Below, one piece after another: positions 1-64,000 of a stretch of DNA of 64,000 nt. Source of the stretch: Hemileia vastatrix. Taxonomy: Eukaryota; Basidiomycota; Pucciniomycetes; Pucciniales; Zaghouaniaceae. The notes beneath the pieces are model-generated. The model saw nothing but the letters and a program-made list of their open reading frames with translations. It did not search any database and was not told the DNA's origin. Within the stretch, counting starts at the first letter, position 1; every line of letters begins with the position of its first letter. The position numbers and the translations under genes are program-made. The stretch lies in the NCBI GenBank assembly GCA_030280995.1, contig JASXTE010000009.1:124001-188000 (forward strand), in the 5' to 3' direction.

Positions 1-1990
1 GTGTTAGACACATTTCCAATTTGAAGTTTTTAAGGTGCATGTTTTTTAAGAGAAGTTATGTGTTCCTCATAAAAGTGTCCAGCACAAGTTAGGCCAAACT
101 TGTGCTGAAAAATTTACCAAAAAAAAATTTGATGTTATCAAATATCTTCATTTTCAAGCCTATTTTTTTTATAATTTTCTTCAAGTAATAAGTTACTGTC
201 AATGATCAAAATTTCCAGCACAAGTTTGGCCAAACTTTTGCTCAAGACTTTTATAAGGAACAACTCATTTATCTTAAATCTATATCCACCCAACCAACTC
301 CAAATTTGAATATTACCCAGCACAATTTCAGCCAAACTTTTTCTTGACACTTTTAGCAAAAAACAACTAGACACCATCAATTATCTTCATTATATGGGCT
401 ATTTTTTGATTTTCCTTGCAATTTTTAGTCACTTGTCTTGGCAAAAGTGTCCAGCACAAGTTTGGCCAAACTTGTGCGAAACACTTTTTCTATATGAAGT
501 TTGTAAGGTGTATGTTTTTTTTAGAGAAAAGAGGTGTTCCTCATAAAAGTGTCCAGCACAAGTTGGGAAAAACTTGTGCTGGACACTTTTACCCAAAAAT
601 AAATTTGATGGCATCAAATATCTTCATTTTATAGCCTATTTTTATTTAATTTCCTTGAAGTAATAAGTTACTGTCCATGACCAAAATTTCCATCACAAGT
701 TTGGCCTTACTTGTTCTGCTCACTTTTATGAGGAACACCTCACTTCTTATAAATAAACTAGCACCTTACCAACTTCAAATTAGAAAAGTGACTAAAAATT
801 GCAAGTAAAACCAAACAAATAGCCCATATAATGAAGATAATTGATGGTATCAAATTTTTTTTTGTTAAAAGTGTCTAGCACATGTTTGGCCAAACTTGTG
901 CTTGACACTTTTATAAGGATCACCTCACTTCTCTTAGAAAAGATGCACCTTACCAACTTCACATTAGAAAAGTGTTCAGCATAAATTTGGCCAAACTTGT
1001 GCTGGAAATATTTACCAAAAAAATTTTTGATGCCATCAATTAACATCATTTGATAGCCTTTTGATTTTTGGTTTTTCCCTGCAATTTTTAGTCACTGGTC
1101 TTGGACAAAGTGTCCAGAACAAGTTGGGCCAAACTTGTGCTGGACACTTTCAAATTTGAAGTTGGTAGGGTGCATGTTTATTTAAGAGAAGTGAGGTGTT
1201 CCTCATAAAATTGTCCAGCACAAGCTTGGCTGAACTTATGCTGGACACTTTTACCCAAAAAGTTAGATACCATCAATTATCTTCATTATGTGGGCTTTTT
1301 TTTTGGATTTCCTTGAAATAATAAGAGACTGTCCATGGCCAGAGTGTCCAGCACAAGTTTTTAAAAACTTGTGCTTGACACTTTATGAGGAAAACCTCAC
1401 TTATCTTAAATAAACATGCACCTTACCAACTTCAAATTGGAAAAGTGTCCAGCACAAGTTTGGCCAAAATTGTGCTGAACACTTTGGCCAAGACCAGTGA
1501 CTTTAAATTTCAAGGAAAACAAAAAATAAATAGGCTATAAAATGAAGTTAATTTATGGAATCAATTTTTTTTTGGTAAATATGTCCAGCACAAGTTTGGC
1601 CGAACTTGTGCTGGACACTTTTACCAAAAAAATTTTTAATGCCATAAAATATCTTCATTTTCTAGCCTATTTTGTTTTAATTTCCTAGAAGTAATAAATT
1701 ACTTTCCATGACCAAATATTCTAACACAAGTTTTGCCAAACATGTTCTGGAAACGTTTATGAGGAACACCTCACTTCTCTTAAAAAACATGAACCTTACC
1801 AACTTCAAATTGGAAACGTGTCCAGCATAAGTTTGGCTAAACTTGTGCTGGACACCTTTACCCAAAAACAGTTTCATGGAATCAATTATCTTCATTTTCA
1901 AGCCTATTTTTTTAATTTCCTTGAAGTAATAAGTTACTGTCCATGATCAAAATGTCCAGCACAAGTTTGGCTAAACTTGTACTGAACAAA
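1..1990. repeat. Palindrome-node satellite array (16 nodes)
   Basis: Sixteen copies of a near-perfect palindrome, half-site GTGTCCAGCACAAGTTTGG followed by its reverse complement, begin near 75, 212, 317, 447, 549, 689, 871, 971, 1110, 1211, 1344, 1445, 1581, 1719, 1819 and 1953. Spacing alternates between about 100 and about 135 bp because two spacer types alternate. Type A contains a block like GAGGAACACCTCACTTCTC. Type B contains ATCTTCATT and, in most copies, a block like AATAAGTTACTGTCCATG. Both spacer types occur in forward and inverted orientation. The array runs off the left edge of the window and stops abruptly at about 1990. No protein coding is expected: frames that happen to be open here read through the repeat. 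Confidence 0.93.
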
Positions 1991-2894
1991 TAGCACAATA
2001 CTTAAGTTCTACTGAATTATGTTTATCAATTAAATCTTATTAAAGCCTCTTTTATTTTATTAAGGCATGAAAATTAAATATAAATTGATGATTTTTTTTG
2101 TTTTTAATTATTAATAATTTTCAATTATTGTTACAATAAGTGAAATTTAAAAAAAAATTTCTTAAGATCCTTGTGAACATGAAGTCCCATCAGTTGGATG
2201 CTTTATTTTTTTTAAAAAATTTTGTTTATTAACTATGGTAATGGATTATTGAGTGCCTTTAATGATGTTTCTTTTTTTTTCAGGGATGGTGTTCACTTTC
2301 ATAAATTTTTTTACATGAGCATTTTTATACTAATCATTGATGACGTTTAACCAAGAAAAAAGCCATTATAATTATTGAAAAACAGGTATGTTAAATTGAC
2401 ATTCAGAGTCTAATTCTATTCTTGTTTTAGGCTTTAATTTAATTTTATTGTAAGTATCTGATAAGAGATTCAATTTAATTTATTTCAAGTTTATATATTG
2501 TGCATAAAAAATTCAAGTTTATTTAATGAAAACATTTATCATGTCTTAAAGTTTTACAAAAATATATATCTACTTTTCTATCCTCAATATTTTCATAATC
2601 ATGAATTCTTTTGCTCTCTTTTATCTTATACATCAATTGGAATTTTTTTTAAAAAAGAATAAGAATGTTATTTTTTAAAAATAATTACTATCACTCTATA
2701 TACATGGTCACCAGTGGGGTAAAAAATTTAAGGTGCTGCTTTATCTAGTGCTTTATTAATTTGTCAAAATCTATATCTTCTTGAACCCCAAGTAACTCCC
2801 TCTCATTAAGTGACAAATTTTCTAAACATCCAGGTGAATAGCAGTTTTATGGCAGAAATTTGGGCATATTCAAGATACCATCTGTTGATGCTGT
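1991..2894. other. AT-rich intergenic stretch
   Basis: AT-rich sequence with homopolymer runs. I see no coding frame, repeat or RNA gene I can support. Confidence 0.6.
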
Positions 2895-4430
2895 CTACTT
2901 AGTTGAGCAATCATAAAGTTTCTTCAATGAAGCCTTTTCAACATTTGAATGGGCCGTCCTTTTAGTCAAGTTTTCCATTTTATCTAAAATTTCATCATGT
3001 TTTGGATTTCTCCATCCAGGAACTACTCGTATATGAGGTTTCTCTTCTGGATGGGGTGGGGCTCCTTCTAAATCAGACATTAGACTTGTATCATTAAAAA
3101 GTGCTACAAAGCCTGGCTGATAAAAGCACTTTTTTCTTGCCATGTTGTAGCAGTTTTTTGAAATCTAAAATTAAATCAAATTAGTAATAGACTTTCTTTA
3201 GTTATTATGCTTTGAATAAATACCTTTGTTTGATAAAGCTTTATCTGTGCTCTTGATCTCTTTTCCTTTCTACTTGCCTCAATCACCTCACTGTTTTGAC
3301 CAGCCAACTTTTGAATCTCCTTTCCCTTGTTGACCACCCATTGCTTGACAATGATTGGTTTAAACCAGAGTTATGCTGAATAAATATTTTTCAATTTTGA
3401 GAGCCACTTAGTACAATGGTCTGATACTACACTCCCTATTACTTGATTCCATTGTGACTCGGAAAAATTTTGACATTTCCAATCAAAAGCCAGTCAAAAA
3501 AATCCTTTCTCTTGAAGCCCTTGTTCCAAATTTTGTTTTACAGAGACTGATACAGCAGCTCCTCCCTTTAGTCCTTGGGGCTCATTTGTTGAAATAAATT
3601 TTGGTAGATGAATTTCTGAACATAAGAAAATGGCAGTATTTGTTAAAATAAATTGACAATCAGCAGCTGAAGTTGCCTGTGGTGCATTTTGAACCTGTTT
3701 TAATGCTGTTTCAATTTTCAATTTCTTGTAATCATGCCAACTCTTCCAGTCTGTAACTTCTTTGTTTATTGGGCCAATAGGAAACTCAGATACATTAATG
3801 GATCCACCAAGACAGAAATTCAAAAAGTGATAGATATTTTGGTTAATAGAATCTGAGCTCCTTGGTACATCACACCTTGTAACTATGCTTTTAATGATTC
3901 ACAAGTTTTTGTAATTTTTAAGTGACTCAGAATCAAGTATTCTGCGCTAATCAATAGCTTGAATTATAAGAGAGGGATTAACTGCAAATTTTGGGAAATA
4001 AAAATTTGTAAGCCTGTTTTGAAACATAAAAGGATGTTGAAAAATTTTACGTACCATGTCCACTGGTACTGGCTGCTGGGTTAGTAGAAGTGGGTTCCCC
4101 ACCGTTTCCAAGAAAATGATTCAAAAACATACTAGCCCAATCAGTCCCTACACTTTATGCTTGCTGCTGAAAATTAGGAGGTGTGGACTGACCCTCTGTA
4201 TTTGTGATATTAGAAGAGAAATCAGTTAAGCAAATTTGGGGATCTGATGAAGACTGAGGAGGAGGTTAGGGCTTACCTAGAGTTTCTCTAGGATTTTCAA
4301 GGGGAACAGGAACCAAATCACCTGTTCTAGGATTTTGAGGAGGAGAATTATTTTTCCCTCCAACATTACTTGCTAATGGAGGATCAACCTGCATGTCATC
4401 ACCAGTATCATACATTCTGTGCTTTATAAA
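2895..4430 (-). pseudogene. Decayed multi-exon gene, unidentified, downstream of the transposase
   Basis: Reading minus, a coherent low-stop protein can be followed from about 4430 to 2895. It starts with an acidic Gly/Pro/Gln-rich stretch (4430-4060), then a segment rich in hydrophobic and charged residues (3823-3494), then, across an in-frame stop and a likely intron near 3145-3225, a C-terminal block (3143-2895) containing PGFVALFNDTSLMSDLEG and RVVPGWRNPKHDEIL. Stops interrupt the frame several times, so this is not an active gene. The C-terminal block resembles, from memory, proteins that are multi-copy in rust genomes and often lie beside transposases. I cannot name a domain or function. 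Same strand and order as the transposase relic upstream, so it may belong to the same element. Confidence 0.45.
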
Positions 4431-4835
4431 AAATAAAACAAAAATTATTAACTTTCAGAATGTAGACAAGATAATATTAAAGAGAAACTATTTATACATT
4501 TTAATTGTGATTTTAATGAATAAAATATTCAAGCAAAAAATTTAGTGGAAAAATTGGCTTTATTGGCTTGTAAAATACACTCCTTAGATTTTTCAACCCT
4601 GGTTCTGAACTATTTATAATATTTTTCAAGTATAGGTAGACTTTGTATAGTAAATTGAGCTCCTTTTAGTTTAAATTAAATTTAAAATAAAGGGTCACTC
4701 ATTAATAGCAGGGTTTCTGAACCATTAAGAATGCCCTTGTTATTTTTTGCTTAAACATTTAGGCAAAATCTCAAAAAAATTTTTATTAATCTTGCATCTA
4801 GCTGTTCCAAAAATCTATTAAAAAAATTCCAAATC
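4431..4835. other. AT-rich gap between two decayed coding blocks
   Basis: No reading frame or repeat I can support. It separates the transposase C-terminus (minus) from the companion gene (minus). Confidence 0.5.
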
Positions 4836-5280
4836 CTAAATAGTTTCAAATATATTAACAAAATTAAAATTTCCATGTTGTTTATTTATTTTACTTACTA
4901 GTGTATGAAGTCCAACAGCAGTAATAACATTGTACTTTATTCCAAACATTTCCCTTTGGTGCTGTAAAGTGGAAGCATGTCCAATAATTGAATCTTGATT
5001 TATCACAATTTGTGTTTCTTTTTCTACTCTTACTAAATGGGAATAAACTTGTAGAAACCCCTCATAGGGATCTTTTTTTGTATCTTCTTGCATAAGCTCT
5101 TTAAATGGACTTACAATTAGATAGACTTTTTCATTATCATCCTTTGAACTAAAAAGCTGATCAATATGCCCAAACTGACTATGTTTTCCAAATTAGAATT
5201 CAATGGTAGAATTCCCAGGATTCTGCTCATGAGTCCTATAACTCTTTCCATGGACCAATATGCTTGCTACATTTTTGACT
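4836..5280 (-). pseudogene. Plavaka/CACTA-like transposase relic, C-terminal block
   Basis: Minus-strand frame with one in-frame stop near 5190. It reads a GKSYRTHEQNPGNSTIEF segment, then FGHIDQLF, a DPYEGF block and a closing MFGIKYNVITAVGLHTLV block. This order (H/Y..PGNS..F, F..I..I, DPY, L..L) is what I know from the C-terminal region of basidiomycete Plavaka-type (CACTA/EnSpm superfamily) transposases. The preceding part of the same protein lies at 6570-7105, so the gene is interrupted between 5281 and 6569. No function is retained. Confidence 0.65.
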
Positions 5281-6569
5281 ACCCGGTGTGGTACGCGCCT
5301 CGCAGGTAGCATAATTTTAGACCAATTAGCACACGTAGTCCAGGAAGGACAAAGGGAGTTAGCGCAGTAGGTAGTTCTAAAATATAATATGTATTTGTGT
5401 GTTTCAAAGAACAAAGGAAATGGAAGTGTGGAAAAGGATTAAGGGTCGGTGCGCTCGGATTTTGCAGTGAGATGTGCCACACAATGGGGAATTGTGTGTT
5501 ATTGATTTAGGACTGTAAAGCACTAAAAAATATGGATTTGTTCTTTCCAATAACTATGTGTTACACATTAAGGAAGGAGTTATGGCTTAAGGACGACTCA
5601 AGTGCATAGTATACTGCACCGCGGCTAGTTGGGTAAACTTACTGAAACAGGTAATAAAGGAGGCTAACTAGTTAAGTGAATTGTCAGAACTATGAACTTA
5701 GTATTAAAGAAAGGAGAGTGGGGACTTAATCACAAAACTACCCAAGAGTCAAGGCAACTAGGATCAGTGTTAGAATGGGTCAAACCTGAAAGTAGCGCTG
5801 AAACATAACAAAGGTATAGTCAAAAGCGCATATGTGGAGTATGAGTGAAACAAGTTAATACTAGTGTTAGTAATCATAAGGTATTTTTTAGGCACTGTAG
5901 TTGCTACAAGCAGTGTATGTAGTTTACTAATAGATTAGTTATTGTTTTACTAATGTGGCGCTAGAGCCAGCGCTGAAGATCCACTAGGGAACCGTGTCTT
6001 GAGTACTGGAAAAATATAAAAGGAAGACTATTTGATAGAGATAGGGAGTCTTTTTAAAAGTAGAATATAAGAAGAATAGAATAAGTGAATTAGAGATATT
6101 TTTCTGAGTCTTTTATCTATCATGCGTCTGTGTGTGTATTTCATATAGTACAGTGAAAAGAGTGCAAAATAGAAAGAATATATAGATTTAGTAGGATTGA
6201 CTATTATTAGAGTTATTTTATTGCTATAATAAGGCATATTCAAAGAGAGTGATTCAAGAGGGAGTAGCTGTGGATATTAGCCCTTGTTAAGAATAGAAAT
6301 ATCCAGATAGTAATACTTGTTTTTCCTGATCTCCAAAACTCATCTCTCAACTTATAAATTTTCTAATCAAATATTAGTATTACACATTATTGCGCTGTCT
6401 TTAAAAATAAGAGTGGAAGGCGCTTCTTTTTAGAAATTGAAGAGGAGAACCAACCCATCTCGCATTGTGTCTACTTCTTAGTACTTTAGAACTATCTACA
6501 CTGGTCTCCTACCTTATCTGATGGTAACCTAGCCTGTTTAGATGTCTATTTCTCATGCGTGCCCTTACT
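5281..6569. other. Unidentified insertion inside the transposase relic
   Basis: About 1.3 kb that breaks the transposase protein: coding similarity stops near 5280 and resumes near 6570. It has no long coding frame and a slightly different texture from its surroundings (several GTATAGT/AGTACT-like motifs, fewer homopolymers). A solo LTR of another family is plausible, for example with a TGTGGTACGC start near 5287, but I could not find matching target duplications or a second copy in the window. Confidence 0.4.
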
Positions 6570-7105
6570 CATTTTGTAAATAATGCCTCAGTTAAATGTA
6601 TATGTCTTTTTTCTGTATTATGCTCAATCTTTTTAATATTAGATCCATACTGAGCATCAACTTCAGCTTCATCTAGTTCCAATACCCTAGACTTCTGATG
6701 CCTGTGCTTAAGCATAGTCTGTGTTTTTTCTTCTATTTTAAATAATAAATTAATTAGCTCATTTGAATCTTTAAGAACCCAATTACCAAACTAAATACCT
6801 GGATGATGATTGTTTGGAATTTCTGATAATATACTATTAACTCTTTCAGCAGCCCAAATAGCCATACCTACAGGTGGACCAAAATGTTCAATCATTTCTG
6901 GAAAATGTTGAGTGAAATGCAGATTTGACTTAAAGCTAATATTTTTCCAAGCTTCTTCAAAGCACTTACAATACTCCAGTAGCAGTTCTTTTAATTCATC
7001 AACTTCATCAGTGGATAAATTTTTTAAAGTCAAAAAGTTGTTAATTGAGCTTAAAGTGGTGAGTGATTTGAGAAGAAAATATTCTCTAGGTTTGTGGTGT
7101 GACTT
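6570..7105 (-). pseudogene. Plavaka/CACTA-like transposase relic, central/C-terminal block
   Basis: Open minus-strand frame of over 100 codons with the order LLLEYC, LHFTQHFPEMIEHFGP, and a W..ERVNSIL block. That is the characteristic segment (H..H..HFP..I..FGP..W.FE/AERVN) of basidiomycete Plavaka-like transposases downstream of the catalytic domain. It continues past a stop at about 6790 into a charged helical tail to about 6570. At 7105 the frame ends exactly at the 5' LTR of retrotransposon A1; the upstream half of the protein is found beyond A1, at 19662-21996. Confidence 0.72.
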
Positions 7106-8191
7106 TGTGGTCTTCCAACATTGGCCGAGCCCTTTGTTGGTCTGTTTGGCTTTGTTTTCATATGTATTAAATGGCATTGTTCAATAAAAGGGTGTTTATC
7201 TGGAATTATTCAACAAATATTGAGACTTCAGGGATGTAGGTATTACCATTGGATAGCCCTGGATTTTCTCTATATTTTATGTCTAGTTGACATTTTTCAT
7301 ATTCTATGTATTTGAGGGATTATTTCTCATTTTTCATTTTAAAAGATAGCTGTTTAACTTTGTTTTTCACATTTTATGGGCTAACCTTAATTCTTAGGGT
7401 TAAGTGATTAGTACCATTGGAATGGGCTAATTTTTCTCTACGTTTCATGTCATAATGTTGTTGTAGCTTAATTATGTGTTTTAAATGTTTTAGTGGTTGT
7501 AGTTTATTTTTGTAAGTATTTTGGGTGTTTTTGGTGTTTTTTAGTGGTTTTCTGGCTTCAGGGAGGTCCTGCCGCCTCAGGCAGACGGACTGCCTGCCTC
7601 AGTGCTAGAAGTCTGGGAAGCGTTTCTAGAGGGGTTTTATGCGATTTGGCACTCAGAAACGCCAAATTCGTTGGTGCGCATGGGCTCTTAGATAGTTTCT
7701 GTGTGTATATAGTGATTAAGAAAGTTTGGGACAACCTTAATTATCATACAACTATCCAGAGGTGATATCCTAGTTCCTCATTCAGTTTTCACTGTTTTCT
7801 GGTCACAATTGGCTGTTTTTGTTGCAAGGTTAGTTCTTCATTTACCTCAAATTTGGCAACTGTTTTCTCTGGTGTAGTCTTGCAAGTTATATCAAGTATT
7901 ATTGCTGTCTCTGGTGTGGATTTGCAGCCTACATCAAGTATCATTGCTTTCTCTGATGTGAACATTGGCCTACATTTCAGTTCTTTGGTTTGATAGTCTG
8001 TCTGGAGACTACTTTCTTGGCTGATCAGACACTCAAGTGTATTGGAAAAGGGGCTTTTAATAACAGAAGCCAATTTACTGTAGCAGGTAAATCTCACTTA
8101 TATTTTTCTAAAGGGACAGAGGATTTTCTCTTTGTTTTTTCTCCAACTCCCTTGGTCAAGGCCTATAGCTAGTACTATAGGATTGTCTACA
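7106..8191 (+). repeat. 5' LTR of A1 (LTR family A, 1086 bp)
   Basis: Begins TGTGGTCTTCCAACATTGG and ends GGATTGTCTACA, the TG..CA form. Related copies in the window: 18562-19661 (plus), 28723-30969 (minus, interrupted), 31636-32727 (minus), 43545-43978 (minus, partial), 47780-48316 (plus, partial) and 59516-60599 (minus). A 42-bp internal direct repeat lies near its right end. Confidence 0.9.
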
Positions 8192-8195
8192 TTTC

Positions 8196-8213
8196 TGGCG
8201 CCCAACGTGAGTA
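8196..8213 (+). other. Primer-binding site of A1
   Basis: Four bases (tttc) after the LTR comes TGGCGCCCAACGTG. In A2 the same site reads TGGCGCCCAACGTGGGGG. From memory this matches the 3' end complement of tRNA-Lys(1,2), as used by several retroviruses. Family-B elements carry a variant with the same 4-nt spacing. Confidence 0.75.
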
Positions 8214-8282
8214 GGAACTTCTAGTTCTTAGGAATCTCTGTTGTCTTTTGTTGGTCTTTTCTGGTGATTTTGATCTGGAAGA

Positions 8283-10036
8283 ATGGCTTCTGGTTCATCT
8301 ATTCCTGTAATGACTGTCAGTGGGGGGGAAGGTCCTCCTGCTGTGATGGTTAGGGAGTGTGTGAGGATTAAAACTTGGGATGGTACCAAGTTTAATGGAG
8401 ATGATGAGAAGTGGTTTCTGGAGAAATATGAAGCTGCTGCTGGTGTGGATGGTGCTTCTTACCTGGACATGGTGAAGCAGATCATTTTCTTCATTGGTGA
8501 TAGGGCAGTGGAGAAGGAGATTGTGGCCATGTCTGGCTACAAGAAGAGGGATTGGAAGTTTTTGTGCAGGGAGATGGTGGATAGATGGGGTTTCAGGTTC
8601 ACTATAGTGGATCTGAACAAGGTTGTCAGTGAATTGCAGTCTTATGGTGGTGTTGGTAACTTACTCAGTTACAGGAAGTTTTTACTACAATTTGATACTG
8701 TGGTAGAATCTTTGGTGGAAGTAGAGGAGCTCACACATGAAAATGCTGCCAAAGATGTTTTTTGGTCTGCCCTGGCTAAAGATGTCAGGATGGATGTGTT
8801 GAAGGAGTTTTCAAGGAAGGACTTGATGAAGACTCTTTCTAATGAGGACCATAAGTTTCCTGCCTTTGACAAGTTGAAGGAGGCTGTGGAGGCCCATTTG
8901 AAGCTCTTGGCTGTGGACACCTATCAAGAGGGGTGTGCCAAGTATGTCAGCAAAGTCAGTGAGGCTTTGGCTGAAGAGGAGAGTAGGGTGAAGTAGGAAG
9001 AGCAGAATATGGTGTAGGTTCCCTAGCAGGAGAAGGACCCAGTGGTGGAACAGTTGGCTGATCTGACAAAACAGCTACATATCTTTGTTCAGGAGGCTAA
9101 GAAGGTCAATAGGGCTCCTTCTCAGCCTAAAGATTTTGACAGGAGGGCTGTTAGGAGTGACCCTTGGGTCTGCTCTTATTGCAGCACGAGGGGGCACAAG
9201 TCCAATGATTTTTGGGCTCTGGACAGAGATGTGTCAGAAGGAAAGGTGGAGTTTGATTTTGGGGTGTTCAAATTTCCTGATGGTTCATTTTTAAAGCCCA
9301 GTGAGGGGAAGGCTCCTGTTGATTTGGTCAGGAGAAGAAATGGTTGCAATCAGAGGAGGCCAAGGTTTGAGGAGATCCCTGATTGGGGGAAGTCTTCTTC
9401 TAAGGCAGATGAAGATGTCAAGAGAAAGGAAAAGAGGTTAATGAAGTCTCTTTTTCTACTTCCTTTGGTGGGTTGGAGTTTTATTCTTGTGGAGGACAGT
9501 CAAGTGGTGAATGATTGGCTGGTGTCTATGATGTTGAAGCAGGAAAGGTGGGAAGGCCTAAGAGTAGTTCTCTGGCCCAACAAAAGCCTAAGGCTTCAAA
9601 GGTGGATCTTAAGCTGAGTGCAGCCAGGAGGAAGTACAGCAAAGAGGAGCTCTACAAGATGCAGAATGGGATTGCTGATATGCCCCCCCCAGTTTTGGTG
9701 CATTGGACATGAACAGTGAGCTAATGTCAATGGATGTTGATTCTGACTCAGTGGAGAATGTCTCTTTGGCTTCATTGCCAAAGCCTGCTGGAGTTAGAGG
9801 TGCTGGTGAGGGATCTGGTTTGATTCCTGTTGATGAAAAATCTGTTGATGGTTCTGGTCCTCAGGAGATTTCTAGGACTAAGGTAGTGAAGCCAAGGGCC
9901 CACTTTGAGAGGCCAGTAGTTTCTAGCCAATCAAATGTTATGTACTTGGTTCTTGAGAGAATGAATCAGGGTCAGGTTTCCCTTTCTTATGGGGAATTGT
10001 ATGCTATCAGTCCTGGTTTGGCTGATAGACAAAAAA
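8283..10036 (+). pseudogene. A1 gag (capsid/nucleocapsid polyprotein), broken
   Basis: ATG at 8283. Open for 237 codons to a TAG at 8994, then further stops in the same frame before it reopens at about 9042, and frame changes near 9500 and 9700. Recognisable parts are an N-terminal W-rich capsid region (RIKTWDGTKF), a long helical region, and a zinc knuckle at about 9169-9210 (CSYCSTRGHKSNDF) whose last Cys is replaced by Phe. An acidic linker ends in the ISPGLADRQK region that precedes protease. Homologues with better frames are A2 gag (41730-43452) and B gag (45293-47779). Confidence 0.8.
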
Positions 10037-10037
10037 A

Positions 10038-10500
10038 TTGTTGACTAGGAGAAGGGTTTCTTCTGGGGAGGTGGAATACATCTGTGATTCTGCTGAGAAG
10101 ATTGGCGAGGGGTTGGAAACTCATTTTTCTGCTCCTCTGGGTTGCGTTAATGTCACTCTGAATGGCAGGGAGGCAAGGGCATTGGTGGATTCAGGTTCTC
10201 AGACTAACCTGATTTCTTTGTTTGAGGCTACTCATCTGAGCCTCCCCATCAAGACAGGAATTGGTGGCCATGTCACTGAGTTGATTGGGACAGCCAAATT
10301 TTTAAGTCTGGATGCTGGTGGAGCCTCCGGAAAGGTTCATTTTTAAATTGCCAAAGGTAATGTAAAAGCTGTTCTGGGTGGATAATTCTTGATGGATTTA
10401 AGGTAAGAATTGGTTATCAGTTTGACATAGGAATCAGTTTGGAATTGACCAGTGAAGATGAGAGGGGGCTTCAAATGAGGTTTTCATCTCCTGGAGATTA
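10038..10500 (+). pseudogene. A1 retropepsin-like protease, decayed
   Basis: The frame reads RALVDSGSQTNLIS near 10180-10215, the aspartic-protease active-site loop. All A and B copies here have D/N-S-G-S-Q rather than the common D-T/S-G-A. The frame closes at 10344 and similarity continues with stops to about 10500 (LELTSEDERG). It is preceded in the same frame phase by the last gag segment. Function would be polyprotein processing; this copy is dead. Confidence 0.7.
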
Positions 10501-10845
10501 TGTTTGGAAGACCGGGCCTGGCTTGTCTTCAATGTGCCAGTGCATGGATTGATGCAGGAGAAGAAAAGAAGTGGGTGCCGCCTCTGGTTTTTTGGAGTTT
10601 GGCTCAGGATCTAGTGAGAGTCTGTCTTTTTTAGAGTAATTAGGGCTGATCCCCCTAGTTCTAAAACCTCACCCCAAGATGAGGAAATCTTAGGTTGTAG
10701 TAGGTCAGCTCCCTTGGAGATATACCAAGTGGATTTTCAACTTTCTCTTTTTAATGTTTCTCTTCTCTGCAAGTATTCTTCATGTTTTTTATCAAGTATC
10801 TGTTCTCTCTCAAGATTTTCAACTATTTTTAATTCAAGTTCAAAA

Positions 10846-12713
10846 ATGAAGATTGGTTATATATCTTTATTGAAAGATATGTCGAAAAGTTTTGGAGAGT
10901 TGAGATTGGGGTCTAAAAGTAAGTCCTCCCAATTTCGCACTGCTAGGGTTTCTTCTACACCTTTCAAAAACATTACCTGGGCCACACATGTGAGCAATGG
11001 GGAAACCCTTGGTTTTTTTTCCAGGTCTGGTGGTGAAGACGTCCTGAAGATCCCTCAAATGGATGGTGGAGACATAAAATATAAGAAGGTAGCACAGAAG
11101 ATTAGGCCTGTCAATGAGCTTATGCCTGTGGGTTTGAGTCCTCCTTTGAAGAGGCCTTTGTTATCAAGAGATCTGTACTGTACTTTGTTGGTGAAGAATC
11201 CTCCTGATTTTGTGGAAACCGCTCGGGTGACTGTGGAAAGGTTGAAAGTTATTAATTTTGGTCCTGATGGGTGGTTGTCTGATGAGGAAATGAAGTTCTT
11301 GTTGCACGTTATTGTGCTCATGGAGAAAGCGGTGGAATTTGTTGAAGAGGAAAGGGGTGTGTTGAAACGCTCTTATGGGGAACCTTACTTGAATCCTGTT
11401 GTTTTTCATGAGCCTTGGCATATAAAACCTATTTTAATCCCAGATGCTATTAGGGATGATTTTGTGGAGATTGTTAGGGAAAGAATCAGGACAGGATTGT
11501 ATGAACAATCAACTTCTAGTTACTCAAGTCAGGTTTACTGTGTTAAGAAACAGAATGGGAAGTTGAGGGTGGTGCATGATCTTAGGGCCTTGAATAGAGT
11601 CACTATCAAGGATGTGGGGATGCAGCCAAGTGCAGAGGACTTTGTGGAAGCTTTTTCTGGAAGGGTATGTTATATTTTGGGAGATATTATGGGTTGTTAT
11701 GATGAAATGGAACTTCACACTGATTGAAGGCCACTCACAATGTTTGAGACTGATCTGGGAAGACTTCAGATCACTAGGTTTCCTCAAGGAGCAACTAATT
11801 CAGTAGCAGCATATCAAGCTCAAATAGCTTGGATTTTACAGGATGAGCTTCCAACTCATGCTGGTATTTTTATTGATGACAGTGGAATTAAAGGACCCTC
11901 CACTGATTATGGAAATGATGTGCTGAAAGAGAACCCAGGAATAAGGAGATTTGTTTGGAAATATGCAATTACTCTAGAGATAGTATTGTTTAGGATTGAA
12001 GAGGCTGGTCTGACCATTAAAAGTTTTGTTGTTGTGTTCCTGCTCTGGAAATTCTGGGTCATGACATATACAAGAAGGGAAGGATTATGGCAAAGAAGAA
12101 AGTTAATAAAATTCAGCCATGGCCAAGGCCCAAAAATACTACTCAAGTTAGGGGATTTTTGGGAGTTTTTGTGTATGTCAGGATTTTTATTAAAGATTTT
12201 TCTTTGTTGGCTTCACCCTTTAGAAGGTTGACCAGGAAAGATGCAGAGTGGAAATGGACTGAAGAGTGTGAAGAGGCTTTTCAGAAACTGAAGAAGGTGG
12301 TAGGTGAAGATATTATTCTTCACAAGTTAGATTATGGAAAGGAAGCTGGAAAAATTTATCTGGTGGTTAGCTCAAGTTATATTGCTGCTGGTGCTTTTTT
12401 GTCTCAGAAATATAAAGCTGGGAAGGTCAGGCCAGTAAGGTATGAGTCTGTAGTTTTTAATGAGGTGGAATCTAGGTACTCTCAGCCAAAGTTGGAATTG
12501 TGTGGTTTAGAAAAAATTTTAAAGAAGCTACAAACTGTTTTGTGGGGGCAGAATTTCGAGCTGCAGGTGGATTCTAAATCTCTAGTTCAAATGATCAACA
12601 CACCTAGTCTTCCAAATGCTCCAATGACTAGGTGGGTGGCATTTATTCAAGATTTTTCTTTTGACCTGGTGCACAAGCCAGTTAAGACTTTTAGGATGCC
12701 AGATGGATTATAA
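10846..12713 (+). pseudogene. A1 reverse transcriptase-RNase H, broken
   Basis: The linker (KSFGELRLGSKSKSSQ) leads into RT. Motifs seen: VVHDLRALNRVTIK, LGDIMGCYDE, FPQGATNS, then FIDD at about 11867-11880 followed by S-G. A stop at 11725 and shifts near 12020-12090 break it. RNase H follows: VVSSSYIAAGAFLSQ (the first catalytic Asp position is not kept; A2 and A4 have VDSSYIA), then ESRYSQPKLELCG and LQVDSKSLVQMI. Unlike A2 and A4 this copy lacks a duplicated linker. It would synthesise element cDNA in the cytoplasm or in particles. Confidence 0.82.
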
Positions 12714-13060
12714 AGAAGACCACCCACAGATTATGATACTGACTCTTAAGAATTTGAAGAATATGTTCCAGTGGTTAGGGCCAGCGCAAAGGGTGCTGAA
12801 GATTTTTCTCTCCTCCCCCAAGAGGCTAAACTGGATGATTGTTCTCGCCTCCACCAAGAGGTGAAACTGGATAATTCTGATCTTGATTCTGGTGATCAGG
12901 ATGTTTTTGTTGATGAATATGGGGCTGTTGTTTGGGATGGCTCAAAATTCTAGAATGGTGTTTTGTTAGTGAACTGGATTCTCTTAAGATTAAGTGGAGG
13001 AAAAAGGAGGTGCCAAAGTTTAGGGTTTGGTGTTCTTGATGGGCAAGTCATGTTGCTCAT
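12714..13060 (+). pseudogene. A1 RNase H-integrase connection, decayed
   Basis: Acidic, Asp/Ser-rich linker (about 12740-12950, with the frame EAKLDDCSRLHQE) followed by stops. Homologous to A2 38350-38515 on the minus strand. No separate function seen. Confidence 0.5.
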
Positions 13061-14400
13061 GTGTACACTGGGGATTTTGATGACAGGGTTGTACCCTTGC
13101 ATATTGTTTTGTTGAATTTTGAAGATGAGACCTGGGGTCAGATTGGGTTTTATTTTATTATGGTTAGATATCTCTTAACCTTAGAAAGGCCAGATACCTG
13201 TGATGATGATACTTGGGTGGCAATCAAGAAGAAGAGTCCTGGCTTTTATGTGTCAGGAAGGAGGTTGATGAGGAGGAGAGATCCAAATCCTCAAGTGGTG
13301 GTGACTCAAACAAGGGTCAAGAATTGGTTTTGAAGTCTTTGCTTAATATCTTGATCATAGAGGCTTTGGGGAGACTTATAGAAGAGTAGCAGATAGATTT
13401 TGGTGGCCATGTGTGAAGTTGGCTGTGCAGGGTTGGGTTCAATCTTGTGAAGAATGTCAAAGAAGAAGACACTTGAAACCTAAAGAGGTTGGCCGTGCTA
13501 CTGGTGAAAAACCTGTGTTTGGGAGAGTCAGTTTGGATTCTGTCCATATCAAAGAGGGCAGGTATAAATACTTGATTGTTGCTAGGGATGATTTAACTGG
13601 TTGGGTTGAGGCGGTGTCTCTGGTTAATTTGACTACCAAAAATGTGGCAAATTTTTGAAGAAGGAATGGGTTTTTAGGTATGTCTTGATGAAGTTGGCGA
13701 CTGTTTATGGTGGGCAAGAGTTTGGAGCTGAATTTAAAGAAGATGTGGTAAGTATTGGCTCTAAAGTCAGTATGGCTACACCTTATTATCCTGAAGCTGA
13801 AGGCATGGTTGAAAGAGGCCATCAAGTTATCAAAAATTCTTTGGTGAAAATGTGTGGAGATAGTGCTGAAAAATGGAGGCATCGTTTACCATTGGTGTTA
13901 TTTGCTGATAGGGTCACTGTAAAAATGACAACTGGCTATTCCCCTTATGAATTAATTTTTGGGCAGAAGGCTGTTCTACCAGTGGACTTGGAAGCGGTCT
14001 CTTATCTTTGAATTGGCTGGGATGATATATTCTCAACAGAAGATTTTATCTGTACCAGGATGCAACAGTTGGAATGTAAAAAGGAATGTCAAGAGAAGGA
14101 ATACTCTATAATGATCAAAATGAGAAATAAATCAGTCAGATACTGGGACAGGAAGTTGGCTCATAGACTTAGGAATCCCTTGAAACCTGGTTGTTTGCTT
14201 TTGGTGTATAATAGAAGTTTGGAGAGTCAGTGGGAAAGATGGATGCAGACAGATGAAATGGACCTTACAGAGTCAGATCTCAGGAGTCTGGAGGTTCTTA
14301 TATTTTGGACGAGTTAGATGGCGCAGTCTTAAAGAAGAGAGTGGCTGCAGATCAGGTGAAGAGATTTTACCCTAGAGGCACAAAAAGTGAAGAAGACTGA
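13061..14400 (+). pseudogene. A1 integrase, broken
   Basis: Pieces in order: an N-terminal segment to 13333; a CEECQRRRHLKPKE zinc-binding half at about 13450 (its partner His region is frame-shifted); the catalytic core with SLDSVHIKEG, then TVYGGQEFG at about 13701 where A2 has TVDGG, so the second catalytic Asp is replaced by Tyr; then GMVERGHQVIKNSL with the catalytic Glu; and an SH3-like C-terminus ending VKRFYP before TGA at 14398. Inserts element cDNA in the genome when functional. This copy cannot. Confidence 0.8.
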
Positions 14401-14526
14401 CTCTGCAATGAGGATAAACTATTGACCATTCTTTAATTTTGGATTTTGGTGATGCCGTGCATCTGTTTTGTTGGAAACTTTTTGTTAGAAGGTACCCATG
14501 GGTTGGGATTCATTTTGGAAAGTGTG

Positions 14527-14567
14527 GGGGTGACTGATGGGCTGGCTGCTCTATCAACAGTTACCGC
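14527..14567 (+). other. Conserved hairpin H1 in A1
   Basis: GGGGTGACTG pairs with CAGTTACCGC, enclosing an inner helix GATGGGC/GCTCTATC with G-T pairs. Same fold as 36709-36749 of A2. Confidence 0.7.
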
Positions 14568-14783
14568 AGATTGTCTGTTTCCAACCCCTTCTCTTAATTT
14601 GTTTGAACCCTAGTATTGGTTTTTCTTCACAGGTTTTTAGTCTTCTATGACTTTAAACTGGAAATTCTTTTGGTCTTCAAGTGCCAAACTCTTCACTCTT
14701 ATTGGTTTTGGTTTAATGTGTTGGATTTGTGTTTTGTTAGAGTGTACCCAGGGGGGCTTCTAGATTTTATTTTGGAAAGTGTG

Positions 14784-14825
14784 GAGGTAACTGATGAGCT
14801 GGCTGCTCTGTAGAACAGTTACCCC
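14784..14825 (+). other. Conserved hairpin H2 in A1
   Basis: GAGGTAACTG pairs with CAGTTACCCC (one mismatch) around the inner stem GAGC/GCTC. Homologue at 36448-36489 in A2 has a perfect 10-bp stem. Confidence 0.7.
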
Positions 14826-15376
14826 AGAATGTCTGTTTCAAGTATTTTTGTTTGTCCTAGTTGAATTCTAGTTATGTTTTTTTTATTCAGGTTTCAAGTC
14901 CACTATGACTTTAAACTGGCTTGCTGGCTTGGTACAGGATTCTTTTGGAGATTTTGGATTGGTGGTGGATCACTGGTGGTCTCCCATAATTTTTTCTTAT
15001 TGGAGGGAGCCCACTCAGTGATTATTTCCTTGGACTGGACTTTCTATGGAGCTGGATTTTTTTTAATTACATAGTAGTTTAAATTATTTTCTTTATTTTC
15101 TCTTTTTTTTCTTTTAATTTTTTTATGGGTGTTATTAGGATATAAAGATGGAAAAATCACAAATTATATTTTAGTGTGTCACTGAATCAGGGTCACCTGG
15201 ATGAGGGCAAGCATTGGCTGGGAAAGGCTCATCAATCGGCTGGGCAATTCTATTTTCTTTCTTTTTCTTATTATTCTCTCAATTTCTAATTATTTCATCT
15301 TTATTTTTTTTATTTCAATTCATCTAAAAATTATTCAACAATGTATCCACCTTGAGGTGCACTTGGATGTGGGTAA

Positions 15377-15416
15377 GGTATCAGGGGATCAGCTCATAAA
15401 TTGGCTGGGGGATACC
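15377..15416 (+). other. Second conserved inverted repeat in the A 3' module
   Basis: GGTATC pairs with GATACC, with CAGC/GCTG inside. Kept almost base for base in A2 at 35805-35844. Adjacent text is partly duplicated about 170 bp upstream (GGCTCATCAATCGGCTGGG near 15220). Confidence 0.5.
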
Positions 15417-15753
15417 ATTAGTAACTATTATTTGTCTCATGTTATTATTATTATTATTCATTTCATTTTAATTTTTCAACTCTCATATTTTTGGTTAATT
15501 TTGCTATTTATTTTCAAGTTTTTTTTAGTATGTTAGAAGTCTAAAATAAATAAATAAAATAAAATAAAATAAAAGTAAAAAATAAAATAAAAATAAATAA
15601 AATAAAATAAAAATAAAAATAAAACAATTTTTTTGTATATATATCTGTTAATTATTATTGTTCTCTCTATTTAGTGACTTATTAATTTCTTTCTTGTTTA
15701 TTTTAATGTCTGGAAGAAGAAGCCTCCAGCAGTTGTTCCATATTATGGTGGAT

Positions 15754-17259
15754 TTATTGATTTTTGTTAGGATTGGAAGAAGAGCTGTGTTCTTTGTGGT
15801 TTAGGCGGCTGGAAAGAGTATATGGATTGTAATGGTCAGGTACCGGAGTGGAAGATAATTTCTGGGAAGAAGTGGAAGAAGCGGGGATCGAGTGTTTGAA
15901 GGTGTTCTTAATTATTCTAGACATCTTCCAGTGGTCATCAAGGAGCTTTTTCCTCAAATTCTTTTTAAAGTCATTCAAAAGACCTTGGAGGGCAAAGGCC
16001 TTAAGCATGTTTGAACACATCATGCTTAGGTGTTGTTTCATTTCAGCGTAATCCAGTGTTAAGGTAGTTTCTAGAGGTTGGCCAATCCCAATTGTAGTTT
16101 CAGGAGGCTAGGCTACAACTAAACAGAAGAATTAGGATCAGTAATTTTTCACTGTTAAAGAAATTGGCTTTATTAATTTGGTACTTACAGATTGGGAGCT
16201 AATCAAATTTATATGCGGTCAAAATCTGGACTGTTGAAAAAGGTTGAATGGATGTTGAAGGAGGATCAACCAGATGGAGGTATGGATTTTCATGATCATT
16301 TTATAAATGGTTTTGGGAAGATGGACTAGAAGGAGGGAGTTCCTGTGACCTAGTTGGATTAGCAGGGCTGCTGTTGTTGTTGTGGATATTATTATTTCTT
16401 GGCCCAGTTGGGTTGGACACTGGTGGTGGAGAACCAAGGTTGTTGAAGGAAGGATCAGGAGAAGGTGACCTGGAACCTGATTGTCATTTGCTAGATGAAG
16501 ATCTAGAAGAAAGGGAACCATCAGAGGAATAATTGGTTGCCGGAGGAGAGGTGTAGTTAGTTCTTTATAAAGTAACCGGAGATTTTTTTTTGGAAGCAGA
16601 GTTGCGTGCTCTGGTGTTTTCAGAAGGTCCTCTGGCAGGTTTTCTAGAGTTTTTGATATTTTTGGAGATGTCTGGGGAAGAAATTTGGTGTGTACGCCTT
16701 GCTCTGGGAGAGCTAGGAGGTGGTTGCATAGAGTTGTTGGTGTTTAATGGTGTATTTTGACTGTTATCTGGCTGAATTTGGGAGTTTTGAGCCTGATTTT
16801 TGCTTTCTGGGAAGGCGGGTGGGCTGCCTGGATGCGGTCTAGCAGCCTGGGAGCTGATTTTGAAGCTTATTTTTACAAATTTTCTGAGATTAAAGCAGAT
16901 TCTTCAAAAGATAAAGCAGGTCTTTTAGGGAGTGATTTGGGAATAGAACGCCGTGATCTTCTAAAAGGAGCAGAAGATAAAGAAAAAGAAGCAGGCCCAT
17001 GTTCTGGTGACCTGGTAGTAGATCTGGAAATATATTTGTGTGAAGGTGAAGGCGGAGGTACTGGATAGTTGGGGTCTCTGTCACATCTTTTCTTTATAGA
17101 GTTGCAATAATCACAGGCTCTGTTATAGAATTTGGCTTGAGAAGTAGGAAGAGTGAAGGTACAAGGTCTGCACATGTGGATGCACTGTTTACAAGCAAAG
17201 TCCTTTGGAGCAGTGAAACAGGGAAGGTCCAATGGGTCGAAGCCTGGAGATTCAGCCAT
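15754..17259 (-). pseudogene. Antisense gene alpha, A1 copy (zinc-cluster-like protein), broken
   Basis: ATG at 17259. Near the N-terminus it reads CKQCIHMCRPC, then 15 residues, then CDYCNSIKKRC: C-X2-C-X6-C-X15-C-X2-C-X6-C, close to the fungal Zn(II)2Cys6 spacing. A Ser/Pro/Arg-rich region follows, with a stop at 16873; the frame that matches A2 continues at an offset of -1. A GT-AG intron at 16119-16188 (70 nt) with TTACTGATCC near its 3' end leads to a conserved C-terminal exon with LSMMCSNMLKAFALQ and LLDDHWKM. Stops (for example just before the intron, where A2 has Glu) make this copy a pseudogene. It runs opposite to gag-pol. Function unknown; DNA binding is an inference from the Cys motif. 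Confidence 0.72.
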
Positions 17260-17391
17260 GATCTGTGAAAGAAAAACAATGAAGAGAAAAGAGATGATTG
17301 AAAATTTTGTCAGTGATTTGTAGATAATGAAGAAAGAGTGAAAGTTCAGCAGGTTGGCTGTGGAGCACTGTGCATGGAGGTGGCTCCGCCC

Positions 17392-17403
17392 TTTTATGCA
17401 AAA
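17392..17403 (-). promoter_or_regulatory. TATA-like box for antisense alpha (A1)
   Basis: Minus strand TTTTGCATAAAA, 133 nt upstream of the alpha ATG. The identical 12 bases lie 132 nt upstream of alpha in A2. Direct repeats lie immediately beyond it. Confidence 0.55.
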
Positions 17404-17408
17404 TGTGG

Positions 17409-17836
17409 TTAGTCTGTCAAGACTTTAAACTGAACACTGGTAGTCCATCAATACTTTAAACTGAGAAATGGTACAGTCCCCCAAGACTATAAACTGAGGA
17501 TGGTTGTTGGTTGAGTCCTTCAGGACTATAAACTGATAATGTGGATTTAGTGGGATTCTGGCAGAGGGCATCCAAGAGGGAGTCTCTGAATTTTGTTAAG
17601 AAAAGTGTGGGGGTAACTGATGAGCTGGCTGCTCTGTAGAACAGTTACCTTAGAATGTTAGTTTGTTTCTTTGGTCTTTAATGTTTTGATCTCTAGTTCT
17701 GTCTTTTTGATTCAAGTTTTGAGTCCCCCAAGACTATAAACTGAGGGGTTTTGAGTCCCCCAAGACTATAAAATGAGGGCTGTTAGTACCCCAAGACTTA
17801 AAACTGAGGATTAGTCCCCCAAGACTTTAAAATGAG
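17409..17836 (+). repeat. Interrupted tandem repeats, CAAGACTTTAAACTGA type (A1)
   Basis: About eight copies of a roughly 25-bp unit (near 17409, 17440, 17476, 17515, 17722, 17757, 17790 and 17815) with core CCAAGACTWTAAACTGAGG and usually AGTCCC before it, so that AGTC and GACT form a small inverted repeat. They lie between genes beta and alpha, directly upstream of alpha, and enclose one hairpin block. Confidence 0.85.
17610..17651 (+). other. Conserved hairpin H3 in A1
   Basis: GGGGTAACTG pairs with CAGTTACCTT around GAGC/GCTC. It is the counterpart of 33630-33670 in A2, where two paired positions have changed together. Confidence 0.7.
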
Positions 17837-17899
17837 GAGTTTTTTATTCATTTTTATTTCTAAATCAAGATTTTCAGGCAAGAAGTAATTACAGAAAAG

Positions 17900-18480
17900 A
17901 ATGAAGATATGTAACAAAATGTTCAGCATTGGCTTTAAACTGGTGGATGAGGTTCTTTCTTTTCTCAAGGTCCTATGGGTTCCTGGAAGGAGTGGATTGG
18001 AAGTAATCTAAGATGAGATGCTTCTGTTTAGAAGAATTTTGTTGGATGTTTTTTTTGATGGTTGGCAATGGATTAGGTGGGGGTTCTTCAAAGGTTCCCA
18101 CACTGTCATCATCACTGTCTGGATTGGAATGAACTGGAAATTGGTCAGATTGAATTTCAGTATGAAGAAGTATTGAGCTTACCATTAGAAAGACCAGGGA
18201 TGAAAGAGCTAGTGTTTGTAGTGGGGTTGGCACTCTTTTTTGAAGGGTTTAATTTTTTGACCAGTCTGGGGATCAGGATGGATGGTCTGGATCTTTTGGT
18301 GCTGGTGGAAGGTGGATCAGGTTGTGGAGGAGAAGAACATGTTGAAGAGGACAATGGACCAGGTCTGAAACAAGTCTTCATCCTATAGTGACAGGCATCA
18401 CAGGAGGTTCTGTAAAGATGAGCTGGAGGTGTTATGGTACAGATGAGATTGTTGTCAATGCAGTTTCGGCAAGGACCCAT
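17900..18480 (-). pseudogene. Antisense gene beta, A1 copy (zinc-cluster-like protein), one nonsense change
   Basis: ATG at 18480 (an in-frame ATG also exists at 18513). Exon 1 is 298 nt, exactly as in A2. It reads CRNCIDNNLIC, 12 residues, CDACHYRMKTC: C-X2-C-X6-C-X12-C-X2-C-X6-C. A 49-nt GT-AG intron (18134-18182) with CTGACC near its end follows. Exon 2 has the acidic PDSDDDSVG stretch and FQSTPSRNP, then a TAG at 17973 where A2 has CAG; similarity continues to about 17900. Located between the alpha repeats and the 3' LTR, transcribed away from the LTR. Likely role inferred only from the Cys motif. Confidence 0.75.
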
Positions 18481-18548
18481 GTCAGTAGCAGATTTGGAAA
18501 GGAAGCTGATCATGGTGGTTGTGATGAAGGAGAATGTGGAAATTCTCT

Positions 18549-18561
18549 ATTGGAAGGAGGA
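18549..18561 (+). other. Polypurine tract of A1
   Basis: A purine run (TTGGAAGGAGGA) directly before the 3' LTR. The same element is ATTGGAGGGAGGA in A2 and before the B LTR at 62711. Confidence 0.75.
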
Positions 18562-19661
18562 TGTGATCTTCCAACATTAGAGGAGCCCTTTGTTGGTCTG
18601 TTTGGCGTTTTTTTATATGTCTTAAATGGCATTGTTCAATAATTGGGTGTTTTTCTGAATTTTTTTTAACAAAGATTGGGACTGTGTGGATGTGGATATT
18701 ACCATTGGATAGCCACGGATCTTCTCTATATTTTATGTCTTGATGAAATTTTTCATATTCTAAGTATTTGAGGGATTATTTCTCATTTTTCATTTTAAAA
18801 GATAGCTGTTTAACTTTGTTTTTCATGTTTTACATGCTAACCTTAATTCTTAGAGTTAAGTGCTTAGTACCATTAGAATGGGCTAATTTTTCTCTTTTTT
18901 CATTTCACAATTTTGTTGTAGCTTAATTATTTGTTTTAAAGGTTTTAGTAGTTGTAGTTTTTTTTTCTAAGTATTTTGGGTGTTTTTGGTGGTTTTTGGT
19001 GGTTTTCTGGCTTCAGGGCAGTCCTGCTGCCTCAGGCGGGCCTCCCAATGTTGGGAGGACCACCCACATTGGTGCTAGAAGGCTGAGAAGTGTTTCTAGA
19101 GGATTTTCATGCAATTTGGCACTCAGAAACGCCAAATTTGTTGTGTGCATGAGCTCTTAGATACTTTTCTGTGTGTACATAGTGAATTAGACAGTTTGGG
19201 GCAACTTTAATTATCATAAAACCATCCGGAGGTGATACCCTTTTTCCTCACTCAGTTTTGACTGTTTTCTAGCCACAATTGGTTGTGTTTGGTGCAAGGT
19301 TAGTTCTTCATTTAGCTCAACTTTGGCAACTGTTTTCTCTGGTGTAGTCTTGCAAGCTATATCAAGTATTATTGCTGCCTCTGGTGTGGATTTGAAACCT
19401 ACATCAAGTATCATTACTTTCTCTGGTGTGCACTTTAGTCTACATTTCAATTCTTTGGTTTGGTAGTCTGTATGGAGACTACTTTCTTGGCTGATTAGGT
19501 AGTCAAGTGTATTGGAAAAGGGGATTTTAACAACAGGGACCAATTTACTGTAGCAGGTAAATCTCACTTATATTTTTCTAAAGGGACAGGTGATTTTCTC
19601 TGTGGTTTTTCTCCAGCTGCTTTGGTCAAGGCCTATAGCTAGTACTATAGGATTATCTACA
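18562..19661 (+). repeat. 3' LTR of A1 (1100 bp)
   Basis: Begins TGTGATCTTCCAACATT and ends GGATTATCTACA. It contains an extra GC-rich palindrome, CCTCCCAATGTTGGGAGG at 19041-19058, lacking in the 5' LTR. Visible divergence from the 5' LTR suggests an old insertion. Confidence 0.9.
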
Positions 19662-21996
19662 ACGTCACTGATGTCTTGGCTTAATTTAATTTTTCTACCC
19701 AAAGGGGGATAAGTTACAAAGGAAAGTAAACAGTATAAAGTACATGCCACTCTGCATCTTTCAGGGAACCTAACTTTTTATATCCTGCTTGTTTTGGCAC
19801 TCGTGAAATACAGGAGGGTTTTTTTATTTGCTCAATCACATTCCACACTGCATCTAGCTCAGTGGCCAACAATCATGGTTTTCTAGTTTTTTTTCTTTCT
19901 TTCTCTTTTCCCTTCTTTTTATCTTCCTTACTTCTGATAGTCTCAGGGGATGAATAAGATCTTTCACTTTCAGATATGCTAATACTCCCTTTCCTAAGTT
20001 TATAGGTTGATTTTCCACTTCCACTTCCAGAAGCAAGCTCTGAGCCAAACTCTAAGGTTTAAAAGTGATGTTCAGAACTTTATGACTTTGTCCTGCTGTT
20101 TGATCCTTCTCATTCAGTTCCTCCACTATCCATTCTAAGAAACGTTTTTGATGGTCTTGTTGTACTTGTATATCATAGTCTTTTATGCTGTCCCACTGGT
20201 TCAATATTATCAGCATCACTGCTGATTAAGCTGCTTCTACATTTTTTATATTGCTTATTTAAAAATATATCAGAACTGCATCATCATTGTCTCTTCTTAC
20301 ATGCCAATTTTTTTCTTTGTCAGCTTTATTCTAGGTTGATTGCAGCATTTTGTAAGTTTGATCTTTAAGATTTCCAAGCATGTGTGAATGCATAAAGTCA
20401 GTTGAGCAATATTTTGTAGGATGCCAATATATAAGGTTATTCAGCTTGCTCCATCAAAACCCATGACTCCTTAAAATATATACCCGCTCCCAATGTGACT
20501 GACACTTTTTCCACTTCTCTGCAAAGTGCATATGATCCTCATGAGTAACCAAGGAAAATTTTTCAACTTGATGCTCACCAGTTTTTTCTTTCGAAATATG
20601 AAATACAGAGCAGAACTTAGTGGCTGAGTGACTTGAAAAACCAGCAATCTTTTTTATTGCAGGAATGTCTCCTATTAAAGAGAATAATGCAGCCCTTATT
20701 TTTTGGCCTTGTGGATAGTGAGGTGTTTTTTTTAATAAAAATGCCATCCCAAAGAGTCTTATGTTCATTGACAAGAGGCTTCAGAAGATGATTTATTTGT
20801 TCACTTGTTGGCTCTGTTGAACCAAGAATAATAGCATACAAAAATAGACTTTTGGTATTGTATTGATCTTATTGAGGCAATTTCACACACACCAACAAGA
20901 TATTACCCACAGATTTCTGATGACCTTCAATAAAATTTCCACCTGGCCTAAACCAGTCAACATATAAACTAAACATTAAATTACCTCGTTTTTTTTTATA
21001 TCCATAAACACTTCTTTTTTGAGTTGTAGAAATATCTGGAAAATTTTTGATACAAAACCATCATATACATCTTTCATCACATCCCTTTCCATGTTTTCTA
21101 GAAAATAATCTTTTTTCTCAATAAGCATCTTGAATTTGATTAGTTGAATATTTCCTGAAAGCCAGTCAACCAAACTGTTGTGATGAAATGTTTTACGAGG
21201 ATGGTAGATTGCTTCTTCTTGTTTGTACTTAGCCAAATACAAATTTCATCACAATTGACAGTTTCTTCTCTCCTTTCTAAATCTTTCAAATAGAGCATTA
21301 AGGATGAATAAAAAGGTTGAGTACAAGATAAGTTTGATATTTGGTGTTTCAGGTTATACTCATAAAGAGCAAAGCACTTAGCACAGCATGTCCTGGTGAC
21401 AAATAATGGATTGAGTCGCAAATGACTAAAAACTGTCTCTATAGAAAGAGGAATCAGGCTGATGATTCTACTAGTATCTAGTTTACCTACATCACTAAGA
21501 AGTTGAGTTTCAAGATATCATCACGCAAAAATTGAGCACAACCTTCTTTGCTTAAATGATGGATAAAAGAAAGTTTTGCTGCTTGCCACATTATCTTTTG
21601 GCTATAAATCTCTTCCAAATTCAATTTATTTGACTGTGGTGGATATTGAATTATTTCCAAAACAGGCTGCCCCTGAGAAAAGAAAAAAAATAGAGATTAA
21701 TTGAAACATAATTTCACTTTATTTACCAAATATTTATGTCTTACAAGATCTTGGATTTTTGATCCTAAGTTAGGTGAAGCGCTGGATGTACCAACAATCT
21801 GTGCTTTGCAATTTCTTTCCTTTTCATTTTTGGAGTATGACTGAGATGGTTTGAAAGCTATACCAACTTTAAAGCTTTCCAATGAGTTCTGATTCTTTCT
21901 TGATGAACATCCAAGCTCTTCACATTTACAAATGCAAAAAAATGGTGACATTTTAAGACTTCTGTATATAAGAAATATGTTACTAGATGGTAGCAA
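19662..21996 (-). pseudogene. Plavaka/CACTA-like transposase relic, N-terminal and central part
   Basis: Minus-strand frames give, in order: an N-terminal Cys-rich zone (CKCEELGCSSRK, about 21930), CCAKCFALYEYN (about 21370), a WLTGF block, SLYVDWFRPGGN (about 20965) and ILLVCVKLP, then TEPTSEQINHLLKPLVNE with LWDG, a Cys/His section, HILGNLK-like D/H motif (TDFMHSHMLGNLKD, about 20390), and finally PSCISRVPK..GSLKDAEWHVLYTVYFPL (about 19820-19690). This order is that of basidiomycete Plavaka-type transposases. Several stops and frame changes. The protein resumes at 7105, so A1 cut it in two. Confidence 0.75.
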
Positions 21997-23130
21997 TTGA
22001 AAAACTATTTATTTATTGTGAATCCCTTTGTAAAATAAGCTAACTTTTACATCTCAAGAAGTTTATCAGCAAGTTGGTTACCATGGATTTCTATGAATTT
22101 TTGCTTCATGCATATCAACCAAACATTAAGTAGGTATCCATACTCTGCATCAGCAAAATGTTTCAGACTTGCTACATTTTACAATTTTGCATAAATTTTT
22201 ATCAAACAGCTTATTTTTTACAAAGCATAATACTATAAGAGAATAAAAATAGATAAAATTTTTAAATATAGGAGAAACTATGATATAAATTGAATTAAAA
22301 TAATACCATTTAGTTTATAATAATAAATTTATTTAAGTGTTGCAATTTTTTTTTACAATCACCTGCATTAATAAAATTCTTTCAAGTAACTGAAAGGTTT
22401 TCTTTAATAATCACTATAATATATGTAAAAAATTAATTTATAATTTTTATTTTTCACAATATATAATTACAGGCTCAAAAATAAATATTTTTTCAACAAA
22501 ATACATTATTTTAAAATTTTTAAATCTTAGATTTCATCAAAGTAAAGCTTCTGGGATCCAAAAAAGAGAATCTTTGCATTAAGTTGCTTATCCCAAACTC
22601 TAAATAATTGGTATGGTTTCCAAGTAATCTTGGTCAATAAACTATATATCTACTAATTATGTGTTAATATAAATTTTTAAAATAAGTTTGTCAATAAAAT
22701 CAAAAAGCTCAAATAAGGTCATTATTTGCATTGAAATATTATCAAAATAACTTGAAAAATTAAAATGATTCTGCATTATATTTTTACCCGTTTATCATGC
22801 AATAATTTTCTATTACATTTGAGTTATTATCTTGGGAATTACTTATAAAGATACATAAATATCCATATTTTATAGAGAAAGATATTCATGAGAAAGCTCA
22901 TCTGTCCGTCCACTCAACTCTTCATTATTAATTCTTTTCAAAATAAAAAATTTATTATAGTAGTGTTTTTGTTGCCATATCCTTTCAAAATTTCATATTT
23001 TCCTTCATTTTGCTTTTCATAACGTATATGATGAGCTCTAGTTGTTCTTATTTTCCTCAGAGAATAATACCTACTAATACATGTGTACTTAATAATAGAT
23101 TCAATGAGATACTCCTTTGATCAACTTCTC
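21997..23130. other. AT-rich intergenic stretch
   Basis: Strongly AT-rich, no repeat or coding frame I can support. Confidence 0.6.
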
Positions 23131-23138
23131 ATTTTTGC

Positions 23139-24016
23139 AGGTCTATTTACAATTTCTGTCATGTTCTTTTGAATAATTCCCCTCAGTATAATGAATGGAA
23201 GCTGAACCCCACCAAAGAACAACTACATAGGTTTTCATTGTTCAATATAAGCTCTCTCAACATTGATATTAATTTGCCATATCCTGAACAAAATTACCGT
23301 GATTCTGAACAAATCCCTGCTATATTCCACAATGCTTTTATCCACTTTCTTCATCAATGCAACTTTCCTGGAAAAACATTTTCTTGGAATCTTGATTGGT
23401 TTCACGAGTGGAATCAAGTTTTGGCAAAAATTATCATTGGAACTGGGATAAAGCTTTGGAAACTAATTATTTGGTTTCTTAATCATTGAACTCTACTTAT
23501 ATTTCCTACATAAATCAAATGGGTGTTCTTCACTGCTGGTTTATAGGTTATGCTGATAAATTACAACTTGGAAATGACTCTGATAGTTTCCGTGAAATAG
23601 TTAAAATAAGAAAGTATAAATAAAATAAAAAAAGGAAGTAAGAACTAATATTTTTCTCTTATTTTTTCCACAATCTTTGTCAGAATTATTTTAACCAAAC
23701 TCACCTTCTTAAAATACTTCCAAGTGGTGAAATCTATGAGAATCTTTTCAAAAATGTCAAATGTTGCTCAGACACCAAAATTGATGATAAAGGGTCTTTT
23801 AAGCAGATATTATTTCCATGGAGATCTGAAGAATTCTCAAGACTTGCACAAAATCTTGACCTCAAACACATTCAAATCCCAGAAAATTACTCTCACTCAG
23901 GAGAAATACTTAAGAACTTGGTGTTATACAATAGATTAAATTTGGTAACCACAATCAAGACTCACTTTAGTTATTTTCCAGTACCCAGGGATTTTGCAAG
24001 TGACTTCTATACTTAA
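23139..24016 (+). pseudogene. Unidentified decayed multi-exon gene
   Basis: A reading frame opens after a TTTTTGCAG acceptor-like site at 23140 and runs to about 23440 with an aromatic-rich protein (PTKEQLHRFSLFNISSLNID, FPGKTFSWNLDWFHEW). The best continuation is in other frames: QMGVLHCWFIGYADKLQLG at about 23516-23620, then, after a probable intron, LPSGEIYENLFKNVKCC to FPVPRDFASDFYT ending at a TAA at 24014-24016. The composition is protein-like throughout but frames shift and stops occur. I do not recognise a family. It converges on the SNF2 pseudogene. Confidence 0.4.
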
Positions 24017-24249
24017 TTATATCTCTCTTCTCTTAATCCTCAACAATTAAGACTTCTTAATTTTTAAGCCCCAATAAAAATTTCCTACATACTTCAATAA
24101 ATTTCAAATTCTAATGTGAGTTATTGATGAATTCACTAAGAAAATATCTAGCAGACTCATGTTCCTTGTTTCTAATGCTTGTGAAACTTAGCCTTAAAAA
24201 ATTAGAATGGATAAATTTTTTTAGCTATGATGCAACTTTATTTAAAGAA

Positions 24250-26671
24250 ATTTTCACCTACATTGATAGCTTAATCTTTTCTCTTTGTATCTTATATATT
24301 CTGAACTCAATACTTCTGCTTACAAAATGATTGAGTAGATGAAATTCATTTTGCTGGCCCATTGTATACAGACAATCAACTGCTTTCTGTTCAACTGCTG
24401 GATTCCAATTAGGCTCCTGTTTCAATAAATTAAACAAATTCTCTTTTCAACCTTTTTTATTTCAATATAAGACTCTTTGACTTACCATTATATATTTATT
24501 TTGGGCACATCTCAAGTCTATTCCAACTTCTGCATCCTTAATTGTACCAAGCAAAACTTGACATCTTTCATCATTTTTGAATTTTTCCAGATTTTCATCC
24601 CTTTTTTTCATGCTCAACTATCCTACAAGCTCTGTGTAGCTAATTACATGGTCTTCTAGAGCCTTTTTTATACAGTTTCAATGGATAGAATATTGAGATG
24701 TTGATTAAGCTAAAAACAACTTATTGAGGTAATTAATAGAACTGCTTACATTTCCAAAAAGTCTGCATATTCTTAAAATATAACAGCCTTGGGACAAATT
24801 ATCCACCTTTCTCCCCTTAAGAAAATTTCTAAATGACTGATTAGATGTATAATCTTTGCTGAATGTTTCCATGTGAAAGGAAATTTTGGAGGTTGATCTG
24901 GGTTTTTGTAGACAAGGTAGTTAGAAAATTGCTGTAAAATTGACAGTTCTTGGAGAAACTCAGCTGAGTCCAGAGGTAGGTTGGTGTTTCAAGATGACCC
25001 ATAATACTCAGAAAAAGGTTCTTGAAGCTTTATAAGTTTTGAGTGCCAAGGTTCTGATGGTTCTACAGATATTCTTTGCTAAATTTTTCAAGGAAGTGAT
25101 AAGATTGCTTCTTTAGTCCTCCACAGGCATATGACATTCATGAGAGTATGTATCAATTTTATTGAGCTAGAGCTTCCTCTGTTTAAGCCATTCATAAGAA
25201 AATTAATCCACAACCATATTTCTTGCCATCTTTCAATTCTGAGGAATGATATAAGGCTTTGAAGATCAGTTGTCCAGTTCTGAAGTGGTTTCCTTTTCAA
25301 GCATAGTCAATACTCAGCCTCAAAGGCAGATATATTCTGATTCTTGTGCAACTGGGGATTCATGATTAAACTCTTAAAATTATGTTAAACATTTCATCAG
25401 CTTTTATAATATTATGTTCAAAAATTTTTGTAATTCAAATGAATGCTTACTGAGCCTCATTTAAAACTATTCTGTACCAAATGATTTTATGAGTTAGTGG
25501 CGTAATAGGTTGAGGACTTTTCTTTGAATAAGATGGACTTGCTGTCTCATAGGTAGTCAAAACAACTAGTTGGTTCTGAAGCTCCTCAAAATTGATTTTC
25601 TTGGAATCATTCCCATAAAGAACCTTGAAAGGCAGTGCATTATCTTCAAAGTCAATTATTATTTCATTGACACAGTTTGATAATGTTGCAAGTGGGAAAA
25701 TGATGAGAATTTCTGATGTCCTATATTTCTCTTGTCCACCACCTAAGAGTTGTAATTATCTGGCTTCACTTTGAGTTGAAGTAATTAGGCCAAGAGTTGA
25801 GAGGGCCTTTCCCAAACCCATATCATCAGCTAAAATTTAAACTAATTCCTGCAGAGGATAACTCTTCTTCAGGAAATGTTTCATAATAATTATTAGAACC
25901 TACTCTCAGCCAGATGTTGTCCGCATTTCTCCACAGGTTTTTTAAATTTTTGGATAAGTTATTTTCATTTTCTATCATAAAATTGATAGCTTGAATCTGA
26001 TGCATTTTCAGAGTTGTTTTGATACCACATATAGATAGATTTTCCATTTGATTATTCCTGGTCCCAGAAATTTCAGAAGTTGTGTGAATACAAGAATGAG
26101 GAATATTGAAGAAGATGGTTGTATTGTAGTGTGGAATCAGTGTCAAATAAATTTGAGCATTTAGAAAGAGTTCTTTAGCCTGACTAATAAAATCAGTCAA
26201 ACAAAAAAGGAGGCCACAAATTCTATACTGCCTGTTTAAAAGTAGAATCAAGTAAGAGAAAAAATAATAAGGTATTTGGGGATTTAAAGCCTTTTCCTCA
26301 GTAAAAATTTGAGATCCAGATCCAATTTTTCCAAGTAGTTGTCCAATTTGACAGCTCTCTTCATTAGAAAGATCACCAATAGGCTTTACCTCTCTTTCAT
26401 TCAATAATCCAAAAACATGAACCAAAGATCTTCCTTGTTGCACAATAACAAGAGTAGATGCTTCATCAAATACTGATCTTTCTTTTGGAAAAAAAGGTTC
26501 AAAATTTAAAGAGAATTTTCCAATGCATCTTAAATTTGAAATTTCAATTAAATGAGTTTTATGGTGAAGGTGGTAGTTTAAATAAAGATAGGATGACAAA
26601 AACGTTTTGAAAGAGAATAAAGTAGAGAATATATATAATATTGGATGAATATTCAAAATTAAACTTTTCAT
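24250..26671 (-). pseudogene. SNF2-family (Rad5/HLTF-like) helicase pseudogene
   Basis: ATG at 26671, open to 25826 (281 codons), with a KMHQIQAINFMIENE block that precedes the helicase core in this family. After a frame change: ILADDMGLGKALSTL (Walker A, about 25840-25790, normally GKT), FPLATLSNCVNEI, WYRIVLNEAQ (Walker B, normally DEAH), LQNWTTDLQSLISFL and CLWRTKEAILSLP (about 25290-25090). The C-terminal helicase lobe has VLLGTIKDAEVGIDL (about 24560) and WNPAVEQKAVDCLYTMGQ (about 24400, normally DRxxRIGQ). In-frame stops, frameshifts and changed catalytic residues mark it as dead. In life such proteins remodel chromatin or act in DNA-damage tolerance in the nucleus. Relatives are, from memory, highly amplified in rust genomes. 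Confidence 0.85.
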
Positions 26672-27419
26672 GTATGATAATAATTAATGTTGACTCACAT
26701 TTTAATAATAACTTAATACAGATAAATAATTAAAAAAGTGAATTATTTTAGAGCCTAAGTTATGTGCCAATATATTAAGATTAGTTTCTTTAACAGTGTA
26801 TATTTTAAAAAGAAATACATTAATTTTTTCCCCTTATCACATATATATATATTTTTTCTTCTACATTAAATTTTTTTAACATTGTCTATGTTTTTTATTC
26901 CAAGGAACAATAAGAAATTTCTATTGATAAGGGCTCAATATCAAATTTTGTCTAGAAAATTTAAAATTATGTGCAAATATTTTTACAGAGTTATATTTTT
27001 ATTAATAAAATTTTTAAAAAGGACTTAAATAGTATTCTTTTTTATATATTTGCGGAAATAAAAATTATAATTGAAATAATATTCTAGACCTAGAATACTA
27101 TGTATCATTTAAGATATTTCTACTAATATCACACCTGACCTCCCAACATTCAATGGATAAAGATATGAAATTGAATATTATGGTATGTTAAGTGTTGTGG
27201 CTCAACCATTTCTCAAACTTTGTCCAACTGATGCTCAACTTAAATCCTAAGCTATGCTCAAGAAGGGATGAATTGAGGCTCAATTTAGGGCCACCTTTTT
27301 ATTCAAACTTTTTTCATATAATTTAAAAAAAGTTTCCTAATACTTTCACAACATTTCTCTAATTATTTCCCAACCTCTTCCTTAAAGTTTCAAAGAGAGG
27401 GAACTGATAGCAGTTCACC
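26672..27419. other. AT-rich intergenic stretch
   Basis: AT-rich; contains TATATATATA runs near 26845. No feature supported. Confidence 0.55.
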
Positions 27420-28617
27420 CCCTGATTTCCTGTGATGTATTAGCCTCCTTTCTCTTACCCTTGCCATCATATCCACCTTTACCAAAAGATGAAGCCTAAT
27501 TAGGAAACTCTTCAAAACTTGGCCTCCTTGAGTTGACATTATGTCTACTCTTCACCAAATCCAATGAAGCCTGACCATAATTTGGCTTCACAAAAGAACC
27601 ATCTGGGAGCTTGAACACTTTCCCATAAAATTCTACCTTTGCTTCAGACAAATCCCTATTCAGTGCGTAACAATGATTGGACTTGTGGCCCTTCCTTCTG
27701 CAATAAGAGCAGACCCAAGGATCACTCCTACCAAACCTCCTATCAAAATCTCTAGGCTGAGAAGGAGCCATAATGGCTTTCTGAGCCTGCTGAAAATAAT
27801 ATGTAGCTGTTTTGTCAGATCATCCAACTGCTCCACTACTGGATCAACCTCTTTGGCTTCTCAGTAGCCTTTCCTTTGTTCACACTTTACTTCTTCCTAG
27901 ATTCTTCCACATCTTTGGCAAAAGCTTCACTGACCTATCTAACATACTTGGTGCTAGCTTCTTGGCAAGAATCCACTTCCAACAGTTTCAGATGGCCCTC
28001 CACAAAATCCTTCACTACAGAAAGAGAAGGCAATTTCTGTTTCCCATTAGGTAGAATTTTCATCTTTTCCATCCTTTCCAACTCCTTAAGGACATCAATT
28101 CTGACATTCCTGGCCAGAGAAAACCAGAAAATATCCCTTCAGAGTCAGTACTCTCCAACTCTTACATATCCACCAAATAATCCACCACTGGCTCCAACTG
28201 AGCCAGAAACTTCCTATAAGTATTGAGGTTGTCCACCCCTCCATAAGATTACCATTCACTTTCTATCATATTGAGATCCCCCATTGAATATCTGGATCCC
28301 CACCTGTCTGTCATCTGCAGACACAACTTTTTCTAATCCTTTCTCCTATAAATCTCTATAGCAGCAACCTCCTTCACCATAGCCCTTTCAACAATATAAA
28401 AGATGATTTTTTTCACCATTTTTAAGTGAGAAGCACCATCCAAATTCCCAGAAGTCTAAAGAAGCTCCAGAAACAACTTCACATCCTCCCCCATAAATAT
28501 AGGCCCCTTACAGGACTTGATCCTGACAGAAGGCTTAACAGAAACAGGAGGATTACCATCCTCAACAACACCAAAAGTGCCACTACCACCACTAGAGAAA
28601 GAGGGTCCAGTAGCCAT
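27420..28617 (-). pseudogene. A3 gag, decayed
   Basis: ATG at 28617 begins a Gly/Ser-rich N-terminus, then about 53 codons to a stop and further stops through the capsid region. The frame reopens at 27771-27496 with an intact zinc knuckle, CSYCRRKGHKSNHC, and the KVFKLPDGSFVKP segment typical of family A. The knuckle would bind element RNA. The copy is not functional. Confidence 0.75.
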
Positions 28618-28700
28618 GGTCCAATAAATTCCAGAAAACCAATCTCCAACCAAGAAGAGAGTCCAAAAGCAAGAGAAAGTCTAAAAAGCTAACAAATCCT

Positions 28701-28718
28701 CCCCCCATGTTGGGGCCA
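28701..28718 (-). other. Primer-binding site of A3
   Basis: Minus strand TGGCCCCAACATGGGGGG, four bases (tttc) inside the LTR end; a mutated form of the A2 site. Confidence 0.65.
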
Positions 28719-28722
28719 GAAA

Positions 28723-30969
28723 TGTAGACTGTTATATAGTACTAGCTATAGGCCTTGAACAAGGGATTTGGAGTAAAACTGGAGAGAAAAACCCCTGTCC
28801 CTTTGAGAAATACCAGGTGAGATTTATTTGCTACAAAAAATTAGAGACCGCTACAATACCCCTTCCAACACAGTTCTTCACTGATTTACAAGTCTAGACA
28901 GTGGCCAAGAGCAGACCAACTTGAACCAAAGAGCCTGAAAACCTGAAATTCAGATAAATCCACACCAGAAACCAAAGACATAGTGCACTTGTTGCACAAA
29001 CACAGCAAAAATACTTGATATAGGTGCAAAGCTACAACAGATAAATCAGTTTCCATATTTAATTTAAATGAAGAAATAATCTTGCAACAAACACAGCCAA
29101 TTGTGGCCAAAAAACAGTGAAAACTGAGTGAGAAGCAATGATATGACTATCAGATTGTTGTATGATAATTAAAGTTTCCCCAAACCGTCATCCTCAGTAT
29201 GTACACACAGACCACCCATCTAAAAATCCATGCACAGCAACAGATTTGGCGCTTTTGACAGCCAAATTCAATAAAAGCCCTCTAGAAATGCTCCCCAGCC
29301 TTCTATAACTGAGGCGGGCATGTGGACCTCCCTGAAGTCAGAAAACCACCAAAAACATCTAATAAAGTCCAAAATATTTAGAAAAATACACCACCACTAC
29401 TAAAACCCTTAAAACACAAAATTAAGCTATGACAAAATTTTTACACAAAATATATAGAAAAATTAGCTCTACTTAATGGTACTAAGCACTTAACCCTAAG
29501 ACTTAAGGATAGCCCATAATACACAAAAAACAAAATTAAAAAGCTATCTTTTAGAAATGAAAAATGAGGAAATGACCCCTTAAAGCTTGGAATGTGAAAA
29601 ATATCAACACAACAACAAATAGAGAGAAATTCTTGGGCTATCCAATGGTAGTACCCACATACCCATAGTCACAATATTCACTGAATAAAACTAAAATAAC
29701 AGATAATTATTTGACTAATGTCAATTAAGACATACATATACTGCACCAAACAGACCAACAGTCAGCCTAGGTATCTCCAGGACTGAGTAATTATTATGCT
29801 TAAAATAAGATAACCTTAATTACATTAAGCTTATTACTTAAAAATAAGGTTAAAATACTTATATATATAGTAATAATACATATATATATAATTATTACAC
29901 TATTATATGACTTATAGTAGTTTAAATAGCTTATCAATAGCCTAATAATACTTATTAAGGTGTTAATGGAGTGATAATATAATTATCCTAAGTGATATTA
30001 AGTAATTATAGACATACATAAGCTTATATGTATACAAAAACCTCATATTCAGTGAGATATGGAGTTATATTATGTATATTTAGGTCTATAAGTGGGTTTT
30101 AACCTCTTAATAGCCTATAAACTTTATTTTTCTGCTTATTTTAGGTCATATGGAGGTATACAGTGGACTCACAATGCCTACACAAGCATATACACCTATT
30201 TCAGGCGCATATATCCAGTTTGGACAACTCAATCTGCTTCCTTGGATTAATTTTCATGTATTTATGGGTTGGGATATGATTACTGGGTTAACATGGATGC
30301 TTGGGGATGTTATTGGGAGCTTAGACAATTAGTTTGGTTCCTTTATATGCTTTGGGCTTTATTTCATCCTCTTTGAATGAGTTATTTTACCTGTTTCTTT
30401 ATGGTATCCACTTTTATCAGTTTATTCTATTTATGGTATGGGTCTGTGGTATCATTAATTGTGATGGAGGGTCTTTACTGGAGGTCTGGGTGTTGAAACT
30501 TCTTGAAGTGGACACCATGGGGAGTTGATGGGCCCTCACAGTGCTGTAATTTCCAGGGATAGCAGTGACATCATCTGGATTGAAGGTCTGTGCACTCCAG
30601 TGGATTTTGGTGTAAGTAAGGGAGGATTTTGACGGTTATTAGACATCACTTACTTACTACAAATTAAAAAAAACACTACAACACAATTAGTATCATATAG
30701 AAATATATAAAGAGGCATTTATAAATTGATATTATCTTTATATAAGCTATAACTATATTTTATTGATCTATTTTCCACCACTAGCACGCATAAAAATCTA
30801 AGTATTGTGAGTCTAATTGAGAATAACTACTTTATTAGTCTTCCCTGAGGTTTAATCACTAAATAATTTATCAATAAGTAGTTGGACCATTAATATTTAC
30901 TATTAAATCATACTTATATACTAGCATAAACTGACACCAACAAAGGCCTCTGCCAATGTTGTAACCACA
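28723..30969 (-). repeat. A3 5' LTR, interrupted by a solo C LTR
   Basis: Family-A LTR in minus orientation in two parts, 28723-29759 and 30937-30969, about 1070 bp together. The last 33 bases (CCAACAAAGGCC... to CCACA) are found only beyond the nested LTR. Confidence 0.85.
29760..30936 (+). mobile_element. Solo LTR of family C (1177 bp) nested in A3
   Basis: Homologous to the C LTR at 56874-58050 and exactly the same length. Ends GTCAGCC...ACTGACA (first T changed to A). Flanked by a perfect 5-bp duplication, CCAAC at 29755-29759 and 30937-30941, which restores the A LTR sequence when the insert is removed. No internal coding of C remains. Confidence 0.9.
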
Positions 30970-31635
30970 ACATTTTTCTCACACTACATCACACAAATGC
31001 TTGTAACTTGTAGAAACTGTTTTAGGTGACTTGCTATGCATTTAGTTAACTTATTTTTTACATATTTTATTTTAAACTACATAATCAATTTCATAAATAT
31101 TACAAAAATTTGGAAGGTAACCAAAATTTTTGGCTGATGCATGTCTGAGGATGTGCAAAAAATTGTTATGAGTATGTAGAATAATTTGTTAAATATGTAT
31201 AAATTAGTTCAGTGTTGCCACAAATTGAGGATTTACTGCACCAATATTTATATATTTAACAAAGGATTTTACATGCACTAAGTTGAATTATTTCAGTTCA
31301 GTTTTACCTAGAAACAAGGTGAGACTGAGCTAAAATGAACTACCATGTTTTATCAGTAAGCCCTGTTGGATGTGCATCAGTAACTGACCCTGAGAAGAAT
31401 CAGAGTTATTTGGATATGCATCAGGAAGATTTTAACATGGATATGCACTATAAGATCTATACTATGTCCAAGTATATATTTCCCATGACCTTAACATCTT
31501 TTCTTTTTCTGAAGTGGCTGAATCATGTCAGGGTTGCATTATTTACCTGATACAGTGGACACACAATATGGTTTTGAAGGGTCTCCACAGTTGCGCTACC
31601 CAGCTTAACTATTGGTGCTAGAGCATTTCAAGCGT
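30970..31635. other. Spacer between A3 and A2
   Basis: Mixed-composition DNA with a 71-codon open frame starting at an ATG (31335-31550, plus). I recognise no family in it and no splice context, so I do not call a gene. Confidence 0.45.
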
Positions 31636-32727
31636 TGTAGACAATCCTATAGTACTAGCTATAGGCCTTGACCAAGGGAGTTGGAGAAAAACCAGAGAGA
31701 AAATCCCCTGTCCCTTTAGAAAAATAGAGTGAGATTTACTTGCTAAAGTAAGTTGGTTCCTGTTTGCTAAAGCCCCTTTTTCAACACACTTGACTGCTTG
31801 ATGAGCCAAGAAAGTAGTCCCCAGACAGACTACCAGACCAGAGAACTGAAATGTAGACCAATGTCCACACCAGAGAAAGCAAAGATACTTGATGTAGGCT
31901 GCAAATTCACACCAGAGACAGCAATAATACTTGCTATAGCTTGCAAGACTATAACAGAGAAAACAGTTGCCAAAGTTGAGTTAAATGAAGAACTCACTTG
32001 CAACAAACACAGCCAATTGTGGCCACAAAAAAGTGAAAACTGAGTGAGGAACAATGGTATCATCTCCAGCTGGTTGTATGATGATTAAGGTTGCCCCAAA
32101 CTGTCTTATTCAATATTTACACACAAACCACTAACTAAGAGCCCATGTGCACCCACCAATCTGGCGCCTGTACCCGCCAAATTGCATAAAAAACCCTCCT
32201 GAAGCACTCCCCAATCTCCTAAAACAGAGGCAGGTGGGCCGCCCGACGTGGGAGATGCCTCCTGAAGCGGCCCGGCCTCCCTGAAGCCAGAAAACCAATA
32301 AAAACAACTAATCTACTTAGAAAAATTAGCTACAACTACTAAAACCTTTAAAACACGGAATTTCACTAAAAAAACATTGACACATGAAATATAGAGAAAT
32401 ATTAGCTCTATCCAATGGTACTAAGCACTTAACCTTAAGACTTAAGGTTAGCCCGTAAAACACAAAAAACAAAATTCAACAGCAATCTTTTATATATAAA
32501 AAATGAGGAAATGAACCCTTAAAACTCAGAATATGAAAAATGTCTTGAAGATATAAAATATAGAAAAAACCAGGGCTATCCAATGATAGTACCCACATGC
32601 CCGCAGACCCAATATCCACGGAATAAAACCAGAAAAATACCCAATTCCTTAACAGATGTCAATTAAGACATGCACAAACAGCGCCAAATCACACAACAAA
32701 GGCCCCTGCCAATGTTGGAAGACCACA
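31636..32727 (-). repeat. 3' LTR of A2 (1092 bp)
   Basis: On the plus strand it reads TGTAGACAATCC to GAAGACCACA, the inverse of the A1 LTR. It includes the 42-bp repeat (31859-31960) and a GC-rich zone (32220-32280). Left flank agcgt; the partner flank is lost. Confidence 0.9.
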
Positions 32728-32740
32728 TCCTCCCTCCAAT
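32728..32740 (-). other. Polypurine tract of A2
   Basis: Minus strand ATTGGAGGGAGGA directly before the 3' LTR, the priming site for plus-strand DNA synthesis. Confidence 0.8.
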
Positions 32741-32808
32741 TGAGAATGTCCACATTCTTTCTTCATCCAACCACCACGTTCAACCTTCTTCCCAATTCCG
32801 CCTCTGAA

Positions 32809-33416
32809 ATGGGTCCTTGCCAATACTGCATCGACAAAAATTTAATCTGCACCATGACACCACCTGTCCATCCATACAGAACGTCCTGCAATGTCTGCCA
32901 ATCTAGAAACAAGACCTGCCACAGACCTGATCCACTATCTTCTGCAACAGATTCACCTCCACCTCAACCTGGTCCATCTTCTGCCAGCACCAAAATATCT
33001 AGGCCATCCATCCTGATACCCAGATTAATCAAAAAGCTTCATACTTCCCAGAAGAGTGCCACAACCCATAAAACAACTAGTTCCACCATCCCTGGTCCAT
33101 CTGATGGTAAAGGACTTTCATTTCTTCCTTCAACTTTAAAACTGATGACTTCTCAGCTCCTCCATCTTCTGATAGTGATGATAACAATGTAGGATCCATT
33201 GCACCACCAACACCAAACCACTTACCCACTATCAAGGCCAAGTTCCAACAACACACATCTCAACAGAAACAACTTCTGCTTCACTACTTCCAATCCACTC
33301 CTGCTAGAGATCCACAGGACATTGAGAACAGAAGACACCTCATTCACCAGTTCAAGGCTAATTCTGAACACTTCATTTCATCTCTTGATTCCTTCTGTAA
33401 TTCCACTAGTACTTGA
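32809..33416 (+). CDS. Antisense gene beta, A2 copy: zinc-cluster-like protein, intact spliced frame
   Basis: Two exons, 32809-33106 (298 nt) and 33157-33416, joined across a 50-nt GT-AG intron with ACTGATGAC near its 3' end, give an uninterrupted 185-residue frame. Residues near the start read CQYCIDKNLIC, 12 residues, CNVCQSRNKTC: C-X2-C-X6-C-X12-C-X2-C-X6-C, which fits the published Zn(II)2Cys6 spacing. A Pro/Ser-rich segment, RPSILIPRLIKKL, an acidic SDSDDNN stretch and a C-terminal helix-like part (FQSTPARDPQDIE, HQFKANSEHF) follow. The frame is also open upstream to an ATG at 32656 inside the LTR, so an LTR-started fusion is possible. The A1 copy has the same exon 1 length, intron site and phase. 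The basic residues lie in the second rather than the first half of the motif, so DNA binding is inference. Confidence 0.75.
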
Positions 33417-33477
33417 GTTTGATTCAGAAAGAAAAATTGACCACACCCTCTGTAGGATGTAACCACAAAACAACCCT

Positions 33478-33933
33478 CAGTTTTAAGTCTTGGGGGACCA
33501 TCCTCATTTTATAGTATTGGGGGACTCAAAAAGCCTCAGTTTAAAGTCTTGGGGGACTCAAAAACCTAAAACATAAACCGAGAACCAGAGATCAACCACA
33601 TTAAGACACAGAGAAAAAACTAACATTCTGGGGTAATTGTAAATAGAGCTTCCAGCCCATCAATTACCCCCAAACTTGCCTTTGCTAAATTCGGAGGCTC
33701 CCCCTGTGGATACCCTCCACCAATCTTTCAAAACCAACTCCAACAACAAAAACTCCTTCGTCAGTTTATAGTCTTGGGGGACTTACAACCCTCAGTTTAA
33801 AGTCTTGGGGGACTTACACAGTTTTCAGTTTAAAGTCTTGACGGACTAGTCTTGATAGAATCTTGAAACCAGCCAGTTTAAAGTCTTGGAGGACTAACAG
33901 AAACCAGATTTCAGTTTAAAGTCTTGATGGACT
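33478..33933 (+). repeat. Interrupted tandem repeats upstream of alpha (A2)
   Basis: Eight copies of CAGTTTAAAGTCTTGG followed by GGGACT or close variants, near 33478, 33508, 33536, 33763, 33792, 33826, 33875 and 33912. Two more single copies occur near 36357 and 36610. They are the inverse of the A1 repeats and end about 9 bp before the alpha TATA-like box. Confidence 0.87.
33630..33670. other. Conserved hairpin H3 in A2 with compensatory change
   Basis: GGGGTAATTG pairs with CAATTACCCC. In all other copies the arms are GTAACTG and CAGTTAC, so a C-G pair has become T-A with pairing kept. The inner helix (AGAGCT/AGCCCAT-type) is also kept. Confidence 0.75.
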
Positions 33934-33941
33934 GGCGGAAT

Positions 33942-33953
33942 TTTGCATAAAAT
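33942..33953 (+). promoter_or_regulatory. TATA-like box for antisense alpha (A2)
   Basis: TTTTGCATAAAA, 132 nt before the alpha ATG, identical to A1 in sequence and spacing. Confidence 0.6.
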
Positions 33954-34084
33954 AGACGCAGCCAATTTCATACAGACCACCCCTACAGCCAACCTGCTGA
34001 ACTTCCACCTTCACTTCATCATCTACCCATCACTGACAAAAATCTCCTCCTATCCCTTTCCGTCATCTTTTCTCACCACAGATC

Positions 34085-35661
34085 ATGGCTGGATCTCCTG
34101 ATGTTAACCCTTCCACTCTCCCTTTCTTCACTGCTCCCAAGGACTATGCCTGCAAACAGTGCATCCACATGTGCAGACCTTGCACATTCACTCTTCCAAC
34201 TCCTGAATCCAAATTCTACAACCGGGCTTGTGATTCTTGCTATTCAAAAAAGAAAAGATGTGACAGAGATGCCAACTACCCTATTCCTCCTCCTCCTCCT
34301 TCACCATCTCACAAATACATCTCTATATCCCCTACCAGATCCCCAGAGCTTGGTCCTTCCTCTTCCTCTTTATCTTCAGCACCTTCCAGAAGATCCAGAA
34401 GCTCCGCTTCCAGAACTCTTCCCAAAAGACCAGCCTTAGCTTCCAAAGAATCTGCTTTTATCTCCGCCAAATTAGCTCCAAAAGTTTCAAGATCAACTCC
34501 CAGGCTTCTAGACTGCATCCAGGCGGCCCGCCCGCCTCACTGGACAGTGAAAATCTGGCTCAAAATCTCCAAAAACAACCGGAAAACAGCCAAATTCCAT
34601 CAATCAACGAAAACAACTCTACACAATCACCTCCCACTTCTCCCAGAGCAATTCAGCCAACTCTTCCAAGGTCCAAAAACTTCAAATTTTCGCAAACTTC
34701 TAGGAGAACTGCCAGAGAACCCCAAGAAGAAACCAGAACACCCCAAACTGCACTCAAGAAACAACTTTGTCCCCAACTAAGACAAAGAAACTACACCTCT
34801 CCTCTGTCAGCCAACTATTCTTCTGAAAGTTCCATCTCTTCAAAAGCTCCATCCAGAAGAGATCAATCTGCTTCCAAATCCCCCTCTCCTGCTCCATCCT
34901 TTAACAACCCTGGTACTCCATCACCAGCACCTCCTCCAGCTGAATCCAACAGAAATAACAACCACAACCACAACCACAATCCCACTGCTCCAACTAAGCC
35001 CCAGGAACATCAGCCTCCTAGTTCACCTTCTCAAAATCTTTCAGAGGAAGACCATGAGATTCCATATCTTTCCCTAGTTAATCCACCCACTATGACCATT
35101 ACAAAATCTTCAGAGATACAAATCCCAGCTGCTTACAAATTTGATGAGGTTCCAATCTGTAAGTACAAAATTAATTTATCCCATTTCTTCAACAAAAATA
35201 ATTACTGATCCAATTCTTCTTGTCTAGTTGGCACCCCTCCTCCTGAATCTATTATTGGAGTTGGCCAACCTCTTGAAACTTCTTTGACCCTGGATTATGG
35301 AGACATGAAGAAACACCTAAGCACCATGTGTTCCAACATGCTAAAAGCCTTTGCCCTCCATGGACCTTTGAATGACTTTGAAAAATCCCTGAGAAAGCTC
35401 CTGTTGGACGACCACTGGAAAATGCCTAGGATCATTAAGCACACCCTCCAGCACTCCATTCCTGCCTCCTCTTCATCCTCCTCTGAACTTCCCTCTAATC
35501 CAATTCCTGACCATTATAATCCCTATAATCTCTCCAGCAGGATGCACTTCAAAGAACACAGTGCTTCCCACAATCCCAACAAAAACAAAAACGTCATCAC
35601 CATCCAGACCAGCCTCCAGAAGCTTCATCATCCAGACAATGAGCTCCTGCAAAAATATTAG
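34085..35661 (+). CDS. Antisense gene alpha, A2 copy: zinc-cluster-like protein, two exons
   Basis: ATG at 34085. The N-terminus reads CKQCIHMCRPC, 15 residues, CDSCYSKKKRC (C-X2-C-X6-C-X15-C-X2-C-X6-C; an extra Cys lies inside the first half). A Ser/Pro-rich tract follows. The ATG frame stays open to 34780, but the frame matching A1 beyond about 34480 is offset by -1 and runs to the intron 35159-35227 (69 nt, GTAAGT...CTAG, branch-like TTACTGATCC). Exon 2 ends at 35661 and has the strongly conserved LSTMCSNMLKAFALH and LLLDDHWKMPRIIKHTLQHS. The same offset exists in A1, so a missed intron or a programmed shift is possible; a shared mutation is the alternative. I do not know its function; nuclear DNA binding is suggested only by the Cys motif. 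Confidence 0.65.
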
Positions 35662-36447
35662 AAACATAATAATAATATAAAACAATTAATAAAAATAATT
35701 TCAATTTTTTTTTTGTATCTACTAATATACTTAAGTTAAAAATTGATAAATAAAATGAAATAAAACAAATGAAATAAAATAAAATATAAAAAAATAATAC
35801 AAATGGTATCCCCCAGCCAATTGATGAGCTGATCCCCTGATACCTTACCCACATCCAACAGCACCTTGATGTGGATACACAATTAAATCTTTTAATTGAT
35901 TAACAGAAAACAAAAATCAAAAAAATTTAGAAATTCAGAAGATAATAAAAATAATGAAACACAGAAACACATGAAATAAATAATAATAAATAAAAAAAAG
36001 AAAATAGCATTGCCCGGCCAATTTATGAGCCTTTCCCCACCAATGCTTGCCCACATCCAAGTGACCCTGATGTGGTAACACCCTATATTTTTCATTTTAT
36101 AATTTTAAACAACCCCCATAAAAAAATTAAAAGAAAAAAAGAGAAAAAAGAAAATAATCTAAAACTTCTATCTAGCAAAAAAATAACTGCAAAATCAAAG
36201 AAAGTCCAGCTCCATAGATGGTCCAATAAGGGAAAGTCCGGTCCATAGAAATGATCACTGGGTGGGCTCCCTCCAATAAGTAAAAATGATGGGAGACCAC
36301 CAATGATCCACCACCAATCTAAAAGAACCAAAGATAAAGAAGCCATTCCCAAACCAGTTTAAAGTCATAGTGGAATTGAGACCTGAATAATAAACAACAG
36401 AACTAGAATTCAACTAGGAAAAACAAAAGACTTGAGACAGACATTCT

Positions 36448-36489
36448 GGGGTAACTGTTCTACAGAGCAGCAAGCTCATCAGTTACCCC
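36448..36489. other. Conserved hairpin H2 in A2
   Basis: Perfect 10-bp stem, GGGGTAACTG with CAGTTACCCC, enclosing an inner GAGC/GCTC stem. Confidence 0.75.
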
Positions 36490-36708
36490 CACACTTGCCA
36501 AAATAAAATCTAGAAGCTCCCCCTGGGTACCTTCTAACAAAAACACAACATCCAACACAAAAAAACCAAAACCAATAAGATTGAAGAGACCAGCACATGA
36601 AAATCAGAGGATATTCCAGTTTAAAGTTATAGAGGACTAAAACCTGTGAAAAGAAACCAATACTAGGGTTCAACCATATTAAGAGAAATGGTTGGAAACA
36701 GACAATCT

Positions 36709-36749
36709 GGGGTAACTGTTGATAGAGCAGCCAGCCCATCAGTAACCCC
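36709..36749. other. Conserved hairpin H1 in A2
   Basis: GGGGTAACTG with CAGTAACCCC (one mismatch) around the inner GATAGAGC/GCCCATC helix. Confidence 0.7.
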
Positions 36750-36889
36750 TACACTTGCCAGGATCAAATCTAGAAGCCCCACCCATGGGTACCTTCTAAC
36801 AAAAAGTTTCCGACACAAAATTTGCTCTGCAACACCACAAAAATTCCAAAACAAAAAAGAACGTTCCATAGTTTATCCTCATTGCGGAG

Positions 36890-38350
36890 TCAATATTCTT
36901 CATGCCTAGTGCCTATGGGATAAAACCTCTTCACTTGGTCTGCAGCCACCCTCTTTTTCAAGACTGCACCATCCAACTCTTCCAAAACATAAGAACCTCC
37001 AGACGCCTGAAATCTGACTCTGTAAGGTCCATTCCATCTGTCAGCAAACATTTTCCCCTACTGACTCTCCAAACTTCTATTATACACCAAAACCAAACAA
37101 CCAGGTTTCAAGGGATTCCTGAGTCTATGAGCCAACTTCTTGTCCCAGTATCTGACTGATTGATTCCTAATCTTCATCATTCTAGAGTATGCCTTCTCCT
37201 GACATTCCTCTCTACATTCCAACTGTTGCATCCTGGCACAGAGCAAATCTTCTGTTGAGTGCATGTCATCCCAATCAATTCCAAGATAAGAGACAGCTTC
37301 CAAGTCCACTGGTAGAACAGCTTTCTGACCAAACATTAACTCATAAGGAGAATAGCCAGTTATCCTCTTCACAGTGACCCTATCAGCAAATAACACCAAG
37401 GGTAAATAATGCCCCCACTTTTCAGCACTATCTCCACACATCTTCACCAAAGCATTCTTGATAACTTGATGGCCTCTTTCAACCATTCCTTCAGCTTCAG
37501 GATAATACGGTGTAGCCACTCTAACTTTAGAGCCAATACTAGCCACAGCTTCTTTAAATTCAGCACCAAATTCTGGCCCGCCATCAACAGTCACCAACTT
37601 CATCAACCCATACCTATAAATCCACTCCTTCTTCAAAAATTCTGCCACATTCTTCACAGTCAAATTAACCAGAGGCACTGCCTCAACCCAAGCAGACAAA
37701 TCATCCCTAGAAACAATCAAGTATTTATACCTGCCCTCTTTAATATGGACAGCATCCAGACTGACCCTTCCAAAAACAGTTGATTCACCAGAAGCACAGC
37801 CGACCTCTTTAGGTTTAAAGTGACTACTTCTTTGAAATTCTTCACAAGATTGAACCCAACCCTGCACAGCCAACTTCATACATGGCCACCAAAATCAGTC
37901 TGCTACTCTTCTATAAGTCTCCCCAAAGCCTCTATGACCAAGGTCTTCATGCAAAGACTTCAAAACCAATTCTTGACCCTTCTTCTGAGTCACCACCACT
38001 TGAGGATTTGGATGTCTCCTCCTCATTAACTTCCTTCCTGATACATAAAATCCAGGACCCTTCTTCTTGATTGCCAACCAAGTATCATCACCACAACTAT
38101 CTGGCCTCTCCAAGGTCAACAGATATTCCACTAAAATAAAATAAAACCCAGACTGACCCCAGGTCTCATCTTCAAAATCCAACAACACCACATCCAAGGG
38201 TACAATTCTGTCATTAAAATCACCAGTATGAACATGAGCCAATTGAATAGCCCAACCAGGACACCAATCCTTAAATTTTGGCACGTCCTTCTCTTTCCAC
38301 TGAACATTGTGAGAATCCAGTTCACTAACAAAAACACCCTTCTCCAATTT
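36890..38350 (-). pseudogene. A2 integrase, two main frames
   Basis: Minus. 38347-37895 encodes the N-terminal part ending LHEDLGHRGFGETYRRVAD (the His pair), then one stop. 37879-37058 starts KLAVQGWVQSCEEFQ, where the second zinc-binding Cys is Phe, and contains the catalytic core: SLDAVHIKEG, TVDGGPEFG and GMVERGHQVIKNAL, so D, D and E are all present. After a frame change near 37058 the SH3-like end runs through FADRWNGPYRVRF and VKRFYP to a TGA at 36890. It would join element cDNA to the genome. Defects: one stop, one frameshift, one lost zinc ligand. Confidence 0.85.
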
Positions 38351-38514
38351 TGAGCTGTCCCAAACAACAACTCCATCTTCATCAACAAAAACATCCTGAT
38401 CACCAGAATAAGGTCAGATCCAGCCAGTTTAGCCTCTTGGGGGAGGTCAGAAAAATCTTCAGCACCCTTTGTGCTGGCCCTAACCACTGGAACATCCTCA
38501 TCAAACTCTTCAGC
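38351..38514 (-). other. A2 RNase H-integrase linker, acidic
   Basis: Asp/Glu-rich linker with stops in every frame, homologous to A1 12740-12950. No domain seen. Confidence 0.5.
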
Positions 38515-41000
38515 CTAAGAATCTTCATCTGTAGGTGGCCTCCTTGATAATCCATCAGGCATAGTAAAAGTTTTACCTGGTTTGTGTACCAGGTCAAAAG
38601 AAAAATGTTGAATAAATGCCACCCACCTAGTAATTGGAGAATTTGGAAAACTAGTTGTATTGATCATCTGAAACAAAGACTTTGCATCTACCTGCGGCTC
38701 AAAATTCTGCCACCACAAAACCGTCTGTAGCTTCTTTAGAAATTTAGCTACGCCACACAATTCCAACTTAGGTTGAGAATACCTAGATTCCACCTCATTA
38801 AACACCACAGACTCATATCTTACTGGCCTGAACCTCCCAGTCTTATCCTCCTGAGACAAAACAGCACCAGAAGCAATATAACTTGAGTCCACTTCCAGAT
38901 AAATTTTTCCAGCACCAAGACCATAATCCAACTTGTGAAGAACAATATCTTCACCAACCCCCTTTTTTAACTTCTGAAAAGCTTCATCACACTCTTCAGT
39001 CCATTCCCAATCTGCATCTTTTCTGGTCAAACTCCTTAAAGGTGAAGCCAACAAAGAAAAATCCTTAATAAAAATCATGACATATACACATACACCCAAA
39101 AATCCCCTGACTTCAGTAGTATTTTAAGGCTTTGGCCATGACTGAATTTTATTAATCTTCTTCTTCGCCATAATCCTTCCCTCTTTACATACCACATAAC
39201 CCAGAATTTCCAAGGCAGGAACACAACAACAGAATTTTGACCCTGAAATGGTCAAACCAGCCTCTTCAATCTTAAACAACACCCTCTCTAGAGTAATTGC
39301 ATATTCCCACACAAACCTCCTTATTCCAGGGTTTTCTGCTAACACCTCATTACCATAATCAGTGGATGGTCCTTTAATTCCACCATCATCAATAAAAATA
39401 CCAGCATGAGTAGGAACCTCATCCTGTAAAATCCAAGCCATCTGTGCCTGATAAACTGCCACTGAATTAGTTGCTCCTTGAGGCAACCTAGTGAGCTGAA
39501 ATCTGCCCAAAGGAGTCTCAAAAGTTGTGAGAGGCCTTGAATCCGTATGTAGTTCCCTCTCATCATAACCACCCATAATATCACCCAAACCATAACAGAC
39601 CCTTCCAGGAAAAGCTTCAACAAAATCCTCTGCACTTGGTGGCATCCCAGTGTCCTTGATAGTGACTCTACTCAAGGCTTTAAGATCATGAACCACCCGC
39701 AACTCTCCATTCTTCTTCTTTACACAGAACACCGGACTTGAGTAACTGGATGTCGATTGTTCATATAACCCAGTCCTGACTATTTCCCTAACAATATCCA
39801 CAAAATCCTCTCTAATAGTGGCTGGAATCTGAATAGGTTTGATTTGCCAAGGTTCATGATAAACCACAGGAATCAAGTAAGGTTCCCCATAAGAGTGCTT
39901 CAATACACCCCTCTCCTCCTCAACAAACGGCACAGCCTTTTCCCTTAGCACAATGACGTGCAACAACAACTTCTTTTCTTCTTCAGACAACCACTCATCA
40001 GGACCAAAATTAACAACCTTCAACCTTTCCACGGTCACCCTAGCCGTCTCTACAAATTCTGGAGGATTCTTCACCAAAGGAGTGCAGTACGGATCTCTTG
40101 ACAGAGGAGGTCTCTTCAAGGGCGGATTCAAGCCCACAGGCATAGGCTCATTGACAGGCCTAATCTTCTGTGCTACCTTCTTATACTTTGCCGCTCCACC
40201 TTCAACTTGAGGGATCTTCAGGAAATCTTCACCACCAGACCTGGAACAAAAACCAAGGGTTTCCCCATTGCTCACATGTGTGGCCAAGGTAATGTTTTTG
40301 AAAGGTGTTGAAGAAACCCTAGCGGTGCACAATTGGGAGGACTTACTTTTACACCCCAAACTCACCACTCCAAAACTTTTCCGCATATTCACATCTTCAT
40401 CCTCACTTCCAACTTCCAAATCTTCAAATCTTGATTCATCTTCAGAATCATATCTTCTAAAATTGTGCAGTTTATCCTCATGCTGGAGGCCCAAAAATCG
40501 ATCTTAATGATCTTCTCTCTTCATAATTTTCTGAAGTTTAAACTCATGCTTGAGGCCCAAAAATTGATCTTGACAATCTTCACAGAAATATTTTGAATCT
40601 TCTTTCCTCATTTTCTTCAGATTTTTTTCTTGATTTTCTTGAATAATCTAGAAATTTTTATCTTCTTTTCTTGAGTTTTCTTCTGACCTACAAAAATAAC
40701 CAGAGGTTTTCCCAATTCTCATAGGTTTGGCCCAGGTAATGTTTTTGAAAGATGTAGAAGTAACCCTAGTGGTGCACAATTGGGAGGACTAACTTTTAGA
40801 CCCCAATCCCACCGCCCCAAAACTTTTCCCCATATCTTAAATAAAGATATATAACCAATCTTCTTCCTTGAACTTGAATTAAAATTAATTAAGAATTTTG
40901 AGAGAGAACAGAGACTTGATAAAAAACTTGATGAATACTTGCAGAGAAGAGAAACATTAAAAAGAGAGAGTTGAAAATCCACTTGGTATATCTCCAAGGG
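38515..41000 (-). pseudogene. A2 linker, reverse transcriptase and RNase H
   Basis: Minus. The RT frame 40494-39124 (456 codons) has ARVTVERLKVVNFG, VVHDLKALSRVTIK, LGDIMGGYDERE, LPQGATNSVAVYQ, FIDDGGIKGP (about 39400-39371) and ALEILGYVVCKEGR. A TAA near 39124 separates it from RNase H (39099-38515): LEVDSSYIASGAVLSQ, ESRYSQPKLELCG, PQVDAKSLFQMI and KPGKTFTMPDGLSRRP. Upstream, 41000-40500 is a linker carrying a duplicate of KSFG..LGSKSKSSQLC. The RT box F-I-D-D-G-G is the norm in this family. Only one stop breaks RT-RNase H. Confidence 0.88.
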
Positions 41001-41110
41001 AGCTGACCTACTACAACCTGGGATTTCCTCATCTTGGGGAGAGGCTGTAGCACTAGGGTGATCAGCCTTTATTACTCTAAAAAAGACAGACTCTCAATAG
41101 AGCCTGAGCC

Positions 41111-41714
41111 TCACTCCAAAAAACCAGAGGCAGAAACCACTTCCTTCCTTCTCCTGCAACAATCCATGCACTGGCACATTGAAGATAAACTAGGTCTGGT
41201 CTCCCAACCATCCTCTCCAGGGGATGAAAACCTCATGTGAAGTCTCCTTTCATCTTCACCAGTCAACTCCAAACTGATTCCCAAATCAAATTGATAACCA
41301 ATTCTTGTCTGAAAATCCAACAAGAATGGCCCACCCAAAACTGGTTTTACATTACCTTTAGCAATGTAAAAATGAACCTTCCCTGAGGCTCTTCCAAAAT
41401 CTAACTTCACAAACTCTGAAGTTCCAACCAATTCAGTGACATGGCCACCAATCCCTCTCAAATTCCCACCAATACCAGTTTTGATGGGGAGGCCCATATG
41501 AGTTGCCTCAAACAGAAATCAGGTTTATCTGAGAACCTGAATCCACCAATGCCCTTGCCTCCCTGCCATTCAGAGTGACATTGACATATCCCAGAGGAGC
41601 AGAAAAATGAGTTTCCAACCCCTCACCAAACTTTTCAGCAGAATCACCAATGTATTCTACCTCAACAGAAGAAACTCTTCTCCTGGTCAACAACTTTTTC
41701 TGTCTATCAGCCAA
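41111..41714 (-). pseudogene. A2 retropepsin-like protease
   Basis: Minus. 41714-41508 contains VNVTLNGREARALVDSGSQINLIS with the active-site D-S-G. A frame change near 41505 leads to 41497-41111, GLPIKTGIGGNLRGIGGHVTE and VKPVLGGPFLLDF, a flap/second half typical of retropepsins. The tail after GEDGWETR is Cys-rich (SMCQCMDCCRRRKE) and specific to family A. Confidence 0.75.
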
Positions 41715-41729
41715 CCCTGGACTGATAGC

Positions 41730-43452
41730 CTACAATTCCCCATAAGATAGGGAAACCTTACCCTGATTCATCCTTTCCAGGACAGAGTCCATAACATTAA
41801 CTTGACCAGAAACTACTGTCCTCTCAAAGTGAGCTCTTTGCTTCACCACCTTGGTCCTAGAAGAATCTTGAGGACCAGCACCACCAACAGGTTTACCATT
41901 ATCAGGAACCAAACCAGATCCCTCACCAGAACCTCTGACTCCAGCAGGCTTTGGCAATTAAGCCAAAGGGACATCCTCCTCAGAGTCAGAATTCACCTCC
42001 ATTGGCATTGGCTCACAACTCATGTCCAATGCGCCAAAACAAGGGGGGCCCATGTCAGCCATACCCTTCTGCATCTTGTACAGCTCCTCTTTGCTGTACC
42101 TCATCCTAGCTGCACTCAGCTTAGGATCCACCTTTGAAGCATTTGGCTTTGGTTGGGCCTGAGAACTGCTCTTAGGCCTTCCCACCTTTCCTGCTTCCAC
42201 ATCATAAACACCAGCCAAGCATTAACCACTTGACTGTCCACCACAAGAATAAAATTGCAAACCACCAAAGGAAGTATAAAAAGAGACCTTATTGACCTCC
42301 TTCCCCTTTCCCTTGCCATCCTCATTCTCCTTAACAGAAGACTTCCCCTGATCAGGAATCTCCTCAAACCTTGGCCTCCTTTGATTAAGACCTCCCATTC
42401 TCCTGACCAAATCAACAGGAGCCTGCCCCTCACTGGGCTTAACAAAAGAACCATCAGGGAACTTGAAAAACCTGCCATCAAATTCCACCTTTCCTTCAGA
42501 CACATCCCTGTTCAATGCCCAACAATCATTGGACCTGTGCCCCCTCCTGCTGAAATAAGAGCAGACCCAAGGATCACTCCTACCAGCCCTCCTATTAAAA
42601 TCTCTAGGCTGAGAAGGTGCCTTATTGACCTTCTTAGCCTCCTGAACAAAAATATGCAGCTGCTTTGTAAGATTAGCCAACTGCTCCACCATTGGGTCCC
42701 TCTCCTGTTTAAGAACCTGCACCAAATTCTTCTCCTCCTTCTTCTCCCTAACTTCCTCTTCAGCCAAAGCCTCACTTACTTTGCTGACATACTTGGCACA
42801 CCCCTCCTGATAGGTGTCCACAGCCAATAACTTCAAATGGGCCTCAACAGCCTCCTTCACCTTATCCAAGGCAGGCAACTTCTGGTCCCCATTAGAAAGA
42901 GTCTTCATCAATTCCTTTCTTGACAACTCCTTCAACACATCCATCCTGACATCTCTAGCCAGGGAAGACCAAAAAAAATCCTTGGCAGAATTTTCATGTG
43001 CCAGCTCCTCCACCTCCACCAAATATTCCACCACATGATCAAACTGTAGCAGAAACTTCCTGTAACTATGAAAGTTACAAACACCACCAAAAGATTGCCA
43101 CTCACTGACAACCTTGTTCAGATCCACCATATTGAACCTGACACCCCATCTATCTATCTTCTTCCTACACAACAATTTCCAATCCCTCTTCTTGTAGCCA
43201 GACATGGCCACAATCTCCTTCTCCACTGACCTATCACCAATGAAGAAGATAATCTGCTTCACCATTTCCAGGTAGGAAGCACCATCCACTCCAGCAGCAG
43301 TTTCATACTTCTCTAGAAACCACTTGACATCCTCCCCATTAAACTTGGAACCATCCCAAGTTTTAATCCTCACACACTCCCTAACCATCACAGAAGGAGG
43401 ACCACCCCCCCCCACTGACAGTCACCACAGGAATAGCAGAACCAGAAGCCAT
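41730..43452 (-). pseudogene. A2 gag
   Basis: ATG at 43452 (context as in A1). A length change in a G-run at about 43406-43414 shifts the frame; from 43415 it is open for 397 codons to 42222. Zinc knuckle CSYFSRRGHRSNDC near 42555-42510 has the second Cys changed to Phe. After a stop at the CGGQSSG position the frame goes on as AGVYDVEAGKVGRPKSSS (42218-41958), with another stop, then 41957-41730. The gag would form particles and bind element RNA. Confidence 0.83.
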
Positions 43453-43522
43453 TCTTCAAGTCCAAAACACCAAAAAGAGCCAACCAAAGAAAACAGAGAT
43501 TCCAAAGAACTAACAAGTTCTA

Positions 43523-43540
43523 CCCCCACGTTGGGCGCCA
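43523..43540 (-). other. Primer-binding site of A2
   Basis: Minus strand TGGCGCCCAACGTGGGGG, four bases (ttta) from the LTR end. Best preserved of the A sites. Confidence 0.8.
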
Positions 43541-43544
43541 TAAA

Positions 43545-43978
43545 TGTAGACAATCCTATAGTACTAGCTATAGGCCTTGACCAAGGGAGTTGGAGAAAAA
43601 CCAGAGAGAAAATCAGCTTTCCCTTTAGAAAAATAGAGTGAGATTTACTTGCTAAAGTAAGTTGGTTCCTGTTTTGCTAAAGCTCCTTTTCAACATACTT
43701 GACTGCTTGCTGAGCCAAGAAAGTAGTCCCCAGATAGACTACCAGACCAAAGAACTGAAATGTAGAACAAAGTCTGCACCAGAGACAGAAAAGATACTTG
43801 ATGTAGGCTGCAAATCCACACCAGAGACAGCAATAATACTTGATATAGCTTGCAAGACTATAACATAGAAAAGAGTTGCCAAAGTTAAGTTAAATGAAGA
43901 ACTCACTTGCAACAAACACAGACAATTGTGGCCAGAAAACAGTAAAAACTGAGTGAGGAACAATGATATCAACTCTGG
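43545..43978 (-). repeat. 5' LTR of A2, truncated by the B LTR
   Basis: Only the gag-proximal 434 bp remain. At 43978/43979 the sequence switches precisely to the first base of a family-B LTR. Confidence 0.88.
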
Positions 43979-45112
43979 TGTGGTAGCCTAAAGTTTAGTA
44001 TGGCACCTAAAATACGTAACTGGAGTTATTACGGTGTGCCAGATTGACGATATTAATATTTTAAAAAGGATTTATTTAATTTATTTGAGTTTTAAATATG
44101 AAGAAATTTGTTAAAAGCGAATGCCTATGCAAAAAAAAACAATTTTTTTTACGGAGAAAACTTATTTTTATGGCCTGAAAAGCTAATAAGTATCAAGTTG
44201 AGTCACTCAAGAACCTTGGGAAATTTCACAGAATTTTTACTATTTTTCATATATTTTTAAATAAATTTTAAAGATTTATAGAAATATTCACGTTTTTAGA
44301 AATTACTTACCTTTGATGAATTGTCACAGGGTGATTAGAGCTCTGCAGACTACTAAAATTAGTGGGGAATGTAAAGGGGAAGTGGCTCTATCATTTGTAA
44401 TTTTTCTAGATTTTTTATTATAGCTTTAAGGTTCTAATTGAGTCTGGAGGTCCAGACGGACTCCACTTGGAATCTGGATGGACTCTGTACGAGCTCCGTA
44501 CGGGCTCTGGTTGGGCTCTGGCTGAGCTCTGGAGAGGAAACTTAGGCACGTGACTAGGTATACTAAAGAGCCTCTCAGACTCAAAATTGGGAATCATCTT
44601 ACAATCATCATACATCATACATCTTAATCTTTAACTTCCACTGTCTCATTTTTTTTATTACTCAACAAAATTAAATAAATTGTAATACCCTTACAACTTT
44701 ATATTTTATATATAACATTTTAGAAATACTACTCAACAATTTAAATCACACTTCATACAGGGTATCTTTAGAAAGGTCTTCATCACTGGGACTAGATTAT
44801 TGTTGTCTCATAAAAATTCAAATTATTATAAAAAAATAAAAGTCAATCTTTCAGATCTTTCACTGGTACACCTTAATTTTTTTTTATCAGTATTTCTTTT
44901 CTCAACAGCCACAATCATTAAATCTCAATAAGCGTTAAATTTTCAAGAGTTTCAGTATTAATTTATCATCTGATCTAAATAGACTGGGTAGCTTAGCGAT
45001 TCAGAACACTTACTTTGTTATTTTTGTTGGAAGGACGGGGTTTTCAGCTAAATCCACACATCTCCTCCGGATTCTGCTTACAGCAAGGCAACTGTAAGTG
45101 TTTACCTTACCA
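43979..45112 (+). repeat. LTR family B, copy 1 (5' LTR of B1)
   Basis: Begins TGTGGTAGCCTAAAG, ends ACCTTACCA. The other copies are 48317-49452 and 62711-63821. It has a GC-rich block of CGG/CCG-like units (44438-44540, more mutated here) followed by a CACGTG motif at 44547. Confidence 0.88.
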
Positions 45113-45116
45113 TAGT

Positions 45117-45133
45117 TTGCGCCCAACATGGGG
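45117..45133 (+). other. Primer-binding site of B1
   Basis: TTGCGCCCAACATGGGG after a 4-nt spacer (tagt); a variant of the family-A site. Confidence 0.7.
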
Positions 45134-45186
45134 TTTGAAATCTCTAGCTTTTTCTACGACTTTTTTGGGTCCAGGTCTTAGTTAAT

Positions 45187-45249
45187 AGCCTGAAAGAGGC
45201 TTATTCTTTGGAACTCTAATTGATCTTTGTCATTAGCCTGAGAGAGGCT
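45187..45249 (+). other. Tandem stem-loops in the B leader
   Basis: Two small hairpins 48 bp apart, AGCCT-gaaag-AGGCT (45187-45201) and AGCCT-gagag-AGGCT (45235-45249). The other B leader (63894-63957) has the same pair with loop GCAAG. Position between primer-binding site and gag suits an RNA packaging or dimerisation signal; that role is inference. Confidence 0.5.
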
Positions 45250-45292
45250 TGTTTATTTTAACGGTTTTTAAAGCTTTTCTTTACTTATTGAG

Positions 45293-47779
45293 ATGTCTTC
45301 TGCTGTTGCTTCTGGATCTTCTCACCCTCTTACTCCCTCAGTTAGGATTGTTTTTTGGGATGGCTCAAAGTTTGATGGGGAGGAGGTTAAATGGTTCATT
45401 AGCAGGTATGAAGCTGCTGCTGCTGTTGATGGTGCTTCTCATGTGGATATGGTGAAGCAAGTTAGGTTTTTTATTGCTGATAGGGAGGTGGAAAAAGAGG
45501 TTACTGCTATGCAGGCATTCAAGGAAAAGGATTGGGTTAAGCTTTCTAAAGCTATGGTTGATAGATGGGGTGTTAGGTTTACCATGTTGGACCTCAATAA
45601 AATTGTTGGTGACTGGCAAGCAAAGGGTGGTGTTTCTTCTATGGCAGACTTCAAAAAGCTGTGTGTTCAGTTTGATGAAGTGGTTGAGTATCTCATACTG
45701 GTGGATGAGTTAGTGCATGAGAACCAGGCAAAAGATTTGTTTTGGTCAGCATGCAGCAGGGATATTCAAATGGACGTCTTGAAGAATCTTTCAAGAAAAG
45801 ATTTAATGAAGGAACTGCCTAATGGTGAGCAGAAATTTCCCGCTTTGGAGGTTATAAAGGACAACATTCAAGCCCATCTAAAGTTATTGGCGTTGGACAA
45901 ATATCAAGAGTCATGCACTCAATTTGTTAGCAAGGTTAGTGAAGTCTTGGCCAAAAACAACGATATTATGGTCAAAGCCCAGGAGGCCAAGAAGGCACAA
46001 ATGGGACTACCGGCTGCAAAAGTTGATGGTAATGTGGATAATAAGATGGTCGATCATTTGGCCGATTTAATTAAACAGTTAAAAATATTTGTTCAAGAAA
46101 CCCAGAAGGCAAATAAGGCCCCAATCGCTTCTTTGTTGACGTTGACTTCTTATCAATCTAGAGGCTATGAAAGTCAAAATTATAATGGCAATAATAACTG
46201 TAACCGCTTCCCAGGAAATGGGAGAAATGGTGGGGATGGTGGTAGTAGTTATAGAGGTGGCTATGATGAGCCAAAGGTGTGCTCCTATTGTAATAGGAGG
46301 GGGCACAGAGCAACAGTTTGTTTTTCTCTTGATAAGGATATGGATGCTGGGCGGGTTTTATTTGATGGTAAAGTTTATAAATTTCCTGATGGTTTGTTCA
46401 TCAAGCCCAGTGATGGACAGTCTCCTTCTGATTTGGTCAGAAGAAGTTTAATGGCTGAAAGAAGAACCAGATTTGAAGAGTTGACGGATGAAGATGTTAA
46501 TGCCAAGGGTGGTAAAAATGGTAATGGTAATGGTGGTAAAGCTGACAAAGTCAAGGAGAAAGAGGTCAGTAAAGCCACATTTTCTACTTCTTTTGGAGGT
46601 TTAGAGCTGGCAACGGTTGCCCAAGTGGGGGGTAGGTGTATGGCCGGCAAATACGATGTTAATGCTGCTAGAAGAGCAGCTGCTACTAAGGCGAAGAGTA
46701 GCATTCAAAGCCAACTGAGGGCTAATCCTGGCAAGGCCAATAACAAAGTAAACCCTTATTCTAAGGACAAAAATTCTAGTGCTCAAACTGCTTCTAACAA
46801 ATTAAACCCTTACTCTAAGGACGAATTATATAAAATTCAGAAGGGGATTGCTGATATGGGGCCCCCTAGTTATGGCAAGTTTGATTTAAATTGTGAGCCT
46901 ATTCCAGAGGATGATTCGGATTCTGAGGAGGACGTACCGTTGGCGTCTCTACCCAGACAAAGTTTTAGTGGTCCTATCCCAATGGAGGGTGTAAGAAGGA
47001 CTAGCAATGGATCAGGATTAGTGCAAGAAGCTGGTGATGCAGTTTGGGTTATAGAAAGTGAAGATGTTATAATGGGGGGTGAAGATGGCTCGGTTGGACC
47101 TCAAGATGTACCCAGGGCCAAGGTTGTCAAATCAAAGGTCCAGTATGAGTGGCCAGTAGTTTCTGGTCAAGCTAATGTGATGGACATAGTTTTGAATAGG
47201 GTGAATCAACTGCAGATTCCCTTATCTTTGGGGGAGTTATTTACGATTAGTCCGGTGCTTGCTGAAAAGCAAAAGAAGCATTTGACGAGGTGTAAGGTCT
47301 CCACTGGAGAGGTGGAATATATTTGTGAAAATGTTGAAAAGTTTGGGGAAGATGTAGATACGCATTTTTCGGCTCCCCTGGGTTACCTGGTGGTAACTCT
47401 TAACGGTAAAGAAGTAAAGGCCTTGGTCAATTCAGGGTCTCAAATTAATTTAATTTCATTGGAGCAAGCAACGAGTATAGGCTTGAAAATTAAAAGTGGA
47501 ACTGGGGGAAACCTCAGAGGCATTTGAGGGCATGCAACAGAGCTGATGGGCACAGCTGAGCATGTCAGGTTAGGCATTGGTGGATCTGTTGGTAAGGTTC
47601 ACTTTTATGTGGCCAGAGGAGCAGTCAAAACTGTTCTTGGTGGTCCTTTTTTGATGGATTTTGAGGCCAGGATAGGGTTTCAAGCTGGAATGGGGATTAG
47701 TTTGGAAATCACTGGTGAAGATATGTGGAGGTTAAATATGCGGTTAGCCCCTCCTGGAGATGAAGGTTGGGAAACACGG
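45293..47779 (+). pseudogene. Family-B gag-protease, one stop, truncated by fusion
   Basis: ATG at 45293, open for 744 codons to a TGA at 47525, then open again in the same frame to 47779, where it runs into a family-A LTR. Capsid region: RIVFWDGSKFDGEEVKWF (about residues 20-40) and LKNLSRKDLMKELPN. Zinc knuckle C330-X2-C333-X4-H338-X4-C343 is intact. Asn/Gly-rich linkers flank it. The protease loop reads L-V-N-S-G-S-Q with Asn713 where A copies have the catalytic Asp, so protease is predicted inactive. About half of the residues match A gag by eye. Sharp truncation after GDEGWETR. Confidence 0.85.
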
Positions 47780-48316
47780 TGTGGTCTTCCAACATTGGCA
47801 GGGGCCTTTGTTGTGTGATTTGGCGCGGTTTGTGCATGTCTTAATTGACATCTGTTAAGGAATAGGGTATTTTATCTGGTTTTATTCCGTGGATATTGGG
47901 TCTGCAAGTATGTGGGTAATATCATTGGATTGCCCTGGTTTTTCTCTATATTTTATGTCTTGGAGACATTTTTAATATTCTGAGTTTTAAAGGGTCATTT
48001 CCTCATTTTTAATTTATAAAAGATTGCTGTTCAATTTTGTTTTTTGTATTTTATGGGCTAACCTTAAGTCTTAGGGTTAAGTGCTTAGTACCATTGGATA
48101 GAGCTAATTTTTCTCTATATTTCATGTCCCAATGTTGTTATAGTGAAATTCCGTGTTTTAAAGGTTTTAGTAGTTGTAGCTAATTTTTCTAAGTAGATTA
48201 GTGGTTTTTGTTGGTTTTCTGGCTTCAGGGAGGCCGGGCCGCTTCAGGTGGCCTGCCTGCTTCTGTTTTAGGAGGTTGGAGAGCACTTTAGGAGGGTTTT
48301 TTATGCAATTTGGCGG
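47780..48316 (+). repeat. Family-A LTR fragment inside the B mosaic
   Basis: Starts at the exact LTR end TGTGGTCTTCCAACATTGG and covers the first 537 bp to GCAATTTGGCGG, then gives way to the B LTR start. Most similar by eye to the LTRs of A2 and 59516-60599. Confidence 0.88.
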
Positions 48317-49452
48317 TGTGGTAGCCTAAAGTTTAGTATGACACCTAAGTATGTAAATGGAGTTATTACGGCGTGCAAGATTGGCATTATTATTTTTTTT
48401 ATATATAAAAGGGTTTTATTTAATTTATTTGACTTTTAAATATGAAGAAATTGGTCACAAGCGAATGCCTACACAAAAACAATTTATTTTACCGAGAAAA
48501 CTTATTTTTACGGTCTGAAAAATTTATAAGTATCAAGTCGAGTCACTCAAGAACCTTGGGAAGTTTTCCCAGAATTTTTACTATTTTTCTTATACTTTTA
48601 AATGAATTTTAAAGTTTTATAGAAATATTTACGTTTTCAGAAATTACTTAACTTCAATGAATTTTCACGGGGTAATTAGAGCTGCGCAGACTACGTAAAT
48701 TTGTTTGGTATGTAAAGGGGAAGTAGCTCTATTATGTGTAATTTTTCTAGATTTTTTATTATAGTTTTAAGGTTCTAATTCAGTCCGGAAGTCCGGATGG
48801 ACTCCGCTTTGACTCCGTACGGACTCCGTTCCGGCTCCGTATGGACTCTGTACGGGCTCCGGATTGACTCTGGGAGAGCTCTGGAGGGGAAAACTAAGGC
48901 ACGTGACTAGGAATACTTAAGCGCCTCTCAAACTCGAAATTGAGAGGGGGGACACAAAATACAGCTTAATCATTAACCACCACGGTCTCATTTTTTATTA
49001 CTCAACAAATTAAATAAGTTATAATACCCTTATAACATTTATTATTTTTACATAACATTTTAGAAATACAATTCAACAATTTAAATCACACTTCATATAG
49101 GGTATCTTTAGAAAGGTCTTCATCACTGGGACTTGATTATTGCTGTCTCATAAAAATTCAAATTATAATAAAAACATAAAAGTCAATCTTTTCAGATCTT
49201 TCACTGGTACACCTTAATTGTTGTTATCAGTATTTCTTTTCTCAACAGCCACATTCTTTAAATCTCAATAAGCGTTTAACATATCAGGGTTTCATTATTT
49301 TTTAACAATCAGATTCAAGTAGACTGGTTAGCTTAGTGATTTAGAAATCCCATTTTGTTATTTTCATTGGAAGGACGGGGTTTTCAGCTAAATCCACACA
49401 TCTCCTCCAGATTCTGCTTACAGCAAGGCGACTGTAAGAGTTTACCTTACTA
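48317..49452 (+). repeat. LTR family B, copy 2
   Basis: Begins TGTGGTAGCCTAAAG, ends near TTACTA. No purine tract stands before it; an A LTR fragment does. CACGTG at 48900. Confidence 0.88.
48782..48864 (+). promoter_or_regulatory. CGG/CCG-rich block in the B LTR
   Basis: A GC-rich island in AT-rich DNA made of TCCGGA, GACTCCG and CCGTACGG-like units; CCG-TA-CGG at 48815-48822. The block recurs at 63176-63233 and, more decayed, at 44438-44540. CGG/CCG triplets are the usual half-sites of Zn(II)2Cys6 proteins. Position upstream of CACGTG suits an enhancer. Binding is not shown. Confidence 0.45.
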
Positions 49453-49937
49453 TAACAGATGTAAGTGAGGAGGGTCCAGGTGTAACGGGTGTATTTTTGG
49501 AGGTCTGTGGCATGCAAAATGATGGATGGGTATGAGGTCAATGTGAGGAGGAATAATGGATATAAAAGGGGTTGGATTTTGGTTTGACATTTCTCTAGAA
49601 TTAAATTATATAATGTATCTATATTTAATAGTGATAAAGCTTCAAGTTAAATCATTATTATTGTACATTTCCTTATTTTCTTGGTAATCATTTCTAAAAC
49701 TTAAATCTTTGATTATCAAGTCTACAACCCTTTGTGAGATCCTAAGAATATTAATATTATCATTAAATTATATTAAGATTCTTATCAAAAATATCTCGAA
49801 GCATCAGTTCCTCCTTTGAATCATCTTTGAATCACTTCCTCAAAAAATTCCTCTGTTCTTCAAAGAAATTTCTAACTCCACCCTTCATCTCACTTTCAGG
49901 AACACCCTCGACCTTGTGTGTAGGTCCTCCGGTGACA
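49453..49937 (+). other. Unassigned block, possible solo LTR of a fourth family
   Basis: 49460-49937 begins TGTAAGTGAGGAGGG and ends CCGGTGACA, has a TATAAAAGGGG box at 49560-49570 and no coding. It sits between the end of a B LTR and a truncated C LTR. The TG..CA ends and TATA position suggest a 478-bp LTR, but no second copy or target duplication is visible (acaga/aatag). Confidence 0.35.
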
Positions 49938-50377
49938 AATAGGTGTATATGCCTGTTTAGGCGTTGTGAGTCCACTGAATACGTCCATATGACCCAAAAA
50001 AAGCAGAAAACAAAGGTTATAGGCTATTAAGAGGTTAAACCCCACTAATAGACCTAAATATACATAATATAACTACCCATTTCACTGAATATGAGGTTTA
50101 TTTATACATATAAGCTTGTGTATGTCTCTAATTACTTAATATCACTTAAAATAAGTATATTATGACTCCATTAATACCTAAATAAGTATTATTAGGCTAT
50201 GGATAAGCTATCTAAACTACTATAAGTCACATAATAGTGTAATAATTATATATATATGTATTATAACAATATATATGAGTGTTTTAACCTTATCTTTAAT
50301 ATATAAGCTTAATTAATTTAAGGTTATCTTATTTTGATCATAAGAATGACTCAGTCCTTGGAATATCTAGGCTGATA
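49938..50377 (-). repeat. 3' LTR of element C, truncated (440 bp)
   Basis: Matches about the first 440 bp of the 5' LTR (57611-58050). First bases changed from TGTCAG to TATCAG. The remaining 730 bp are replaced by the block ending at 49937. Confidence 0.85.
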
Positions 50378-50388
50378 ACCCCTCACCC
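50378..50388 (-). other. Polypurine tract of element C
   Basis: Minus strand GGGTGAGGGGT immediately before the 3' LTR. Confidence 0.6.
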
Positions 50389-50506
50389 AAAAAAAACAAT
50401 AACAAAAATGTTAAGACATTTCAATTAATAAGTAAGGAGTGAATAGAAAAATGATTTTTAAAATTTCTATGATACATATACTGAATAAACAGTATTATTT
50501 GGACTT

Positions 50507-51253
50507 TTATATTTTCAAGAGCTTTTTAAGGTCAGAGATTTCATTTTCTGGTATCCACTGGTCATATTCACTTGATATATTTTTAAATCTTAATAGATAC
50601 TTATTTCCCTTTTCTTTTGTAAGGTGTCTCTTTTTAAGTATCTTTTCAATTACTGCCTTAACAACTATTTCTTCAAGTTGCTGTTTATGCCTTCCTGATC
50701 TTCTTGAAAATAGAGAAGTATCATTAGAACGGTATGGTTTTATAAGAGAAATGGGAAATACTGGATGTTTTCTATCATATGGTGCATATAGAATAACTTC
50801 AACAGCATTGTTACCAACCATCTTTTTAACTACAAATGGTCCAATGAATGGATACTTCAATTTAACATTACCATTTAAATTGAAATTTAGCGTTGAAATA
50901 AGGACTTCATCACCCTCTTTGAACATTTGTTTTTTATGGGCTTTATCCCATCTTTTCTTTTCATACTCAAAAGCCTTATTTATACATTCTTGAGCATGTT
51001 TTCTGCATAATTCCTGCATCTGAAGAAAAGATTTAGTACCTGGATGAATATCCAATCTAGGTAACTTATTAAGAGTTTTAGCAGGGGTATTAGGTACATA
51101 ACACAACCATAACTCAAATGGCTTTTTGCCAGTGACAGAATGTACTGTACTATTATATGCAAATTCTAAACCTGGGATAAGGGTTACCCAATCATGCGTG
51201 AATTTGTCATTGTCTTTAAAATTAAGACCAAAAGCACAGTATCTTCTTATCAT
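50507..51253 (-). pseudogene. Element C integrase C-terminus with chromodomain-like end
   Basis: Third frame of gag-pol, 248 codons. It carries on from the integrase core after a frameshift at about 51253 (MIRRYCAFGLNFKD), through HDWVTLIPGLEFAYN, KRWDKAHKKQMF and GPFVVKKMVGNNAVEV (SH3-like C-terminal domain). It closes with VEKILKKRHLTKEKGNKYLL and QWIPENEIS, a chromodomain-like fold that in Ty3/gypsy chromoviruses directs integration to chromatin marks. The end lies about 130 bp before the 3' LTR. Confidence 0.85.
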
Positions 51254-51256
51254 ATC

Positions 51257-52555
51257 TTATAAGGTTTGTATAATTCTCTCTGCTAGCCCATCAGTTTGTG
51301 GATGGTGTGCTGTAGAAAGTTTTAATTGACACCCTGAAACATCCATAAGTGATGTCCAGATCTCAGAAGTAAATTTAGGATCTCTGTCAGAAACTATTGC
51401 TTTGGGGAAACCTGCTGTATTTAACATTTGTGTCCACCATAAAAAAGCTAAGTCCTTTGCAGAAACCTCTTTGTGGGTAGGAATAAATTTACACATCATT
51501 GTAAATCTATCTACAATTACCCAGCAGGAGTTATAACTCTTATGCCCTGCTATTGGCAAACCTGTTACAAAGTCCATGTTAATGATTTCCCATGGAGCTT
51601 TTGGTTGCTCAATTTGTTGCAATAAACCAGCTCTTTTTCCTGTTAATCTTTTAGACTTTTGACAAGAATCACATGTTTCAACATATTTCTGAACATCCTC
51701 AGACATGTTAATCCACCAAGCTGTGTTTTTTACTCTGGTTAATGTTTTATGGTAGTCAAAATGACCTGCTAATATATCATCATGACATATACTTAACATT
51801 AACTCCTTCATTGAAGGATGAATTACAATTACATTACTTAATTTTTTCCTGTAATATATAAAACCATCCTCAATGGAACATTTTCCATTTTCTAATGCTT
51901 CTTTATACTTTTGTGGTAATATTTTTATTAAAACATTCATTGAAGCATTAGATAGATCATTTAATATTGTAGTTAATTTACTTAAGTCAGGATCTGAATT
52001 ATAATTATCAAGAATTGATTGCATAAATTCATCCTCAAGATCTACAATATAAATGCCATAAATGTTAATAATCTCTGATTCAGGAACATAAGCAGTATTA
52101 TCATCATTATTAGGCAGAGGTACTCTAGATAACAGATCTACATTAGAGTGCAAGGTTCCTGCTCTATGTGTAATAGTCATCTGGCCTCTGTATTCTTGTA
52201 CAGCTAATTGCCATCTAAACATGTGTCTATTAGGAGTTTTCATGTTTAAGAGTGACTTAACTGCACTACAGTCAGTTATTAACTCAAATTTTTGGTCTTC
52301 AAGGTAATAATGTAGCTTTTCAAGAGCCCATACTACTGCCAAACATTCAAGTTGAGTAGCACCATATTTTAATTCACCACTTCTCAGAGTACGTGAAATA
52401 TAGCAGATTACTACTTCTGACATTTTTCCTTCAATAAGGTGTTTTTGATGCAAAGCAGCACCTAGTCCAATAAAACTTGCATCTGTATATAATACAAAAG
52501 TTAATTGGAAATCTGGTAATCCCAAGATAGGAGCTGTCATTAAACATTCTTTCAA
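51257..52555 (-). pseudogene. Element C RNase H and integrase core
   Basis: Second frame of gag-pol, 432 codons. RNase H: VLYTDASFIGLGAALHQ, YGATQLECLAVVWALEKL, ELITDCSAVKSLL, with D, E and D kept. Integrase: ICHDDILAGHFDYHKT with CDSCQKSKR (H2C2 zinc finger), NMDFVTGLP, IVSDRDPKFTSE and HHPQTDGLAERIIQTL, so the D, D, E triad is complete. Joined to the upstream frame by a one-base deletion in a T-run at about 52555. Confidence 0.9.
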
Positions 52556-55500
52556 CTTATTAAAGCTTGTTGTCTTTCATTATTCCAAATGAAAGCTTCT
52601 GATTTCTTTATCAGTGTGGTCAGTGGTGCAGCAATTGATTGTTGGTTTTTTATATATTGTCTATAATAACCACACATTCCAAGAAAAGATTGTACATCCT
52701 TCACATTTTGAGGAATGCCAATATTCTTTATTGCAGCCACTTTATTTTGGTCTACACATATTTGTAAGCCAGATACAATATGACCAAGCACTTTTAAAGA
52801 TTCAAACCCAAATTTACATTTTTTCAATGCAAGGGTCATTTTTATTTCATCCATTTTCTGAAATACTTTCCTTAAATGGATTAAGTGTTCATCAAAAGAT
52901 TTAGAGAACACTATGATGTCATCAATGTATACCATTAACCATCCCTCAATCATTTCATTATGAAATGTTATATCCATTAACTTCTGAAATACTAATGGAG
53001 CATTTTTTGGTCCAAATGGCATTCTGACATACTTATAAATTCCCATGTGTGTTGTTATCAACAAAAAGTTCTGTGAATTCTTTTCAACAGGAGTTTGATG
53101 GTACCCTTTATTTCCATCTAGGCAACTTATATATTTAGCACCTTTAAGGGTAGCATGTATAGAGGCAATCCTTGGCAAGGGATAAATATCATCTACTGTA
53201 AATGTATTTAATGCTCTATAATCACCGCACAGTCTTGCTTTATCTTGTTCATAAGAAATTAGCACTGGTGATATTACACAATATTTTGGTGTAGTTTCAA
53301 CCTTCTCAAGAATGTTCATTTTTAATAACATCTTAATATAATCCTCTATGTCTTTCCTCTTCATTGGTGAAGCAGGGTATGGTTTCTTTTTAAGACTAGC
53401 AGGAATATTATCCATATCACAGGTTAAACTAATCCTCATTTCATGATCTTTTACAAGGCCAAGTTCATTTGTACCATGTGCAAAAGCCATTGGAAAAGCT
53501 TTAATTAATTCCAAAATATTATCTTTCTCAGTTTCACTTATCTGAGTGCCAAATGATGCTTTTGAAATTTCTGTTTCCAGAATTTCCATCTCATTGGATT
53601 CTCTTCCTTTAGACGGGGAATTTGTTACTGACTCAATGTGTAAGACTGTGTTAAAAGAATTTATTTTAAATTTCCTCATACCATTCATGCCAATTGTAAA
53701 ATTTTTATTAGCAGGGTCTAATTTTACACCAAATATAGTCAGAATATCATTTCCAATGATAAAACAGTTACTACAATTTGTATTATCCATTACTACAAAG
53801 TCACAAGTTACCCTTACATAACCATTTTGGTGTTTAAAGAAAACAGCAGCTTTGTATTTACCAATGGGGTGTAGTACTGATCCAAAACCTCTCCAATTTT
53901 TATTCTGAAGTGGTTCAAGCTTAAACTTATATTCACTATCAATTTTCTGTAATGTATTAGTGGAAACAACTGAACCAGCAGCTCCTGTGCCCAATACTAT
54001 ATTAACACTTTCACCAGAAATGATAGCTGGAACTGTGATAGGTGTCATTCTAAAGTTATCAGCTTGTATATCCTTAATGATTTCAGCATCCTCAAAATTC
54101 ATTAAAGATTCATTTGAGTCCATATTTAATATTGGATTTTCAAAGATGGACAAATCATCTTCCAACATACAGACTTCATTTTCATCACTATATGAGATAT
54201 TGCTGTCATAATCACTTGATTCTTTACTTTTTTCAGTTTCAGTTTCAGATTCACATTGATTTTCAATAATATTTATGTTTTTCTCACATTTGTGACCTTT
54301 TACCCAAGGTTTGTTACACTTATAACAAGTATTTGTTTCATACTTTTTAGGTACTACAGGTGCAGTAGGTTTTTTCTGCTTCTCCTGAAGTGTTTTTGAA
54401 TTCTGAGTTTTTACAGGTTCAACATTTTGTTCATAAGTGGAATACCTTGATTCATACTTATGGTTTAATAATATTTCATTGCAAATATTAATAATGTCAG
54501 AATATTCATTAACATTTAATGTTCTAGCTACAACAATGTCTCTGAAAGATATAGGTAATTTATATATTATCTTATCTTTCCATAAGTTAAAATCCATATG
54601 AGGCTCAATGGCTTTTAATATTTTGTTTAAATTCATTAAAAATACCATAGGTTTGTCACCATTCAACGGATTATACCTAGTCTTCTCATAAAGTCTCTGC
54701 TGAGTAAGCCTGAATTTAGAACCTCCAAATTGTTTTTCAATAAGTTGTTTCAATTCAGCCCAAGAGTAGTCTCTACCCTCACTTAAGACAGCTTCAAACC
54801 ATAATAAAGCAACATCCTTAAATAAAGAAATTAATTTTGATGTTATCACTTCATCTGGTAACTTATATGAGAATTTCAAGTTGTCAATTCTTTGAATAAA
54901 ATGTTGCCAATCAGATCTGGCTTCCCCATCATAAGTTGGGTACTGATCTATCTTAGGCCAGTTCTTCTGATTGGATTTTATCTCACTAATCTTAGGTAAA
55001 TTCAACAACTCATTCACTTTTGATAAATGGTCTTGTATTTCTTCCTGCACGGATTTGTGACTTACATTTTCAGATTTGACACTACCACCAGTTGGTTTTA
55101 ATTGTGGTGGTATAGGGAAGGAATGAGATTCACTTTTGCCAATGAAAGGATTATTATTATATTGATTATACTTATGATTATCCTGGTTCATCAGTAGATT
55201 GGCAGTTTCAACCTCAACTTTAGTTAATCTTTGTAGCAACTCAGAGACACTTTGATTTGTCTGGGCAAAAGATAAATTTGTTCTTGATTCAGTTTTTAAT
55301 AAATGTGTTTCATATAATATTTCTAACTCACAGAATTTGTTTGAAAGGTCATTATATTTATTACTCAATGAATCATATTTAAGAGTTAGAGACAAATGTT
55401 CTTTCTCTAATTCTTTATTACGTGTTGCTAATTGAGAAATGTTCAATGTCAAGGATGAAATTGTATCACTAGTGAGCTTAACTGTCTGTTCCTCACAATC

Positions 55501-56361
55501 AGTCATTCTATTCCACAATGCTGAAACAATTCTATGGACAGTTGGATTATTGTTAAAATATTCCATGTCCTCCTTTTCAATTCTCTCACTCTCCTGTGAA
55601 CTTCTCATCTCACTAGTAGGTGGTTGCAACTGAGGATTAACTGTATTATCATTGTAAATAGTACTGTTATTGTGGACAAAAGACAAGTCAGGTGTATCTA
55701 ATCTAAAACCTAAATTTCTTAAATCCTCCTCTATTTTTTGTACAGATTTAACATCAATAGAATTACCTATATTGTAATTATCATTATTATGTCCAATCTG
55801 AGAGGGTAAGTTACTTACCAAGGGATGGTTGCCAGTCCTGATTTTTGGCACTTTTTTCCCTTGTAAGGGTGAGCTGAGGAAGTCAGATGAGGGGGTGGAT
55901 CCCTGTTGCAACTGTGGCTTGTCCACTGTTGGTGAAACCAGTCCCATTTCCATTTGTCTACCAGGTTTTTCTCCTGGGAGTGAGTGGACCCTCCTTGGGT
56001 AGGGGGTTGCTGATTTGATTGACTGGGCTGGCCTCCCTTTAATTCTGCCATTGCCTGATTCATCTGCTGAAACCCTACCTTGAAATTGTTTTGCAACTGC
56101 TCTACTTCTTTGAACATGAGAGATTTTGATTCTTCCAACTTCAGAACCTGTTTGGACAGGTGGGACAGTTGATCCTGAAGAGGAGGAGATGTCTTTTTTA
56201 TAGTTATCTTTTTTAAGAGGGCGTCCTTTTCCTCTATACTCATGCTTTCTGGCTGGGGGTACTGTTGTCCCTCCATGGTGATGTCCTGGAAAGTTTTTGT
56301 TAGCTTTAGACCTGGTATTATAAGCAGGCTTTTCACTTACACTATCCTGGGGAGCACTCAT
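52552..56361 (-). pseudogene. Element C gag-protease-reverse transcriptase
   Basis: ATG at 56361, open for 1269 codons. Basic N-terminus; a coiled-coil-like stretch (about residues 290-400); a gag core with WPKIDQYPTYDGEARSDWQHF; a zinc knuckle C679-X2-C682-X7-H690-X-C692. The protease loop has L-G-T-G-A with Gly791 in place of the catalytic Asp. RT motifs: ARLCGDYRALNTFT, LDGNKGYHQTPVE, MPFGPKNAPLVFQK, and Y1145-I-D-D. The frame ends at a one-base deletion, then continues at 52555. Apart from this and the protease change it looks recently active. Confidence 0.92.
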
Positions 56362-56873
56362 ATTGTTCAGAATGACAATTTTTTACGTCTACAAAAGGAA
56401 AAAACTATATGGAATTAGTAGACAAATAATATTAGCAATTATATTACTAATAAAAAAGCAATGGAGCTTACCCTGAATTTATATCTTTATTTATTTAAAT
56501 AAAATGTAAGAAAAATTCAAAAAAATCTGTTAAAAATATAATAATAAGTTTAACTAGACCTCTATAAGGATGAATAATTAGCTTACTAATCTTTAGCCAA
56601 ATACCAATTTAATTGGGTGTTATATTGGTGTCCAAATACCAAGTGAAATTGGGTTTATATTGGGTACAGTTACTACTGTAAATATCTAATTTTTTAGGAT
56701 AAAAAATTAGTAAAATTATTTTAAGGGTTCTTTTCCGCAATCAATGAGTTATTATGACCCACTCATATGCAGCAGACCCAAATATTTGGTTAATTTTGAG
56801 CTGTACTAAGGTAAAAATCACGTCCCAAGGCTTATACTAAATAATAAGTAAAATATAAGGAAAGACCCCCAAT
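56362..56873 (-). other. Element C leader
   Basis: AT-rich 5' leader between LTR and gag. No clear tRNA-type primer site: the bases after the LTR are ATTGGGGGTCTTTCC. A TTTTGTAG acceptor-like site lies about 30 nt before the ATG, so a leader intron is possible. Confidence 0.4.
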
Positions 56874-58050
56874 TGTCAGTATAGTCTAGTATATAAGTAT
56901 GATATAATAGTATTATTTTATGGTCCTACTACTTATTGATAAATGATTTAGTGTTTAAACCTCAGGGGAAGACTATTAGAATAGTTATACTCAAATAAAA
57001 CTCACAATACTTGGATTTAAATGCGTGCTAGTGGTGGAAAAAAGAAGAATAAAATATAGTTATAGCTTATATAAAGATAATATCAATTTATAAGGGCTTT
57101 ATAATATATTTCTGAATGCTAATAATTGTATTGTAGTGGTTGTTTGAATTGTAGTAATTGAATGATGATAATAAACCGTCAAAATCCCTCCTTACTTATA
57201 CCCAAATCCACAGGAGTGCACAGACCTTCAATCCAGATGATGTCACTGCTATCCCCGGCAATTACAGCACTGTGAGGGCCCATCACCTCCCCATGGCGTC
57301 CACTTCAAGCAGTTTCAACACCCAGACCTCCAGTAAGGACCCTCCATCACTATTAATAATAACACTGATCCAAACCATAAATAGAAAACCCAGATAAAAG
57401 CAGATACCATAAAGAAACAGGTAAAATAAATGATCAAAAAGAGATTTAATGAAACTAAAAGCATATAAAGGAAAAAAATAAAATGTCCAAGCCCCCAATA
57501 ACATCCCCAAGCATCCATATTAACCCAGAAACATCCTTCCAACCCATAAATCCGTGAATAACCATCCAAGGAAGTAATTTTAGTTGTCCAAACTGGGTGT
57601 ATGCGCCTGATATAGGTGTCTATGCTTCTGTAGGCGTTGTGAGTCCACTGATTTTGTCCATATAACCTAAAATAAGCAGAAAAACAAAGGTTATAGGCTA
57701 TTAAGGGGCTAAAACCCACTTATATACTTAAATATACATAATATGCTGCATATTTCACTGAATATGAGATTTATGTATACATATAAGCTTATGTATGTCA
57801 ATAATTACTTCATATCACTTAAGATAAGTATATTATGACTCCATTATCACCTTAATAAGTATTATTGGGCCATGGATAAGCTATTTAAACTATTATAAAT
57901 TATATAATAGAATAATAATTATATATATATATAATAAAATAATATATATTATTATTTTAACCTTATTTTTAAGATATAAGCTTAATCTACTTAAGGTTAT
58001 CTTATTTTAAGCATAAGAAATACTCAGTACTAAGGATATTTAGGCTGACA
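56874..58050 (-). repeat. 5' LTR of element C (1177 bp)
   Basis: Minus strand TGTCAGCCTAAATATCC ... ATACTGACA, with inverted TGTCAG/CTGACA ends. Same length as the solo copy at 29760-30936. Confidence 0.9.
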
Positions 58051-58189
58051 GGAAACCCCTGGTTATTATTGTAGGTCAGAAGAAAACTCAAGAAAAGAAG
58101 ATAAAATTTTCATGATAATTCAAGAAAATCAAAAAAAAAAATCTAAAGATAATGAAGAAAGAAGATTCAAAATATTTTTCTGAAGATTT

Positions 58190-59515
58190 TCAAGATCAAT
58201 TTTTGGGCCTCCAGCATGAGGTTAAACTGCAGAAAATTATGAAGAAATAATATCATCAAGATCAATTTTTGGGCCTCCAGCATGAGGATAAACTGCACAA
58301 TTTTAAAAGAGTTGATTCTGAAGATGAATCAAGATTTGAAGATTTGGAAGACAGAAGTGAAGATGAAGATTTGGAATTGCAGAAAAGTTTTGGAGTGGTG
58401 AGATTGGGGTCTAAAAGTAAGTCCTCCCAATTGTGCACCACTAGGATTTCTTCTACACCTTTCAAAAACATTACCTTGGCCACACATGTGAGTAATGGGG
58501 AAACCCTTGGTTTTTGTTCCATGTCTGGTGGTGAAGATTTCCTGAAGATCCCTCAAGTTTAAGGTGGAGCAGCAAAGTATAAGAAGGTAGCACAGAAGAT
58601 TAGGCCTGTCAATGAGCCTATGCCTGTGGGTTTGAATCCACCCTTGAAGAGACCTCCTTTGTCAAGAGATCTGTACTGTACTTATTTGGTTAAGAATCCT
58701 TCAGAATTTTTAGAGACAGCTAGGGTGACTGTGGAAAGGTTGAAAGTTGTTAATTTTGGTCCTGATGGGTGGTTGCCTGAAGAAGAAAAGAAGTTGTTGT
58801 TGCACGTTATTGTGCTAAGGGAAAAAGCTGTGGCTTTTATTGAGGATGAAAGGGGTGTGTTGAAGCACTCTTATGGGGAACCTTACTTGATTCCTGTGGT
58901 TTGTCATGAGCCTTGGTAAATCAAACCTATTCCGATTCCAGCTGCTATCAGAGAGAATTTTGTGGAGATCGTTAGGGAAAGAATCAGGACTGGGTTATAT
59001 GAACAATCAACATCCAGTTACTCAAGTCCGGTGTTCTGTGTAAAGAAGCAGAATGGAAAGTTGAGGGTGGTTCATGATCTTAGAGCCTTGAAGAGAGTCA
59101 CTATCAATGACGCTGGTATGCCACCAAGTGCAGAGGATTTTGTAGAAGCTTTTTCTGGAAGGGTGTGTTATCGTTTGGGTGATATTATGGGTGGTTATGA
59201 TGAGAGGGAACTTCATACGAATTCAAGGCCTCTCAAAACTTTTGAGACTCCTTTAGGAAGATTTCAGCTCACTAGGTTGCTACAAGGAGCAACTAACTCA
59301 GTGGCAGTATATCAAGCACAGATGGCTTGGATTTTTCAGGATGAGTTTCCTACTCATGCTTGTATTTTTATTGATGATGGTGGAATTAAAAGACCATCCA
59401 CTGATTATGGTAGTGAGGTGTTAGCCAAGAGCCCTGGCATAAGGAGGTTTGTATGGGAATATTCAATAACTCTAGAGAGAGTGTTGTTTAGGATTGAAGA
59501 GGCTGGTTTGACCAT
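58190..59515 (+). pseudogene. A4 linker and reverse transcriptase, broken
   Basis: A repeated block (AATTTTTGGGCCTCCAGCAT at about 58197 and 58263) leads into LHNFKRVDSEDESRFEDLED. Stops at 58559 and 58917. RT: ARVTVERLKVVNFG, VVHDLRALKRVTIN, LGDIMGGYDERE, LLQGATNSVAVYQ (PQG to LQG) and FIDDGGIKRP. The frame reads to EEAGLTI and then enters the LTR at 59516. Very close to A2 RT. Confidence 0.85.
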
Positions 59516-60599
59516 TGTAGACAATCCTATAGTACTAGCTATAGGCCTTGACCAAGGGAGTTGGAGAAAAACCAGAGAGAAAATCCCCTTTCCCTTTAGA
59601 TAAATAGAGTGAGATTTACTTGCTAAAGTAAGTTGGTTCCTGTTGGCTAAAGCCCCTTTTCAACACACTTGACTGCTTGATGAGCCAAGAAAGTAGTCAC
59701 CTGACAGACTAACAGACCAAAGAACTGTAATTTAGACCAATTTCCACACCAGAGACAGAAAAGATACTTGATGTAGGTTGAAAATCCACACCAGAGACAG
59801 CAATAATACTTTCTATAGCTTGCAAGACAATAACAGTTGCCAAAGTTAAGTTAAATGAAGAACTCACTTGCAACAAACACAGCCAAATTGTGGCCAGAAA
59901 ACAGTGAAAACTGAGTGAGGAACAAGGATATCACCTCCGGATGGTTGTATGATAATTAAGGTTGCCCCAAACTGTCTTATTCACTATGTACACATAGACC
60001 ACTATCTAAGAGCCCATGCACACCCACCAATCTGGCGCCTGTACCCGCCAAATTGAATAAAAAACCCTCCTGAAGCGCTCCCCAACCTTCTAAAACAGAG
60101 GCGGGCAGGCTGCCCAACGTCGGAGGTGCCTCCTGAAGCGGCCCGGCCTCCCTGAAGCCAGAAAATTAATAAAAACAACTAATCTACTTAGAAAAATAAG
60201 CTACAACTACTAAAACCTATAAAACACGGAATTTCACTATAACAACTTTGTGACATGAAATATAGAGAAAAATTAGCCCTATACAATGGTACTTAGTACT
60301 TAACCCTGAGACCTAAGGTTAGTCTGTAAAACACAAAAAACAAAATTAAACAGCTATCTTTTATAAATGAAAAATGAGGAAACGACCCCTTTAAACTCAG
60401 AATATGAAAAATGTCTTCAAGAAATAAAATATAGAGAAACACTGGGGCTATCCAATGATAGTACCCACATACCAGCAGACCCAATATCCACGGAATAAAA
60501 CCAGAAAAATACCCAATTCCTTAACAGATGTCAATTAAGACATGCATAAACAGCGCCAATTCACACAACAAAGGCCCCTGCCAATGTTGGAAGATTACA
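59516..60599 (-). mobile_element. Solo LTR of family A inside A4
   Basis: Plus strand reads TGTAGACAATCC to GAAGATTACA. Removing it rejoins EEAGLTI with SGSKFCCCVPALEILG as in A2. Flanks accat / (a)ccgt point to a 4-5 bp target duplication with one later change. Confidence 0.88.
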
Positions 60600-61297
60600 C
60601 CGTTTCAGGGTCAAAATTCTGTTGTTGTGTTCCTGCTTTGGAAATTCTGGGTCAAGTGGTATGTAAAGAGGGAAGGATTATGGCAAAGAAAAAGATTAAA
60701 AAAATTTAGTCATGGCCAAGGCCTAAAATTACTACTGAAGTCAGGGGATTTTTGGGTATGTGTGTATATGTCAGGATTTTTATTTAGGATATTTCCTTGT
60801 TGGCTTCACCTTTAAGGAGGTTGACCAGGAAAGATGCAGATTTGGAATGGACTGAAGAGTGTGAAGAGGCTTTTCAGAAGTTGAAAAAGGTTGTTGGGGA
60901 AGATATTGTTCTTCACAAGTTGGATTATGGTGTTGGTGCTGGAAAAATTTATCTGGCAGTGGACTCAAGCTATATTGCTGCTGCTGCTGTTTTGTATCAG
61001 GAAGATAAAACTGGGAGGGTCAGGCCAGTAAGATATGAGTCTGTGGTGTTTAATGAGGTGAAATCTAGGTATTCTCAATATAAGTTGAAATTGTTTGGTG
61101 TAGCAAAAATTTTAAAGAAGCTACAGACTGTTTTGTTGGGGCAGAATTTTGAGCTGCAGGTGGATGAAAAATCTTTGGTTCAGATGATCAATACACCTAG
61201 TCTTCCAAATGCTCCAATGACTAGGTGGGTGGCATTTATTCAACATTTTTCTTTTGACCTGGTACACAAACCAGGCAAAACTTTTACAATGCCTCTC
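60600..61297 (+). pseudogene. A4 RT end and RNase H, broken
   Basis: Begins with the tail of RT (CCCVPALEILGQVVCKEGR, shifted), then 60797-61297: LTRKDADLEWTEECEEAFQKLKK, LAVDSSYIAAAAVLYQ, ESVVFNEVKSRYSQYKLKL and LQVDEKSLVQMI. Ends at KTFTMP; the next codon (A2: Asp of DGLSRR) is missing because of the join to the 3' repeats. Confidence 0.82.
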
Positions 61298-62060
61298 CAA
61301 GACTTTAAACTGGCTACTGTTCAAAACGTTCTTTAAGGTTTTTTTTATACAAATTTCGGAGCTGTTAGTCCTCCAAGACTTTAAACTGGCTAAATTTCAA
61401 GACTTTCATTAAAGATTTTATATTGGAGCTGTTAGTCCTTCAAGACTTTAAACTGAATTTCAAGGATGTTCAAGATTTTATGGATATTTTGGGAGACGGA
61501 TTTATTTTTATTTTTTAATTTTATCAATCAAATGTTAGGTCCACCAAGACCTTAAACTGGAGTGTTATCAAATTTTAGGTCCACCAAGACCTTAAACTGG
61601 ACTGTTATCAAGCTGTTGGGTCCACCATGACCTTAAACTGGATTTCTTATCAATCAAATGTTTGGTCCACCATGACTTTAAACTGGTAGTTCATTCATTG
61701 TTTAGTCCACTATGACTTTAAACTGGAAAATTAATATCTGCAGGATAATTCAACATTCATTGGTCCACTATGGCATTATACTGGATTACTTGTCGATCAA
61801 ATGTTTGGTCCACTATGACATTAAACTGGATTATCAAATTTATTCAATCTTTGGTCAAGCCTAGGCCTTACTTAGGAATTTATCAAGTTATTTATGCACC
61901 TAAACGATCTTTGTTCCACCAAGACCATAAACTGGCAATCGATTATATGTTTGGTCTACCAAGACTATAAATTGGAATGTCAATCTTGTTTGGATAACTC
62001 AATTCAATCTTTTAATTTAACACTGTCCACTAAGACTCTAAACTGGTTATTCAATTATTT
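61298..62060 (+). repeat. Tandem repeats, CCAAGACYTTAAACTGG type (B-like 3' tail)
   Basis: About thirteen units spaced about 40-90 bp, near 61298, 61368, 61433, 61540, 61578, 61618, 61662, 61701, 61759, 61806, 61912, 61953 and 62022, each with GGTCCACCAAGAC or GGTCCACTATGAC then TTAAACTGG. Same motif family as the A1 and A2 arrays. Confidence 0.88.
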
Positions 62061-62697
62061 CTGGAATTGGGTGCTGATAAGCTTTAGGAGGTTAAAATTT
62101 TAGGTGGTGATGATGCTAATGAAAGCATAATGGTTAATTAGGTGAAATTTGTGGCGCTTTAACATGGTCTAAATTTAAAATTATTATTGGAAGCCTGGCA
62201 AAAGTATTTTATAGGTTTGCTGTATAGCAAAGTTTGAAAATTGTGATGAAGGAATCAGAAGTTAGGATGGTAGTTGGATTTTAGGGAATGATTTTTTTTA
62301 GTGCCTCAGTGTTAGGCCATTTTTGGTGTGAAGCTTGGAGGACCTTATGGCGAGATTGGAATCATAGAATTCGGCTCAGTGGGGGGCCCTATGAGGTTGG
62401 AATCAGGAGTATTCGGCTCATAGGAAGATCCACTCTCTCAATGCTGTGACAAGAAGGAAGACTGGTTAATTGGAGTCTGAAGGGATTCAAACCTTGCTCT
62501 CGTAGTGGAATCATCACAAGATTTATATTATTTTATTTTATGATATATCAAGCCAGAGAAGAAAAAACAACATTTTTATTATAAAGAATTAAAGAAGACC
62601 AGCTAAAACAAATTTATCAAATTACTTTATTGGAAAAGATAATTCTTTTGGAATTGCTCAACCACTTATGCAAAGTTATAAGAATGGGTCATTCTCA
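62061..62697 (+). other. B-like 3' tail, non-coding
   Basis: Contains a direct repeat GGAATCATAGAATTCGGCTCA / GGAATCAGGAGTATTCGGC (about 62370-62425). No coding frame I can support. Confidence 0.5.
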
Positions 62698-62710
62698 ATT
62701 GGAGGGAGGA
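62698..62710 (+). other. Polypurine tract before the B LTR
   Basis: ATTGGAGGGAGGA directly before TGTGGTAGCC; identical to the A2 tract. Confidence 0.75.
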
Positions 62711-63821
62711 TGTGGTAGCCTAAAGTTTAGTATGGCACCTAAGTACGTAAATGGAGTTATTACGGCGTGCAAGATTTGCATTATTATTTTTTTTATATAT
62801 AAAAGGGTTTTATTTAATTTATTTGAGTTTTAAATATGAAGAAATTGGTCACGAGCAAATGCTTACACAAAAACAATTTATTTTACAAAGAAAACTTATT
62901 TTTACGGTCTGAAAAATTTATAAGTATCAAGTCGAGTCACTCAAGAACCTTGGGAAATTTTCCCAGAATTTTTACTATTTTTCTTATATTTTTAAATGAA
63001 TTTTAAAGTTTTATAGAAATATTAAAGTTTTCAGAAATTACTTACCTTCGATGAATTTTCACGGGGTAATTAGAGCTGCGCAGACTACGAAAATTATTTG
63101 GTATGTAAAGGGGAAGTAGCTCTATTATGTGTAATTTTTCTAGATTTTTTATTATAGGTTTAAGGTTCTAATTGAGTCCGGCAGTCCGGACGGACTCCGC
63201 TTTGACTCCGTACGGACTCCGTACAGGCTCCGGATTGACTCTGGGAGAGCTCTGGAGGGGAAAACTTAGGCACGTGACTAGGAATACTTAAGCGCCTCTC
63301 AAACTCAAAATTGAGAGGGGGGACACATCATACAGCTTAATCATTAACCACCACGGTCTCATTTTTTATTACTCAACAAATTAAATAAGTTATAATACCC
63401 TTATAACATTTATTATTTTTACATAACATTTTAGAAATACAATTCAACAATTTAAATCACACTTCATATAGGGTATCTTAAGAAAGGTCTTCATCACTGG
63501 GAATCGATTATTGCTGTCTCATATAAATTCAAATTATTATAAAAACATAAAAGTCAATCTTTTCAGATCTTTCACTGGTACACCTTAATTGTTGTTATCA
63601 GTATTTCTTTCTTAACAGCCACTTTTATTTAAATCTCAATAAGCGTTAATTATTTTAGAGTTTCATTATTTTCATCAATTAGATCCAAGTAGATTGGTTA
63701 GCTTAGTGATTTAGAATTCCCATTTTGTTATTTTATTGGAAGGACGGGGTTTTCAGCTAAATCCACATATCTCCTCCAGATTCTGCTTACAGCAAGGCAA
63801 CTGTAAGAGTTTACCTTACCA
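62711..63821 (+). repeat. LTR family B, copy 3
   Basis: Begins TGTGGTAGCCTAAAG, ends ACCTTACCA. It has a purine tract on the left and a primer-binding site on the right. CGG/CCG block at 63176-63233 with CCGTACGG at 63208, CACGTG at 63271. Confidence 0.9.
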
Positions 63822-63825
63822 TAGT

Positions 63826-64000
63826 TGGAGCCCAATGTGGGGTTCAATTTCTCTAGCTTTCTTTAAAGACTTACTTGGATCAAGAACGTTCGTAGCCTGC
63901 AAGAGGCTTATTTTCTGGAACTCTAAATGGATTTTTGTTATTGGCCTGCAAGAGGCTTGTTATTTTATCGATTGTTAACGCTTTTCATTACTTATTGGGA
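63826..64000 (+). mobile_element. Primer-binding site and leader of a further B element
   Basis: TGGAGCCCAATGTGGGG at 63826-63842 after the 4-nt spacer tagt, then a leader homologous to 45134-45292 with two stem-loops (63894-63908, 63943-63957). The homologous gag ATG would fall right at the window end, so the element continues outside. Confidence 0.8.

What the first reader, a model, noticed from the sequence alone, without database searches (positions are those of the whole stretch)
32809..35661. Retrotransposon with a two-gene antisense zinc-cluster module (A2)
Between integrase and 3' LTR, on the strand opposite to gag-pol, lie two genes whose N-termini each have two C-X2-C-X6-C halves, 12 or 15 residues apart, close to the fungal Zn(II)2Cys6 binuclear cluster. 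Both are spliced, both recur at the same place in A1 with all cysteines kept, and a TATA-like box and a repeat array sit between them. Antisense extra ORFs are known from some plant LTR elements, but I know of no Ty3/gypsy family with two spliced zinc-cluster-type genes plus candidate target repeats. This may be an element-encoded regulatory circuit.
Basis: partly seen in the sequence, partly recalled or inferred. Interest (0 to 1): 0.9.

Follow-up and report, generated by a model that had tools for sequence, protein, structure and literature searches.

The report
Antisense zinc-cluster genes in a retrotransposon
A very abundant fungal jumping gene carries, on its opposite strand, two related genes for small cysteine-rich, probably DNA-binding proteins that selection kept working while the element was active, beside an array of short repeats that may be their target.

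Summary
Opposite to gag-pol, between integrase and 3' LTR, lie two spliced genes, alpha (32809-33416) and beta (34085 to about 35661). Their six-cysteine N-terminal domains are related to each other. A 22-bp repeat array between them ends 12 bp before a TATA-like box upstream of beta. In the window's 748-Mb genome a beta marker has 4,420 hits and an integrase marker 4,440; four of four sampled integrase sites lacking an exact beta marker still had alpha, two also beta. Over 50 copies, changes fixed between two subfamilies favour third codon positions in alpha and in beta's two ends; private changes do not. So both proteins were under purifying selection. Corrections: the domain is no standard Zn2Cys6 cluster (halves match Pfam Zn_clus in swapped order, below cut-off); beta has a frame change in both window copies; some relatives keep the array without the genes. 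Antisense accessory ORFs are a known kind (Grande, Retand, Boty); two related zinc-cluster-type genes are a new variant. DNA binding and expression are untested.

The parts
31636..32727 (-). 3' LTR of element A2 (gag-pol on the minus strand)
   Evidence: Pairs with 43545-43975 (32 differences in 431 nt) and with the A1 LTRs; outside it the other 19 A2-like copies have unrelated flanks
32809..33106 (+). alpha exon 1, with the six-cysteine domain (32818-32919)
   Evidence: Open frame; fixed differences by codon position 12/7/25, p=0.003; A1-A2 dN/dS 0.27
33107..33156 (+). alpha intron
   Evidence: GT 48 and AG 46 of 49 copies; the frame of the third-position signal changes across it
33157..33416 (+). 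alpha exon 2
   Evidence: Fixed differences 15/9/26, p=0.01; dN/dS 0.23
33478..33933 (+). array of eight 22-bp repeats between alpha and beta
   Evidence: 7-12 repeats per locus in 50 loci, those outside this stretch included
33946..33952 (+). TATA-like box (CATAAAA) upstream of beta
   Evidence: 139 nt before the ATG; last repeat ends 12 bp before it in 20 of the 21 loci (of 50) where the script found both
34085..34438 (+). beta exon 1, with the six-cysteine domain (34151-34261)
   Evidence: Fixed differences 9/3/37, p=2e-9; odds ratio against private changes 6.67, p=3e-8; dN/dS 0.12
34439..35158 (+). beta middle part, with a frame change near its start in A2 and A1; weakly constrained at best
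   Evidence: dN/dS 0.52; 40 synonymous and 92 nonsynonymous fixed differences
35159..35227 (+). beta intron
   Evidence: GT 45 and AG 47 of 49 copies; only 4 fixed differences in 64 sites between subfamilies
35228..35661 (+). beta last exon (coding signal fades after about 35508)
   Evidence: Fixed differences 12/7/30 over 35230-35507, p=1e-4
36354..36805 (+). two units of about 190 bp, each with one 22-bp repeat and an inverted repeat; part of a third unit is at 33537-33680
   Evidence: Self-comparison, inverted arms, repeats
37061..43421 (-). gag-pol of A2: integrase core, reverse transcriptase, and an ORF called gag by its position
   Evidence: Pfam rve E 6e-8, RVT_1 E 3e-10; the gag-position ORF matched no family
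15700..18480 (-). the same module in element A1: alpha exon 1 18480-18184, array 17834-17411, beta from 17259
61291..62045 (-). repeat array in element A3, in which no alpha- or beta-like sequence was found

Best explanation
A high-copy Ty3-type LTR retrotransposon carries a two-gene antisense accessory module. Shown: alpha and beta are spliced protein-coding genes with related six-cysteine domains, kept by purifying selection while the family was active, and found together with an array of 22-bp repeats whose last copy sits 12 bp upstream of a TATA-like box before beta. Inferred: the six cysteines bind two zinc ions in a cluster related to fungal Zn2Cys6 but with the two halves in swapped order. 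Also inferred: the proteins enter the nucleus and bind, as dimers or alpha-beta pairs, the inverted triplets GTC-N6-GAC within each repeat, so controlling beta's own promoter and antisense transcription through the 3' end of the element, and thereby output and copy number. Alpha is probably transcribed from the 3' LTR side, since only 81 bp separate it from the LTR.
For: Position and splicing. Selection: A1-A2 dN/dS alpha 0.26, beta first exon 0.12, last exon 0.20, shifted frames 0.96 to 2.9; fixed versus private changes. Relatedness of the two domains. Zn_clus-like halves in both copies; the only PDB match at E<=10 is an ethanol regulon transcription factor (AlcR, a Zn2Cys6 protein; that name recalled), at E 7.8. 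Repeat: GTC and GAC are nearly fixed and position 17 nearly free in 490 repeats; in 50 loci GTC-N6-GAC occurs 335 times in the array stretch and 0 times in alpha and beta. Spacing of the last repeat to the TATA-like box. Linkage: of the 67 exact beta marks listed on contig C2, 35 have an exact integrase mark 2.5-6 kb away, shifted control mean 0.5, largest 3.
Against: No transcript, binding or localisation data. Pfam scores are below cut-off (8.1 and 13.6 against 21 bits), and four of eight half-domains match nothing. Most other positions of the repeat are as conserved as GTC and GAC, and the repeats were picked by likeness, so the inverted triplets are not singled out and may be chance. GTC-N6-GAC is also found 73 times in the post-beta stretch. 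The array also occurs in elements without the genes, so it need not depend on them. No such site is shared by both subfamilies in U3: 18 hits in the 20 A2-like copies, 0 in the 30 A1-like copies. The structure model was poor (pLDDT 49.6).
Confidence: 0.45

Rival explanations
1. Alpha and beta are zinc-binding nucleic-acid chaperones or RNA export factors (like retroviral accessory proteins) acting on the element's RNA or particles, and the array is unrelated to them.
For: Cysteine-rich domains followed by proline- and serine-rich tails; repeat units with inverted arms near the 3' end could be RNA elements; the array persists without the genes.
Against: The halves resemble a DNA-binding cluster; the array is tightly placed at beta's presumed promoter.
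Confidence: 0.2
2. The module is host-directed: the element captured a host regulator gene, duplicated it, and uses the products to alter host gene expression or silencing.
For: Spliced genes with small introns, independent of gag-pol; selection on the proteins.
Against: No cellular relative was found, though I did not test whether those collections hold fungi. The array, if it is the target, lies in the element itself.
Confidence: 0.15
3. What matters is antisense transcription itself (double-stranded or small RNA control of gag-pol), and the proteins are incidental.
For: Antisense transcription as a control is discussed for other elements (passages of PMC7264820).
Against: Codon-position selection in alpha and beta is not explained by an RNA function alone.
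Confidence: 0.08
4. Chance open frames in decaying repeats.
For: Many copies are damaged: alpha is open from start to stop in 11 of 20 A2-like copies, and 7 of 20 are open with all six cysteines, although these 20 are the best matches to the window copy.
Confidence: 0.01

Closest known systems
Retand lineage of plant Ty3/gypsy elements (TRP28 antisense ORFs; PMC11963269, passages read)
   Same: Long pol-3'LTR region with antisense ORFs encoding proteins predicted to bind DNA, and family-specific tandem repeats
   Different: Plant; TRP28 (PF04195) domain, which is not listed in the Pfam scan of alpha and beta at E up to 10; here a six-cysteine domain, two related spliced genes, fungal host (inferred)
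Boty / BcGypsy1 with antisense gene brtn (cited in PMC7264820, PMC8365987 and PMC5987419, passages read; the original paper was not read)
   Same: Fungal Ty3/gypsy element with an additional antisense gene between pol and 3' LTR
   Different: One antisense gene named there; no zinc-cluster domain mentioned in the passages seen; its sequence was not compared
Grande gene23 and RIRE2 antisense ORFs (PMC7264820, passages read)
   Same: Antisense accessory gene; for Grande, a nuclear protein with its own promoter is reported
   Different: Plant; no similarity to known proteins reported in the passages seen
Fungal Zn(II)2Cys6 transcription factors (Pfam PF00172)
   Same: Cysteine spacing within each half; some half-domains resemble the Zn_clus halves
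   Different: Halves in swapped order, below Pfam cut-off, carried antisense in a retrotransposon

Membership tests
Zn(II)2Cys6 binuclear cluster (PF00172) | Pfam gathering score (21 bits) reached | tested here: not met
   alpha 8.1, beta 13.6 bits; best half alone 19.9 bits
Zn(II)2Cys6 binuclear cluster (PF00172) | Six cysteines spaced C-X2-C-X6-C-X5..12-C-X2-C-X6..8-C (range recalled, from no call) | tested here: inconclusive
   alpha has linker 12 (within), beta 15 (outside) and a seventh cysteine
Zn(II)2Cys6 binuclear cluster (PF00172) | First half resembles profile start, second half resembles profile end | tested here: not met
   alpha first halves match profile 18-35 (2 of 2 copies), beta second halves match profile 1-16 (2 of 2); the other four half-domains gave no match
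Zn(II)2Cys6 binuclear cluster (PF00172) | Binds two zinc ions and DNA | not testable with these tools
   No assay; structure model of low confidence
Antisense additional ORFs of LTR retrotransposons (aORF-3R) | Gene antisense to gag-pol, between pol and 3' LTR | tested here: met
Antisense additional ORFs of LTR retrotransposons (aORF-3R) | Present in most copies and conserved as protein | tested here: met
   4,420 beta and 4,440 integrase marks; alpha in 4 of 4 sampled integrase sites, beta in 2 of 4; selection. Sampling is small, and array-only relatives exist
Antisense additional ORFs of LTR retrotransposons (aORF-3R) | Transcribed from its own promoter | not testable with these tools
   Only a TATA-like box seen
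Retand TRP28 antisense proteins | PF04195 domain | tested here: not met
   Only Zn_clus listed up to E 10
Boty BRTN | Sequence similarity to BRTN | not tested
   No BRTN sequence was at hand
Ty3/gypsy LTR retrotransposon | Two LTRs, gag-pol with reverse transcriptase before integrase | tested here: met
   integrase (37061-37894, minus strand) lies after reverse transcriptase (39127-40503); A2's 5' LTR is cut short, A1 has both

The most novel reading that the evidence does not exclude
The element carries a self-contained trans/cis circuit. Two duplicated regulators with a swapped-half zinc cluster act on a 22-bp operator array spread to about 25,000 genomic sites. Array-only relatives that lack both genes but keep or enlarge the array are parasites of the regulator-bearing elements, so thousands of copies form one regulated network inside a fungal genome.
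Probability: 0.25. Interest if true: 0.85.

Novelty: new variant of a known kind. Interest (0 to 1): 0.62.

Why it matters
What antisense accessory genes of LTR retrotransposons do is an open question (so stated in the passages read of PMC7264820 and PMC11963269). Here a family with thousands of copies gives clear evidence that two such proteins were kept by selection, a recognisable candidate DNA-binding domain, and a candidate target array with natural gene-less variants for comparison. That makes the regulation hypothesis directly testable. If the swapped-half cluster is real it would also be an unusual form of a characteristic fungal DNA-binding domain.

Tried and rejected
Protein searches with alpha (51 candidates), beta (7,985 scored) and a four-sequence domain alignment (7,627 candidates) found no relative at E<=1, 1 and 10, and a scan of viral contigs none. 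I did not test whether these collections hold fungi, so this says little about absence elsewhere. A GT-AG intron for beta's frame change was sought and not found; a programmed frameshift was considered and dropped for lack of a shared signal. A repeat-like site in U3 shared by both subfamilies was sought and not found. The structure model was too poor to use; the second structure job was not spent. Within the 20 A2-like copies alone no exon shows a significant codon-position bias, as expected of copies decaying after insertion; the signal is between subfamilies. Against private changes, alpha exon 2 is borderline (p=0.05) and beta's middle is not significant (p=0.08). A Pfam PF00172 search of the host genome and an alpha pattern count did not complete.

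Full report
What is there. Element A2 is a Ty3-type LTR retrotransposon on the minus strand: one LTR at 31636-32727, part of the other at 43545-43978, a gag-position ORF and pol ORFs between, with Pfam matches to reverse transcriptase and integrase core. A1, on the plus strand, has LTRs at 7106-8191 and 18562-19661. In A2 the stretch from integrase to LTR holds two plus-strand genes. Alpha runs from 32809 to 33416 with a 50-nt intron; beta from 34085 to about 35661 with a 69-nt intron. A1 has both at the same place on its opposite strand.

The domains. Alpha and beta each begin with two C-X2-C-X6-C halves, 12 and 15 residues apart; in a six-frame scan of 64 kb this pattern occurs four times, in these genes of A1 and A2. 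Beta's first half holds one cysteine more. The two domains match each other by tblastn (30-37% identity over 57-92 residues; E 1e-5 and 1e-4 with alpha as query, 1e-6 and 5e-6 with beta), so the two genes look like a duplication. Against Pfam, whole alpha and beta score 8.1 and 13.6 bits with Zn_clus, cut-off 21. Half by half, alpha's first halves match the end of the profile (positions 18-35; E 0.016 and 0.00078), beta's second halves match its start (positions 1-16; E 0.0016 and 0.0034), and the other four halves match nothing. So the resemblance to fungal zinc clusters is weak but repeated, and the order of the halves is swapped. That half of the pieces gave no match limits this claim.

Selection. 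Between A1 and A2 the excess of changes sits at the third codon position of the predicted plus-strand frames, and moves with the frame across alpha's intron. dN/dS is 0.26 for alpha, 0.12 for beta's first exon, 0.20 for its last exon and 0.52 for its middle; shifted frames give 0.96 to 2.9. Fifty copies from the window's genome allow a cleaner test: 20 A2-like (of 40 scored among 6,430 candidates) and 30 A1-like (of 40 scored among 6,938), in both cases the best matches, so not a random sample. Differences fixed between the subfamilies, by codon position: alpha exon 1 12/7/25, alpha exon 2 15/9/26, beta exon 1 9/3/37, beta middle 42/37/53, beta exon 3 12/7/30. Private changes are even: 71/87/73, 52/52/59, 72/73/67, 114/117/107, 59/73/69. 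Fixed against private, the odds ratios for position 3 are 2.85 (p=0.002), 1.91 (p=0.05), 6.67 (p=3e-8), 1.45 (p=0.08) and 3.02 (p=0.001). LTR, introns, intergenic and post-beta DNA show no bias in either class. So the proteins were constrained while the family moved, and copies decay neutrally after insertion. Beta's middle shows no clear constraint.

State of the copies. Of 20 A2-like copies, 11 have alpha open from start to stop and 7 of these keep all six cysteines. In the domain alone, six cysteines are kept in 11 of 20 and 15 of 27 copies (alpha, A2-like and A1-like) and 9 of 19 and 18 of 28 (beta); copies without a full-length domain were left out. Beta in both window copies has a frame change in a G+C-rich tract, where copies differ in length; no splice site was found there.

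How general. A 29-base beta marker (up to 3 mismatches) has 4,420 genome hits, an integrase marker 4,440, a reverse transcriptase marker 3,811, with 0 for each reversed control; equal numbers do not by themselves show that the marks sit in the same elements. Of the 67 exact beta marks listed for contig C2, 35 have one of the 97 listed exact integrase marks 2.5-6 kb away on the same strand, 32 of them at 3,507-3,762 bp; shifted control mean 0.5, largest 3. Of the 62 listed integrase marks without an exact beta mark, four were read over 1.5 kb each: all four have alpha sequence and two also beta.

The array. The 22-bp repeat has 8 copies between the genes in A2 and one in each of two units near integrase. 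Each of 50 loci has 7-12 copies, 490 in all; GTC (positions 10-12) and GAC (19-21) are nearly fixed and position 17 is nearly free, but most other positions are well conserved too. Up to one mismatch, 24,748 sites lie in the genome, control 0. A TATA-like box follows the last repeat by 12 bp in 20 of the 21 loci (of 50) where the script found both marks. The window's element A3 has the array, and no alpha- or beta-like sequence was found there. Whether these two have integrase was not read. The array is thus separable from the genes. That fits a target in trans, but equally an independent role.

Mosaic history. A1 and A2 differ by about 9-17% through gag-pol and about 12.5% in the outer LTR part, but by 18-37% from about 32136 to 36135, which spans the module and the adjoining part of the LTR. 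Third-position differences are also higher there than in pol. The module and its LTR side therefore seem to have been exchanged between subfamilies as a block.

Known or new. [quoted passage not shown] PMC7264820 (passages) names Grande, RIRE2, Retand, PvRetro13 and fungal Boty; PMC11963269 (passages) describes Retand antisense proteins predicted to bind DNA together with tandem repeats; PMC8365987 and PMC5987419 (passages) mention brtn. Eight searches of the open library, of which I saw the listings and abstract starts, listed no paper whose title or abstract start describes zinc-cluster-type antisense genes in a fungal LTR element; most subscription papers are not in it. I rate it a new variant of a known kind.

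Limits. No expression data, no binding data, one genome, an unnamed host.

Noticed in passing
window 32136-36135: A1-A2 divergence jumps from about 12-15% to 18-37% over the module and the adjoining part of the LTR, a likely block exchange between subfamilies; locus L023 has an A1-like module with a more A2-like sequence at 32640-32690.
   Followed up: partly
window 33537-33680, 36354-36543, 36616-36805; A1 14480-14919 and 17572-17743: Units of about 190 bp, each with a 22-bp repeat and an inverted repeat of about 10-bp arms; one A2 unit differs from another by a paired change in both arms.
   Followed up: partly
window 35159-35227: The beta intron is unusually conserved between subfamilies: 4 fixed differences in 64 sites, against 110 in 573 for intergenic DNA.
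   Followed up: no
window 58382-64000: A3: pol about 92% like A2, interrupted by an A-type LTR at 59516-60599, then a repeat array and a stretch from 62711 that looks like a different LTR type.
   Followed up: partly
window 43979-49454: The stretch that looks like a second LTR type starts at 43979 and at 48317, both times right after an A-type LTR piece, around a 751-aa ORF with a weak protease match.
   Followed up: no
window 1-2000: Spaced repeats (about 235 to 475 bp apart) with an inner inverted repeat of the form CACAAGTTTGGCCAAACTTGTG.
   Followed up: no
window 50507-56382: Another Ty3-type element with long ORFs (1276 and 439 aa) matching reverse transcriptase, RNase H and integrase.
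   Followed up: no
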